A DNA stretch of 64,000 nucleotides from Polytrichum commune (lineage: Eukaryota; Streptophyta; Polytrichopsida; Polytrichales; Polytrichaceae), in contig OX485806.1 in NCBI GenBank assembly GCA_950295325.1, positions 44,263,169-44,327,168 on the forward strand. Reading direction: 5' to 3'. The notes below the pieces were generated by a model. That model searched no databases, was not told where the DNA came from, and was given only the letters and a program-made list of their open reading frames with translations. Positions within the stretch are counted from its first letter, which is position 1. Each line of letters starts with the position of its first letter. Shown piece by piece: positions 1 to 64,000 of this stretch. The position numbers were made by a program, and so were the translations under genes.

Positions 1-1183
1 CAAATCTGTGAGAGGTTTGTTGGCTCTGTCTGTAGGACAAAGACTATGCATCAACTTCTCTGTTTCAATAGCAAATTTCCTAACCACTTTGCATTCACAC
101 TTGAATGTTACTTGTTCCCGTTATTTTTTGTCCAATTTATTCAATGTGGATGTTAACTATAGTTATATATATATATATTTAGTCAACCATAGTTGCTCTG
201 AAAAATGTATTGAAAAAAACCTAGTTTATTATAATTATTTTGGCAGTTGTTGATTATTTATTTTTAAACTTTTGGGTGATAAATGAGTAGCTTCAATCCT
301 TGACCCCGCATTTGAGAAGAAGGAGCACAAATTCCAAAAAATGTTTGGATATAGGTATAGTAAATAACCATGGAGTGACATAAGCAAAGTGGACAATTAT
401 AGTTTTAGTCTTTCACAAGAAAGGACAAAGCCTCACGGTTCTACCATTTTCTTGTTACAAATGTGTAATTCATGTGCATAATTCCTTCATAGGTTGTCTA
501 ACCCGTGTGCACCATTCTCTCTTGAGGTGTCTGACCCAATTATTTCTTTGGAGTTGTTTGACTCCAAACACCATACGCTAACATGCTAAATACAACAAAG
601 CATGATTGGTTTTTATTTCGTGTGTAATCCAACATTGAATTTATCAATCCGGGTATATCACAATCGTGCATTTGAAACCAAATTTATTTTGTGAGTGTAG
701 TTTCATAAATCATCAATTGTAGAATTAAAAAAAACCTTCATTTATGATGTGTGCTTAATGAGGATCCCAAACCAAACACCATAAAGACACATATTTAAAG
801 TAGATTGGAATATATCTTCAAATTTTTTTTGAGTTCTCCACAATCAATAGTGGACATAATTAGAAAAACTTGTATATTCTATCAAGAAATAAACATACAT
901 GCATTTTTGATAACAAAAACTACACAAGAGAAAGTTTGATTTTCAGTCCCAAATTTTTTAGTGATGCTTCATCATAGATTTGCTAATGCAACACAAGTTT
1001 CATTGTGTAAATCTAATCGGTAGAAGTTGGAAAACGAACCGAATAACAACCAAATATGTACATACCTTAAATATAGTGGCCGTCGACGGGAGGGAACTCA
1101 GTCGGAAACTTCATGTCTCTAGAGTTAAGGTTCAGAGTTGGAGTACCTCTTTCTGTGGAGCCTGCGACGGACTTCTTGACTTT
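1..1183. other. AT-rich upstream region, no gene seen
   Basis: This stretch lies upstream of the PDAP1-type gene. It is AT-rich, with several A/T runs and short TA repeats near position 165, and it has no reading frame that I recognise. It probably contains the promoter of the downstream gene, but no TATA box can be placed with confidence. Confidence 0.5.
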
Positions 1184-1191
1184 TAGGGTTT
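1184..1191 (-). promoter_or_regulatory. telo-box-like motif in the 5' leader
   Basis: TAGGGTTT on the plus strand is AAACCCTA on the minus strand, the plant telo-box core. It lies 86 bp before the start codon of the PDAP1-type gene, a usual place for this motif in growth-related plant genes. The match is exact, but an 8-mer can occur by chance and function is inferred. Confidence 0.35.
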
Positions 1192-1276
1192 GCTTTGTGG
1201 AGACGGAGGTTTAGGAGGATTGGACACGACAACGTCGCAATCGAGATCGCAGTGGGAGGAGCAGGGAGCAACAACT

Positions 1277-4200
1277 ATGGGGTCGGGCGCGGGGAGGGGG
1301 AAGTTCAAGGGAAAGCCTACAGGGCGGCGCCATTTCTCCACGCCGGAAGAGATGGGTACGTGTGCGAAATGCTGAGTGGTGTAGGTCAGTTCCTGTGAGC
1401 CGGTTTTGTCGGCCCTGGTTATGTGCCAGTGCATTTTGTAGTGCATCGCAGATTTCGTCGATTTTGTTGATCCTTCTGCAACGGGCATACTGTTTCATTG
1501 TTTCTACCTTTTCTCTGGATTAATCTTGGTGGGATTTCATCTGGCATTGAGCATATGGGCTCGGTACTGTGGTTGGCGTCAAGGATGCGGCGACACTTTG
1601 ACTCAATTGAGTGGGACTGTGGTGGCCTCACTTTTCGATGAGTAGGAGGACTTGGAGTGTGTTATTGTACTATGGATGAGAGTACAACTTTTACTGTGTA
1701 TTTCAGCCTCTTGAGATGAAATTGACTCTTAGAGCTGGTTTAGTGTACTCCTAAGCAGATGCTTCTGACCCTGTGGCAAGTCGAAGGGGGTAGTTTCACG
1801 TTACTTGCTTTTATGTTCATGCTAATGTTAATTTCGGTGAATAGAAATTCATGAGAAGTGTGGGGGGATTTTAGCGTGTGCCCGTAAATTTTGTGAGGAT
1901 GCACGCAGAAGGACTGTAAAGCCTTTCGGGGAATCCACATGAGCACATTTCTCTGGAGCTGCAATTGGGCTTGTGTACTTAATTTTGGGATTTGGATGTT
2001 CTGCTTCTTTTCTCTAAGATACTTAATAATTTTTTCTGGGGGTCTACAGCTGCCGGCACCTCTACGAAACCTCGAAGCTTTAAGAGGGTAAGTTTCTGCT
2101 ACTGTGCTCCTTTACTTCTCCTTGTGGTTGGATGTTGTGGTGAGATGATGGCTTTGTCTGTGCCTTATTAGTGTTGTTGAGGGGATGATCTGCATCTTAA
2201 TGTCTTTCAACCCTATGTCTCAATTCTCAATTCTCCCTGTTTTTGAACTGATGTAATGCTACTCTGTACTCAGTCCTCTAATTAGAACTGTCTTTCGCTT
2301 ACAAATAATTATGGCGAATCTGCAATTGTGTCAGTTTGTCGGTTCAGCCCGACTTGGGTTCTGAGTCTAGCTTGCATCAATAACTTTCTTACTTTGCTGA
2401 GGCTTACAATTGTTTTCTGGATAATATTTATGCACAGTGCATTAGTTTTTAAAGTCCAATTGCCTCATTCTTAAGTGAGTTGTGAGTGGAAAGTTTTGGA
2501 GATATTGATAACCTTTTATGGGTATTTTGCAGAACCCTGAGGATGAGGAAAATGAGGAGGCGGAGGATGAGTCTGAGGAGGAGTCTGAAGCGGAGGAAAG
2601 CATGGTTAGTTGAACAGTGCTCGTCCATGTTCTAGGTGTAGAGCGTGAGAGATATTATACAAATCATGTAGGTCTTGCAAGCGAAGTGTTATATTTTCCA
2701 CGATTATTGGTATTTTAGGCCACGATTATCTAATTGGGTCACTGGCTTGTATGATGTTTGTCAGATGTGTAAGAAATCACCTTGTCCCAATCAATAATGG
2801 TGCCTAAATTAGCACTGGGTCTATTTTAGGAGATTTCTCTGGATCATACACATTTCAGTATTGCAATTTAATTGAGGCTGCTATGAAGAGCAGTTCTCAG
2901 TTACCAAGTCTAGATTGAGATATGAATCTAGTGAAGAGTTTTGGTTTGACGAATGCTAATGTTGGGTAGTTATCAATACTCCAACAAGAAGAAGAAAAGG
3001 CTTTATCAAGAGGTGAGTGGTCCAAGATAGAGATTTGGTACCCACATTGGTAGTATGTACTTAGGTGTTCTCAGCTATACAGAAAGGAAATGATTGACCT
3101 TTAAAATTACATACTCCTGCAAATAGAAGTGGTTAGCTAGCTTAAATCTGGAAGATTCTCTAGTTTCTGGTCATCAAGGCTAAAACCTTTGTACTTCTCA
3201 CGGTGGGTTGTAAAAGTTTATTGCACAGCAGTAAACAAGGTTCAAGTTCCTTAGTGTTGCGGTTTATTAAAAGGGCTGAAGTTTATGAGTACTTCCCTTT
3301 TACAGAAGAAAAAGGGAACTCAAGGAGTGATTCAGATTGAAAATCCCAACCTTGCTAAAGCCAAGAATGTGAAAGCCAAAGATGTTGATGTAAGCTTCCT
3401 CCACCTTGATATGCAATAAGTTCTGCCTTTTTTAAAGAGCACCTCTATTTCCTGCAAGATCTGTTACATTTATGAATTTTCAGTAAAATGTTTCTTCTAT
3501 ATGGTATAATGATTGACATAGCTTTTCTGGTTTCAGATGGACAGGCCTGCTGAACTTTCCAGACGAGAGAGGTACCACCCATCTGTTTAATAGTTGTGAA
3601 TATGGTTTGTTACAAGCTTATTAGTTTTGAGTGCCATCGTCCAGCATATAGGGTCAAGGACGTGTGCTTCAGTATATGTACTGTTGTAATGGAGTCTGGA
3701 GGTTCTTTGGTTTGGAGGTGTAGGGAAGATGGAGCACTGAGTTGCAAGGATTGAAGTGCAGGGAGGAACTTGAGAAACAAAGGGCACATGAACGGTACCT
3801 CAAATTGCAGGAGCAAGGCAAAACTGAGCAATCAAAGAAAGATCTAGGTCAGTCGTGCTCATTTCTGTCTGAAAGGTGAGATTGTTTACACATTTTAAAT
3901 TACTGTAATTTGTGTAATTTTGTTGGAAATATGTTCTTAATGTTGGGTTTGGCATCCAGAACGTCTGGCCCTGATTAGACAGCAACGGTTGGAGGCTGCC
4001 AAAAAGCGGGAGGAGGAAAAAGCTGGTGAGTATTCCGCATCTACTTCACATTCTGTTCTTTGCAGTCACCGACTACGTTCCCAGTATGGGACACCAATGA
4101 GTTGAGGGTACCAGTAAATGGTGTAGTTGTATGGTATGGGGTGCAAGTGAGGCTGCATGTGGCTACTGTGATCAACTACTTTTGGATCAGCTTCCTTGTG

Positions 4201-4338
4201 TCAATGCTATTTGAAATCGCTCCAGTGTTTAGGTTCAGACTTTCATTTAACAAGTTGCAAGACTTTATTTCCTTAATTTCTGTGTGGGTGATTATCCATG
4301 CAGCTAAGGATGCAAAGAAGGTGGAGGCCCGCAAGTAG
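1277..4338 (+). CDS. PDAP1/PP28-family 28 kDa heat- and acid-stable phosphoprotein, 8 exons
   Basis: Exons, chosen by GT-AG borders and phase: 1277-1355, 2050-2087, 2533-2604, 3306-3389, 3537-3571, 3762-3847, 3960-4025 and 4304-4338. They give 495 nt, 164 residues plus TAG, with no internal stop. The N-terminus holds GRGKFKGKPTGRRHFSTPEE, the hallmark start of the casein-kinase-substrate PP28 family, followed by TSTKPRSFK. Exon 3 encodes an almost purely acidic Glu/Asp/Ser block, typical CK2 substrate sequence. Exon 4 carries GVIQIENPN, exon 5 RPAELSRRER, and exons 6-8 a Lys/Glu-rich charged helix ending in EARK. This order and length match plant members; the human homologue is about 181 residues. 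The family is soluble and of poorly defined molecular role, and is known from growth-factor-binding work in animals. The ATG at 1277 is preferred because it begins directly before the conserved motif. No sign of decay is visible, so it is the only apparently functional host gene here. Confidence 0.9.
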
Positions 4339-5460
4339 GATTGCCAGAGCAAATCTACATTAGCAAGGCAGAGTATTCAAGTAGTATGTTCTCAGAATCT
4401 AATTGCAGAATTTCTTGGCTGCCTATGGTCGTTTGGAGGGATGGGCTTTGTCCCTCGGAGGAAATTGGTGTCATCACTATTGTCAGGTGGCTTGCAGTTC
4501 TGAATTCTGATTATCTTCATTGCCTTGGTACCAGGCAGTTATTCTGGTTCACACTACCACTTCCTCTACTTTGTAAATTGGTGTTATTATCATTTCTTCA
4601 AAGTCTGAAATCTGAGGTTCTTAAATAGGTATCTTATATCTGCTCTCAGTGTGTAATATCTGACATCTCATGGTAGCATTTGTGTATTGCTGCGGAGAAA
4701 GTAGTGCCAAATGTTTTTGTCCAGCTATTTGTTCAGTCTTGATTTGTTTGTTTTCCAACATGGCTGCTTGATAATGGGCACAGATTCAGGGTCCGTATGG
4801 GATAGCAGTCAAATGTGTAATGATATGTAATTTTGGCTATTTATTGTGTTCTATGGATTGGTTGATGTATCTTGCTGGAGTATATTTGAAGTAAACAGGT
4901 TTAGTTATAACTGAAGTGCAATGCTATGAATGTACTTCGTAATTAATTTGGATGTAATGGGAATTCTTTGCACCATTAAGTTAATTATTGTTCCAGTGAG
5001 ACCTCCAACTGAAGGTCCTGAAATGACTGGCGTCCAGGACAGATTTGAAATTCGAGTTGTTTCATGAAGTAACTGAGTTAATTGTCATCTCATAACATGA
5101 GTCAGCTGATGAGCTGTGTTCAGCTACCCTGACCTCAGATTCAGTCTGAAGCACTGGAATTCTGGCATCTGGAGGCTTTATTCTTGAATCTACTTCGGGG
5201 CCTTGAACACAACTCATCAACTGAGCAATGTTATGCCCTTGAACTCCTTAAGCTCTCACTCTACCTTTCGTACCAAACATTGTGTCCACAAGCCCCAAGA
5301 AGAAAACAGTCTCCTTCTAAAAGTATACTTTGGATAAACCATGAGAAATCGCAGTTGCTGGGAATTCCAACAAGTCGTTTATTTGGCAGTACTTATTATC
5401 CTGTTTTTATGTGTTCACTGCCCTAGGATATATTCATCCAAATATAGTGCATTCTATATG
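4339..5460 (+). other. 3' flank/UTR of the PDAP1-type gene
   Basis: This is non-coding sequence directly after the stop codon. No single polyadenylation signal can be assigned. Its main part (4463-5310) is repeated in inverted orientation 47 kb away. Confidence 0.5.
4463..5310 (+). repeat. segment duplicated in inverted orientation at 51620-52440
   Basis: Reading 52440 down to 51620 on the minus strand reproduces this block in the same order. Landmarks include GGTGGCTTGCA, TCTTCATTGCCTTGGTACCA, CTACTTTGTAAATTGGTG and TTTCGTACCAAACATTGTGT. Scattered substitutions and small indels separate the copies; by eye they are roughly 80-90 percent alike. Homology starts after the stop codon of the PDAP1-type gene and fades near 5310. 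Either part of the gene's 3' flank was copied, or both are copies of an unrecognised repeat. Confidence 0.8.
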
Positions 5461-7834
5461 CAATTTACAAGCCCAAGGAGGTAAGACATGGTAGAATAGT
5501 GCTTCACCACTTAAGGTAGGTGAGGTTAGTTTGGACACCTATTATTGGCTCCTATTTGGCATTACAAGTGCTCTAATTTGGTAAGTGAGTACACATGGTG
5601 ATTTGGTTGCAGTCTTGATGATGTTTGGATTAGTCAAGCCTTTGCGAAAGTCAAACTCCACCCACCATCCTCCATAATTAGGAGTGCTACCATCGAGCTA
5701 TGACAAAGTTGATTCTTGTGCGCTAGGTGGGCAAATCAGGAGGTGGCATGCGGTTGTGAAGGGGAGGGTACACATTGGAAAATGCCGGTTTCGAAATGGA
5801 GTTCGGTAAGCTAAGATAAAATAATTTTTGCCTTCACATGTGTCTGACTTCGAGGAGCTGGGCTAACCTTTTTTTTTCCAACTCTGATGAAGACGGCATT
5901 TTTGCAAGGTTTAAAACCTTTCTTTTCTATTGGAGTCGGAAATAGATGGCTTTAGCCAATGAAAGAGGGACGAACCTTGAAACCCAACTCGAAGTTAGGC
6001 ACATGTTGAGGCCAAAATTCTTTTACCTTGGCTTATCAAACTTTGTTTTGAAACCAACATTTTTGAAAATGTGTGGCCTCCCCTCGAGGTGCCGACCAAC
6101 TTGTATTGTGGGTATTCTACAAAGAAAAGCCAATTTGGCAACATTTTATCTACTTTAGAGACATGACACAACTACTTTAGAGACATTAAACCACTTTAGA
6201 GACATGACACAACCAATATCGCGAAGGTGACTAACCAAAATATCATCAAGGCTGTGGAAATATTTTAACCCAAGGAACTGGGAAATATTTTAACCCTTGT
6301 CTAACTTTGAGGAGATGGGTTTCAAGGTAGGGCCTCTTTTCCTTGCATTAAACTTGGTTTTCATTGGTAACTGACTTGTGTAAGATTTGCTATTGATATC
6401 GTCCATTTACACTACATTGAACAATAAAAGAATTCCCCCTTATAACACCAAATTAAGTAGGGGATCTTCGATTTTGAAACCTAGATCAACACCTTCCTCA
6501 AATTCTTTAGTCTTGATTGCTAACTTGCTCACGCTTCTAGTGCTCAAATCTTTCGGTTGGATGACTCCACAAAGTTGGAGGTGTGCTCATTAGCCTCATC
6601 TACCTTATGGAATTATGTAAGTTACTGTGTAATGAGGTAGTTGAGGTTAATATGGAACCACCTTTGTTAGCTCATATTTAGTAACCAAGTAAACGGAGTG
6701 GTTAACTCAAAATCTCCACACCCATTGGCCCTGACTGGAACCACAAACACGGGGATTCTAATGTTAGATTTTTTTTGGGTATCCATTACCTAAAACTCAA
6801 ATTTTTGTTGCCCTCTACATGTTACTTAATTGTCTTTGCCCATTGCCCAAAACTAGATTACTTGCTTTGCAAAGAGAGCTTCAATTCCAACAACGACTCC
6901 ATCCACCAAAGCACCCAACTATGAACCAACCTTCAATTCTCACAAAACTCCACCTACATTCGAAGACATCTACACAAAATTGTTAGGCATCTAACATTCT
7001 AGAGCTAATTGTGAGAATAATCGAATAATCAACATGATAAAACACAAACAACTAAGAAATTAAAGTAAAGATTGTTGGAAGTTGTCAATTTTTTCTAACA
7101 TTGCGTTTTTATTCTTTCTTTGTATAATTGTCTTTTTGATGTGGTTGCAATTGATATGTAACCAAAGATACTAGAGGAATACCACAAGAACATATCAAGT
7201 ACAAAAGCAAGTCACAATCAATGTCAAATGAGGGGTCATGGTCACCTCCTTGAGCTTTTACACATCACAACCCTCAAATTTGAGTGTCTTATATTTTTTT
7301 AACAAATAATTCCTCAACTCACACGTGAGGAGATTCACCTCTGTTGTCCAAATTGCGCCTCTTTTCACATTCTTGCTCGCAATGAATATCATCCACTTCA
7401 ATTGGATTTATCTTTGTATTGAAGGAATAGTGTGTGAGCATGAATTATAGGAGAAGATGTAGCATAATGTGTGGGAGGTGAGTGTGGAAGTGGATTAGTT
7501 GGGATGCTTGTATCGAATGTGGTGGGGAGTACCATATTTGGCTCAAACAATCATTTCTTCAGTTTGGGAGGTTCCTCATCTCACCGTAAAGTGAGGTACT
7601 CACATGCTATAGGATCCGCTTTGGCATCGATGTTGATACTAAAAAATTGTTGTGCGGTAGTGTTTTGCAAAATTTGTTGCTTGAGCCATCTCCAACCCTA
7701 GGGAATAAACTCTTCATATCATATACAAACTAACGTGAGTTTAAGAAGGGGTATTATTGAGGCATTAGTGTACATAATTTTTTTAAAAGGTATTAAATTT
7801 TATGAAATAAAGGTAGATGTATAAAAAGGGGCAC
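5311..7834. other. no gene recognised
   Basis: This interval is AT-rich with many stops in all frames. It holds a short imperfect triplicate of CTACTTTAGAGACATGACAC between 6150 and 6213. I see no transposon ends or protein similarity. Confidence 0.4.
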
Positions 7835-9443
7835 TGTTGCAATCCTTGCTAATTTTTCTTAACCATCTTAACCATTTTCATTTCTAGCAAGAATCACGAG
7901 CGCTAACCCTTTGCATTCCACCATGCTAATGGTTAGCTCCTCCTACCTGGGACCTTATAGTTCATAAGAGGGGAACTAACCTTTCTACTTTGCTTTCGGG
8001 ACTCATCCCTTAATTGATAACCAATTCTTAGATGTTGATCATCGCATTGCCGGAGCAACACTACAACAACCTAAACCATATTAAGCAACTATGCCCTCAC
8101 ATTGGGCCAAAACCCATGGAGGTTGTCGCGCACCTCTCCATGAGGAGTGCCCAAAACACCATGGGCACAAGGGGGACCCCAGAGTGACACCCGGGACTTG
8201 TGGCGCCGTAGGTGAAGGCCCAAGTGATCCTAGTGTGGGTGAGGGGCCCGGGCGTTGGGAACGCCTCCCACCCACGGAGACTAGGAGGCATGAGGGTAAG
8301 GCCATGAGCTATGCGTAGCTCATGGCGGGATGATTCTAGAATGCTCAAGATCACCTCAATCGGAGGTGTGAGCTAGGAGTTATGGCAATTTGAGTGGGGC
8401 GCTGTCCCAGGACAGCGCCCTGGTACAGCAGTGCCTGGGAGTGATTCCCGGGACTGCCAAGGTTTAAACAAGCATTACTTCCTCAATACCTGGCCGAATG
8501 AGGCAAGTGAGGAGTCCATCGGCATTTACGTGAAGCGTAGATGAAGATGGAGTGGTTGGTTGTTGGCTCCAGACATCATACAAGGAAGTTACGATGGTCT
8601 GAAGCTGCTGGGGGCTTCTAGGCCCAGCAGCTAAGGGAAAGTGTCTACTTGGCCCCAACTCTTGGTAGAGAGACAAGAGGTTTCTTGACGGTGGGGTAGG
8701 GGCCCTGCGTAGAGTCCTAGAGGATTATATGGGTGGGGTAGAGGCCCTATATGGTGTGGCCTCACCCACCCGAGGCCGAACGGCACAACCTCCATGGGCT
8801 TTGGCCCAATGTGAGGCCATAGTTGCCTAGTATGGTTCGGGTTGTTGTAGTGTTGCTCCGGCAATGCGATGATCAACATAAGATTGGACTTCCATGGATG
8901 AAAGTCCACATCCAAGGATTGGTTACTGATTAAGGGGTGAGTCCCGAAAGCAAAGTAGGAGGGTTGGTTCCCCTCCTATGAACTATAAGGTCCAGGGTAG
9001 GAGGAGCTAACCATTAGCATGGCGGTATGCGAAGGTTTAGCACTCGTAACCTTTGTTAGAAATGGAAATTGGCAAGATAGTTAAGGGGACTAACAAGGGT
9101 TGCGACAGAGGCCGTGCCGTCGGCCTCGGGTGGGTGAGGCCACACCACCCCACCCATATAAGCCTCTAGGTTCATATTGCCATATCTCGTAGTTCACACC
9201 TCCGATGAAGGTATTCTTGAGCATTCTAGTATCTACACGCCATAAGCTACGCATAGCTTATGGCCTTACCCTTGTGCCTCCTAGTCTCCATGGGTGAGAG
9301 GCGTTCTCAACGCTCGGGGCCCTTACCCACACTAGGATCACTTGGGCCCTCTCATCAACAATGCCACAAGTCCCGGGTGTCACTCCGGGGTCCCCTTTGT
9401 GCCCATGGTGTTTCGGGCACTCCTCATGGAGAGGTGCATGACA
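7835..9443 (-). mobile_element. family A solo LTR (outer, minus), split by another family A LTR
   Basis: The left end TGTTGCAATCCTTGCTA is the reverse complement of the usual 3' end (AGCAAGGGTTGCGACA) with changes. The right end GGAGAGGTGCATGACA mirrors the usual TGTCGCGCACCTCTCC start. Removing the inner copy (8124-9107) leaves about 625 bp of recognisable LTR, less than the 970 bp of full copies, so internal sequence is also lost. No target duplication is found (GGCAC against AATGC). It looks old and partly decayed. Confidence 0.75.
8124..9107 (+). mobile_element. family A solo LTR (inner, plus)
   Basis: This copy starts TGTCGCGCACCTCTCC and ends AGGGTTGCGACA, with canonical TG/CA ends and a 6-bp terminal inverted repeat TGTCGC/GCGACA. 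It is 984 bp. The flanks are GAGGT and GAGGC, a 5-bp target duplication with one C-to-T difference; the uninterrupted minus copy near 45.26 kb reads GAGGC at this place. The target is therefore the outer antiparallel LTR of the same family. Confidence 0.85.
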
Positions 9444-12400
9444 AATGCTCAAGTTTAGAGAAAAATTGAGAATAGGTGTGTAAAAAAGTCCACTTCACAT
9501 TTTCATCCATTATTTTCATATGTTATAATCCTCAATGACTACCTTGTTAGGGTTTGCATTTGGGTTCTAGGTTTTTACAAACTAAAGGATCTTGGAGTTT
9601 TCATAAGCTCCCTTATCTTTTCTCTCTAGATTGTGGCATAGTTATTGTGTTCTTATCTTTGTTTTTTGATACAATCGTTGAATTACATGGTATGGATGAA
9701 AAACATTCAATGACTTTCTTTTTGGGATGTGAACGTGGATTTTATAAATAACATTTAGTTTTTTTTAAGTCATAATGTATAGTTTGTATATGTACTAGAG
9801 GCATTTATTACATAAAATTGAAAAACTTAGTATAAATACATAAGTCCATTTTTTAGCATGCCGTTAGTACATATAAATTTTTTTTTCTTTATAAACCTCT
9901 CATATGGAGGGTGTTTAATTTCATAATGCCCATGCATGTCATTTAGGTCTCCAATGAAGCGTCCACCCCCTAGGTGACCAACGAAGCTTGAGTCTGTTCA
10001 CATGCGGCATGCTCTCTCGTCGTCTGTTAGCCAATTCATCCTTAGTTTTTTGGGTACTTGGTGGCCACTAAATTGGTGGTGTGCTTGCTTGCCGATTTGG
10101 AAGCTCCCTGCGCGATGTAGGCTTCGGAAACTCGTTCTTCAAAGTTCAATCCTCTTGTCCACCTAGCGCATCCACAAACCTCTTCGTCTTGAGTGATTCG
10201 GGAGTTGTCATTGAATCATTGCGAGGCTCCGCCCAATGTGGTACCTCCCCTTAAATTTGCCAACAATGCTCATATCCATAATCAACTTCTTTAGGATATT
10301 TTCAATTGATACATATGTTACAAATCACGAATTACATCCACCTCACTTGTCCCACTCACTTTGAGAGTCTTAACATTTAGGTAGATTCCGTCAAACTTGG
10401 ATACATTGTGCTTGATGCTCCCCCATTTTGTCTCCAAGCTTCCTGTTGTTTGTTTTGCAATTGTTCTAGGCCGCTTATTATTCCAAACATCTTGTACTCT
10501 AACCAAAAAAATCCCTCTTTTGTTGGTTGAAGTGATTGGATCTTTGTGAATTAACTAGGTATGATCTAACCAACAATATCTCTCCTACTACAACATAATT
10601 CTTCCCCTTAGATTGCCACAATGTAGCTAAAGTCATGGTGAAGTTGCTAGTCCTTTTGTTGTTGCCAGATTTGCAACTCTCTCCATATGCCTAGTAGGTG
10701 CCATGTAGACAATCTTGTATCACCTTTGCGTTGTTGGGTGATGGAGCGGTGCAAACTGTGGTGACGGGACAAATAAAGGCGGGTCTGCTACTTGGGCAAA
10801 ATTTAAGGAAAACATGAGAATCGAGGGCGGGGTCAACTAAGACTTGGAGTTGCCGACCCGAAGTTGGTAGTGGGGCCTGCAACTAGAAATAAAACGGTCA
10901 AAGCTATTGCTACATAGCCATTTGGACCAATTCTCGAGGAGATCCATTGCAACCAACTTATCAGCTGACCAATATAGATGCTCTTATACCAAACCACTAC
11001 GTCAAGTATGGTTGGCATTGTGCCATAATGGAAGGAGAATTTGGTGTATCTTAGGATCACTACCAAACGGTGTTAACTAGGAACCGTGATTTGGAGCCTA
11101 ACCATCAGTAGATGCTTACAACCATTTCAATATAAGTGAACCAAAATAAGACATTGTTGTAGCCATAGAAGAATGCATTATTGAAGGTTATCAATATAAG
11201 CAATCAAATGCTAAAAGTGGGTACTGAAAGAGGATCTATTAAAATAGATAAAAAAAATTCTTCCAATTAATAGTTTTATATAATAATTTTGAAGTTGGTA
11301 CAAGTAAAATTTTAGACATTTGTGAGCCATCTAAATCACTTGCAATTGAAGTTGAGGCTTGCTGCCTAGTTTAAGAAAGAAATTAACTGTTAGAAATGAG
11401 ATTAATATTGATTAATTAATATTGTTAGATGGTTAGATAATACTTGAAGACCCGACACGGCATTACGCAGATGGAGGCATATGCGAATGAAGATGTGTGT
11501 GGATGATGGTATGTGGGGATGAAAACGAAGGCCATTGGATCAAGAGGGTTGCGAATGAAGATCGTTGAATTTATAGATTTAGAAGAAGGATAGGTAGTGT
11601 GAAGTCGACCATACATGCTAACCAAAAGACTTAAGTACGGCTAGATCTACAACCAAAAAGCCTTGTGATTGGAATGATAGTCCACCTATCCGTCCAAATT
11701 TATGGGTTGTTGCTTCGATTGGAGTAGCAATTGTTACCACAACATTATTATGAATAAACTAAATGAATTAGGTACGCACTTACTACACTAGATATATATT
11801 CAATATCGTGGTATTATATGTCACTATGGTAACTCTTTTAATGACAATTTTTATAAATAAGTGTACGAAAATTATCATGTACAAATTTAAATTTGGATGT
11901 AACATGCCAATTATTGAGACAAAATGTGGTACATTTTACATCCTAACATTTATATAATGATATTTTATCATGGATGGTTTAATTTTGGATGTTAATCACT
12001 TACTGTATGAAAATCATCGCAAAATTGGAAGTCTATAATGTTCAATTGTTTTTTCAAGGAATGACAAATTTTAGGTTTACATTTGGTGTTGGTGACATTG
12101 TACGAGCGGTTTACAATTAGTATTGAGCTACACAAATAGAATAGGTGATACCAAATATAATATTTTTTTGTAGCTTCATCATCTTTGATATGCAAGAACT
12201 CAAAATACTACATAAAATCATCAAAGTCGGCATAGCAATTGAACATAGTTTTAGTATGGTAGTTGTTAAATTTCCACCTATAAATAGACATATTAGGAAA
12301 TGCCCATCCATGCTACATGGGGTTAGTGCACAATATCACCTTGCTTAATATTATTTTCTAGTAAATGCAATAGTCACAATATTTCATTCGTACAGTGTTA

Positions 12401-12787
12401 CATGGAAACAATGGAACAATGTTGTAGAGCAATAGTGTTTTGTGTTCCCAAAATTTCCTTAAATGTTTGTAATGATAAGCAACAAGGTGAGTGTGTCTTT
12501 AGATATTCCTAAAAAATGGAAAACTTTAATATACACCCGACTTCTAAGTTGGAAATTGAATACGTTGTATAACACTTTGATCAATCAAGGTTAGCTTGGA
12601 ATTATTGGAATCAATAGGAAATAAGATTGCACAACCATAGACACCTATACAAATGCATATGAACAATGTTTGGAGTAAGATGGTCTCATTCTTTCTTTGC
12701 TTTGTTTTTTATTGCTTTTTTTCTTTTCATTGGTTCACACAAACAAATGGGATAACTTGTATCCCTCTTCGGACTAATATGGTAGCC
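9444..12787. other. no gene recognised
   Basis: This is an AT-rich interval of about 3.3 kb. No reading frame resembles a known family, and no LTR ends, terminal inverted repeats or RNA genes were recognised. It may be old, unrecognisable transposon DNA. Confidence 0.4.
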
Positions 12788-13880
12788 TTATTCTATTTTT
12801 TTTATTAATATATTTCTATTGACTACAAGCAATTTAATGCTACTCACACTTTGCAAGTAGTCAAAGGTTTCTAAACCCATTGCGTTTGGTAATGTTTGAT
12901 GCCTATCATTTGCAAGTGGTTTAATTAGCACGTCTGCTATCATATCTTCCGTAAGATAATATTTCAAACATATCTCTTGGTTTTCTAATTTGTCTTTAAT
13001 GAAGTGATATTGTACATTGATATATTTGGTCCAAGAATAGTGTGTAGGATTCTTTGCAAGTGGCTTGTATCGTTGATTATCACACATGATGAATGTCGGT
13101 CTTTCTTCCACATATCCCACATCCGCCAAAAATTGCCTAAGCCAAACCGCTTCCTTAGTACAATGGCTAGTAGCCATGTACTCTGCCTTTGTCGTAGACA
13201 ATGAAATGGTTGCTTGTTTCTTGCATTTCCACAAAATGACTCCAACTCCAACAAAATATACGTACCCCGTGGTGGATCGCCGATCGTTTGCATATCCCGC
13301 CAAATCCGCATCGCAAAATCCTCTTAAAACAATATCCTTGCCTCTGAGGCATAATTTGAAGTCCAAAATGCCTTTCAAATACCTTATGATACATTTTACG
13401 GCTATCCAATGCGGTGGACCGACCTTCGTCATGAATTGGCTCACCGTACTTACTGCAAATGCAATATCGGCCCTCGTGACCACCATTGCATACATAAGAG
13501 ATCCTACTCCGGCTTTGCATGGAACACTTTCCATTTCCCTTTGCACATTCACAAATTCCTCATCTGAAAGTTTTAATAATTTAGAATTCACAAAGTTCCA
13601 ACAAATTTGCATTCTTCCATATTAAAACGCTTGAGGATCTTTTTGATGTAGCTCCTTTGGTTCATAGTAATGGTACGGGCTACTCTATTCCTTTCAAATT
13701 CCACTCCTAGGTAGTAATGCAATTTCTCGAGATCACTCATCTCAAATTCCTTCTTGAGCTCCGATTTGAGCCACTTCAATTAGGTTACATTGTTTGCTAA
13801 TATGATCAAATCATCCACGTAGAGGATTGCCACCAACAAATATTCACTTGTTTGTTTGACTATAACGAATGATCCGCTTG
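12788..13880 (-). pseudogene. Ty1/copia polyprotein fragment: C-terminal RT and RNase H
   Basis: Read on the minus strand, the RT catalytic motif YVDD falls at 13821-13810, followed by KLHYYLGVEF and QRSYIKKILKRF (copia RT thumb). Next come SLMYAMVVTRADIAFAV, FCDADLAGYANDRRSTTGY and SLSTTKAEYMA (copia RNase H), and a C-terminus with EDMIADVLIKPL. An in-frame stop lies just before LKWLKSEL (about 13782), and a break near 13610 separates the RT and RNase H parts. The RNase H acidic residue expected in EAEY is Lys here. Gag, protease, integrase and most of RT are missing upstream, and no LTR was found. It is a dead fragment. Confidence 0.9.
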
Positions 13881-15162
13881 GCTCCTACAAAAACCCTCGT
13901 TAATGAAGAATGAGTCGATATGGTGGTAGCACTCGGGACGACACTCCTATGTGAGCGGTGAGCGGAGAGCGGAGAGGAAGTAAAAATAATAAACTTTATA
14001 GACCAAATTTAGAAATGTTTTCTAAAATCGAATATTCTCAGAATATTCTAATATATTCCAAAATAGTAAAAATTGGACCTATTTCCGTAGAATGTATAGG
14101 TCCTAAAATTTTAAAAAACCTTGAATTTGAAATGGTCTCATTAAGTTTGGAAACCGTGAAGTGCTTGAATGATAGGATAATTATAATATAATACATAAAT
14201 ACATGATTAAAACCAAGGATGATCCCAAGAAATAATAAATGAAAATGATTTTTTTGAGATTGGTATAATTGAAGAATGAGTCAATCAAAATACAAAGGGC
14301 AACCAACTTGTTTCGTTTTTATTCCATGACTTTTCTCTTTGTCCTATATGTGAATCAACTCTAGAGCTTGGACTGCAACAATTATCGTTTGTGGTTGAAT
14401 AGATTATAAATTACACTCATACCCAACATGATTGTAGATACACTTGCACACAATGGGAGATGAGAGAAATATGTTTGCTGGCCTAGAATGGGAGAAGGAA
14501 ATTAGAAGTCTAGGAGATCCCCATGTTCCCTTTAATCAATCGCCGGAACATGACATAGGTGCTGCAAATTGATGTAGTGATGACTACGAGCTGACTCCAT
14601 TTTCGCAGTCCACACAAGCATGAAGGTGGAGGATGCAGGAGGAGCAGAAACGATCTGCCAAAAATTATAAGAGGCGGGCGGATGTGCCGGAGAAGGATGT
14701 TGATTTGGATGAAGACAAATTGATCGAAACGGAGGAGGAGGTGAAGGTGATAGGCGAATTTTCAAAGTCTTTGTCGTTTCGCGAGAGGATGAGAAGATTA
14801 TCGCTGCATTGTTGTCCACTGAAGGATCAAATGAGGGATAAAATGGTTTTATACGTTGATTTGCTTCGACCGGGTCCACCTTCATAAAAAATGGACGATG
14901 AGATGAAGTCTGAATCATCCAGGAGGTTTGCAAAACGGAAATAGAGTTGATAGACATAGGAAACACCTACAAATTGAACATGTGGTGTTCAACCGGGAGA
15001 GAAACACATGGCACAATTGAATATTGTAATTACAATATCTTGAAGGGAGTAAAAATAATTCATGAGATTATATTTATTATAGCAAACAATTATGAATTCA
15101 CAAGAGGTCCAAAAATGGACACATCTATCAGGGCACAATATAGTGCTAGGCTGAGAGGAATT
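13881..15162. other. no confident gene; one short charged reading frame
   Basis: This is mostly AT-rich and non-coding. A plus-strand open stretch at 14633-14887 encodes an 84-residue Lys/Glu/Asp-rich sequence without recognisable homology. It could be an exon or chance. No terminal inverted repeat for the transposase relic to the right was identified. Confidence 0.3.
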
Positions 15163-18100
15163 CTAGGAAGTAGATTGTATCAAGAGGCCCCCTTCTAGGA
15201 TGAGTTTGACCTCATTGAAGCTAAATTTCGGGGCGTGAATGAACAAGTCAACTTCGGGGTCTGCATTAGAGACCTTAACAAAGATGAAGTAGAGGTGCTT
15301 GCAATGCATGAACGAATTTCGTTTGCGGCCAAACTTTGATATCATATCCTTGAAGGCCAGGCAATTACATTCGGGCAGGGAACTCATTGTGAGTTGGTAA
15401 ATAGATTGTGTAGGTGCAGGTTTGGACTGCAATATGATCACGCAACCAAATTCAGGGCGTGGAATCATGATGACCTTCAATATGGTCCCGTCCATAGCTC
15501 GTGCAGATGCGACCATTTGCAGTTGTTTTGTTGATGGTGCAGTGGCAGACCGTCTCGTAGTTATGGATTTCTTGGAAGAAAGATAAGAGTCTGGGTTGGC
15601 AGGAACGTCCATTCCGGAGAGGTCGAGGGGAGGAGCCGATGTATTGAAGAGGCGAGTGGGTATGATGCGCTCTTTCTGCGGGAGCTGAAAGCCGACATTT
15701 TCAAGCTTGAGGATCTCCGGACGAGTAAGGTTGGTACCAAGTTTGACAGGCCACATAGGAGGGATCGGAGGTCGTTCTTGGTCAGTAGAGAATTTGTCGA
15801 CCCACTTGCGTTGTGAACCTTTGACACAACGCTCAATGTCGTTAGGGAAAAAAAAAAACTTCTCGATTTTAGGTGTTGTGAATTTGTAATAGTTCCAAAC
15901 TCCAAGATATGTTGGTGCAGGGGTGCTCTTGGAGTTGGAGACGATTTTGGCAATGCATTTCTTCTTGGTGACAGCATGCATGGCCCAACACGCCTTGGAG
16001 GAATTGTAAGGAACGCGAGAAATATGTTAGAGGTTCTCGTCCACTTTGGATTCTTGTACAGCAGTGACACGGCCAAAATCCAAACCAGTAGGAAGGGGTG
16101 GTGGAACCTCGATCACGGTCGTGGAGAACTCCTCGACGATGGTAGGCAAAGGTGAAGCATGAGATCTTGTGGGTCTCTGAGCAACACGAGGGCGAGAGAA
16201 GTTGACGGTGTCGGGGTGGTGGGTTTCATTGTCAACTCCAATGGGGGTGTCGGACTTGCGTTTCTGTGAGCCGAATACCTCGGCACCCTCGAGGTTGGGA
16301 CTACAAATACAGAATTCGTCCCCGCCTTCGAAGTCCATGAGAACCTTTTGCAGAACAGTGGGGTCACCAGTACGTTGAGCGCATCGAAGCTTGAGTTCTT
16401 CTTTGCTAGGGCCATTGCCCCCAACGCCACCCTTTAGAAATTGATGGTACGCCACGACTTGGAGGAAGGCTCGAATGTAGTCATCCACAGTGGCCACGTA
16501 TAGATCGCCACCCTTGTTGCCGGACGCTTGAAGCCATTTGTTGTGAATGGATTCGGCAAGGTTGCAATTGGGCATTTGTGCGAATTCCTCGGCGGTTATG
16601 ATTTTTTCCTGCAAAATGGAATGACACTGTAAGGAATAAGCAAAGCTTGGAAAAAAAAGATAAAACAAAAAAGATAAAACAAAACAAATGCACCAATTCC
16701 ATGAAGCCACCCCATTGTCGATATCGAAAGTGCCTAAAGGCCAGCCAAAGTTGAAGGTGTTTCAGCCCCTCCTCGGATGTGCAGTCAGACGAAGCCCACC
16801 AGGCCTTGATGGCGAGGTACCTCATCCATGCCTCAAGCATAGAGGATGCATCGCGATATTGGAGGCAGAGACGCTTGTGTTGGTCTTGCAAGTCGTGCTT
16901 GATATAGAGTTTGGTGTGTTTATCCAAAGACTGGGTCCAATGGAAGTAGCAGGTTCTCTCGCGCCCATCGATGGGAACCTTTGGATCTCTAGACCTGTAG
17001 ACAATCCTGACATCATTCCAATTGGCTTGCGCACTATCTGCCATGAATCCTTTGAAGTGAGACTTGGGAATTCCATGCCTAGCCATGACGTGGTTGAGGT
17101 TGTGCCAGAAAAACACTTGAGCATCCATGTCCTCGGATTGAAAGTCGCAGCAAACGATGGTCATGATGCGTTGGTAGGTTCCGTCGTATACGTGGCAGGC
17201 CATGGTGGTCCACTTGGCGACGCGTTTGACATGGTCGGATATGATCCAAGCATGCTCGAGATCCCCGCCAAGTTGCATGCGCCTAACCAAGTCGACCCCA
17301 CTACTAGGGCCGATTTCGGACATCTTGAAAACAAAAACTTTGTCTGTCTCGTCACCTTGGCCCGAGAATTGATTCCGCTGGACATAGGTCCAAGTGCTAA
17401 CACCTCTAAGCTTGGCGATGCCATCCATAACTCCTAACCTATGTAAGTATTTGAAGGTGGTAACATTGTTTTGGAGGTGGGGGGAATTCAACTCTTTGCA
17501 ACGATAAAAAATGGGCTCAAGTTCTTCCAAAGAAAGAAGTTGATGAGGATCACTATCATTGCGGAGGAGGAACTCACCTACATGTCCTTGCTGGCTTCAA
17601 AGATGATTTTGCTATGAGTGGTTTGGGGCGTTCGCTCGACGTGCTCCTCGATGAGGGCGTCGATGGGTTTGCGGCTATCTCTGCAATTGCCAACCTTGAC
17701 GGGGTGACGATGGTTGCCCAAATGAATGAAGGCACGATGAGTGATGTCATTGTCGTGGACGTAGAGGATTTTGGCGTGACATGGTGCAATGCATTTGGGA
17801 GGCTCCTTACAGATACGGCACATTAGAGTGGATCCCAAAGGCAAGGGTCCACCAACGGGGAAGGGCTCCTTGGTGAATCCGTCGAAATCAATATCATTGA
17901 CCGGGGAGGTCTGATGAGCACATTGTAGGTAATCGCACTAAGGATTTTGGCACTGGAGGTGGCCAACGCAAGTGGAGGAGCGAAAAACAAGGCCCATGTC
18001 ATTGGTGATATTGGTGGTCTTGGTCCAAACATGGTCGTCATAGCGTTTGTCCATGCCGTCCATGGATTGGGCCTTCGTATAAGAGGAAGAGACACCAAGT

Positions 18101-18820
18101 GGGGGTAGGACAAACATAAGATCACCATCAAAGCGAGGGGGGAGGAAATTCACCTTTTCAATTCGCAAGGTGTTATAATCTAGCTTCTTGAGGATGTTTT
18201 CCCTATCGGGCATGGAAACAAGAGTACAGAGACATTGAAGAATTGAAAGGGTGGGTTTGGGAGGGGATGGGGGAAGAGGTCACATGGGATCAAGGCGAAC
18301 AAGAGGGGGGGGGGGTCACGGAGGGGGGACCGAGGCGGGACGAAGATGGCTCGACCCTAAGAGTGGAATGAACGGGCTCATCACCATCAGATGAATCAGA
18401 ATGATGTATGACAGTATGAATACCAAGTTCAATCTTGAAACGAACGGCGGGAGGGGTGTTGAAAGTGGAAGCGGACAAATAAGGAGGGGTACTGATCTCG
18501 GTGGAAACGTGTGGCCGAGATTCAGGCAGTCCGTAGACTCTGTATTTACCTTCGGCAAGTTTCCACACAGATGATCCGTTGTCGGCAAGAATGGGATTCA
18601 CACCCATGGTCAAGGACAACAAAAATGTAAGGGGATCAAAAATCTCGCGTTCGACCCAGATTGAACCAGCCTGCAAGAAGAACCTGATACTAAGGTGGAA
18701 GGAAGAGACATGTGCAAATCTGTAATTTGCATCTATAGGAAAGAGGATGGGCACTCCGAAGCCATTGGCACGGAGCTCCGCCATCTCTGACAAAGAAGGC
18801 ACAGAAGATGAGGAAGCCAT
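15163..18820 (-). pseudogene. MULE-like transposase gene relic (zinc cluster, DDE-like core, SWIM finger)
   Basis: Minus-strand pieces in order. 18820-18290 starts MASSSSVPSLSEMAEL. 18213-17578 has a Cys/His cluster STCVGHLQC and then MCRICKEPPKC. 17530-16650 contains DGTYQ (about 17185), FMADSAQANW (about 17035) and CYFHW, resembling the first two acidic residues and the following C/H motif of MULE transposase cores. 16620-16030 follows, then 15981-15163 with a SWIM-type CxCx(n)CxH finger (ECNC at about 15375, then HCKH). MULE transposases typically join a zinc N-domain, DDE core and C-terminal SWIM finger, which is the basis of the call. The parts look separated by introns. In-frame stops near 17938 (TAG) and 16030 (TAA) break it. 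Exact exon borders are uncertain and no terminal repeats were found. Confidence 0.7.
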
Positions 18821-19116
18821 AGAGATATATACGGAATAGATGAAGGGTGCCAAAAAGAAACGGGGAACGTCTGTCAGAAAGTGGAAAACCCTAAACATGA
18901 ATTACATATTGAGAAGAATGCAAGCTCACTCACTTTCCAATGTGTGAGTTTGATGTTGTGAGGTGTGGAAAGGAAATAAAACGATTTGGTCTGAATTGCT
19001 CGAGGCCTGAACATATGAAGGAAATAGGCAATTCACAACCTCCGATAGCATAACCATCAAAGAAGAAGAAGAGGAGGCGATGGTCTACACATTACACAGA
19101 TAAGAAAAGGAAGACA

Positions 19117-19968
19117 ATGAGGACACAAAAGATACAGTCAACGAATGCGCCAATCGAGGGCCGTGGGATGCCTGAGGATTTGAGCCAAAACAACAAGTAC
19201 CTAAATCCTAAACCTTCGTGGAGGCTAGACTGTGAGATTCGGCCTTTTCTTTTATCACCGATTGTAGAAGAGGCGGACGGAAGTAGAGTACAGACAATGG
19301 AAGAAATGGAGGAGTTGGGAAATGACAGCATCCAAGAGGACTCACGCGAAGAGACGAACTCTACAAGTGTTGTATGTATTCTTCGGGTTCTCCATATATT
19401 CAGTTGTCTGAGCACATAATTAAAATGGTGGAACAGATTGAACTGTGAAACAACTATCTCTTAAATATTATGGTTTGTCATCATTGTTATAAACATTGTT
19501 ATCTCTTAAATATAGGAGGATGGGGGGAGTGGAAAGAGTGAAAATAGCTACGAAGAAGAAGACAACGTGGAGGTAGCACAACAAATTGAGAAGGCGTTAG
19601 AAGAGCTAGGACCGCTGTTGGGACAGCCAACGATTCAAAGAAGAGAAAAAATGAAGGCGTCCAAGAGGAAAGCGGCAGAGGAAGATCTGAAATCAAATTT
19701 GTTGGGAGGCCGCGGGAGAGCTGAAGGAGGAGGTCCGGAGCACCAAACCCTAAATGTGGATATTGTGACCCTTGCTTCAAGATTTCTGCGAAGCAAGGCG
19801 GGCGGAACACAAGAGACATCGAGGCGAGGGCGTGGCCGCGGGAGAGGAAAGGCGCAGGTTAACCTCGGTGACACGAGGAGCACTCCAATAACGCCAACTG
19901 AGGACAAGACCTCGGAAGATAGTGGCGCGGATATTGGGGCTTCAGTGGATGGCATACTCCAAATTCTG
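19117..19968 (+). CDS. exons of an unrecognised charged protein, divergent from the MULE-like gene
   Basis: Two open blocks, 19117-19380 and 19515-19968, seem joined by an AT-rich intron. The second is rich in Glu/Lys and has an RGRGRGRG-type basic stretch (RRGRGRGRGKAQ) and an acidic Ser/Thr tail. It ends at a good donor, CTG|GTAAGG, at 19968/19969. I do not recognise the family. It starts about 300 bp from the start of the minus-strand transposase relic, so they may share a promoter region. It may be the N-terminal part of the methyltransferase-like gene resuming at 26778, with the satellite in the intron. That link is inference. Confidence 0.4.
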
Positions 19969-20037
19969 GTAAGGTGTCGGGCTCTCGGCAATGCTATGTT
20001 GGTTTAGAAATGTGCATAATGAGAGGTTGGGGGAAGG

Positions 20038-20260
20038 AGGCCTCGAATCTGAGGCCTCCATTTGGCCGAGGGTTATTGTTTTTGTAAAGGTAAAAGACTA
20101 GTCTACATGACTATGGCTATCGGCCTTGGTATGTTTAGGATAAGTGAATCAGGTGAGGTAAAGGAAGAGGCCTTGGATCCGAGGCCTCCTGTTGGCCGAC
20201 GATTTTGCTTTATAAAACTACCTGTTGGCCGAAGATTTTGCTTTGTATTACCTTGATTTC
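20038..20260 (+). repeat. diverged satellite units at the array's left edge
   Basis: Two copies of the palindrome core (near 20038 and 20168) occur in GGCCGA/CTCGGCC-containing sequence related to the main satellite. Spacing and flanks differ from the 128-bp units, so these look like early or decayed members of the array. Confidence 0.6.
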
Positions 20261-20574
20261 TCAAACTACATGGAATGTCCACTTGAGTTGCTCTCGGCCT
20301 TGTCTTGATTTGGGTTTAGTGAGTATGTGAGAGGTAGGGTTTCGAGTTGAAGAGAGGATTTTTGAGTTCTCAAACTACATGGAATGTTCACTTGGGTTGC
20401 TCTCGGCCTTGTCTTGCTTTGGGTTAAATGAGCATGTAAGAGGTAGGGTTTACGGTTGAAGCGAGGGCTGTTGAGTTCTCAAACTACATGGACTATTCAC
20501 TTGGGTTGCTCAGGGCCTTGTTTTGATATCTCAAGTCACTATGTGAGAGGAAGGGTTTTAAGTTCACGAGAGGC
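20261..20574 (+). repeat. 109-bp tandem repeat, about 3 copies
   Basis: Units begin CTCAAACTACATGGAATG at about 20261, 20370 and 20479, so the period is 109 bp. Each unit includes TTGCTCTCGGCC, also found in the neighbouring 128-bp satellite, but the third alone ends in the GAGGCCTC palindrome half. This looks like a sister subfamily or the source of the main satellite. Confidence 0.8.
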
Positions 20575-22541
20575 CTCTTTTGTTTGTAAGTTTGTGCTTG
20601 AAAATTCAAAATGTTCTGTGCACATTTGTTTGCTCTCGGCCATTTCTGGATTTCCTAAGGGCACATGTACGAGCTAGGGGAAGAGGCCTTGGATCCAAGG
20701 CCACTTTTGTTTGTAAGTTTGTGCTTGAAATTTCAGAATGTTATGTGCACATTTGTTTGCTCTCGGCCATTTCAGGATTTCCTAAGCGCACATGCAGGAG
20801 ATAGGGGAAGAGGCCTCGGATCCGAGGCCTCTTTTGTTTGTAAGTTTGTGCTTGAAATTTGAGAATGTTATGTGCACATTTGTTTGCTCTCGGCCATTTC
20901 TGGATTTCCTAAGGGCACATGTACGATATAGGAGAAGAAGCTCGGATCCAAGGCCTCTTTTGTTTCTTGATTTGGGATTGAAAATTTCAGAATGTTATGT
21001 GCACATTTGTTTGCTCTCGGCCATTTTTGGATTTCCTAAGGGCACATGTACGAGCTAGGGGAACAAACCTCGGATTTGAGGCCTCTTTTGTTTGTTGATT
21101 TGAGTTTGAGAATTTCAGAATGTTATTTGTACATTTCTTTGCTCTCGGCCATTTCGGGATTTCCTAAGGGCACATGTACAAACTAGGGGAAGAGGCCTCA
21201 GATCCGATGCCTCTTTTGTTTGTAAGTTTCTGCTTTAAGTTTTAGAATGTTATGTGCACATTTGTTTGCTCTCGGCCATTTCAGGATTTCCTAAGGGCAC
21301 ATGCAGGAGATAGGGGAAGAGGCCTCGGATCCGAGGCCTCTTTTGTTTGTTGGTATGAGTTTGAAAATTTTGGAATGTTATTTGTACATTTGTTTGCTCT
21401 CGGCCATTTCAGGATTTCCTAAGGGCACATGTATGAGCTACGGGAAGAGGCCTCGGATCCGAGGCCTCTTTTGTTTGTTAATTTGGGATTGAAAATTTCA
21501 GAATGTTATGTGCACATTTGTTTGCTCTCGGCCATTTCAAGATTTCCTAAGGGCACATGTACGAGCTAGGGGAAGATGCCTTGGATCCGAGGCCTCTTTT
21601 ATTTGTTGATTTGGGATTGAAAATTTCAGAATGTTATGTGCACATTTGTTTGCTCTCGGCCATTTCAAGATTTCCTAAGGGCACATGTACGAGCTAGGGG
21701 AAGATGCCTTGGATCCGAGGCCTCTTTTATTTGTTGATTTGGGATTGAAAATTTCAGAATGTTATGTGCACATTTGTTTGCTCTCGGCCATTTTTGGATT
21801 TCCTAAGGGCACATGTACGAGCTAGGGGAAGAGGCCTCGGATCCAAGGCCTCTTTTGTTTGTAAGTTTGTGCTTGAAATTTGAGAATGTTATGTGCACAC
21901 TTGTTTGCTCTCGGCCATTTTCGGATTTCCTAAGGGCACATGTACGAGCTAGGGGAAGAGGCCTCGGATCCGAGGCCTCTTTTGTTTGTAAGTTTGTGCT
22001 TGAAATTTGAGAATGTTATGTGCACATTTGTTTGCTCTCGGCCATTTTTGGATTTCCTTATGGCACATGTACGAGCTAGGGGAAGAGGCCTCGGATCCGC
22101 GGCCTGATTTGTTTATTGATTTGGGATTGAAAATTTCAGAATGTTATGTGCGCATGTGTTTGCTCTCGGCCATTTTTGAATTTCCTAAGGGCACATGTAC
22201 GAGCTAGGGGAAGAGGCCTCGGATCCGAGGCCTCTTTTGTTTGTTGATTTGCGATTCAAAATTTCAGAATGTTATGTGCACATTTGTTTGCTCTCGGCCA
22301 TTTTTGGATTTCCTAAGGGCACATGTACGAGCTAGGGGAAGAGGCCTCGGATCCGAGGCCTCTTTTGTTTGTAAGTTTGTGCTTGAAATTTGAGAATGTT
22401 ATGTGCACATTTTTTTGGTCTCGGCCATTTTTGGATATCCTAAGGGCACGTGTACGAGCTAGGGGAAGAGGCCTCGGATCTGCGGCCTCTTTCGTTTGTT
22501 GATTTGGGATTGAAAATTTTAGAATGTTATGTGCACATTTG
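20575..22541 (+). repeat. 128-bp palindrome-bearing satellite, block 1 (about 15 units)
   Basis: Unit starts measured at the palindrome (21321, 21449, 21577, 21705, 21833) give a 128-bp period. Each unit has CTCGGCCATTT, GGATTTCCTAAGGGCACATG, a perfect 26-bp inverted repeat in the best copies (AAGAGGCCTCGGA followed at once by its reverse complement, with GGATCC at the centre), and AATGTTATGTGCACATTTG. Differences between units are mostly transitions. It lies in what may be a gene intron. Confidence 0.95.
22420..22541 (+). repeat. 122-bp unit duplicated on both sides of the 2.2-kb insertion (left copy)
   Basis: This block, from CTCGGCC to CACATTTG, is matched by 24772-24893 with a single mismatch (22481 T against 24833 C). 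Both share variants rare elsewhere in the array: GGATATCC, CACGTGTACG, TTTCGTTTG and AATTTTAG. They flank the inserted block as exact direct repeats. Confidence 0.9.
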
Positions 22542-24771
22542 AGGGCCACCTTCAACCTTCCAGCCTCAGACGGTGTAACCCGCTGTTGAACCGGTTTACA
22601 TGGAAGTTACTCCCACCAAAATTAGATCTTCTCTCTAAGTCTCGTGAAGGTGTTTGCATTCTTTTGTGTCTCAATCCCGTAACATATAGTTCCAATGTAC
22701 TTATAAATTCTCTAGGAGTAGTTGATCTAAGTTCACAAGTTTATGTTCCCCGAAAGCGTCCTTAACCAGAAACACGTAAATGCATTCTCAATATCTCTTA
22801 ATAAATTTCTAATGAATTCTTAATGTGTAAGTGCCTTTAGAACTCAAGATAATGTTTCCTCAAAAGTGTAATGTCACGGTTAAGTGTTACGAGGGAAAAC
22901 GCTCCTATACAATATCTTTCATGGTTGAAAACATTCACAATCCTATTTATCCATTCAAGTTCTTATAACATATCTCTCGTTCCTTTCAAGTCTTCAAGCA
23001 TCTTGCCCAACTTCTCTATAAGGCAAGCACACTCCCTCGCTAAGGCAAAACAACCTAATTCATAGAATGTTCTTCATTTTACTCTCTTAGAATATTTTAT
23101 CATTCCCGTAAGTCTAATAACTTCTAGGATCACTCCCCATTATTTCATGGTTCGAATGTCCATTCAATTATCTCAATCCAAGTCACGCTATCCAATTTAC
23201 GCAAGCATATACCCTTGCTAAATTAGATCTCTCGGGTGCCTATTTGGTTATGTTTACGGCCGTGAATTAAATCCTTAGTTCATCCACCTCAAATTCCCTT
23301 TCTCATGTTCAAAATCTAACCTCAAGGAAGAATAATATCTCTCAAATTCCTTAGGGCATCTCACAAAGATATGGCTTAAGTAATCCCTTCATGTATCCCT
23401 CAATTCCTTACTCATTGCCCCTTAAGTTATTCTTAGATTGATATGAGGTAAATGTTCGATATGAGGTCTTGATATAAAGGTATGGTGTGGCGGTACATTG
23501 ATTTGCCTAATTGACGAATCCTCTCCCTCTTATGATTATGCTCCTACGTCATGCGGAGATGTCATTCCAACAACTCAAGTTCGAATGATGGTTAGGTATG
23601 TAGACAATGTAATATCCTTTTTAAGCTTAAGTGTAATTACATTCATCAATCAATTTCCAATCATGTTACATATAAGTTACTTCTCTTAATCGTTTCCTTC
23701 GGTGAATTTGTGTCCACTTTCCTAAGGTCCTTGAAGTTCCCGCAACTCCAAAATCATGTGGCCTCCTCGGTAATTTTAGTTTATTTTCTAAGTCTTTAAT
23801 CGTCCCGCGTCGGCACGGAAATCCCAACCTCGCCCGCTTGAGTAATAATACTTGGCGAGTTCGATTCGTTGCCGCGGTTGATTGTATTGTTTCCACGAAC
23901 GTTCTTAAGTCCGAATGCCCTTCGGTGCCTCACGTCTCGGATTAATTCTCTAATTCCTAAGCTAATTAATCACCATAGGTGCCTCACGTCTCAACAAAGT
24001 CCGAGTTCGGACACTCATGCCTCACGTCTCAACAATAGTCCGAGTTCGGACGCTCAATCCTCACGTCTCAACAAAGTCCGAGGTCCGGACACTCATGTAT
24101 AATATTCGGGATGAAATGAAGTGTATTAGGGCCCTCTAGTGGCCTCCTTATATAGTCTCACAAATCTACGTTTCCCTAGAATTTTTGTAAATGTTAGCTC
24201 GGCTAATTTTAGCACTGAATCTAATTATAGCAGAGTTTAAATGTCTTAATTCATAGAGTTTAAATCTAAATAGTCCAACATGTACTATCCATGTACATAA
24301 CTTTTCCTATCACCCTAGTTGGAATTTCATTCATCCTAATTCTATTTAACATGTGCTCCTAAACGGAAATAGGACCGCGCCTCTACGCTTCTCAAAATGG
24401 TCCTATTTACATTTACTGTCCGAGGCTCAAACCAGTTCGTCTCCACTTCCGTTCGGCCGACCCGAACCGGCTTGCTAACTTTAGAGGCCGATGGCCGTCC
24501 TCGTCCTCAAATGGCCCCGTTTCCACCGTCCATTTAGTTCCCTCTCCTGTTGGTCCCTCAGGCTTTCGGCCGCTTGGCTCTCGGGCTGGGTCCTCTCTTT
24601 GCTGGTCCCGCAGCTCCTGGCCTGGTCCCTTACGCTGGTCCCTCAGTCCTGGCGCGTATTTGCTGGTTTCTCCTCAGCTCCTTCACCGAGCTCTCACCCC
24701 CTTCACTGGTTGCTCAAACTCCTCGTCTTCCTCGCATCGCTTCCTTCTGGTGTGATGAGGATGCCTCTACA
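22542..24771. other. 2,230-bp insertion within the satellite array
   Basis: The sequence is unrelated to the satellite, with no obvious terminal inverted repeats, no LTR-like TG/CA ends and no recognisable protein. It includes three 38-39-bp repeats at 23981-24095 and a more GC-rich right end from about 24420. The 122-bp satellite segment is duplicated at its edges. It could be filler DNA from break repair or an element type that I do not know. Confidence 0.7.
23981..24095 (+). repeat. 38-39-bp tandem repeat, 3 copies
   Basis: CCTCACGTCTCAACAA recurs at spacings of 38 and 39 bp. Each unit carries a short inverted repeat around TCCGAGTTCGGA followed by the C(A/G)CTCA string. A fourth partial CCTCACGTCTC lies at about 23929. 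Confidence 0.85.
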
Positions 24772-25842
24772 CTCGGCCATTTTTGGATATCCTAAGGGCA
24801 CGTGTACGAGCTAGGGGAAGAGGCCTCGGATCCGCGGCCTCTTTCGTTTGTTGATTTGGGATTGAAAATTTTAGAATGTTATGTGCACATTTGTTTGCTC
24901 TCGGCCATTTTTGGATTTCATAAGGGCACATGTACGAGGTAGGGGAAGAGGCCTCGGATCCGCGGCGTCTTTTGTTTGTTGATTTGGGCTTCAAAATTTC
25001 AGAATGTTATGTGTAGATTTGTTTGCTCTCGGCCATTTCTGGATTTCCTAAAGGCACATGTACGAGCTAGGAGAAGAGGCCTCGGATCCGAGGCCTCTTT
25101 TGTTTGTAAGTTTGTGCTTGAAATTTGAGAATGTTATGTGCACATTTGTTTGCTCTTGGCCATTTTTGGATTTCCTAAGGGCACATGCACAAGCTAGGGG
25201 AGGAGGCCTCGGATCCGAGGCCTCTTTTGTTTGTATGTTTGTGTTTGAAATTTGAGAATGTTATGTGCACATTTGTTTGCTTTCGGCCATTTTTGGATTT
25301 CCTAAGGGCACATGTACGAGCTACGGGGAAAGGCCTCGGAAACGCGGCCTCTTTTCTTTGTTGATTTGGGATTCAAAATTTCAGAATGTTATGTGCACAT
25401 TTGTTTGCTCTCGGCCATTTTTGGATTTCCTAAGAGCACATGTACGAGCTAGGGGAAGAGGCCTCGGAACCGCGGCTTGTTTTGTTTGTTGATTTGGGAT
25501 TGAAAATTTCAGAATGTTATTTGCACATTTGTTTGTTCCTCGGCCATTTTTGGAATTCATAAGGGCACATGTACGAGCTAGGGGAGAAGGCCTCGGATCT
25601 GAGGCCTCTTTTGTTTGTTGATTTGTGATTCAAAATTTCATAATGTTATGTGCACATTTGTTTGCTCTCGGCTATTTTTGGATTTCTTAAGGGCACATGT
25701 ACGAGCTAGGGGAAGAGGCCTCGGATCCGAGGCCTTTTTTGTTTGTAAGTTTGTGCTTGAAATTTGAGAATGTTATGTGCACATTTGTTTGCTCTCGGCC
25801 ATTTCTCAATTTCCTAAGGGCACATGTACGACCTAGGGGAAG
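24772..25842 (+). repeat. 128-bp palindrome-bearing satellite, block 2 (about 8 units)
   Basis: Same monomer and orientation as block 1, with palindromes near 24820, 24948, 25077, 25205, 25333, 25461, 25588 and 25717. Several copies have the variant GGATCCGCGGCC, which breaks the palindrome by one base. The block ends where a MITE entered the AGGGGAAG part of a unit. Its first 122 bp duplicate the end of block 1. Confidence 0.95.
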
Positions 25843-26472
25843 CACGGGTAGATCACTCTAAGTCATTTTTGTGCACCACGTGCGGGTGGGGATTTTTGTT
25901 TTGGGGCTATTTACCTTCAAGGGCTGAATTAAAGCCTCCCTATAATTACTTAAATTTCAAAAATGGCCCATTTGTTTACACCCTTCCATTACTTATATTG
26001 TCCAAGTCACTGCAATTTTTTGTACTCTATATTCATTTTAAGTAATAAAAGCTAATCTACTTCCTAACGCAATTGACGAGTGTTGAGGGAAAGCATGGAA
26101 ACAAAGAAGGGTGCAAACATTAATAGCATTGAAACAAAGTTATGAAGAAAACACATAGGAGACCATAGCAAAGTAATACCATTGCAAACACTATTATGAT
26201 AAAAACACATAGGAGATGCTAGCACAAATACCACATACGACATGCCAGCAACATACCTTCTAGGATCCTTATCTTCAGCCCCTATATTAATTTTACAAAT
26301 AAATAATGGCCCACGTTTTATGTCCATCTAACTTACTTATAATGGGATTGTCTACATTTAATGGCCCCTTCATTATTTGGAATTCCTTTATAATTTTTAT
26401 TTCAAATCATTTTAATCCTCTCTATATTATGCCGCACGTCGTTTTTAAAATGCACTAAGTGATCTACCCGTG
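25843..26472. mobile_element. 630-bp MITE-like DNA element with 8-bp target duplication
   Basis: The ends are CACGGGTAGATCACT and its exact reverse complement AGTGATCTACCCGTG, a 15-bp perfect terminal inverted repeat. Similarity extends imperfectly to about 45 bp (CACGTGCGG near the left end, CCGCACGTCG near the right). The flanks are AGGGGAAG (25835-25842) and AGGGGAAG (26473-26480), a perfect 8-bp duplication of satellite sequence. Size, ends and 8-bp duplication fit a non-autonomous hAT-type element, though the terminal bases are not the usual CAGGG. It has no coding capacity. Confidence 0.88.
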
Positions 26473-26777
26473 AGGGGAAGAGGGCTCGAATCGGAGGCCT
26501 TTTTTGTTTGTATGTTTATGCTTGAAATTTGAGAATGTTATGTGCACATTTGTTTGCTCTCGGCCATTTTTGGATTTCCTAAGGGCACATGTAGGAGCTA
26601 GGGGAAGATACCTCGGATCCGAGGCCTTTTTTGTTTGTAAGTTTGTGCTTTAAATTTGAGAATGTTATGTGCACATTTGTTTGCTCTCGACCATTTCTGG
26701 ATTTCCTAAGGGCATATGTATGAGATAGGGGAAGAGGCTCGGATCCAAGGCCTCTTTTGTTTGTTGATTTGGGATTG
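26473..26777 (+). repeat. 128-bp satellite, block 3 (about 3 units)
   Basis: The array continues after the MITE, with units near 26480, 26608 and 26734 and the same monomer and orientation. It stops at TTGGGATTGAAG, where the reading frame of the methyltransferase-like gene resumes. This join looks like a possible AG splice acceptor. Confidence 0.9.
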
Positions 26778-28182
26778 AAGGCACCAAACGGAAAGGGCTG
26801 AGCAAAGAATATCGCCACGCAAGCCTCTTCCCACATTGTCACTCGGTCTACTTCAAGGACCCCTACTCAGCCACCCACCTTCCTATAGAGTTCATCTTGT
26901 ATGCCGTCCATTTCTCCATCTGCTGCTCCTTTGGTACTATCTCAGCTTTTCGTCCACAAACTATTGCTATTCTTTCTCACAGTGGCATTTCTCTTCTTTC
27001 TTTGCCACGGAAGAAGAAGGCGGCGCTCTTGGATATGAGTGCCACCTCTTTGAAGTCGCCTACTTCACTTGTCCTAATAAAAAATATGAAAATAATGCAA
27101 CTCATGCTGCATTCTGAGCTTGCAGGAAGTCCCCTCCCAACGTATACCCGCATCTAGGAGTTCATCGCCAAGATTTGTATTTTTCCCTTCGTCATTTTTC
27201 AGGCTCCTTTCCTTTTGGTTTGCTCCTCTTTTTCCTTGCTCTTGTTTTCTCATGAAGTTTTAATTGCAGGTTGGGGCAGGTCGTTCCCGTGTGAACACCT
27301 TGACTACAACTCACAAGGGCCTCGATTTGCTCTTCGCAGACATTCCCGAGAATTTGCCGGTGCCCAACATCTCCACCAATGTTCCTGCTTGGAACAAGCT
27401 CCATGAATCATATTGTGAGTGTTTTTTGCATTTGCGAAATATAACCTCTATGATCATGGTGTCCTTGTCATTGCCCATTGTGCGAGTGCCACTGTTTCTA
27501 GGATTGTTTTCGATTGGGCACACACTTATGATTTCTACGTCGGTGAAGAGTGGTTTGGTATGAATGATTTGGACCTCCAATCCCTTGTGGTCCCCTTTGG
27601 AGTGCTAAGGAACTCTCTGTCTCTTACTACGCTTATGTATTGTGTTTTATTTCACTTCTTCCGAGTCTTATGAAATTGTTTTAATTTTCTCAGACTTGGA
27701 AATTCAGTATCAAGGTTCTTGTTTGTATTAACTCTATTCTCAGGGTGCGTAAGGAGGCCATGCAAGAATATGGTTACAACCTCCAGCGAGATGGATGGTT
27801 GAATGCCTTTACTGATGAGAAGAGCCAGGCGATGCGCACTGATGGGATATCTTGGAGAGGTGCTCGTGAAAAGCATCATGTTTTCTTCTCTATCCTCCTT
27901 GCTACTCTCACAGACAAGAATGATGTTATTATGGATTGGCAGTGTGATGTAGGTACGCATTCTCTTTCAGCATCATTCTTATTTTGAATTTTCCGTTATT
28001 TTTTGCTTCACTAGTTTTCATACTAACATTTTCCTTTTTTTGCTTTAGGTGGTTCGATTACAGCATGTTGCTCACTTGAGCGGCATATTGTGGCCCTTGA
28101 GAATGACCCCATCATTTTCAATGCAATCTTATTTCCCATGTGCGATCCCCAGCCTGCGCGTACTCCCCGCTTAGTTGCTTAA
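26778..28182 (+). pseudogene. N6/N4 DNA methyltransferase-like gene (beta-class order), degenerate
   Basis: Apparent exons: 26778-27156, about 27270-27606, 27694-27954 and 28050-28182 (TAA). In order they show LLFADIPEN (27330s), where these enzymes have the DPPY-type catalytic motif; a segment with YNLYDHGVLVIAHC, like the strand and helix after motif IV; and, over the last intron, MDWQCDVG then GSITAC and RHIVALENDP, resembling DPFxGSGTT...A...GR..IGIE.D of motifs X/I. Motif IV before motif I is the beta-class order. The catalytic Pro-Pro-Tyr and the FxGxG loop are not conserved, so activity is doubtful. A one-base shift in a T run near 27421 interrupts the frame, and TAG follows the first exon block. 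The right end abuts retroelement DNA. Family assignment is by motif pattern only. Confidence 0.5.
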
Positions 28183-28338
28183 ATTTGCTAGACATAGAGG
28201 CCGAGGAGGGCGACGATAGTGATAGTCATGGTAGTGCACGTAGTTAATTACGCCTTGTGCATTTAGAAACTCTATCCCATATGTATTGTTTTTTTTAAAT
28301 ATTTTCTAAGTTCATGCACCACATGAACCATATTAACC
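28183..28338. other. short non-coding gap
   Basis: This lies between the methyltransferase-like stop codon and the truncated leader of family B. Nothing is recognised in it. Confidence 0.4.
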
Positions 28339-28970
28339 TTCGCCATGCACCACATTGAAGACTGAGGCATCACCCTCTCGTCTCCAACACGACACAATGA
28401 CTAGGGAATTATCCTCTACAACGGATAACGACAAAAATAATTACTAAAATTCTTCCTTAATTAATTATCAAATTCACTTTAAAGAATGTCATAACTTGAG
28501 CTATTCGTGCTCCCCCTGTAAGTTAGCACTCACCCTCGACCGTGATTCAACTTGACTTCAACCCTTGCAATTATCAAATGACAACTTCTAACTCTAGAAC
28601 ATTGAATGCACAACACCCCAACTTGGAAACTTACCCCAGAATGAGTGTCAAAATTGAATCTTCCTAAAATTAATTATCCCTCTAAAATTTAGTGAACAAG
28701 TAGTTGCACTATTAATGTGATATCCTTATGCCATCCCAAGAAGATTTAGGACATTACCTCAAGCCGCGCTCATTCCTCAAGAAAAAAATACCCAAATGAA
28801 ATTGCAATTCATTCCAAAGAAAGAAGTGAAATCCAACTAACTTAGCCAATGACAAAAATCAAAACCCAAATGAGGTACCTCGCCTCAAGTGCTCCTTCCT
28901 CACCTTCAAGTTTGTGCCTCCAATATTCGATTTCCTAATCCCGCTTCACTCCCGGCGGACGCACCATTTA
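28339..28970 (-). mobile_element. family B leader fragment with primer-binding site
   Basis: On the minus strand this follows the LTR ending at 28971. It aligns along its length with the leader at 34200-34840 (shared GCACCACATT, AGACTGAGGCATCACCCTCT). It is cut at 28339 and joined to unrelated DNA, so the rest of this copy is absent. Confidence 0.8.
28948..28966 (-). promoter_or_regulatory. family B primer-binding site (tRNA-Gly type)
   Basis: Minus strand: TGGTGCGTCCGCCGGGAGT, four bases after the LTR terminus. From memory of plant tRNA-Gly(UCC), whose 3' end is ACTCCCGGCAGACGCACCA, the match is all but one base. The same site follows the other two family B LTRs. Confidence 0.75.
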
Positions 28971-29904
28971 TGTAAGCCCTAAACCTCCACCCTTGTGCGT
29001 CGTAGTCCAGGTAAATGTCTAGGGCCCACATGCATTCAATTAATTTCCTCTAGCCATGTGATACGATATCCCATGCTTCAACAATGTAAACTACAAACAC
29101 ACCAACCTTTATTCAAAGATACCCGGTGACAAGTATTTAGAAATACTCTCTCCCAAGTGATCCACATTTGCACACCACGGCTCACTTTATCACTTAAGTC
29201 AATGCCTACCTCACCATTTTAGTATTGTTTGAATGGCCTTTAAGCAATGCCACAATTGTGATGATTACACAATGCCAAGTACCCTACTTAAACTATCTTC
29301 TAATCAAGTAGTTCCTAAATCCACACTTGAGATCTAACCTACCCCTCAAAATCTCAAGCCCACATCCCCTAATCTGCTTAAATCCCACTTCCCTTGACCC
29401 CCTGTAAGTGCCCCCGATCGGCAGTCACCTCCTTGCACGAGCAGTTACCCCTTCGGTCAAGACAGGGTGGCCTACACCCGGAAACTCCTCATTTTCCCCA
29501 CTTGGTGGCCGCCTGATCTCCTAGCTCCCAGCATTGCTTGCCTTCCTGATTCAACCGGCTACTGCGGCTGAGGATTGGCCAATGCCGTAAATCCTTCCCT
29601 CACATCCAGCCCACTCACACCAGGGTCGTTCACTTCAGTATGTGCTGGCTTCCTAACCTTCCTCAAAGTCGCAGCTGCCCTCCAAGCGTTCTTGCCGGGC
29701 TACATTCATCATTCAATTTTTTCCTGCAGATCCGATTTGAGAGCGCAGCCTCTTGAATCTTTCCTGAACAACCATCATCGTTCCACCTCCAGAAATGTGG
29801 TTGGACACCCCCGCAGTAGTACTCACTCGAAAACTCGGATCAAAATGAGAGGATGAAATTAGCTTGCGGCAATGGCAGTTCATTCGCTTGCCGAAATGCC
29901 ACAG

Positions 29905-32743
29905 TGTGGTACTTTTGGGCCACCCCCTTTCGAGGGAGCCTAAAAGTATCACACAAGCCCTTCGGTGAAGGTGGCCTGCATTTGCAGGCACCCAAGCCGA
30001 ACCCGGATGATAGGTGTATAACGTGAGTAGTTAGATTTTTAAGGGAGATTAAATATGCGTCGTAGTACCTCCGGAGGTTAGGCCTTAGTTTTTTACTAGT
30101 GTGGCTTTAAACTCCACTAACCAATTTCATATCTAGTTCTAACCTTAACTTACAACCTATTCTACGCGCAGACGCACCAGCCTTGAAACCAAGGCAATCC
30201 TAATTTGTGAATTGGGATGGTTCTGATACACCCAACCGGGTGTGACTCATACCACCCCAACTCAACGAACGGAATAACGACAATTTGATGGACCATTCAA
30301 TTCTTCCTATTTCTTTATTTAGTTCTATTTAGTTTTCTAAGCGGGGGAACTTGGCCTAAGTCCCACCCTTCACACAAATTCCTTCTTAATTACTTACTTT
30401 TGTTTGCACGTCCTAACTTACTACATTAACATATTAGGCATCACCCCTTACCTCGGGTCTCTTGCCAACAAGGGTTTACGATTTATTTTGTATGTTTTGA
30501 TTGTTAAATGTGTTTACACTGGATAGACCACGAAATGCAACTCAATGGGACCAGGGTGACGGGCGACCTGTAGGTTCAACCTGTTGCGCAATCTTCATAA
30601 ATTGGGGCCATTACTCCCAATCTATGGGGCCAACAACATAATAGTGGATTCGCGGGTCATTAACCCCACCTTTCCACCAACAACATTCAGAGTGGTCGTG
30701 TCGGTGATTAATCCGACTTACCACACACGAAACTTGCTAATAAATGAAGCTACTACCACAAAACATACCAAGGGCCCCGAAAACAATGGAATTGGGTACT
30801 CCCTTGGCGGTCAAGTGGTCAAGCCACTTGACCTTACGAGATAGGTTAGTGGGTTTAGAGATGCGTACCTTAGCCGTGCTCCCTCCAATCCTAAATGGAA
30901 GGCTTAAGGTTAGTTAATTTACCTCAATTTTCCTCGGTTGATTTGGGCTTGATGTAGGCCGAGCCGCTACCTCCTTCCTTGCTCCACTTTCCGAGCGTCG
31001 ACCTTGCCTCCTTCTTTGTAACTAGTTTGGTAGTAAGCGTACCTTAGTTAACAATTAAAATATAAAGTGTTATTCTGCCCTGTAATTTAATCCTAAGCAT
31101 AATATTTATACTTAGTGCACCAAATTATCTTTCCAATGATCTAAAAATCACTCTAATCGGATAAGAAATGCAAAAGTTATGAGGGTTGGAAGTGTGAGGT
31201 CGATTCAACCGACCCTTCCAACCCACCTATCTACCTTCTAACTTCAAGAATTCATAGCACATTCCTTACTACTTGGATCTAGGCTTTCCTTATACCATTG
31301 GAAAGCTATGAACAAGCTCTAACTAGAAAAATTATGACATCAGCAGGTTAAGCTAATAGAAATTCAGCAGACTCCTTGTAACACAGCAGTCAATCAAGAA
31401 GGCTTAAACTATGTATCTCGCCTTCAACAATTCATATCTAATTCAAATCTTAGTCAAATCAAACGTTCTATATGACCCGGGAGAGATATTAAAAAGATGT
31501 ATTTGATAAAAATATGTGATTAGAAAGGTAAGCCGAAGTGAACCCAGCAGGTCCTCTGTAATGCAGCAGTCAACCAAAAGTTCTCAAACTATGTGTCCCA
31601 TCTTTCACAATTCATATCTAATTCAAATCATGCTCAAATCAAATGTTCTAAGCCATTTTGGAAAGCTACACAAAAGTTCTACTTGGGAAAAATATAATTT
31701 CTTGGAATTAAAATTCCTATTGGGCTCGCAGGTCTGATCCAGCAGCCGCTACCCACAAGACCACCCAGTTTTTCTACTCCATCTTTGAAAATCCATAACT
31801 AATTGTCATCTCAACCAAATCACAAATGGGAAACGGCTATGGATAGCTATATGAAATCTCTCTAAGAGAAAAATGATAAGTATCTTGTTCTAGCTTTTGA
31901 ACTAAGCCTTCAGGGCATTGGCAGATGAGGTCTATAATGCCTCTACTCAAAACTCTACCATCCAACCTACCTCTACAAAAGAAGGAATAATTTTGTTGGT
32001 GTGTTAATAAACACACAACCTAACTAGGAGAGAGAGAGTAGAGGAGGTTCTCAAGCCTTTCTTTTAGACCATTGAGAATACATGCTAAAGGATTTTTTCC
32101 TAACTACATTGAAGCAGGGCTTCGCCCAAAAACTAGAGAAAGAGAGAGAGCTACAAGGTGGAAGGAGGGGTTTTTAAACCCTCTCACAAAAGGGTTGGAC
32201 CCCTCTTCCACCGGATCCATTTTTCAAACCCTTTCCCGAAATTTTGGCTCGGGGGTTTTCCCGGTTGAGGTTGCCACCCTCTCGCCGAGGTGGCTCCGAC
32301 AAAAAACCTTTAGAAATCTTTCTAATTTTTCCGCCATCGAGTTGGCAAGGGGGCAAGTGGGCAAGTATCCCCCTTGCTCTCTTTCTTTTTTGTCTTCAAA
32401 ATTCTTCACGCCGATTTTATCTTCTTACGTAAAACACCTCCAATAGTTTTGTGTGCCTCACACTAACTAATAAACTAACACTTGCTTAACTAGCATCTAC
32501 TAACATTTGCTTAATAACTAGCATCTACTAATATTTGCTTAGCTAGTTGTTTTTACTAGCTAGCACATTTTTTCTACTTTGCTATCTTCTAGCACTACTT
32601 AGTTTCATTTTGACCTTCCTTCTTCTAGGCTAAATGCTAAATGAACTAATTTTTCCTAAATTTCCTATCAATTCTAACTTTTAATGCTAACATTCTAACT
32701 AAAAGTGATCCCGCAGAGTGGTGGACCACTCAAAGGGTTCACA
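29905..32743 (+). mobile_element. family C solo LTR (copy C1), 2.84 kb
   Basis: It starts TGTGGTACTTTTGGGCCA and ends CAAAGGGTTCACA. The flanks are CACAG (29900-29904) and CACAG (32744-32748), a perfect 5-bp target duplication. C2 (38555-41274) is its inverted homologue. It contains an open 86-codon stretch (30584-30844), roughly 174-bp-spaced repeats at 31390-31660 and a short minisatellite at 32490-32560. No primer site, internal region or polypurine tract is attached, hence solo LTR. Confidence 0.88.
31390..31660 (+). repeat. internal duplication of about 174 bp in LTR C
   Basis: AACTATGT, ACAATTCATATCTAATTCAA and TCAAATCAAA-TTCTA recur about 174 bp apart, preceded by CAGCAGTCAA in both. 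Copy C2 shows the same arrangement, so the duplication predates their split. Confidence 0.65.
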
Positions 32744-33226
32744 CACAGTCAAAGCAAGAGAGAAAGACAAAAAATGACAATTCGGTGTAGTCAATTGAAT
32801 ACAATGCTTGTGAGCACAACGATTCAAAGTTTTTGCTGGCCTTGTACTACTGATGTCATGGCATCGGCTCAGTGCTCGGTTTTGGGTACCTTATCCAAAG
32901 TCAAACCCCCACCCCTTTCCTAAACTAACCATACTTGAGCCTTAATCAAACAATAACCCTAGCCTGGGCCTTTACTTGCAAAGCCTTAAGCCAAAATTTA
33001 AATCCCTTAACTTTAAGCCTCCTTCTCCCACAATTAAATCCTTAACACCCCCCTTCGAACTTAATGCTCTAACATACTTCCTAATCTAATGTCTAACTTC
33101 AAATGCAAGTTTTAAACTATGCTTCACTTTTTTAATCCTTTTAAATATTTAAACAACCATCAAAATCCGAGTTTTTGACAGCTTCCAAGGGTAAGGAGCG
33201 CATGTGGGCACCAATTTGGGCTCACA

Positions 33227-33955
33227 ATCCTAATGCCGAAATCTTTTCTTCCCTTCCTTGCTTCAATGAGGCCAATGCCCGCAAAGCCGTGCTTTGGCGA
33301 CTTCCGGCCTAAATTCATTCAAAAACTCCCTTTGCAATTGCTCCCATTTTCTAAAATCTCCCTCGGCATGGTCTTTATACCACTCATAAGCCTCACCCTC
33401 TAGAGTGGTAGGGAACCAAACCAACGAATGTCCTGGATTAGTTACAAGAGAACTAGCCAACCTCTCAATGTACCTCTCCATGTGCCTAGATGGATCCTCA
33501 TCTTTAGTTCCATAAAACTTAGGGAGATGAGATGGCATGTCCACCGCTGCTAAATTTTGTAGAACCACAATTGGTAGACCTCTCGGTCTAACCAATGGAT
33601 CAATGGGATCAACTAGTGGTATGGGCGGGTCTCCACCTCCCTCCTGAGCCATGGTGACTGGTGTATCCACTCCTATGTTCCTATCAATTTCTATTGAAAT
33701 ATCTTCCCTAAGTGTATTAGTCTCTGATGATATCTCGTCACCCAACTTAGAAGGAGTTGCCTCGTTTTGAAGTTGAGCCTCTACTTCTACTGTTCCTAAC
33801 AATGGGCTAACACTAGGCTCCACATTCAAACAACTTTCTAATCTAACTCCAACTTCTTCCATAACTTCACTAACCCTAGATAATATTTTCTTACGTGTAA
33901 ATTTGTGTACTCCTAATTCCAACCTTGGTTTTTGAGATCGAGTCTTACCTTGCAT
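33227..33955 (-). pseudogene. family B gag (N-terminal part, truncated)
   Basis: Minus-strand frame of about 230 codons starting MQGKTRSQKPRLELG. It contains MPSHLPKFYGTKDEDPSRHM, LVWFPTTLEGEAYEWYKDHA and LQREFLNEFRPEV, the core of the plant Ty3/gypsy retrotransposon gag family (capsid-like RNA packaging protein). It stays open to about codon 230, then shifts and is cut at 33227 by the LTR start of copy B1. The plus-strand copy at 62989-64000 shows how gag continues. No protease or pol follows. Confidence 0.88.
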
Positions 33956-34840
33956 TCCCCGAGGAATCGATCAACCCTCGCTTGACCAAACATACCCCTT
34001 GCTACCTTCATTCATTAATGTTTTTACTTTTCTTGGTGTTATTTAAAATTCAGGAGGTGAGGAAAGAGAACCTGCAAGCCCACTTCAGTGAAAAATCCCA
34101 AACATGGGATAAGCATGTTCATGCCAATTCTTAGTCAAGCCGGAGAATCATCTCTGCATTCTTCCTTAAATTGGCACTCATCACAATACCAATAGTGAGG
34201 GGCTGACCTTCGTCATGCACCACATTAAAGACTGAGGCATCACCCTCTCGTCTCCAATATAATGCGATGACTAGAGAATTACCCTCTACAACGGATAATG
34301 ATAAAGACAAGTACTAAAATCCTTCCTTAATTAATTAGCAATTTCACTTTGAAGAATGTCATACTTCAAGCAATTCGTTTCCCCCTGCACGTTAGCATTT
34401 ACCCTCGATCGTGACTCAATGTGACATCAACATAACAACTTTAAACTAAAAATTCTAATTTAAAACATCAAATACAAAATCCCCTAACTTGGAGACTCAC
34501 CCAAAGGTGAGTGTCAAAGTTGACTCTTCCTAGATTTAATTATCCCTCTAAGATTTAGTGAACTAATGCTTGTAAGATTAATGTTATGTCCTTATGCCAT
34601 TCTCAAGAAAGTTTAGGAAATTACCTTAAGCCATGCTCCTTCCTCAAAACAAAATGCATAAATGAAAATGCAATTCATTCCAAAGAAAGAATTGAAATAC
34701 CACTAATCTTATAAACACAAAAATTCAAAACCAATGTGAAACACTTACCACGCACCAAGTGTTCCTTCCTCTCTTTCAAGTGTGTGCCTCCAAGTCTTGA
34801 TCCTTTAATCTCGCTTCACTCCCGGCGGACGCACCATTTA
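33956..34840 (-). mobile_element. family B leader between primer site and gag
   Basis: Untranslated leader of the B2 element, colinear with 28339-28970 (inverted with 62126-62988 on the plus strand). It has no reading frame of note. Confidence 0.75.
34818..34836 (-). promoter_or_regulatory. family B primer-binding site (tRNA-Gly type)
   Basis: Minus strand TGGTGCGTCCGCCGGGAGT, identical to the site at 28948-28966, separated by TAAA from the LTR terminus at 34841. Confidence 0.78.
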
Positions 34841-36780
34841 TGTGATGCCTAAACCCTCACCCTTATGCGTCGTAGTCCGGATGAGGGCTTCAAGCTTCAC
34901 ATATACTTAATTTAAATCATGTGGCCCAACTCACGCATTGTTCATGAGTCCCTATATGAATGTCGATTCCCCGATTTTATTTAAACTATACCACAGATAG
35001 CATTAAGAAAATGCCCTTGACCTTATCTCTTCTCACCACAACCCATCACTAATTCCGTCTTTAGTGCCACATTAATCCTCCACGTTCACCCAAATCCCTA
35101 ATTCAAATGAAGCTAAGTTAGGGTAAAGGCATTATCCTTGAGATCTGTGAGGCCTAAACCCCCACCCTTATGCGTCGTAATCCGGGTGGGAGCCTAAGGC
35201 TCGCATATACTCGATTGACGTTGCTCAACCCTCTAGCACCGTGTCAATAACAACTACCACCCTTCAGCGCCTTAGTTCTGATGGGGGCTCTTTGTTGATT
35301 CCCAAACACCAACCCACTACCAATGTCGTACCAATGATGTTTCAACACACACTTCTTTATTTAAGTACCGAAAGGCCAACAGTATTAATGAAATACTGTT
35401 GAGCGTCCCGGTCAATCAACACACCATTCCCTACATATAACATGTCCAACCCTCACCTTCCTTCTACCCCCCTCCCTAACTATTTGTAACTAAATCACCT
35501 AGCATCTACCCCTAATGCCTTAATGCGCTAACCCCTTCGTTTTACGCTTACAACCATGGGTGCGCAACCCAGTGACCTTCCCTTAGAGCCCCCTTAGATG
35601 CTCTCAGTCTCCCAACTCCGCAGCTGATTGCACGCTGTTCATTTTTGAGACGAGCCCGTCACGGCCAACTGCCTTCGTGGTCAGCTCTCAGGCTCCCTAG
35701 CTTCAACTCCAGGTTGCAGCCTCGGTGCCACTACCCGTATCCATCCAGCCAGCACCCTCCTCTACCATCTCCTTGCTGGGTTTCTTCCCCCAACCTCAAT
35801 CCCGCCGCTCCTAGCTCCGACTACCAACTTCGGCATTGATCGCAGAGAGGTGGAAGGGAAACTCAACCAACCTAGGACTCAAGGCTGAGTCCAGGACCAC
35901 CCACGGTCATCCTTGCGAAATTCAGCAATGTGCCATGCTGAATTGCCCCCTATCTCTCAGCTCATGATAAATTTCTTTACCTGAATTGTGAATCCTTCCT
36001 CCCCCTATCAGCCCATCCTTGTTGTTTCCTTCTTCTCCAGTCCGAGAACAGTGCACTGCTCGGCTATCCACACTTACTTCCCCCTTCCTTGGTTCACATT
36101 TTGAGCTTGAATGTGGGAAGGGTTGATCCCTCTTGCTACTGCATTGTCCTCCCCTCGAGCGCCCTCACTTGTTGGTCCATCATACAGGTTGGATTAGCTG
36201 CCTCCCGCTTGAATCACTTTTGTCGTCCCCATCGCCCTACTGCCAGCACTCTCTCCTTCTCCTCCAGTGCAGATGCCGCTCTCCCTCTCGTTGCCGCTCC
36301 TTTCCACACTCGAACCACAGTCCCCGCCTTCGAAATTCACTAGGGTGGCCTCTAGCCAGCCCCCCCCCCTAAAATGGGCATCAACGATCCTCCCACCAAC
36401 TCTAAAACCCCCCTTACTGCCTTGCCATTTCTAGCCCGGCCTAAAGAATTTCAAGCTACCTAGCTAACCACAAAATCAACTCATCCAATCTCATAATCAA
36501 CACCACCCCCATAGCCTAAAACAAACACTACCTAGCCTTACTTGGCCAATAACCCGATTCTTAACTTAAACTCAACCCCCTTAACACCCTAATTAAATTA
36601 ACATAATACCAACGGGTTCCCAACCCGTAAAGTACCATCCTGTAAGCCTTAACTACATCCTATTACAAGTTCACGGTTACACTCTGTTTAAGTTTTATAA
36701 TAATTGATAACAATTCAAAATCTAAGTTCTAATGTTATCAAGAGTTTAGCAACAAATGTGGGCTCAACTTTGGGCTCACA
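34841..36780 (-). mobile_element. family B 5' LTR (copy B2), 1.94 kb
   Basis: Minus strand: starts TGTGAGCCCAAAGTTGAGCC at 36780 and ends GGCATCACA at 34841, followed by TAAA and the primer site. A second, internal copy of the LTR-end motif (TGTGAGGCCTAAACCCCCAC, then TTATGCGTCGTAATCC) lies at 35147, indicating a duplicated LTR 3' segment. Short plus-strand open stretches at 35645-36370 lie inside the LTR and are not genes. Confidence 0.82.
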
Positions 36781-38554
36781 AGATCCCTCTAGTTTGCCAC
36801 CTTAATGGCCTACTCCCACTTCAACCTCCTTACTCACTTTCCTACACTACTACTAACAACCCAGCCTAGCATCCCTTCTTCGTGAACCCCCTAACCAACC
36901 AGCTACTCCGGCCTCTCCTAGCTTCGGTTCACCACAGACTTAACCCCCAGATCTGTGTGAGAGCTCCCGGCAGTTGCCTTGGTTGACAACAATTCAACCC
37001 AACCAGCAATGTAACCAGCTGCCCTCACAACCTTGATTTGGTCGACCGTCTTAGCTGAGCCTTTCAGCTCAATGTGCTGCCAGTTGCAGGCCCAGTCTCG
37101 AGGCACCTGTTTGAGATTGGCCTCAGCCTCCTGGCCCTTGAATCGTGAAACATCAGACTGATGCAAATGCACCAGCTTCCAATCGACTCCCTCTGCCTGC
37201 ATCCCACCTGGCACTCAGCCGAGAGTGCTCCCAGTTCAATCAATTAGATTTTTTCTGATCCAGGTCCTCCCCTGTTCCTGGCCCATCACTCCTGAATGCG
37301 CACCCAAATCCAGCCTCCTGATCAAATAACCACCGCCCATTATAAAGCACAGCAAGTAATTGAGTTGAGCAAACCCCGTGCAACTACGGAATTAGAACCT
37401 AATGACGACTCCGACCAACTTTCCTTGGAAACCGAGGTTGAGCATTGTTTCCCCTGTTCTTTGTCAATTTTCCCTTTTGGCTGTGAACACTAACCTCTGA
37501 TTACTAGTCCGCTCAAATTCAACCTCAGCTGCTACCCAAATTTACACGATTCTGGCTCAGCTAGCAGCCCTTAGATCCTTGAACAACTTCACTTCACCAA
37601 TTGAAGGATTCCACCCAACAGCATGATGTTTTCTTTGCCCCTTCCGATTTCCGTCCTACTGCAGAGCAGCTGCAACTACGCTTTTATGCCCGAACCCGAA
37701 TGTCGTTGTGGGAGCACACGAACACCAAAAGTTTTGGATAGGTGTTTTTCAATGCCTAATCCGGTCTGTCGGGATGATCCGAGTATCGTCCAGGGATTCT
37801 GTGAAGTGCAGGATGTTAGGGACGCGCTTTTCCGGCTTGAAAGTCGACCACCGGCCGGATTGGCTTTCCGGATCCGGATAGTCCTTTGGAAGTCTTTATT
37901 CCAAGACTTGCCTTCCGGAATGAACCTCTATAATTAAGTCTTACTCCTACATGCATCTTTCCTCAATACCTATCTACCTACTGCCTACCTCCATTGATGA
38001 TTGGGTTCATCCGGTGAAGACGTCCCTATATGGTCAGAATCCGGATTTCTCTCACAACCAGTCTGGATCGGCCTAATCTTTCTTGGCAGGTCACACAGAG
38101 AATCCGGATGGTTCCCGGAACTACAACGACAGAAAGGTTAAGATTTGGCTGGAGATATGTTAATCCGGGATAACTAGGCGATCCGTGCCACTTTCCGGAT
38201 TACCCCGCCCAAAGACTGTGAGACCTCTTCAGAAGGTTGGATGGCGTAAGTCCGGCACCTCCCTGATCTTACCCAGTCCTAACGATGGCTATCTCACATG
38301 GATGTTACCCAGGCATCCGGAATAATGAGGTTTCCTTCCCACTACACACCGGAAATGACCTTCCAGACCGGTTTCTCTCCTCCTTCCGACACACCGATCC
38401 GGCTACAACGAACTTAGGCTCTACTACATCTGAAATAACTAGGCGATCCGTACCACTTTTCGGATTGCCCCGCCCAGGATCCGTGAGACCTCTTCAGAAG
38501 ATTGGATGGCGTAAGTTCGGCACCTCCCTGATCTTATCTAGTCCTAACGACGTC
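36781..38554. other. unrecognised repeat-like DNA rich in CCGGA/TCCGG
   Basis: This resumes at 41275 after the family C insertion. Many TCCGGA, ATCCGG and CCGGAT strings occur from 37850 on. No protein is recognised. It may be part of an older element (possible LTR) whose ends I cannot define. Confidence 0.4.
38165..38554 (+). repeat. 268-bp tandem duplication, split by family C
   Basis: TAACTAGGCGATCCGT at about 38170 recurs at about 38438, followed in both by GACCTCTTCAGAAG, TTGGATGGCGTAAGT and CCTCCCTGATCTTA. The second unit is cut at 38554. Its continuation, GGCTATCTCACAT...CATCCGGAATAATGAGG, is on the other side of the family C LTR at 41277. Confidence 0.82.
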
Positions 38555-41274
38555 TGTGAACCCTTTGAGTGGTCCACCACTCCGCGGGATCACTTTTAAT
38601 TAGAATGTTAGCATTAAAAGTTAGAATTGATGGGGAATTTAGGGAAAATTAGTTCATTTAGCATTTAGCCTAGAAGAAGGAAGGTCAAAATGAAACTAAG
38701 TAGTGCTAGAAGATAGCAAACTAGAAAAAATATGCTAGCTAGTAAAAACAACTAACTAAGAAAATATTAGTAGATGCTAGCTATTAAGCAAATATTAGTA
38801 GATGCTAGCTGAGCAAATATTAGTAGATGCTAGCTATTAAATAAATGTTAGTAGATGCTAGCTAAGCAAGTGTTAGTTTATGAGTTAGTATGAGGCACAC
38901 AAGACTATTGGAGGTGTTTTGCGTAAGAAGACAAAATCGGCTTGAAAACTTTTGAAGACAAAAAAGAAAGAAAACAAGGGGGCTACTTGCCCACTTGCCC
39001 CCTTGCCAACTCGATGGCGAAAAATTAGAAAGATTTCCAGGTTTCCCGTTGGAGCCACCTCGGCGAGAGGGTGGTAACCTCAACCGGGAAAACCCTCAAA
39101 CCAAAATTTCGGGAAATGGTTCAAAAAATAGAGCCAGTGGCGGAGGGGTCCAACTCTTTTTTGAGAGGGTTTAAAAACCCCTCCTTCCACTTTGTAGGAA
39201 CTTTCTCTTCCTCTAATGCTTGGGCGAAGCCCTGTGTCAATGTAGTTAGGAAAAAATCCTTTAGCATGCATTCTCAATGGCCTAAAAGAAAGGCTTGAGA
39301 AACTCCTCTACTCTCTCTTAGTTAGAATGTGTGTTTATTAACACACCAAAAAAATTATTCCTTCCTTTTGGTAGATGTAGGTTGGATTGTAGAGTTTTGA
39401 GTGGAGGCATTGTAGACCTCATCTGCCAATGCCCTGAAGGCTTAGTTCAGAAGCTAGAACAAAATACTTATTATATTTATCTTAGAGAGATTTCCTATAG
39501 CTAACCAGAGCCGTTTCCCATTTGTGATTTGGTTAAGATGACAATTAGTTATGGATTTTCAAAGATGGAGTAGAAAAACTGGGTGGTCTTGTAGGTAGCG
39601 GCTGCTGGATCAGAATTGCAAGCCCAATAGGAATTTTAATTCTAAGAGTTTATATTTTTCTCAAGTAAAACATTTGTCTAACTTTCTAAAATTGCTTAGA
39701 ACATTTGATTTCAGCATGATTTGAATTAGATATGAATTGTGGAAGACGGGACACATAGTTTGAGAACACTTGGTTGACTGTTGTATTACAGAGGATCATT
39801 TGGGTTCATTTCGGCTTAACTTTCTAATTACATATTTTTTATCAAATACATATTTTTAATATCTCCACAAGGTCATATAGAACGTTTGATTTGAATAAGA
39901 TTTGAATTAGATATGAATTGTTGAAGGCGAGATACATAGTTTAAGCCTTCTTGATTGGCTGATGTGTTACAAGGAGTGTGTTGAACTTTTATTAGCTTAA
40001 CCTCCTGATGTCATAATTTTCCTAGTTAGACCTTGTTCATAGCTTCCCAATGGTATAAGGAAATCCTAGATCCAAGTAGTAAAGAATGTGCTATAAAGTT
40101 TTGAAGTTAGAAGTTAGATAGGTGGGTTGGAAGGGTCGGTTGAATCGACCTCACACTTCCAACCTTCATAACTTTTGCATTTCTTATTCGATTAAAGTGA
40201 TTTTTAGATCATTGGAATGATAATTAAGTGCACTAAATATAAATATTATGTTTAGGATTAAATTACAGTGTAGAATAAATACTTTATATTTTAATTGTTA
40301 ACTAAGGTACGCTTACTACCAAACTAGTTACAAAGAAGGAGGCAAGGTCGACGCTCAGGAAGTGGAGCAAGGAAGGAGGTAGCGGCTCGGCCTACATCAA
40401 GCCCAAATCAACCAAGGAGAATTGAGGTAATTTAACTAACCTTAAACCTTCCATTTAGGGTTGGAGGGAGCGCGGCTAAGGTATGCATCTCTAAACCCAC
40501 TCACCTATCTCGTAAGGTCAAGTGGCTTAACCACTTGACCGCCAAGGGAATACCCAACTCCATTGTTTTCGGGCCCCTTGGTATGTTTTGTGGTAGTAGC
40601 TTCATTTATTAACAAGTTTCGTATGTGGTAAATCGGATTAATCACCGACATAACCACTCTTAATGTTGTTGGTGGAAAAGTGGGATTAATGACCCGCGAA
40701 TCCACTATTATGTTGTTGGGCCCATAGATTGGGAGTAATGGTCCCAATTTATGAAGATTACGCAACAGGTTGAACCTACAGGTCGCCCGTCACCCTGGTC
40801 CCATTGAGTTGCATTTCGTGGTCTATCCAATGTAAACACATTTAACAATCAAAACATACAAAATAAATCGTAATCTTTTGTTGGCAAGAGACCCGAATCG
40901 GAAACTTAACTCGGTAGAGTGATACCACCCTTCGAACCATTGATGTTTCAATGGGTTTGAGATGTTACTCAACCTTCAAAGGACCTGCACGAGGCCTTAG
41001 ATGGTTCCAGGGTAAGGGGTGTACCAACCAGGTAAGGGGTGATGCCTAATATGTGAATGTTAGTGGAGTTAGAGCCACACTAGTAAAAAACTAAGGCCCA
41101 ACCTCCAGAAGTACTACAACGCATATTTAATCTCCCTTAAAAATCTAAATACTCACGTTATACACCTATCATCCGGGTTCGGCTTGGACACCTACAAGTG
41201 CAGGCCACCTTCACCGAAGGGCTTGTGTAATACTTTTAGGCTCCCTCGAAAGGGGTTGGCCCAAAAGTACCACA
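38555..41274 (-). mobile_element. family C solo LTR (copy C2), 2.72 kb
   Basis: Inverted homologue of C1: left end TGTGAACCCTTTGAG, right end CCAAAAGTACCACA. The flanks are ACGTC and ACGGC, a one-mismatch 5-bp target duplication; removing the element restores the 268-bp repeat. It keeps the same 86-codon open stretch as C1 (minus, 40765-40505) with about seven residue changes. Confidence 0.85.
38755..38875 (+). repeat. AGTAGATGCTAGCT minisatellite in LTR C
   Basis: Four imperfect units of about 24-29 bp each carry TTAGTAGATGCTAGCT followed by a variable A/T-rich linker. C1 has about two corresponding units near 32500, and the C3 fragment about one near 42665, so copy number changes between LTR copies. 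Confidence 0.75.
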
Positions 41275-42058
41275 ACGGCTATCTCACATAGGCGTTACCC
41301 AGACATCCGGAATAATGAGGTTTCCTTCCCACTACACTCAGAAATGATCCATAGTACAGTAGTCGGATCCGATCCGGGTTTCATCCCCTTTGTCCTATCC
41401 GTACTTCCTACTCATTCATTCCCTCTAGATCTGCAACGTTCTCCTAACAGTCCGTGCACAAAACAAGTCAGAATAGATGGAGAATTAGAGCTTTATTGAG
41501 TAGGGAGCAACAACATTGGAGAAGAAAACCCTTCTCAAGCTCCTTATTCAGCCTTAAGTAGAGGCCACAATCCCTAACTACTGGTGGCGGCCCAGGTGGC
41601 CGTCCAAAAAACCCCAAGCAGCGAGAAATCCGGAAACGTGTCCTTCGCGGAATTTCCGGATCTCGATCCGCTTTTCGCACTGACAAAAACTTGAATTTAC
41701 AGTTTTGTCAAAACCTCAAAAGGGGATTCCTAACCTCTGCCTACCTAATTCTGAACTATCTACAGCTAATCTAGCTAAGCCTAATCATAAGTGGTGCGAT
41801 GCTTCTTCGAAGCCGTCCCTTCCTTGGATTGACTCGCGGGCCCGCTGATGGCGGAAGAGCCTCCCCCGGGGGTTAAAAGTAGTCGCTCCTGCAGCCTTGT
41901 AAATACCCTCCTCATGTTTGGGGAGGGGGCGACCGTTCTTCAAAATCGGCTAGCTCATGAGGGATGAAGTTGCTCTGACTATCATTTGGGATAGGAAGGA
42001 ATGGAGCTAAACAACTTGTGTTTGCCCTATTGTTATCAATAAACCTCGTGTCTTGGGT
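41275..42058. other. continuation of the CCGGA-rich unrecognised DNA
   Basis: This is the right-hand part of the sequence interrupted by C2. It repeats GGTTTCCTTCCCACTACA seen at about 38330. Nothing coding is recognised. Confidence 0.4.
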
Positions 42059-42886
42059 TTGTTCTAGCTTCTGAACTAAGCCTTCAGGGCATTGACAGAT
42101 GAGGTCTACAATGCCTCCACTCAAAATTCTATAATCCAACCTACATCTACCAAAAGGAAGGAATAATTTTTTTGGTGTGTTAATAAACACATATTCTAAC
42201 TAGGAGAGAGAGTAGAGGAGTTTCTCAAGCCTTTCTTTTAGGCCAGTGAGAATGCATGCTAAAGGATTTTTTCCTAACTACATTGAAGCAGGGCTTCGCC
42301 CAAGCATTAGAGGAAGAGAGAGTTCCTACAAAGTGGAAGGAGGGGTTTTTAAACCCTCTCAAAAAAAAGTTGGACCCCTCCGCCACCGGCTCCATTTTTT
42401 TAACATTTTTCCCGAAATTTTGGCTCGGGGATTTTCCCGGTTGAGGTTGCCACCCTCTCGCCGAGGTGGCTCCGACGGGAAACCTAGAAATCTTTCTAAT
42501 TTTTTGCCATCGAGTTAGCAAGGGGGCAAGTGGGCAAATAGCCCCCTTGCCATTTTCTTTTTTTCGTCAAAAGTCTTTAAGTCGATTTCATCTTCTTACG
42601 CAAAACACCTTCAATAGTCTTGTGTGCCTCACACTAACTAATAAACTAACATTTCCTTAGCTAGCATTTACTAACTTAAATTTTAGCTAGTTGTTTTTAC
42701 TAGCTAGCATATTTTTTCTACTTTGCTATCTTCTAACACTACTTAGTTTCATTTTGACCTTCTTTTTTCTAGGCTAAATGCTAAATGAACTAATTTTCTC
42801 TAAATTCCCTATCAATTCTAACTTTTAATGCTAACATTCTAACTAAAAGTGATCCCGCGGAGGGGTGGACCACTGAAAGGGTTCAC
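42059..42886 (+). mobile_element. family C LTR fragment (copy C3), 3' 828 bp
   Basis: Starts in TTGTTCTAGCTTCTGAACT, matching C1 at about 31887, and runs to AAAGGGTTCAC, lacking the final A of the terminus. It is direct relative to C1 and inverted relative to C2. The 5' two thirds are absent, so this is a truncated relic. Confidence 0.85.
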
Positions 42887-43126
42887 CTATGTCGGCCATC
42901 AGGGGAGCTACTTGTTCGAGCGCTACGAACACCAGCTCATGCTCGCACGCCAATCCTGGGTACACGGTCACCTGCATGCACACAACCACTTACACATATA
43001 TTTTTGTTTTATTTTTGTTATTATTATTATTACTTGCACTTTTATCCTTTCAAAGATGTGAAGAGGAGAGAGAAAAGAAGAAGATAGTACTATATTAAAG
43101 CCAAAAAACACTTCAAAGCCGCCACA
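42887..43126 (-). mobile_element. family D 3' LTR start (truncated)
   Basis: On the minus strand TGTGGCGGCTTTGAAG begins right after a polypurine tract, as expected for the first bases of a 3' LTR. About 240 bp remain before C3 sequence takes over. Confidence 0.55.
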
Positions 43127-43138
43127 CTCCCCCACCGG
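43127..43138 (-). promoter_or_regulatory. family D polypurine tract
   Basis: Minus strand CCGGTGGGGGAG directly precedes TGTGGCGG. Position, after the pol stop and next to TG, fits plus-strand priming of a gypsy element. Confidence 0.55.
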
Positions 43139-43422
43139 ACTGGGTTTGTGTCTATCTAGGACACCCCCTCCGCCTTGAGGGAGCAACTTGGAGCTATAGA
43201 AGGAAAAACTTTCAACCCGCCTTTTTCCTCTTTAGAGAGAGTTCGGACTACAAGAGCAATTCCCAGGCGCTGAAGAAAGAAGGTCCCCCTCCTGGTTTCC
43301 TTCAAACAATGACCACGGAGGGCCGACCTCTAACCTAACACCTATTGCAGGAATTGGAAACCCTCTGCTTTTGCTTTGGGTGTAAAGGTATCACCTCGCA
43401 TTTAATCCGTTAGTCGCACCTG
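43139..43422. other. family D untranslated region
   Basis: Sequence between the integrase stop codon and the polypurine tract on the minus strand. No frame is recognised. Confidence 0.4.
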
Positions 43423-43914
43423 TCACACGTTATACAACTTACACTGACCCTTGTTAGTTCGCGTAGGAAAATATGTGCCATCAAGTGTAGCCAATTGAAC
43501 CGAATTATTGTCATACATGTTCGTGACCCAAAAGAAGCCCAACCACAAGACGTCAAACTTCCTTGGGAACTCCAGTTTCCTCGCATCTTGGAGCATTACC
43601 AACCTCCCGGGTTGCAAAGTTCTGACCTTGTGTCGTTTGTCGAAGACGGCCTTGCGCCTCCGTTGCATCGCCTCGAGATGTTGCACACTAGCTCGTCATC
43701 GCTCACTAAGACTCTCTAACATTAGCAACCTATCTGATAGTGACTCGGCTACCGTAAGTTTTGAATCAACTGCAATTCGCAAAGAAGGGATCTCCAACTC
43801 AATCAGGAGCACTGCTTTAATCCCGTATACAAGGGCAAACAACGTTTGGTTGGTTAGGCTTTTATACCAATCATTTGGCAGCGAGGGATATGACGCGAAA
43901 TCATGGCCTACCTA
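43423..43914 (-). pseudogene. family D integrase C-terminus (Ty3/gypsy)
   Basis: Minus strand: LFALVYGIKAVLLIELEIPS (end of the integrase core, where related elements read FxLVYGxEAVLPxE), then RRKAVFDKRHKVRTLQPGRL, LEFPRKFDVLWLGFFWV and a terminal VQLATLDGTYFPTRT. This is the conserved tail of plant gypsy integrase. A stop (TAG) stands at the upstream edge, where the frame abruptly becomes the region normally between protease and RT. Confidence 0.88.
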
Positions 43915-44904
43915 AATTCCGGTAGAGGTGTTCTTGAAATGCAAGGATGGAAGAATATCTTCTTTGAGCATGTGGTCTTCTAGGCCTATAGGTTGCGTGC
44001 CATCAATCTCAAAGGAATAAATTGACTCAAGCGGTAGGTGATCGGCTATGAGCGCGAATCCGATGTATCCACGTGACGTGTCTTTGGTGGCGGTGATCGC
44101 ATATACCTGGGTGTGATTGGGAATTTCTTCCGGGTTGAGTTCCATCCATGCTGTGAACTCACCTATGTCCATCCAGCCATAGAGGCCAGGACCCATGTCC
44201 TTTACTGGGCCTAGATGGGTCTTAGTGCCCAATGTTTGGTTGGCTAAGTCTACCAAAACTATGTTGGGTTCTGGCTTCGACTTGGGCATGTCGGATTCCG
44301 TGAATTCTGTCGAAGGCTTACGGAGTGCAATTTTTGTCGTTGTTCTGTTGTGAGGGGGCCCAAATGTTATTTGGGAGGTACTCGTAGGCCACTCGGTTGT
44401 GGCATTTGCTCTCCGAAGCTAGTCTCTTCCTAAAAGTATCGGATAACTTTTGGATGTTACAGGGAGCCTCAAAACTTGAAACGTGATCGTATAGACTTCT
44501 CCCCCGACTTTCATCAAGCAATCTTTTACCTGTCCAAGGGGGGTGACTTGTCTTTGGTCCGTGACATTGATAACAAAGGGTGAAGGGCCAGTGAGCTCAA
44601 GGCCAAGTTTCTCCAACGTTGAGAGTGGCATAATATTGATCCCACTACCCCCATCAACCAAGGTGTGTGGGATTATTTTGTCCATAATCTCAACCTCCAC
44701 CTTGATTGGTCCTTCGTCCCCTAGGGGGGTTTTTTGGACCTCAACTGCGATCGTTGGGATTTTAACCTTCCTAACTTGGGTGGCTCCTTCCTTGAATTCC
44801 TTTCTTAAGGCGGGAGCTACTTGAATTAGTTGTGCCAAAGAAATGTTGGCTCGTAGGCTACAAAGGTCTGACCAAAGGTCGTATTCCTTGACTTTGCTCT
44901 CGGC
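43912..44904 (-). pseudogene. family D protease and protease-RT linker
   Basis: Minus strand: a retropepsin-like domain with LVDGGSGINIMPLSTLEKLG (44664-44600) and YPILLGRD. DGGSG replaces the usual D-T/S-G, a common plant gypsy variant. An in-frame stop near 44405 and small breaks follow, then a linker at 44289-43912 (LYGWMDIGEFTAWMELNPEE) ending in STGI. RT, RNase H and most of integrase are missing between this and 43914. The N-terminal side runs into satellite-like sequence at about 44904. Confidence 0.75.
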
Positions 44905-44959
44905 CTTGGTATGCTTTGTGTAGGTGAATATGTGAGATGTACAGGAGGAGGCCTCAGAT
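44905..44959 (+). repeat. satellite-related fragment
   Basis: CTCGGCCTTGGTATG followed by GTGAATATGTGAG and GAGGCCTCAGATCC resembles the left edge of the satellite array (20117-20185) rather than family A or D. It sits exactly between the truncated end of LTR A5 and family D. Confidence 0.55.
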
Positions 44960-45927
44960 CCCTTGCTAGTCCCCTTAAAAATCTTGCCAATTTCCATTTC
45001 TAGCAAAGGTTACAAGTGCTAACCCTTCGCATTCCGCCATGCTAATGGTTAGCTCCTCCTACCCCGGACCTTATAGTTCATAGGAGGGAACCAACCCTCC
45101 TACTTTGCTTTCGGGACTCACCCCTTAATCGGTAACCCATTTCTACGATATGGACTTCCATCCATGGAAGTCCACTCCTGTGTTGATCATCGCGTTGCCG
45201 GAGCAACATTACAACAACCCGAAGCGTACTAGGCAACTATGGCCTCACATTGGGCCAAAGCCCATGGAGGCCGTGCCGTTTGGCCTCGGGTGGGTGAGGC
45301 CACACCACCTCACCCATATAAGCCTCTAGGACTCTACGCGGGGCCCCTACCCCACCATCAAGAGACCTTTTGTCTCTCTACCAAGAGTGGGGGCCAAATA
45401 GACATTTTCCATTAGGCGCTGGGCCTAGAAGCCCCCAGCAGCTTCAGACCATCATAACTTCCTTGTATGATGTCGGATGCTAACAAAAAAAACCACTCCA
45501 TCCTCATCTACGCTTCACGTACATGCCGATGGACTCCTCACTTGCCCCATTCGGGCAAGTCTTGGGGAAGTTATGCCTGTTTAAACCTTGGCAGTCCCGG
45601 GAATCACTCCCAGGGCACTGCTGTACCAGGGCGCTGTCCCAGGACAACGCCCCACTCAAATGGCCATAACTCCTAGCTCACACCTCCGATTGAGGTGTTC
45701 TTGAGCGTTCTAGAATCACCACGCCATGACCTACGCATAGCTTATGGCCTTGCCCTTGTGCCTCCTAGTCTCTGTGGGTGGGAGGCGTTCCCAACGCCCG
45801 GGGCTCTCACCCACACTAGGATCACTTGGGCCCTCTCACCAACGGCGCCACAAGTCCCGGGTGTCACTCCGGGGTCCCCCTTGTGCCCATGGTGTTTTGG
45901 GCACTCCTCATGGAGAGGTGCGCAACA
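44960..45927 (-). mobile_element. family A 3' LTR (copy A5)
   Basis: On the minus strand it begins TGTTGCGCACCTCTCC at 45927, next to a polypurine tract, and ends AGCAAGGG, lacking the last 8 bases (TTGCGACA). It is 968 bp. Because pol of the element lies directly upstream in the same orientation, this is a true 3' LTR and shows that the solo LTRs elsewhere in the window belong to this chromovirus. Confidence 0.85.
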
Positions 45928-45939
45928 CTCACCCCCACT
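45928..45939 (-). promoter_or_regulatory. family A polypurine tract
   Basis: Minus strand AGTGGGGGTGAG immediately before the LTR start, the expected site of plus-strand DNA priming. Confidence 0.7.
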
Positions 45940-46759
45940 AAACGGAGTCGATGCCCTCAACGACTATACTCGTAGTCGGCACACCAATTCTCAAGTTGCC
46001 ATCCTCTATGGTTCGGCATTGTGTTTACCTTAGGGCGTAACCTTCACAATGCATCTTCAACTTTGGCATAGTCCCAAAGGTGTCGTTCCTAGGTGGTCCA
46101 TTAGCGACCTTGGATCTCTCCTCCAAGGACCTAACCTACACTAGACCCACCTACTTTGGGACTCATTTGGGTTGCCCCTCCTTTGGGGCCTCCCCCGTTA
46201 GGCTCCACTAGCCTAACATGACACATCTAGGCGAGACCTCAACGCTTCCACTAAGTTGTCTCGGTTGCAACTCCGAGATGGCTTTTCATTGTTAAGCCAC
46301 GCCTCGATCGCACGGGGGTGATGCCAAGTCCCGCCTGACTTGGTTCCCACTTTGCTCTTTGGAGACATGGGTTCATGACTCCCATGCGCCAACTCTCGTT
46401 AGCTCGCAGGTAGCACTTTTATGAGCACACGCCATCACCTTGTCCCCGCCCGGACAAGCCCACAACTAAGAAGTTTCTTGGTTTTATCCACGGCCCCTCC
46501 AAGCCATGGCCCCCAATTACTCGGCTTACCCAACCTAGTTTGGCATATCTATTCCCCCTCTTCCATTAACCATGCACAAGTACAAGACTAGGACCTCATA
46601 TCATATTTTTCTCTTTGCACCACTAAAGTTTGGACTTTATTCCCTCAAGCCAAAGAATAAGTACATGTTGTGGAGTAATTAGCCTCAAAGCTAAGTGTGC
46701 TACTAGCGTCTCTCCCCCACTAAAGGAGATTGATGTCCTCATCAATGCCTACGCTTCAT
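45940..46759. other. family A 3' untranslated region
   Basis: About 0.8 kb between the chromodomain-like tail and the polypurine tract. No reading frame is recognised on either strand. Confidence 0.5.
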
Positions 46760-49440
46760 TTTATTGGAATGTCTAGCCTTAGTTTCTTCAAAGTGCTTTA
46801 CCAATTCCTTGGCGTTCATCATGTCTCTTGCCGCTACCCAAACGGCTTCTTTCTATCCTCACCATTTCACCAAATACTCCTTTGTACATTTTCTTTCCTT
46901 TTTACTTGGGTTTCCTACACTTGAAGATGCCCTCCTACCTCATGTTCCAAATGACGTCCACAAGGTCGAGAGGTGGCCTAATCACTTGCTTGTGATCGGG
47001 CCACAAGGTGTCGTCCTTAAATGGCTTTAGGAATGAGACATGAAAGGTCGGATGCACTTTGATCTCGGGCAATAATTCCAACTTATAGATGTCCTTGAAC
47101 ATTTGTTCCACAATGGAAAACGGAGCTCCAATTTTGGACATGAACTTTGGAGTGAGGCCTTCCGGCTAAGTGAAGTTGTTCACATTCAACAACACCTTTT
47201 TGCCCACCTCATTTTCCACTTTGCATCTTCCGGCATTGACTTGCACTATGTAGTACCTTCGGGCTTTCTCCACCAACAACTTGGTCATCTCCAAGACTTG
47301 TTTACCATCCTTGGCCAAGTCCTCACCATCTTGGTTGAACTATAGTGTTGAATGTGCCCCCTCGAGAGCTAGGTTAATAGGTTGGAGCGCAATTACTCCA
47401 TAAGCCACCACGAAAGACAACCCCTTGGTCGCCAAGTGCGTGGCTACATTAAATCTAAACTCCACTCGACTCACATAGTTCGCCCAATCTCCTTGGTCCG
47501 CCCCCACCAAGTTCCTCAAGTATTGCTTCAAGACTCCATTCACACGCTCCATTTTCCCATCCATTTGGGAATGGAAGGCCATGCTAATCCTTAGTTTCAT
47601 TCCGACCTCCTTAGAGAAGTGCATTGAAAATGCACTTGTGAACTTTGGATCTTGATCCCACACAATCACTCTTGGCAACCCGTGGTGCCTCAACCATCCT
47701 TTGAGAAAAGGCTATGCGGTCTCCAACGCGGTGGCGGTTCCCACAATCGGCACCATGTGTGCCAACTTGGCAAACCGCTCTACCATCAACAAGATGGCAT
47801 CATACCCATGTGACTCTGGCAAACTTGTGATCAAGTCCATGTACATACAATGCCATGGCCCCGGCGGGATAGGCAACGGTTGCAAGAAACCGCCTAGCTT
47901 TTGGTAAGAGGTTTGGTTTACTTGGCACTTCATCCAAGCCTTCACAAAGTGGGCTATATCTTCCTTTATGCACCGCCAATGGTACCTCCTTGACACCATT
48001 CTATGGCGGTTTTTTCTTTCTCCTCTACGGCCGACAATAGGACTATCTTATTCCTCCTTCAAAACTGATAGCCTCAACTTGCCTTGTGGCACATACACCC
48101 AACTTTGCTTGCACTTGAACAATCCGTCCACCAACTTAACCTCTTTGAGCACCATGCTCTTGCGAAGCTCACCTAAAAGTTTTTGTGCTTTGGGGTACTT
48201 AATTTATCCCTCCCGTATCTTGCATCACAAGTTTCCTTCGCCGGCACACATTAGCCACAAGGTTTGGATGGTTCTCATTGCTTGGAACTCTTCCCCTCTA
48301 CTTAACGCATCCGGCACCACATTTCCACAGTCCGGTTTGTGGATGAAATCCACCTTCATAAGCGCCAAACTATCATGCCACCGCAATGACTTGGCGCTCA
48401 CTTGCGCTTGTATGTCAAAATTCTTTTAGGACACATTGTCCATGTAAACCTTTGCTTTGTGCGACCCCAAATAGTGTCGTCACATCTTCAAACAATGCAC
48501 TATGGCAAAGAAATTCTTTGTCATGAGTTGGTTGTTTTCTTTGACAACCATCGAGCTTCATACCCCCATATGCAATGGCCATCCATCTTACATCAACAAT
48601 CCGCCATTGGCAAAGTTACTGTCTCCCCTATGCACCTCAAGAGGTTTGTCAAACTCCGCAAACTTGAGCACGGGGCAAAGAGAACTTGGTCTTAAGCTCC
48701 CCAAAGACTTGGTGACAAGCATCATCCCACTTTTGGGATAGCCATTTCTTTCACAAGTCGCACAAGGTCGGATAACCATCAAGCTTTATGCTCCCATATG
48801 CAATGGTCATCCATCTTGAATGAACATCAGCAAATGGCAAAGTCACTCGCCCCCGTATGCGCCTCAAAAGGTTTGTCAAGCTCCGCGAACTTGAACACAG
48901 GTGGCAAAGAGAACTTCATCTTAAGCTCCCCAAAGACTTGGGGACAATGCTCATCCCACTTTTGGGATAGCCCTCTCTTTCACAAGTCGCACAAGGTTCG
49001 ACAACCATTAAGCTTAATGCTCCTATATGCAATGGACATCCATCTTGGATCAACATCCGCCAATGGTAAAGTCCTTCGCCTCCATGTGCATCTCAAAATG
49101 CCTATGAAAACCCAGAAACTTAACCACATCTTGTGAAGAGAACTTGCTCTTGAGCTCCCCAAATGCTTGGTGACAAGGCTCATCCCACTCTTGGGATAGC
49201 CTTTTTTTTCAACAAGTTGACTAAGGTCCTAGCAACCTTAGAAAAACCTTGAATGAAGTGTTGGTAGTAGTTGGTTAGGCCAACAAATGACCTAAGCCTT
49301 TTTCTTGAGTCAAGGGCCAATTATCCTCTTGGATTGCCTTGACATTTTTCATGTTCATCCACCAACTTCCTTTGTCACCACATACCTCAAGAACTCAATC
49401 TCTCGTTGAGCAAAGTTGTTTTTCACTCCTTGGCGGTAAC
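46760..49440 (-). pseudogene. family A chromovirus pol: RT end, RNase H, integrase, chromodomain-like tail
   Basis: Minus strand, from 49440 down: EREIEFLRYVVTK (end of RT), an RNase H region with a repeated segment, then integrase with a zinc-binding part (CQVNQTSYQK), core WHCMYMDLITSLPESHGYDA, VIVWDQDPKFTS and ERVNGVLKQYLRNLVGAD (D, D, E residues). The C-terminal KLELLPEIKVHPTFHVSFLK follows, then after a stop EYLVKW and NAKELVKHFEE, resembling a chromodomain. Many stops and frameshifts make it inactive. Gag, protease and most of RT are lost at 49440. Confidence 0.88.
48554..49238 (-). repeat. 228-bp triplication in the family A RNase H region
   Basis: AGCTT(C/T/A)AT...CATATGCAATGG begins at 48554, 48782 and 49011 (period 228-229 bp). 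Each unit includes the codons around KFAELDKP, the start of RNase H, and the LSQKWDE-like connection segment. Intact gypsy elements have this segment once, so two units are extra. Confidence 0.85.
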
Positions 49441-51619
49441 TTTTTGAGCAACAGAAGGAGATCTCCAAAGCAAAGAAGGTAAAGGTACAAGATGACTAAG
49501 ATGGACAAGTAGACAAAGGGCAAGGGAGATTAACCTTCGACAAGTAGGAGTTCAACAAAGGGGAATACCATTGATCCGGCTGGTAAGTGGGATTCGATTA
49601 AGGGTAGCAGAGGGAAGTTGAGGGTGATTTAAATGACGGAAAAGGGAGAAGAAGGAAAGAAACAGGTGGAAAAAAATAGATAGATGGTGAGGTTGATGAA
49701 GGGTGTTTAAGCTAGATTGGATTAAGATTTCATTCCCTCTTGCATGATAGTTGGTGGGAGTATGGGTGTCGCTGGGTTGTTGTTGTAGTTGTGTTGCATT
49801 CCTTGCATCCTGATTGTGTTTTGGGGGGTTGTCAGTCGAACCAGGTGCATGGGGCGGCCTGGGTGAATCGGCGGATGGGCAATGGGACATAGAGTCTCCT
49901 TGCGGAGGAAGGACACAACAATGTCATGGTGAACCGACAATGTGCGAGAACGTGGTGTCGCTAAAGGGCGGAAGTTATGGGTGCGGTAGCTGCAGTCAGA
50001 GGAGCAGGGACTTGGGAAGGACCTACATTTGTGGCCGGATGGGGCACCCATCGCCGCCACTTCCTTCTTCGCCGTAGATGTATCACGGGCATATGCATAA
50101 TAAGGTGGCGGGAAATGAGACAGTTTGAACTGGAGTGGTGAGGGAGCAATGGGCATTGAACACCGCTCCTGTGAAGTGGCATGAAACCTTCCATCCGTGA
50201 ACCTTGCATCAAACCATAGAGATTCGGGGAGGTTGAATGAGATCCAGCGATGCCGTTGAACCAAAAGGGAGGCCAAAGATCTTCCTCATCCTCATCAGGT
50301 TGGAGTCGCAGGAGGAATACATTTAGCTAAGCTTGTTGAGGAAGTAACAAGTTGTAGAACTTTGCCACAGGGTTGCTCCAACTGCGGAGAAAGGAAGGAT
50401 GTCAATGTCAGCAAGGTTGTGCGGAGGTCGAGGCTACCCAGTAGGGGGTTTCAGGGTAGTGATAACGCAACACTAGGAGAGGAAGGCAGAAGGATGATCG
50501 TTCTAGCAATGGTCGACATTGGCGGCACTTGCGGTTGTAGGTGCGGAAGAAGAAATAGTGTGTCATGTGGAGTGTGGGTTAATCTTTGGGGTGGCAGATG
50601 CACTGCTAATTTACTCAAATTAAGGAGCATGGGCAAAAGTGTCATCGTCGCAAGATTAAACCAGTGTTGAGGAAGGAGCAGGGAATGTGTTGGGTTCTTC
50701 TGTGGAGTCATTGGAGTTGCATGAGTGCCCAATGATTGGCGAACCGGGCACGGAAGAGGAAGAGGAAGGGTGTATTGGTTTCTTTCGAGCGTTTGGAGTC
50801 TTCAACACAGGTATGCTTGCAGTTGAAGAGACCGAGCAAAGTGTGCGGCTAGGAGAATAGCCCAAGTGGGTACATTTTGTGGATGAAGAACCTCCAGGTC
50901 TTGGGAGGCCTCTCGGTTGGAGCGCTAATGGGTTAACCAGCCCCACTATGGATTCAACCTCCTGTCAAAATTCAACGTTTAGGCAGTGGGCAACGAGGCG
51001 TTGAAGTGGGTTAGTTTTAGTAACCTTGCATTTTTTACCTGTTCTGAAAGTGTCGGCAATGTGTGTGAGCCCCGCATTGGCAACATGGAGCAGCGTTGGG
51101 GATGGCCCTGTCGTGAAGCATGTTGGAGGAGCTTGATAGATAGTCTTGTTCGAGTTTCCAATAGAGCTTAAAGTTGTGTTATCATTAACATTGGCACCTA
51201 AGTTGAGGGGAATTTAGGTAGAGCCGCAGATGGGTAGAAGTTAGTGCATGTGGTAAGGGAGGAGAGCTAAGATGGAAGAGCGGCTGGTAAAGCTATCAAG
51301 GAGGGTTGACAACATTTGTGCAGTTGTGATGGTCACGTAGGATAGATGGAGAAGAACTATCACCGCAAGCAAGAGGGTCATGTAATTAGGACTAGGAATA
51401 GAGGCATGGCAAGTTGCAAATATATTGGTGTGTGGCTCAAGCATTTAAGAATGCTTGAACAATTTTCCTTTAAATTTAATACAAAGGTGTTATTCACACC
51501 ACTCCTCTTTCAATCAAATGGAGCAAAGGTGCATGTCAGAATCATAACCAAGGTTGTGTGAAGGAGGATTCTCCACCCGGATTAGGACGCATTCAAAGTG
51601 GGTTGATGATTCTTGCTCA
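49441..51619. other. unrecognised region with Ser/Pro-rich minus-strand readings
   Basis: Relatively GC-rich and flanked by retroelement and duplicated DNA. On the minus strand, open stretches at 50946-50656, 50276-49722 and 49890-49552 are rich in Ser, Pro, Thr and His, interrupted by stops. I recognise no domain, splice structure or terminal repeats. It may be a gene fragment or transposon part. Confidence 0.3.
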
Positions 51620-52440
51620 CAATTTCCTTCTTAGGGTTTGTGGACACAATGTTTGGTACGAAAGGTAGAGTGAGAGCTTAAGAAGTTCAAGGGCATAACA
51701 TTGCTTAGTTGATGAATTGTGTTCAAGGCCCCAAAGTAGATTCAAGAATAAAGCCTCCGGATGCTAGAATTCTAATGCTTCAAACTGAATATGAAGTCAG
51801 GGTAGATAAACACAACTCATCAGCTGACTCATGTTATGGGATGACAATTAACTCAATTACTTCATAAAACAACTCAAATTTCAAATCTATTATGGACGCC
51901 AGTCATTTTAGGACCTTCAGTAAGAGGTCTCACTAGAACAATAATTAACTTAATGGTGCAAACAATTCCCATTACATCCAAACTAATTACAAATTATAAT
52001 CATTGCATTGCATTTCAGTTATAACTAAACATGTTTATTTTAAATTTACTCGAGCAAGATACATCAATCAATCTATAACACACAATAAATATCCAAAATT
52101 ACATATCATTATACATTCCACTGCTATCCCACACGGACCTTGAATCTGTGCCCATTATCAAAAAGCCATGTTGGCTATCAAAAACCCTAAACATTTGGCA
52201 CTACCCTCTCCGCAACAATATGAAAATGCTACCATGAGATGTCTGATATTACACTGAGAGTAGATATAAGATACCTATATAAGAATCTCAGATTTACAAC
52301 TTTGAAAAAATGATAATGACACCAATTTACAAAGTAGAGGAAGTGGTAGTGTGAACCAAAATAACTGCATGGTACCAAGGCAATGAAGATAATCATAATT
52401 TAACATTGCAAGCCACCTGAAAATAGTGATGACCTTATGA
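51620..52440 (-). repeat. inverted partial copy of the PDAP1-gene 3' flank
   Basis: Homologue of 4463-5310 read on the minus strand (see that entry). The left limit is near GGATTCTCCACCCGG and the right limit near TAGTGATGACCTTATGAG. None of the PDAP1 coding exons are included, so it is not a gene copy. Confidence 0.8.
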
Positions 52441-53435
52441 GAAATTAAGGTATTTGGATTTCGGAAGAGGCAAGTATCGCAAGGAAAGTTTGCAGGAGTA
52501 TCCGAGAACACGCGGAGGGCGTGGGATTGCGGTAAATTTGAGGTCGGTTTATTCTTCCACCACATTGGATTAGGGAGAGGTGCTTGGCATAAGAGGTTGA
52601 TTTGATTTTCTTTTGGTTAAAAAGAAAAGAAATTTAGGCGATGAAATTTAAGCCATCACACACTTAAATTTTTTAGGTACAAGTTGTGGGTGTCATGATT
52701 CATTTAGGAAAATTTAAATGGGATTGCCGAGGGATTGCCACTAAAAATTACTTGGCACATAGAATCACCATGTAATTGTTAAGGTCGAATTGTGTTTAGC
52801 AACACAGACTCCGGAGATTGTTGTGAGAACGAGTTTTTATGTTATTAAGGGAAGATGAAGAATGTGCTTATGTGCCAATTTTTTCATGGCAACAAGGATA
52901 TCTTACGCTTGACCACCAACCACAACCAAGTGCCCGTTATACGCGGTCCATTTGATTTGGTGGTGGTTGTAGGTGCAGGTTGTCTTTCACATTTTGACAT
53001 TTTATTTTGATTCCGTATTAGTATAGGTTTTTGGCTCTAGTAACCAAACCCATTGTGGGTCTATTGTAACAACTCGGAGCCAATATTATTGTTCTCCATC
53101 TCCAAGGGCATTGGAAGATTGATCTTCTTCCCTCTCGGATGTTGAACCAGTCGTAAGACCCGACAAGGCTTTTCAGCCTACTTCGGCATGGGGAATTGCA
53201 TTCGGTCTCATGTTCTTCAAGTGGGGACCTTTGACGATATGAAGGAGGAGACGCAACGACGAATCCAAGACTGATTTTACAGTCGAGCTGGGATCATTTC
53301 CCTACAATATTGGAAAATTTGGTTTAGGACGTGAATGCAGGAGAAACATCAACGTAATACTAATTTTAATGATTGGTATGCGTTTAAGCTTTTGCCCTAG
53401 AATTTTGAGCATGAGACATTCCAAATTTATGAACA
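52441..53435. other. no gene recognised; possible 5' end of the DNMT-bearing element
   Basis: Non-coding, upstream of the gag-like region of the next element. It could contain its LTR or leader, but I could not identify matching LTR ends or a primer site. Confidence 0.35.
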
Positions 53436-54950
53436 ATGGACAAATGCTCATTGGATGAAGTTTGCCAGGTGGAGCAGTATTGGGAGATGCTGATAGAATT
53501 GTTTTCTGCATTAAAAAAGGGCATAACTATCAGTTCATTGGTCGCTCCTGTGGTGAAGACAGAGCAAACAAAGGGTGTCTTTGTAGTAGATGTGGATAGG
53601 TGTTACCTAGGTGGCATAGCTTCTGTAGGAAATCCGCCAGATTTTGATCTTCTACATGAATATAACTTCATTTGCAAGAGGAATATGGAGGTTTCCGTCG
53701 GGATCAAATGCAACGGATCCAAGATTTTAGGCGGCAGAATGACGACATGTCTCGTATCATATACACAAGATTGGAGAGATTTGCCAAGGAATCTAGAGGT
53801 GTTTTTGCAGAGAGCCAATTAATGAAGGTTTTTTTTTGTCAAAAATTGAGAAACGCCTCATTGACTTAGTGTTGCCCATGATCATCATGGATTATGATGG
53901 GTGGACGACACTTGTAGAGGCATTCGCCATTGTGAAACAGTGTGATTGTGCCTTGTGTCAATTCAATGCCATTGATTTGTTGTCCTTGCTAGTGGATTCT
54001 TGCAAATTTTGAAAGACTTCGGTTGTGACTACAAGATTGGTAAAGGCAGAAGACAAGACTTTGTATTATTGGGCTTGTGGACAGTGGAACCATCCTAAGA
54101 ATAATTTTCTTTCAAAGCAAAAGCAGGTTGACACCGCGAATCATCCAAAGCGGAAGCTAGTTGTTTCCGCTAACAATTCAATGAAGAAGGCCGATAAACA
54201 TTTACCAAAGCAGTTGAAGTGTTCATTGTGGGCAGAACAATCACGCGGTGAAAACTTGCTTCGTTCTCCATTAAAAAAATGCATTTTTTTGAGTGGGAAA
54301 AGACGTTGGAGGCAAAGCTTGGCACCTTGGAGGTGAGGTTCAAGAATTTGGTGTCAATTGGCCAAATATTGGAATCACCAGCTCCACCCGGAGCTAAGGC
54401 TAGGTCGTCGACTCTCGATAACTATATATTTGAGGCTTCGGGGGAGGTGATGAGTTGGTAGTTGTAACACGTGTTTTTATATTCAATCTTAAGATATCTT
54501 TGACCACAAAGGAGGCTGTTGAGACCATTTGGGCTCGTGACAATGGTCCCGTGGATCAAATTGGTTAGGCGCATCTGCCATTGCCTTTTGGAATGGTAGA
54601 TGTTGTCCAATATATCAATGGCCAAAATTCGAGCATGGAAGATTCAAATCCGTCGATTGACATGGTGCACACACCTTTGTTTACAATATTGGAGTGGTCG
54701 TCACCCGGCATCCAAATGGTTAAATTGTTCTACTTAGTAGGTAGGATTTTGGAAGGCAAGGCATCCTTGTCTTCATTCATTGTGGCTTAAGCCACTGCAA
54801 ACCTCCCTGCCATTGAGGATCTTGAAGAAACAACCAAACAACGAGTGAGGCTTGTGGCGGAGGCCATTGCATCTTTTGATGCACACACTTTAGACGACAA
54901 AGGGCCGACCACATCTAACAACTCATCCAAATCCGCGGGGGTAGCTTATT
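53436..54950 (+). pseudogene. gag region of the DNMT-bearing gypsy-type element
   Basis: Plus-strand readings begin MDKCSLDEVCQVEQYWEMLI (53436). After several shifts, a zinc-knuckle remnant LYYWACGQWNHPKNNF (about 54060-54107) keeps one Cys and the His of a CCHC motif but has lost the first and last Cys. A further coiled, charged segment follows (FFEWEKTLEAKLGTLEVRFK, about 54280). Then come ETIWARDNGP and a stretch reaching SAGVAYL at 54950, where LTR A2 entered. Stops and frameshifts are frequent. The gag call rests on the zinc knuckle and on position upstream of the RT. Confidence 0.65.
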
Positions 54951-55923
54951 TGTCGCGCACCTCTCCATGAGGAGTGCCCGAAAGACCATGGGCACAAAGG
55001 GGACCCCGGAGTGACACCCGAGACTTGTGGCGCCGTTGGTGAGAGGGTCCAAGTGATCCTAGTGTGGGTGAGGGCCCCGGGCGTTGGGAACGCCTCCCAC
55101 CCACCAAGACTAGGAGGCACGAGGCTAAGGCCATAAGCTATGCGTAGCTTATGGTGTGGTGATTTTATAAAGCTCAACAACACCTCAATCGGAGGCGTGA
55201 GCTAGGAGTTATGGAAATTTGAGTGGGGCGTTGTCCTGGGACAGCGCCCTGGTACAGCAGTGCCTGGGAGTGATTCCCAGCACTTCCAAGGTTTAAACAG
55301 GCATAACTTCATCAATAATTGCTTGAATGGAGCAAGTGAGGAGTCCATCAGCATCTACGTGAAGCGTAGATGAAGATGAAGTGGTTGGTTGTTAGCATCC
55401 AACATCATACAAGGAAGTTATGATGGTCTGAAGCTTTTGGGAGCTTCTAGGCTCAGCGGCTAAGGGAAAATGTCTACTTGGCCCAACTCTTGGCAGAGAG
55501 ACAAAAGGTTTCTTCACGGTGGGGTAGGGGCCCCGCGTAAAGTCGTAGAGGCTTATATGGGCGAGGTGGTGTGGCCTCACCCACCCGAGGCCGAACGGCA
55601 CGGCCTCTATGGGCATTGGCCCAATGTGAGGCCATAGTTGCCTAGTACGCTTCGGGTTGTTGTAGTGTTGCTCCGGCAACGCGATGATCAACATAGGATT
55701 GGACTTCCATGGATGAAAGTCCACATGGAAGAAATGGGTTACTGATTAAGGGGTGAGTCCCGAAAGCAAAGTAGGAGGTTTGGTTCCCCTCGTATGAACT
55801 ATAAGGTCCGGGGTAGGAGGAGCTAACCATTAGCATGGCGGAATGTGAAGGGTTACCACTCGTAACCTTTGCTAGAAATGAAAATTGGCAAGATTGTCAA
55901 GGGAGTTAGCAAGGGTTGTGACA
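54951..55923 (+). mobile_element. family A solo LTR (copy A2)
   Basis: TGTCGCGCACCTCTCC to AAGGGTTGTGACA, 973 bp, flanked by TTATT on both sides. Without it, the host frame reads GVAYL|SNITARDICE without loss, confirming a clean insertion. Confidence 0.95.
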
Positions 55924-56744
55924 TTATTTGTCGAATATAACTGCTAGAGATATTTGTGAGTGCTGCGACATTCGACTCGGCATCATGTGTATGGTGAATG
56001 ATACGGACATTTTGGTGGTCAGTCATGCTGGGGGCAATGCTATTTGGGTTGCACCCCAATGTATGATGATGAACTCGGGTTTGCAACCAGTTATGATCGG
56101 CAAAAAACTTGCCCAGGAATTACGGTTGATGGCCAATGAGTTGGTTTTTTGCCCCTTTATCATCGTCATCTCTATTGGCCAAGTGGAGCGGACCACTGGT
56201 TACATTCGGTAGCCACTACAGTTATGCTACCGCGTGAAGCCTGAAGATCCACCCACATCTTTTTTCTTAGGTGTGCGGTGACAAATATGACCAATTATGA
56301 TATTTAAGTTGGTCAGTAAGCACTCTATCCCTTGGGTTTTGGTTTGGACAACTGGACTGAAGAAACTTATATCCGACCTGGTTGGTCGGCTGGAGACGAC
56401 CATAAAGAATTTACTCTTGTGGCATTTGTGGCGACTGTGACCATAGCACCTTTATCCATGGTTTTTGGATGTGGTGTTATTGTGGATATATTGTCATATG
56501 TTTTCGTATTATTGGAGGAGTCATTGGCATTCATGAGAAATGTTGAGGATCAACGGGAGATGTCACCTCAAGGTGCATTGGTGCATTATTCCAAAGATCA
56601 TCTTCTTCCATGGCGCAATTTTGCCGACCTATTCCAAAGGTGTAAGGACATTGTCTTCTCTCTCGGTTCTATAACACCAGTGATCTGTGGTACCTCATCG
56701 GCGTTGGCACGTACTATCTCATGGCGTCCGCCAGACAAGGGATT
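55924..56744 (+). pseudogene. protease-like/linker region of the DNMT-bearing element
   Basis: Continues the frame after LTR A2: SNITARDICECCDIRLGIM, ILVVSHAGGNAIWVAPQ, LQPVMIGKKLAQELRLM, then after a shift MGFGLDNWTEETYIRPGWSA. The order (short beta-strand-like segments, SHAG where a retropepsin has its D-T/S-G turn, then a VMIGKK-type strand) could be a decayed aspartic protease, but the catalytic Asp is not visible. This remains a weak assignment. At least two frameshifts occur. Confidence 0.45.
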
Positions 56745-57710
56745 CCTTTGGTGGAACTGTTTGGAGGCATCGAAACAAGATTGGCAGCCGCGTTGGAGGC
56801 TGGCCTCAGGGTTTGCAAATATGTATGTGTGGATGACAGTCAGGTGTCCACCTGTGTGGCTCGTCACCATATCCATTAGTTGATGGTATTGCACCCATAG
56901 CTACTACATCCAACTGCCATTTGTGAGTCTTTTGCAAGCCTCCCTCGTGATGATACACTTATCAGCGAGGCATGCTTACAAAAATTGGGTCCCGTGGATT
57001 TGGAGATAGCGGAATGGCCCTGCTAGGGCCACTCACGTGCTAGAGCGGGCCGAGGGTTAGGGGATCCCAGATCTAGTTTTTTTGGGGACCTCATCCGACC
57101 TATGTAATGGTGGTATGCCTACCAACCTTCCACTGCAAGGTACATATTCGAGAATGTACCTCTGCTGGGAGATTCTTGAGACAAGGTGTTGAAAGGCAAA
57201 CATTATATCTGTCAACACCTTGGTGATCCCATTTTTGTGGATGCTACGAGCTTTGGTTCTTATTCCCACCAACCTCGGTGGCTTTGGACCAACCTCGCAG
57301 CGCTATCCATTTTAACTGCAACATTTTCTGCAGTGTCTCCACCTTTTAATCAAGAGGTGGATGCCATTTTGGATCCACACTAGACCCCTTTGTTGGTTGT
57401 CAAGATTATTTACCCTTGTTGGCAATGGTCAACAAAGTGAGGGCACCACGGAGGGTCTTTTCCACCTTTATGACTTTCCCACAGTCATTTGCATTTTGTG
57501 ATCACGGGTCTGGCATGGTGTGGGATGATCACACCAATAGCCATACCGAACCATTGGTTGATGAACAGGAACGTGCCATGGGATTCCGCACGGGCACCAT
57601 AGCAGCTCCTGGCATGTCTGAGAGCCAACGACGCTTTATGTTGGACCAAGCCATGGATCTTAATATCATGGTGTGGAATCTTGGTTTATGCCTTGCATTG
57701 CAACAACATC
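56745..57710 (+). pseudogene. C5-cytosine DNA methyltransferase-like domain inside a gypsy-type element
   Basis: In one frame from 56745: PLVELFGGIETRLAAALEAG (motif I, SAM loop DLFxGxGG), then VCVDDS (motif II), GPVDLEIAEWPC (57018-57023, motif IV Pro-Cys catalytic pair) followed by a TAG where Gln is typical, GHSRARAGRG, IFENVPLLGD (57147-57176, motif VI ENV), and SYSHQPRWLW (motif VIII). After a frameshift: ERAMGFRTG (57575) and QAMDLNIMVW, resembling motifs IX-X. The order and spacing fit a small C5 MTase of DNMT3-like size. At least five in-frame stops, many explainable by CAG-to-TAG or CGA-to-TGA, make it dead. Gag-like sequence lies upstream and RT downstream on the same strand. Confidence 0.78.
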
Positions 57711-57844
57711 ATGGTGACCAATTGTTGTCTCAAGGGACAGAGGATTCTGGTCAGGGAGCACATCAATCCACATTCATGAAGGAGGAAATTAACGCCATGG
57801 TTGGAGAGACCAAACGAATCTCTCAATTCGAGCAACAAGTAATG
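57711..57844 (+). pseudogene. linker after the DNMT-like domain
   Basis: Open continuation of the preceding frame with GDQLLSQGTEDSGQGAH and FMKEEINAMVGETKR, a polar, probably helical linker. It is interrupted by LTR A3 after QQV. Confidence 0.5.
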
Positions 57845-58816
57845 TGTCGCGCACCTCTCCATGAGGAGTGCCCAAAACATCATGGGCACAAGAAGGACCC
57901 CGGAGTGACACCCGGGACTTGTGGCGCCGTTGGTGAGAGGGCCCAAATGATCCTAGTGTGGGTGAGGGCCCCGGGCGTTGGGAACGCCTCCCACCCAAAA
58001 CGACTAGGAGGCACGAAGGTTAGGCCATTAGCTATGCGTAGCTTATGGCGCATACATTTCATAATGCTCAAGAACACCTCAATCCGAGGTGTGAGCTAGG
58101 AGTTATGGCAATTTGAGTGGGGCGCTGTCCCAGGACAACGCCCTGGTACAACAGTGCCTGGGAGTGATTCCCAGGACTGCCAAGGTTCGAACAGGCATAA
58201 CTTCCTCAATACTTTCTAGAATGAGGTAAGTTAGGAGTCCATCGGCATCTACGTGAAGCGTAAATGAAGATGGAGTGGTTGTTTGTTGCATCAGACATCA
58301 TACAAGGAAGTTATGATGGTCTGAAGCTTTTGGGAGCTTCTAGGCTCAGCGGCTAAGGGAAAATGTCTACTTGGCCCCAACTCTTGGTAGAAAGACAAGA
58401 GTTTTCTTCACGGTGGGGTAGGGGCCCGGCGTAGAGTCCTAGAGGTTTATATGGGTGAGGTGGTGTGGCCTCACCCACCCGAGGCCGAACGGCACGGCTT
58501 CCATGGGCATTGGCCCAATGTGAGGCCATAGTTGCCTAGTACGCTTCGGGTTGTTGTAATGTTGCTCCGGCAACGCGATGATCAACATAGGATTGGACTT
58601 CCATGAATGGAAGTCCACATCTAAGGATTGGTTACTAATTAAGGGGTGAGTCCCAAAAGCAAAGTAGGAGGGTTGGTTCCCCTCGTATGAACTTAAAGGT
58701 CTGGGGTAGGAGGAGCTAACCATTAGCATGGCGGAATGTGAAGGGTTAGCGCTCGTAACCTTTGCTAGAAATGAAAATCGGCTAGATTGTTAAGGGGGCT
58801 AGCAAGGGTTGCGACA
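57845..58816 (+). mobile_element. family A solo LTR (copy A3)
   Basis: TGTCGCGCACCTCTCC to AGGGTTGCGACA, 972 bp, flanked by perfect TAATG duplications (57840-57844 and 58817-58821). Removal joins QFEQQV to MKEL in frame. Confidence 0.95.
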
Positions 58817-59174
58817 TAATGAAGGAGCTTTGAGCTGAACGGGTTTATACTGCTTTGGCTTGTTCGCCTCCGGTGGTGGCTTCATCATCACATATTGGTG
58901 GCAATGAAGGAAAACCAGATTCTATTGGTGGCAATGAGGTTGGGGACATGGTTAATGTCCCTTCCTCTTAGTAGTGGTTAGAGTTTGTACCAGCATTAGG
59001 TGTCTGCATTAGAAAGGGAGACCATAGAGTTTGATGATTTGCCATTGGAATTTGGCCCTCATCTCACTTGTGCTGAGGCAGGAAAGGTATGAGTGTTCAT
59101 TTGCTTGTACTATAGGTGTTCTATTTTTAACCTTCAAGATCTTGAAGGCTGTAAGGAAAACTCATCTACATTCA
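58817..59174 (+). pseudogene. linker between DNMT-like domain and RT
   Basis: Reads MKEL, stop, AERVYTALACSPPVVASSSH and a short GGNE repeat, then after stops a segment ending in KTHLHS. No domain is recognised. Its place between the methyltransferase-like domain and RT suggests a protease or spacer, but no catalytic motif is visible. Confidence 0.4.
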
Positions 59175-60148
59175 TGTCGTGCACCTCTCCATGAGGAGTG
59201 CCCGAAACACCATGGGCACAAGGGGGACCCCGGAGTGACACCCGGGACTTGTGGCGCCGTCGGTGAGAGGGCCCAAGTGATCCTAGTGTGGGTGAGGGCC
59301 CCGGGCGTTGGGAACGCCTCCCACCCACGAAGACTAGGAGGCGCAAGGGTAAGGCCATGAGTTATGCGTAGCTCATGGCGTGGTGATTCTAGAAAGCTCA
59401 AGAACACCTCAATCGGAGGTGTGAGCTAGGAGTTATGGCCATTTGAGTGGGGCGCTGTCCCGGGACAGCGCCCTGGTACAGCAATGCCTGGGAGTGATTC
59501 CCGGGACTGCCAAGGTTCAAACAGGCATAACTTGCTCAAGACTTGCTCAAATGGGGCAAGTGAGGGGTCCATCGGCATCTACGTGAAGCGTAGATGAGGA
59601 TGGAGTGGTTGTTTGTTATGATCAGACATCATACAAGGAAGTTATGATGGTCTGAAGCTGCTGAGGGGTTCTAGGCCCAGCAGCTAAAGGAAAATGTCCA
59701 CTTGGCCCCAACTCTTGGTAGAGAGACAAGAGGTTGGTTGACGGTGGGGTAGGGGCCCCGCGTGAAGTCCTAGAGGCTTATATGGGTGAGGTGGTGTGGC
59801 CTCACCCACCCGAGGCCGAACGGCAAGGCCTCGATGGGCTTTGGCCCATTGTGAGGCCATAGTTGCCTAGTATGGTTCGGGTTGTTGTAGTGTTGCTCCG
59901 GCAACGCGATGATCAACATAGGATTGGACTTCCATGGATGGAAGTCCACATTGGGGAAATGGGTTACCGATTAAGGGATGAGTCCCGAAAGCAAAGTAAG
60001 AGGGTTGGTTCCCTCCTATGAGCTATATGGTCCGGGGTAGGAGGAGCTAACCATTAGCATGGCGGAATGCGAAGGGTTAGCGCTCGTAACCTTTGCTAGA
60101 ATTGAAAATTGGCAAGATTGTCAAGGGGGGCTAGCAAGGGTTGCGACA
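59175..60148 (+). mobile_element. family A solo LTR (copy A4)
   Basis: TGTCGTGCACCTCTCC to AGGGTTGCGACA, 974 bp, flanked by perfect ATTCA duplications (59170-59174 and 60149-60153). Confidence 0.95.
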
Positions 60149-60422
60149 ATTCAGCTGAAGGACGACCATCCTATTTTTGGTAGACCTTACATGCTTAGTG
60201 TTTTCGAAAGGATTGGTGTCTAAGTTTGTTGCCAAGAGTTCTTGGCAGCAAGGCTTATTGAACTCTCCAACGGGAATATGCTTGTGCTATGGTTATGCCA
60301 TCGAAGGAGGATATCTTTGGCAATTGGACGGAAAACGGATGTGCGAGGATTATCATCCAGTTAACTACAAGACCAAATCATATTGATATCCCATGCCAAT
60401 CTTGGAGGAGTTGTTTGATGCC
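60149..60422 (+). pseudogene. reverse transcriptase N-terminus of the DNMT-bearing element
   Basis: IQLKDDHPIFGRPYMLSVFE, then after a stop and a shift LARLIELSNG-like and GKRMCEDYHPVNYKTKSY (60327-60383), stop, YPMPILEELFDA. This is the start of a Ty3/gypsy-type RT: a C-x-DYxxVNxxT motif followed by YPMPxxEELFDxL. The catalytic YxDD part would follow, but the frame is cut at 60422 by a family B LTR. This fragment is what shows the methyltransferase-like domain to lie in a retroelement. Confidence 0.75.
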
Positions 60423-60680
60423 TGTGAGCCAAAAATGGTGCCCCACATGTGTTCATAACCCTTTGAAACTATTAAAAGTTATGTTTTGATGTTTTATGAT
60501 TATTCACAAAAATATAAAAAGAGTGAGGCTTGAGTGAAGTTATGTTTAGACCTTAGGTTGATTAGAAGTTTAGCGGTGTGAAGAAAATTCCTTAGTTAGG
60601 TGAGCATAGTGTGTGGTGAACCAAGGATGGCTCCTTGAGTTAAATGTTTGAATTAGGATCTATGTTGTTGGTTTAAGAGT

Positions 60681-60860
60681 TGAAGGCTTAAATGATAGGA
60701 TGAGAGCCTACAAAGTAGGAAAAAAATCAAAAGGTTTATCTTGAGCCTTGGGGGTGCTTACCTACTCCCTTGAAGGCTTAAAGGATAGGATGAGAGCCTA
60801 CAAAGTAGGAAATGATCAAAAGGTTTATCTTGAGCCTTGGGAGTGCTCACCTACTCCCTT
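60681..60860 (+). repeat. 90-bp tandem duplication in LTR B3
   Basis: TGAAGGCTTAAATGATAGGA at 60681 recurs 90 bp later at 60771 (TGAAGGCTTAAAGGATAGGA), both followed by GCCTACAAAGTAGG and TTGAGCCTTGGG. There are few differences. Confidence 0.9.
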
Positions 60861-61095
60861 TCACCTCACTATATAATCCTCACTCTCCCCTCTCCCTCTT
60901 CCTCTTTCTTTTGTGCTCCTTGGCACCCCACGTGTTATGAATGTGGGTGTGTGGGAAGCAAGAAAGGAGCACGTGTGTGTGCAAGGTCTCAAGGTGAAGA
61001 ACCAAGACTAATTAGCCTTGAAGTTAGTTAACACTTGTTAGGAATAGTCTTTGGTTTCAGGCATTTAGAGTTTAGCTCGTTGTGTTATAATAGAG

Positions 61096-61527
61096 AGTAG
61101 AGAGCTGTGATAGTAGAGAGCTGGGTGTATCCACAGCTGTGATATTAGGAAGCTGCGTATATCCAAAACTTTGATATTAGGGAGTTGTGTGTACCCGCAG
61201 CAGCTGGGTGTATCCACAGCTGTGATAGTAGAGAGTTGGGTGTATTCACAGCTGTGATATTAGGGAGCTGGGTGTATCCATAGCTGTGATAGTAGAGAGG
61301 TGGGTGTATCCACAACTGTGATATTAAGGAGGTGGGTGTATCCACAGCTGTGATAGTAGAGAGTTGGGTGTATCCACAACTGTGATATTAGGGAGCTGGG
61401 TGTATCCACAACTGTGATAGTAAAGAGTTGGGTGTATCCACAGCTGTGATATTAGGGAGCTGGGTGTATCCACAGCTGTGATAGTAGAGAGTTGGGTGTA
61501 TCCACAGCTGTGACATTAGGGGGGTTG
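61096..61527 (+). repeat. 32-bp minisatellite with 64-bp dimer order, in LTR B3
   Basis: Units of 32 bp contain TGGGTGTATCCACAGCTGTG. They alternate between a GATAGTAGAGAG form and a GATATTAGGGAG form, giving a 64-bp higher-order period for about 13 units. The left edge is more irregular, with one unit disrupted near 61197. The minus-strand peptide with repeated LWIHP/YGYTQ-like words is just this repeat translated. Confidence 0.9.
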
Positions 61528-62125
61528 GGTTAAACTAGCGTAGGGGTTTAGTTGATAGCTGGGATTAGTGCAGTGGCTTTGAGGTTGTCACCAAGGTGGC
61601 GTTAAGCGTGGAGTCGATATTAACGGTGAAGTTGACGTCAAGCGGGGAGTCGACATCGACTTGGAGTTGGCACCAAGTTGCTAGGTTGGTCATCACCTCA
61701 TGGATTCTACAAGGCCAAGTTCTTCCACAGTTAGAATCTTAAGAGGAATGTTGGCAATGGTAGGCATGGCTAAACCATGACGTTGAGACTTGATTTGGCT
61801 AAAGGTGTGCTCGCACATGATTGCTAACATTAGCGAGGTGTTGTTGCCTCAAGTGATGTGGGAAACTGAAGAGAATCACCAAGTGAATGAAAACCATAAA
61901 AAGAGGTTGGAGTAAGGGTAGTGAGATAGTCACTTTCACTTGCACTCACAAGAATGAGTAAGAAGAAGTACACATGTGACTAGTAAAGGGGAATTAATAA
62001 ATTACTTGGGCGGAAGATCCAAGTTGGATTTTGTGTTTCTTTAATTGTCATTACAAGAGATGTGATTTTCAAAAACATCACCTGGACTAGGACGCTTAAG
62101 GGTGGCGGGTTTGGCCTCACATAAA

Positions 62126-62143
62126 TGGTGCGTCCGCCGGGAG
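62126..62143 (+). promoter_or_regulatory. family B primer-binding site (tRNA-Gly type)
   Basis: TGGTGCGTCCGCCGGGAG, four bases after the LTR terminus, the same as in the two minus-strand copies. Confidence 0.78.
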
Positions 62144-62988
62144 CAAAGCGGAAACTAGAAGCAAGACTTGGAGGCAACTAGAAGATTTGGAAGGCGATTA
62201 GGAGGACTTGGAGTTGGACACGAGTATGGAAGGTGCGCTCGAGGGAGGTAAGTATTTCGTGTTTAAATTTTGATTGGATAGTATAGTTGTTTTGGAATGA
62301 ATTGCATTTGATTCATGCAAATTCATTTATGGATGGAATGCGGCTAAGGTATATGTTAAACTCTCTTGGGATGGCATAACAAGATCACAATAATAGGATT
62401 CGAATTAGTTTACTAAGAGTTAGAGGGATAATCAAATTTTAGGAAATCCAACTTTGACATTCACCTCGGGGTGAGTGTCTAAGTTCTTGAACTAGGGATT
62501 GTTACTTTTGAATTACAATTGCTAGGGTGGTTATTGTGTTGTATCAATCACAGTCGAGTGCAAGTGCTAACTTACAAGAGGAATCGAATTGCTTGAGGTA
62601 AGCATATTCTTCAAAGTGAGAAGACTAATTAATTAAGGAAAGATTTTCGTACTCGTGTTTGTCGTTATCCGTTGTAGAGGGTAATTCCTGAATCATAGCA
62701 TCATGTTGAGGACAAGAGGGTGATGCCTCGGTCCTTAATGTGGTGCATGACAAAGGTCAGCCCCTCACTCTCGGTATCGTGGTTAGTGTCAATTCAAGGA
62801 GTGGCACGGAGGTGATTCTCCGGCTTGACTAAGAATTGACACGAACATGCCTATCCCTTGTTTGGGATTTTTCACTTCAGTGGGCTTGCAGGATCTCTTT
62901 CCTCACCTCCATAATTTATAAGTCAAACCAAGGGAAGTCGGTGAGGAGTGTGTTTGGTCAAGTAAGGGTTGATCGATTCTTTATGGAA
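62144..62988 (+). mobile_element. family B leader (copy B3)
   Basis: Untranslated leader homologous, in inverted orientation, to 33956-34840. Includes GAGGGTGATGCCTCGGTC and the GTGGTGCATGAC string. No gene. Confidence 0.75.
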
Positions 62989-64000
62989 TGCAAGGTAAAC
63001 TCGATCCCAAAAACCAAGTTTGACATTAGGATTAGAAAGACCTAGACGTAGGAGGACATCATCTGGAATAAGCGAAGGATTAGAAGAAGTGGATGGTAGA
63101 ATATAAAGTTATTTGAACGTTGAGCCTAAATCATTGTTAGATACATTAGAATCGGAGGTTTAACTTGAGGAACATGTTATCCCTTCCAAGTTGAGTGGTG
63201 AAACTTCATAAAAAAATAACGTGCTTGGGGAAGAAATTCCAATAAACGTTGATAGGGGGTTACAGGGGAGCGCACCGGCCACCATGGATCATGATCGAGG
63301 GACGGATCCACCACCCATACCTCCTATGCCACCCATTGATCCATTGGTTAGGCCGAGAGGCTTACCAATCGTGGTTCCACAAAACTTACAAGCGGTGGAC
63401 ATGCCTTCCCACCTCCCTAAGTTTTATGGAACTAAGGATGAGGATCCTTCTAGGCATATGGAGAGGTACATGGAAAGGTTAGCTAGCTCATTCGTGACTA
63501 ATCCGGGGTATTGGCTAGTATGGTTCCCCACCACTTTAGAGGGGGAGGCTTATGAGTGGTATAGGGATCATGCCGAGGGACATTTTAGAGGATGAGACCA
63601 ATTACAAAGGGAATTCTTGAATGAGTTCCGTCCAGAGGTTGGTCAAAGCACGGCGTTGAGGGCATTGGCTTCGATCAAGCAAGGTCGGGAAGAGGAAATT
63701 TTGGCCTACATTAGGAGGTTTGATTTAGTGTGTACACGATTTGTGGGAACCATGCTAAGTGATGACACACTAAGGCAATTCTTTCTTCAAGGATTCTTTA
63801 AGTCGGAACAATTAGGGGAGTTCTTGAGAGAAATCCTCACACATTGGCAGATGCCAAGCGGGCGGCTAGACAAATAGAGAGTTTGGATAAAGATCACGAG
63901 AGATTGTGGAGAAGGGAAGATGAATTGATACCTCAATTCATTCCCATTCGACCTAGGGTGGTCACGGGAGAACCGGTCAAGTATGAGAGCCAAGTTCCTT
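62989..64000 (+). pseudogene. family B gag (copy B3), runs off the window
   Basis: Begins ATGCAAGGTAAAC (MQGK, as in the minus-strand copy) but soon shifts frame. From 63221 it is open: GLPIVVPQNLQAVDMPSHLP, KFYGTKDEDPSRHMERYMER, LEGEAYEWYRDHAEG. A TGA at about 63594 replaces a Trp codon of the sister copy (KWEQ), then LQREFLNEFRPEV, ALRALASIKQGREEEILAYI and FLQGFFKSEQLGEFLREIL. After a one-base shift near 63842 the frame continues as DAKRAARQIESLDKDHERL to the edge. It encodes more of the capsid domain than the copy at 33.2-33.9 kb. Inactive. Confidence 0.88.

What the first reader, a model, noticed from the sequence alone, without database searches (positions are those of the whole stretch)
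53436..60422. A degraded gypsy-type retroelement carrying a cytosine-C5 methyltransferase-like domain
Seen: on one strand, a zinc-knuckle gag remnant, then motifs I (ELFGGIETRLAAALEAG), IV (PC), VI (ENV), VIII (QPRW) and IX-X-like segments in the C5-MTase order, then a gypsy RT start (YPMPILEELFDA), once three LTR insertions are ignored. Known: DNMT acquisition by retrotransposons has been reported in a few eukaryotes (algal and dinoflagellate lineages, work by de Mendoza and colleagues around 2018). Inference: this is a further such family, here apparently in a plant genome, and it may once have methylated its own or host DNA.
Basis: partly seen in the sequence, partly recalled or inferred. 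Interest (0 to 1): 0.88.

Follow-up and report, generated by a model that had tools for sequence, protein, structure and literature searches.

The report
Jumping gene carrying a DNA-methylating enzyme
This is the decayed remains of a virus-like jumping gene that carried its own enzyme for adding methyl tags to DNA, the kind of tag plants use to silence jumping genes; relatives occur in liverworts and algae.

Summary
Window 53063-60422 (+) is a decayed Ty3/gypsy element: gag, protease, a DNMT3-like C5-cytosine methyltransferase (MTase), start of RT. Three solo LTRs interrupt it, each with a perfect 5-bp duplication; another gypsy-like sequence begins near 60424. The decayed MTase is below Pfam's cut-off (E 0.17) but scores 1.3e-92 against a profile of relatives. 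Contig L001, a relative with open frames, aligns colinearly: gag-protease-MTase, stop, RT-RNase H-integrase-PHD. So the order is not an artefact of nesting. The kind is known: KnitGypsy-Dnmt3 of a charophyte (de Mendoza 2018). Additions here: a Marchantia gene model with MTase and RT together, where a 2019 paper says land plants lack transposon-encoded DNA methylases; the MTase on the Gag side of a conserved ORF end, which in L001 is UAG-CAAUCA with RT in frame (the tobamovirus-type leaky stop); a C-terminal PHD finger in three elements; a second layout with the MTase between RNase H and integrase. Likely role, inferred: MTase packaged with Gag methylates the element's own cDNA. Activity and the window's host were not determined.

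The parts
53063..53519 (+). gag N-terminal part, decayed, in three frames
   Evidence: tblastn of the L001 N-terminal ORF, residues 10-160, 46-50% identity, group E 1e-25
53669..54945 (+). gag core with two zinc-knuckle remnants, and linker; decayed
   Evidence: tblastn of L001 ORF1 residues 37-486, group E 4e-50; knuckle remnants read by eye; the matching knuckles of L001 are found by pattern, Pfam lists none there
54951..55923 (+). nested solo LTR 1 (duplication TTATT at 54946-54950 and 55924-55928)
   Evidence: 91% identical to LTR copy 3; duplication seen; repeat family
55925..56742 (+). aspartic-protease region and protease-MTase linker, decayed
   Evidence: tblastn of L001 ORF1 residues 474-746, 45-47% identity; the same stretch of L001 hits Asp_protease_2 at E 7.8e-4, below the curated cut-off
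56736..57760 (+). DNMT3-like C5-cytosine methyltransferase, motifs I-X, five stop codons in the 234 codons of P0001 and a frame change around 57350-57470
   Evidence: tblastn of L001 ORF1 residues 745-1086, 51% identity; profile E 1.3e-92 for P0001; DNMT3A E 3e-6; stops
57845..58816 (+). nested solo LTR 2 (duplication TAATG at 57840-57844 and 58817-58821)
   Evidence: relative P0014 runs across this point without interruption
58822..58974 (+). tail after the MTase, ending in TAG TAG at 58969-58974, the place where relatives' gag-protease-MTase ORFs end
   Evidence: matches the C-terminus of P0014; ORF ends compared; stops read
59003..59149 (+). start of the RT-containing part of pol
   Evidence: tblastn of L001 ORF2 residues 12-60, 57% identity, E 8e-11
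59175..60148 (+). nested solo LTR 3 (duplication ATTCA at 59170-59174 and 60149-60153)
60154..60422 (+). RT N-terminal part up to YPMPILEELFDA, three frames
   Evidence: tblastn of L001 ORF2 residues 57-159, 58-90% identity, group E 5e-28; the first listed hit begins at 60116, inside the LTR end
60424..64000 (+). another gypsy-like sequence that interrupts the RT and runs off the window, so the rest of pol may lie beyond the window
   Evidence: 62078-63716 is 74% identical to a minus-strand gypsy stretch at 34884-33228; the start at 60424 (TGTGAG...) is inferred from where the RT match ends

Best explanation
It is an old, multiply broken copy of a Ty3/gypsy element of a streptophyte family that encodes a DNMT3-like cytosine methyltransferase between protease and reverse transcriptase. 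In its nearer relatives the ORF for Gag-protease-MTase ends at a conserved place. In L001 that end is UAG-CAAUCA with RT in the same frame, so Gag-protease-MTase would be made in large amount and RT-RNase H-integrase-PHD only by occasional readthrough. The MTase would then be packaged with Gag and act where the cDNA is made, methylating the element's own new DNA, while the PHD finger tethers integrase to marked chromatin. Shown: identity, order, predicted fold, catalytic motifs, conserved ORF end, leaky-stop sequence in one copy. Inferred: readthrough, packaging, methylation of cDNA, chromatin tethering. Identity is about 0.95 likely; the cDNA-methylation mechanism about 0.4.
Against: No methylation activity was measured here; in the literature the K. 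nitens domain gave no methylation in yeast, called inconclusive by the authors (PMC5890265, part read). The leaky-stop motif is seen as DNA in one copy only; the window copy has TAG TAG TGG at the matching place, and for the other ORFs only protein ends were seen. RNA structure after the stop is strong (z -3.9), but 3 of 145 sliding windows of L001 coding sequence are as strong. ENV was not found by pattern in 5 of 29 long relatives; P0143 and P0147 lack all motifs searched, P0142 ends soon after motif IV, but P0149 and P0150 cover the region. Layout-B relatives carry the MTase with pol, which argues against Gag-level dose being essential. Elements without an MTase also retrotranspose.
Confidence: 0.75

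Rival explanations
1. A host DNMT3 gene fragment and an unrelated gypsy element only abut here through nesting.
For: The region is heavily nested, and the MTase and RT pieces are separated by LTR insertions.
Against: L001 and several single ORFs have the same layout, and P0014 bridges one insertion point.
Confidence: 0.02
2. The MTase works on the host: it methylates chromatin around the insertion site, or silences rival elements, rather than the element's own cDNA.
For: The MTase is DNMT3-like, that is of the de novo type ('de novo type' is established knowledge). A PHD finger on the integrase in L001, P0152 and P0153 suggests chromatin targeting.
Against: In the Gag-side layout the MTase is on a different primary product from integrase-PHD. 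Nuclear targeting was not looked for.
Confidence: 0.2
3. The MTase-like domain no longer methylates DNA; it is kept as an RNA-binding, RNA-methylating or structural part.
For: The K. nitens domain showed no activity in yeast, inconclusive (PMC5890265). The model is poorly defined at residues 203-254.
Against: The motif IV Cys-Gln and the motif VI Glu are invariant, and Asn-Val nearly so, among 22 aligned relatives; the domain is as conserved as the protease.
Confidence: 0.2
4. The MTase is an antiviral function for the host (the proposal of Morozov and colleagues, PMC6338049, passages seen).
For: Only the published speculation.
Against: That proposal leans on absence from land plants, which the Marchantia model with MTase and RT contradicts. 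No antiviral evidence was sought or found.
Confidence: 0.05
5. Two independent captures of a DNMT3 rather than one capture followed by relocation explain the two layouts.
For: The MTase sits in two different positions in pol.
Against: The MTases of layout B are one clade (SH-aLRT 97) and join P0148 and two Closterium rows at 86; RT identities show the same divide. But no host plant DNMT3 was in the tree, and DNMT3A is a long branch, so this is not settled.
Confidence: 0.3

Closest known systems
KnitGypsy-Dnmt3 of Klebsormidium nitens (de Mendoza et al. 2018, PMC5890265)
   Same: LTR gypsy element with a DNMT3-type C5-MTase with conserved key residues, in a streptophyte; purifying selection reported there, protein-level constraint seen here.
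   Different: There the DNMT is said to lie in the Pol ORF and the repeats to be arranged as in DIRS elements. In L001 the MTase ends the Gag-protease ORF before a stop, and 21 other ORFs end alike. No split repeats were seen in L001, but its circular assembly could hide them.
SymbioDIRS-Dnmt3 and SymbioLINE-Dnmt of dinoflagellates (same paper)
   Same: Retroelements carrying cytosine DNMTs; two domain orders also coexist in SymbioDIRS.
   Different: Different retroelement classes: tyrosine recombinase or LINE endonuclease instead of the DDE integrase found here.
Host DNMT3 genes of land plants (Yaari et al. 2019, PMC6453930, passages seen)
   Same: DNMT3-type catalytic domain in linear motif order, unlike DRM.
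   Different: Plant DNMT3 genes carry DUF3444; none was listed for L001 at E<=0.1. The retroelement form is flanked by protease and RT.
UAG-CARYYA type I readthrough of tobamoviruses and others (PMC5382211, passages seen)
   Same: L001 has UAG followed by CAAUCA between Gag-protease-MTase and RT.
   Different: Retrotransposon, seen in one copy only; readthrough not measured.

Membership tests
Ty3/gypsy LTR retrotransposon | protease-RT-RNase H-integrase order with DDE integrase | tested here: met
   Met in L001 (its protease hit is below the curated cut-off). The window copy itself reaches only the RT start; its integrase is not in the window
Ty3/gypsy LTR retrotransposon | RT most similar to Ty3 among solved RTs | tested here: met
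   L001 RT-RNase H against PDB: Ty3 E 2e-77, next 8r0s 'Enzymatic polyprotein' E 4e-50
Ty3/gypsy LTR retrotransposon | long terminal repeats, PBS, polypurine tract | tested here: inconclusive
   LTRs of the window element not located; L001 has 127-bp identical ends, as expected if LTRs collapsed in a circular assembly; no PBS found with 7 patterns
DNMT3-type C5-MTase | linear motif order I-IV-VI-VIII-X | tested here: met
   DRM-type rearrangement not seen
DNMT3-type C5-MTase | closest to DNMT3 among solved MTases by sequence and fold | tested here: met
DNMT3-type C5-MTase | methylates DNA | not testable with these tools
   needs an assay
Host plant DNMT3 gene | DUF3444 next to the MTase | tested here: not met
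   no DUF3444 among Pfam hits at E<=0.1 of the L001 ORFs
KnitGypsy-Dnmt3 | Dnmt3-type MTase inside a gypsy polyprotein | tested here: met
KnitGypsy-Dnmt3 | MTase in the Pol ORF | tested here: inconclusive
   P0144, P0148, P0151-P0153 have it in one ORF with RT; L001 and 21 other ORFs of 35 rows compared end before RT
KnitGypsy-Dnmt3 | sequence clade with K. nitens copies | not tested
   no K. nitens sequence among the named hits (120 of 199 listed)
DIRS element | tyrosine recombinase instead of integrase | tested here: not met
   rve and Integrase_H2C2 found, no tyrosine recombinase listed for L001

The most novel reading that the evidence does not exclude
A streptophyte-wide gypsy lineage, older than land plants, has kept a DNMT3-like enzyme under selection and makes it at Gag dose by ending translation at a leaky UAG, so that every particle writes cytosine methylation on its own cDNA before a PHD-tipped integrase places it in marked chromatin. 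The element would use the host's silencing mark for its own ends, and it persists in land plants, where it was said to be absent.
Probability: 0.3. Interest if true: 0.8.

Novelty: new variant of a known kind. Interest (0 to 1): 0.58.

Why it matters
Cytosine methylation is the main silencing mark against plant transposons, so an element that carries its own methyltransferase is a paradox that can be tested. [quoted passage not shown] The Marchantia gene model P0144, with MTase and RT together, contradicts that for land plants; P0122 (zinc knuckle plus MTase, Marchantia) and P0044 (MTase alone, Calypogeia) point the same way. Marchantia is a tractable laboratory plant, so the role of a retroelement MTase becomes testable in vivo. 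The Gag-side placement and the leaky stop give a specific prediction about dose and packaging.

Tried and rejected
Rejected: chance abutment of a host DNMT3 pseudogene and a gypsy (L001 and one-ORF relatives). Rejected: a bacterial or phage origin of the MTase (11 bacterial/phage rows are set apart at SH-aLRT 99 in a quick tree with flagged long branches; the profile ranks DNMT3 far above bacterial enzymes).

Led nowhere: the genome search was busy nine times, so the window's own genome, its host and other copies were never searched. Viral contigs gave 30 loci at 28-46% identity for A2, taken as phage or bacterial MTases from their collection, and nothing for P0004 or the L001 pol. Genome contigs gave 2 loci, L001 and a Streptomyces one at 34%. 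The Rfam scan of the window gave 0 matches at gathering score. No PBS found in L001 or the window leader. A repeat at 51623-52433 (87% like 5306-4470) was looked at as a possible 5' LTR; by eye I saw no clear TG...CA ends or duplications. The RNA structure after the stop is only suggestive. A dN/dS was not computed, only codon-position differences. A phylogeny with host DNMT3 genes was not done for lack of sequences; DNMT3A in the tree is a 178-residue piece on a long branch flagged by the program. Rows dropped before the tree: P0003, P0006, P0041, P0045, P0047, P0146 and four bacterial rows; 14 of the 30 viral loci plus L002 had been extracted. P0054 joins MTase to integrase in 281 aa; it was taken as a deletion or chimera and not followed up.

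Papers: PMC5890265 abstract, passages and three of seven parts read; PMC6338049, PMC6453930, PMC5382211, PMC12344493 and PMC10538959 passages only; the rest search listings. PMC12344493 (2025) says that such DNMT3s were reported in streptophytes and dinoflagellates, without naming land plants in the passages seen.
Full report
Observation. The element's segments between the inserts were translated in three + strand frames. Three copies of an LTR of 972-974 bp sit at 54951-55923, 57845-58816 and 59175-60148; the first two are 91% and 90% identical to the third. Each is bounded by a perfect 5-bp duplication: TTATT, TAATG, ATTCA. They are therefore solo LTRs of another element that landed in this one; further copies lie at 8124-9107 (+) and 45927-44960 (-). 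The RT breaks off at 60422. At about 60424 another sequence begins, whose later part (62078-63716) is 74% identical to a minus-strand gypsy stretch at 34884-33228, so the rest of pol may lie outside the window.

How strong is the MTase? The decayed piece, read with X at five stops (P0001), gives PF00145 only at E 0.17 and 11.7 bits against a cut-off of 22, and NCBIfam dcm at E 0.058. phmmer against PDB gives DNMT3A at E 3.2e-6. The protein database gives 14 relatives at 60-72% identity, 9 of them with PF00145 precomputed. A profile of 22 relatives that does not include the window piece scores it at E 1.3e-92 in a file of 62 sequences. tblastn of L001 against the window gives an E of 8e-119 for the protease-MTase group, against no hit at E<=0.01 in the reversed window; two weaker pol hits on the minus strand (47484-49299) belong to another element.

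The relative L001. This is contig CADCWO010000201.1, 9285 bp, filed under a Synechococcales MAG. Its first and last 127 bp are identical, as when an assembler closes a repeated element into a circle. Its content (gypsy polyprotein, PHD finger) says that it is eukaryotic DNA in a bacterial bin; this is my inference. ORF1 runs through gag, two zinc knuckles (by pattern; Pfam lists none), protease (Asp_protease_2 E 7.8e-4, below cut-off) and MTase (PF00145 E 6.8e-12). ORF2 holds RVT_1 (E 4e-31), RNase H (E 2e-38), Integrase_H2C2 (E 1e-17), rve (E 1e-13) and a C-terminal PHD finger (E 4e-10). The RT-RNase H part is closest to Ty3 among solved structures, E 2e-77. The window copy follows the same order, piece by piece.

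Other copies. A search with a long query found 29 proteins. By pattern, 27 hold motif IV, 24 the ENV motif and 26 a motif VIII; P0143 and P0147 show none of them; ENV is also missing in P0142, P0149 and P0150. MTase and RT lie in one ORF in P0144 (Marchantia polymorpha, a partial gene model), P0148, P0151, P0152 and P0153. P0150 (Closterium) has two zinc knuckles, a DTGA stretch at 419, the MTase at 555-971 and an RT start at 1069-1183. The order is protease-MTase-RT in P0148 by Pfam, and in P0144 and P0150 if the DSGA or DTGA stretch is counted as the protease (layout A). It is RT-RNase H-MTase-integrase in P0151-P0153 (layout B); P0152 and P0153 also carry the PHD finger. A quick maximum-likelihood tree of 53 rows puts the window copy with P0004 and P0017 (SH-aLRT 100) inside a 26-row clade with L001 (100). 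Layout B is one clade (97) and joins P0148 and the two Closterium rows at 86. The bacterial/phage rows are set apart at 99; the program flags long branches. RT identities show the same divide: L001 is 55-68% identical to P0148 and P0144 and 38-45% to layout B.

Constraint. Between subfamilies the MTase is 57-73% identical, like the protease (56-69%) and the gag core (53-68%), while linkers are 24-40% (four of the five comparisons with the first row of the six-row alignment A4 were counted). Window against L001 differs at 38%, 29% and 61% of first, second and third codon positions over 365 MTase codons. This is the trace of past protein-level selection. It does not show selection in the window copy itself, which has stops and frameshifts.

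The ORF end. Of 35 rows compared, 22 end in related tails after the MTase: L001, P0125-P0130, P0132, P0133, P0135-P0141, P0018-P0022 and P0014 (GGMNALSATK, GGMDVAPSTD, GNGASSSN, GGMVNAPSSQ and the like). Eight of them end exactly 109 residues after motif X, the other 13 measured 111-157; in P0130 motif X was not matched. Thirteen rows do not share the tail; among these P0144, P0148 and P0150 run on into RT, and others may be cut by contig ends. Near-copies are among the rows. The window has TAG TAG at the matching place, 58969-58974. In L001 the stop is TAG followed by CAATCA, and ORF2 follows in the same frame. UAG-CARYYA is the type I readthrough context of tobamoviruses (PMC5382211, passages). 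The first methionine of ORF2 is residue 117, inside the part that aligns with Ty3 RT from residue 79, which speaks against re-initiation. A strong RNA fold follows the stop (z -3.9, 0 of 200 shuffles), but 3 of 145 windows along the L001 coding sequence are as low, so it is only suggestive. DNA was seen for L001 and the window only; P0144, P0148 and P0151-P0153 have no stop there, so the device would belong to a subfamily.

Mechanism. With the MTase on the Gag side, it should be abundant and packaged in the particle where cDNA is made; methylating that cDNA is the simplest use. de Mendoza and colleagues proposed cDNA self-methylation for SymbioDIRS and showed CG methylation by SymbioDIRS DNMTs in yeast, while the K. 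nitens domain gave none, which they call inconclusive (PMC5890265, parts read). What methylation would gain the element is open: they suggest a signal against being recognised as foreign, or protection from deamination. The PHD finger (best PDB matches Cph2, CHD4, PHF12, UHRF1) probably tethers integrase to histone H3; this is inference.

Known and new. DNMT3 in a gypsy element is known from K. nitens, so the kind is known. [quoted passage not shown] The Marchantia model P0144 contradicts this for land plants; P0122, P0145 and P0146 (Marchantia) and P0044 (Calypogeia) carry the same MTase without a listed RT. Whether tracheophytes have it depends on the host of this window, which I could not determine. 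Eight searches of an open-access library without supplements showed me no report in land plants.

Noticed in passing
window 20570-22541, 24772-25842, 26473-26764: Arrays of a 127-128-bp tandem unit (15.5, 8.4 and 2.3 copies), satellite-like.
   Followed up: no
window 61103-61521: A 32-bp minisatellite (about 10 copies in 61205-61513) inside the gypsy-like sequence that starts near 60424.
   Followed up: no
window 7835-9443: A further copy of the LTR family (8124-9107) with inverted pieces of itself directly on both sides, a palindromic arrangement.
   Followed up: no
window 16027-17596 (-): Overlapping ORFs of 371 and 244 aa, transposase-like to the eye, with no Pfam hit at E<=0.01.
   Followed up: partly
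L001: A eukaryotic-looking retroelement contig sits in a GTDB cyanobacterial MAG; likewise P0018 is labelled a Candidatus Obscuribacterales DNA cytosine methyltransferase. Both look like mis-binned eukaryotic DNA.
   Followed up: partly
P0153, residues about 1590-1922: A long C-terminal extension after the PHD finger with no Pfam hit at E<=0.01.
   Followed up: no
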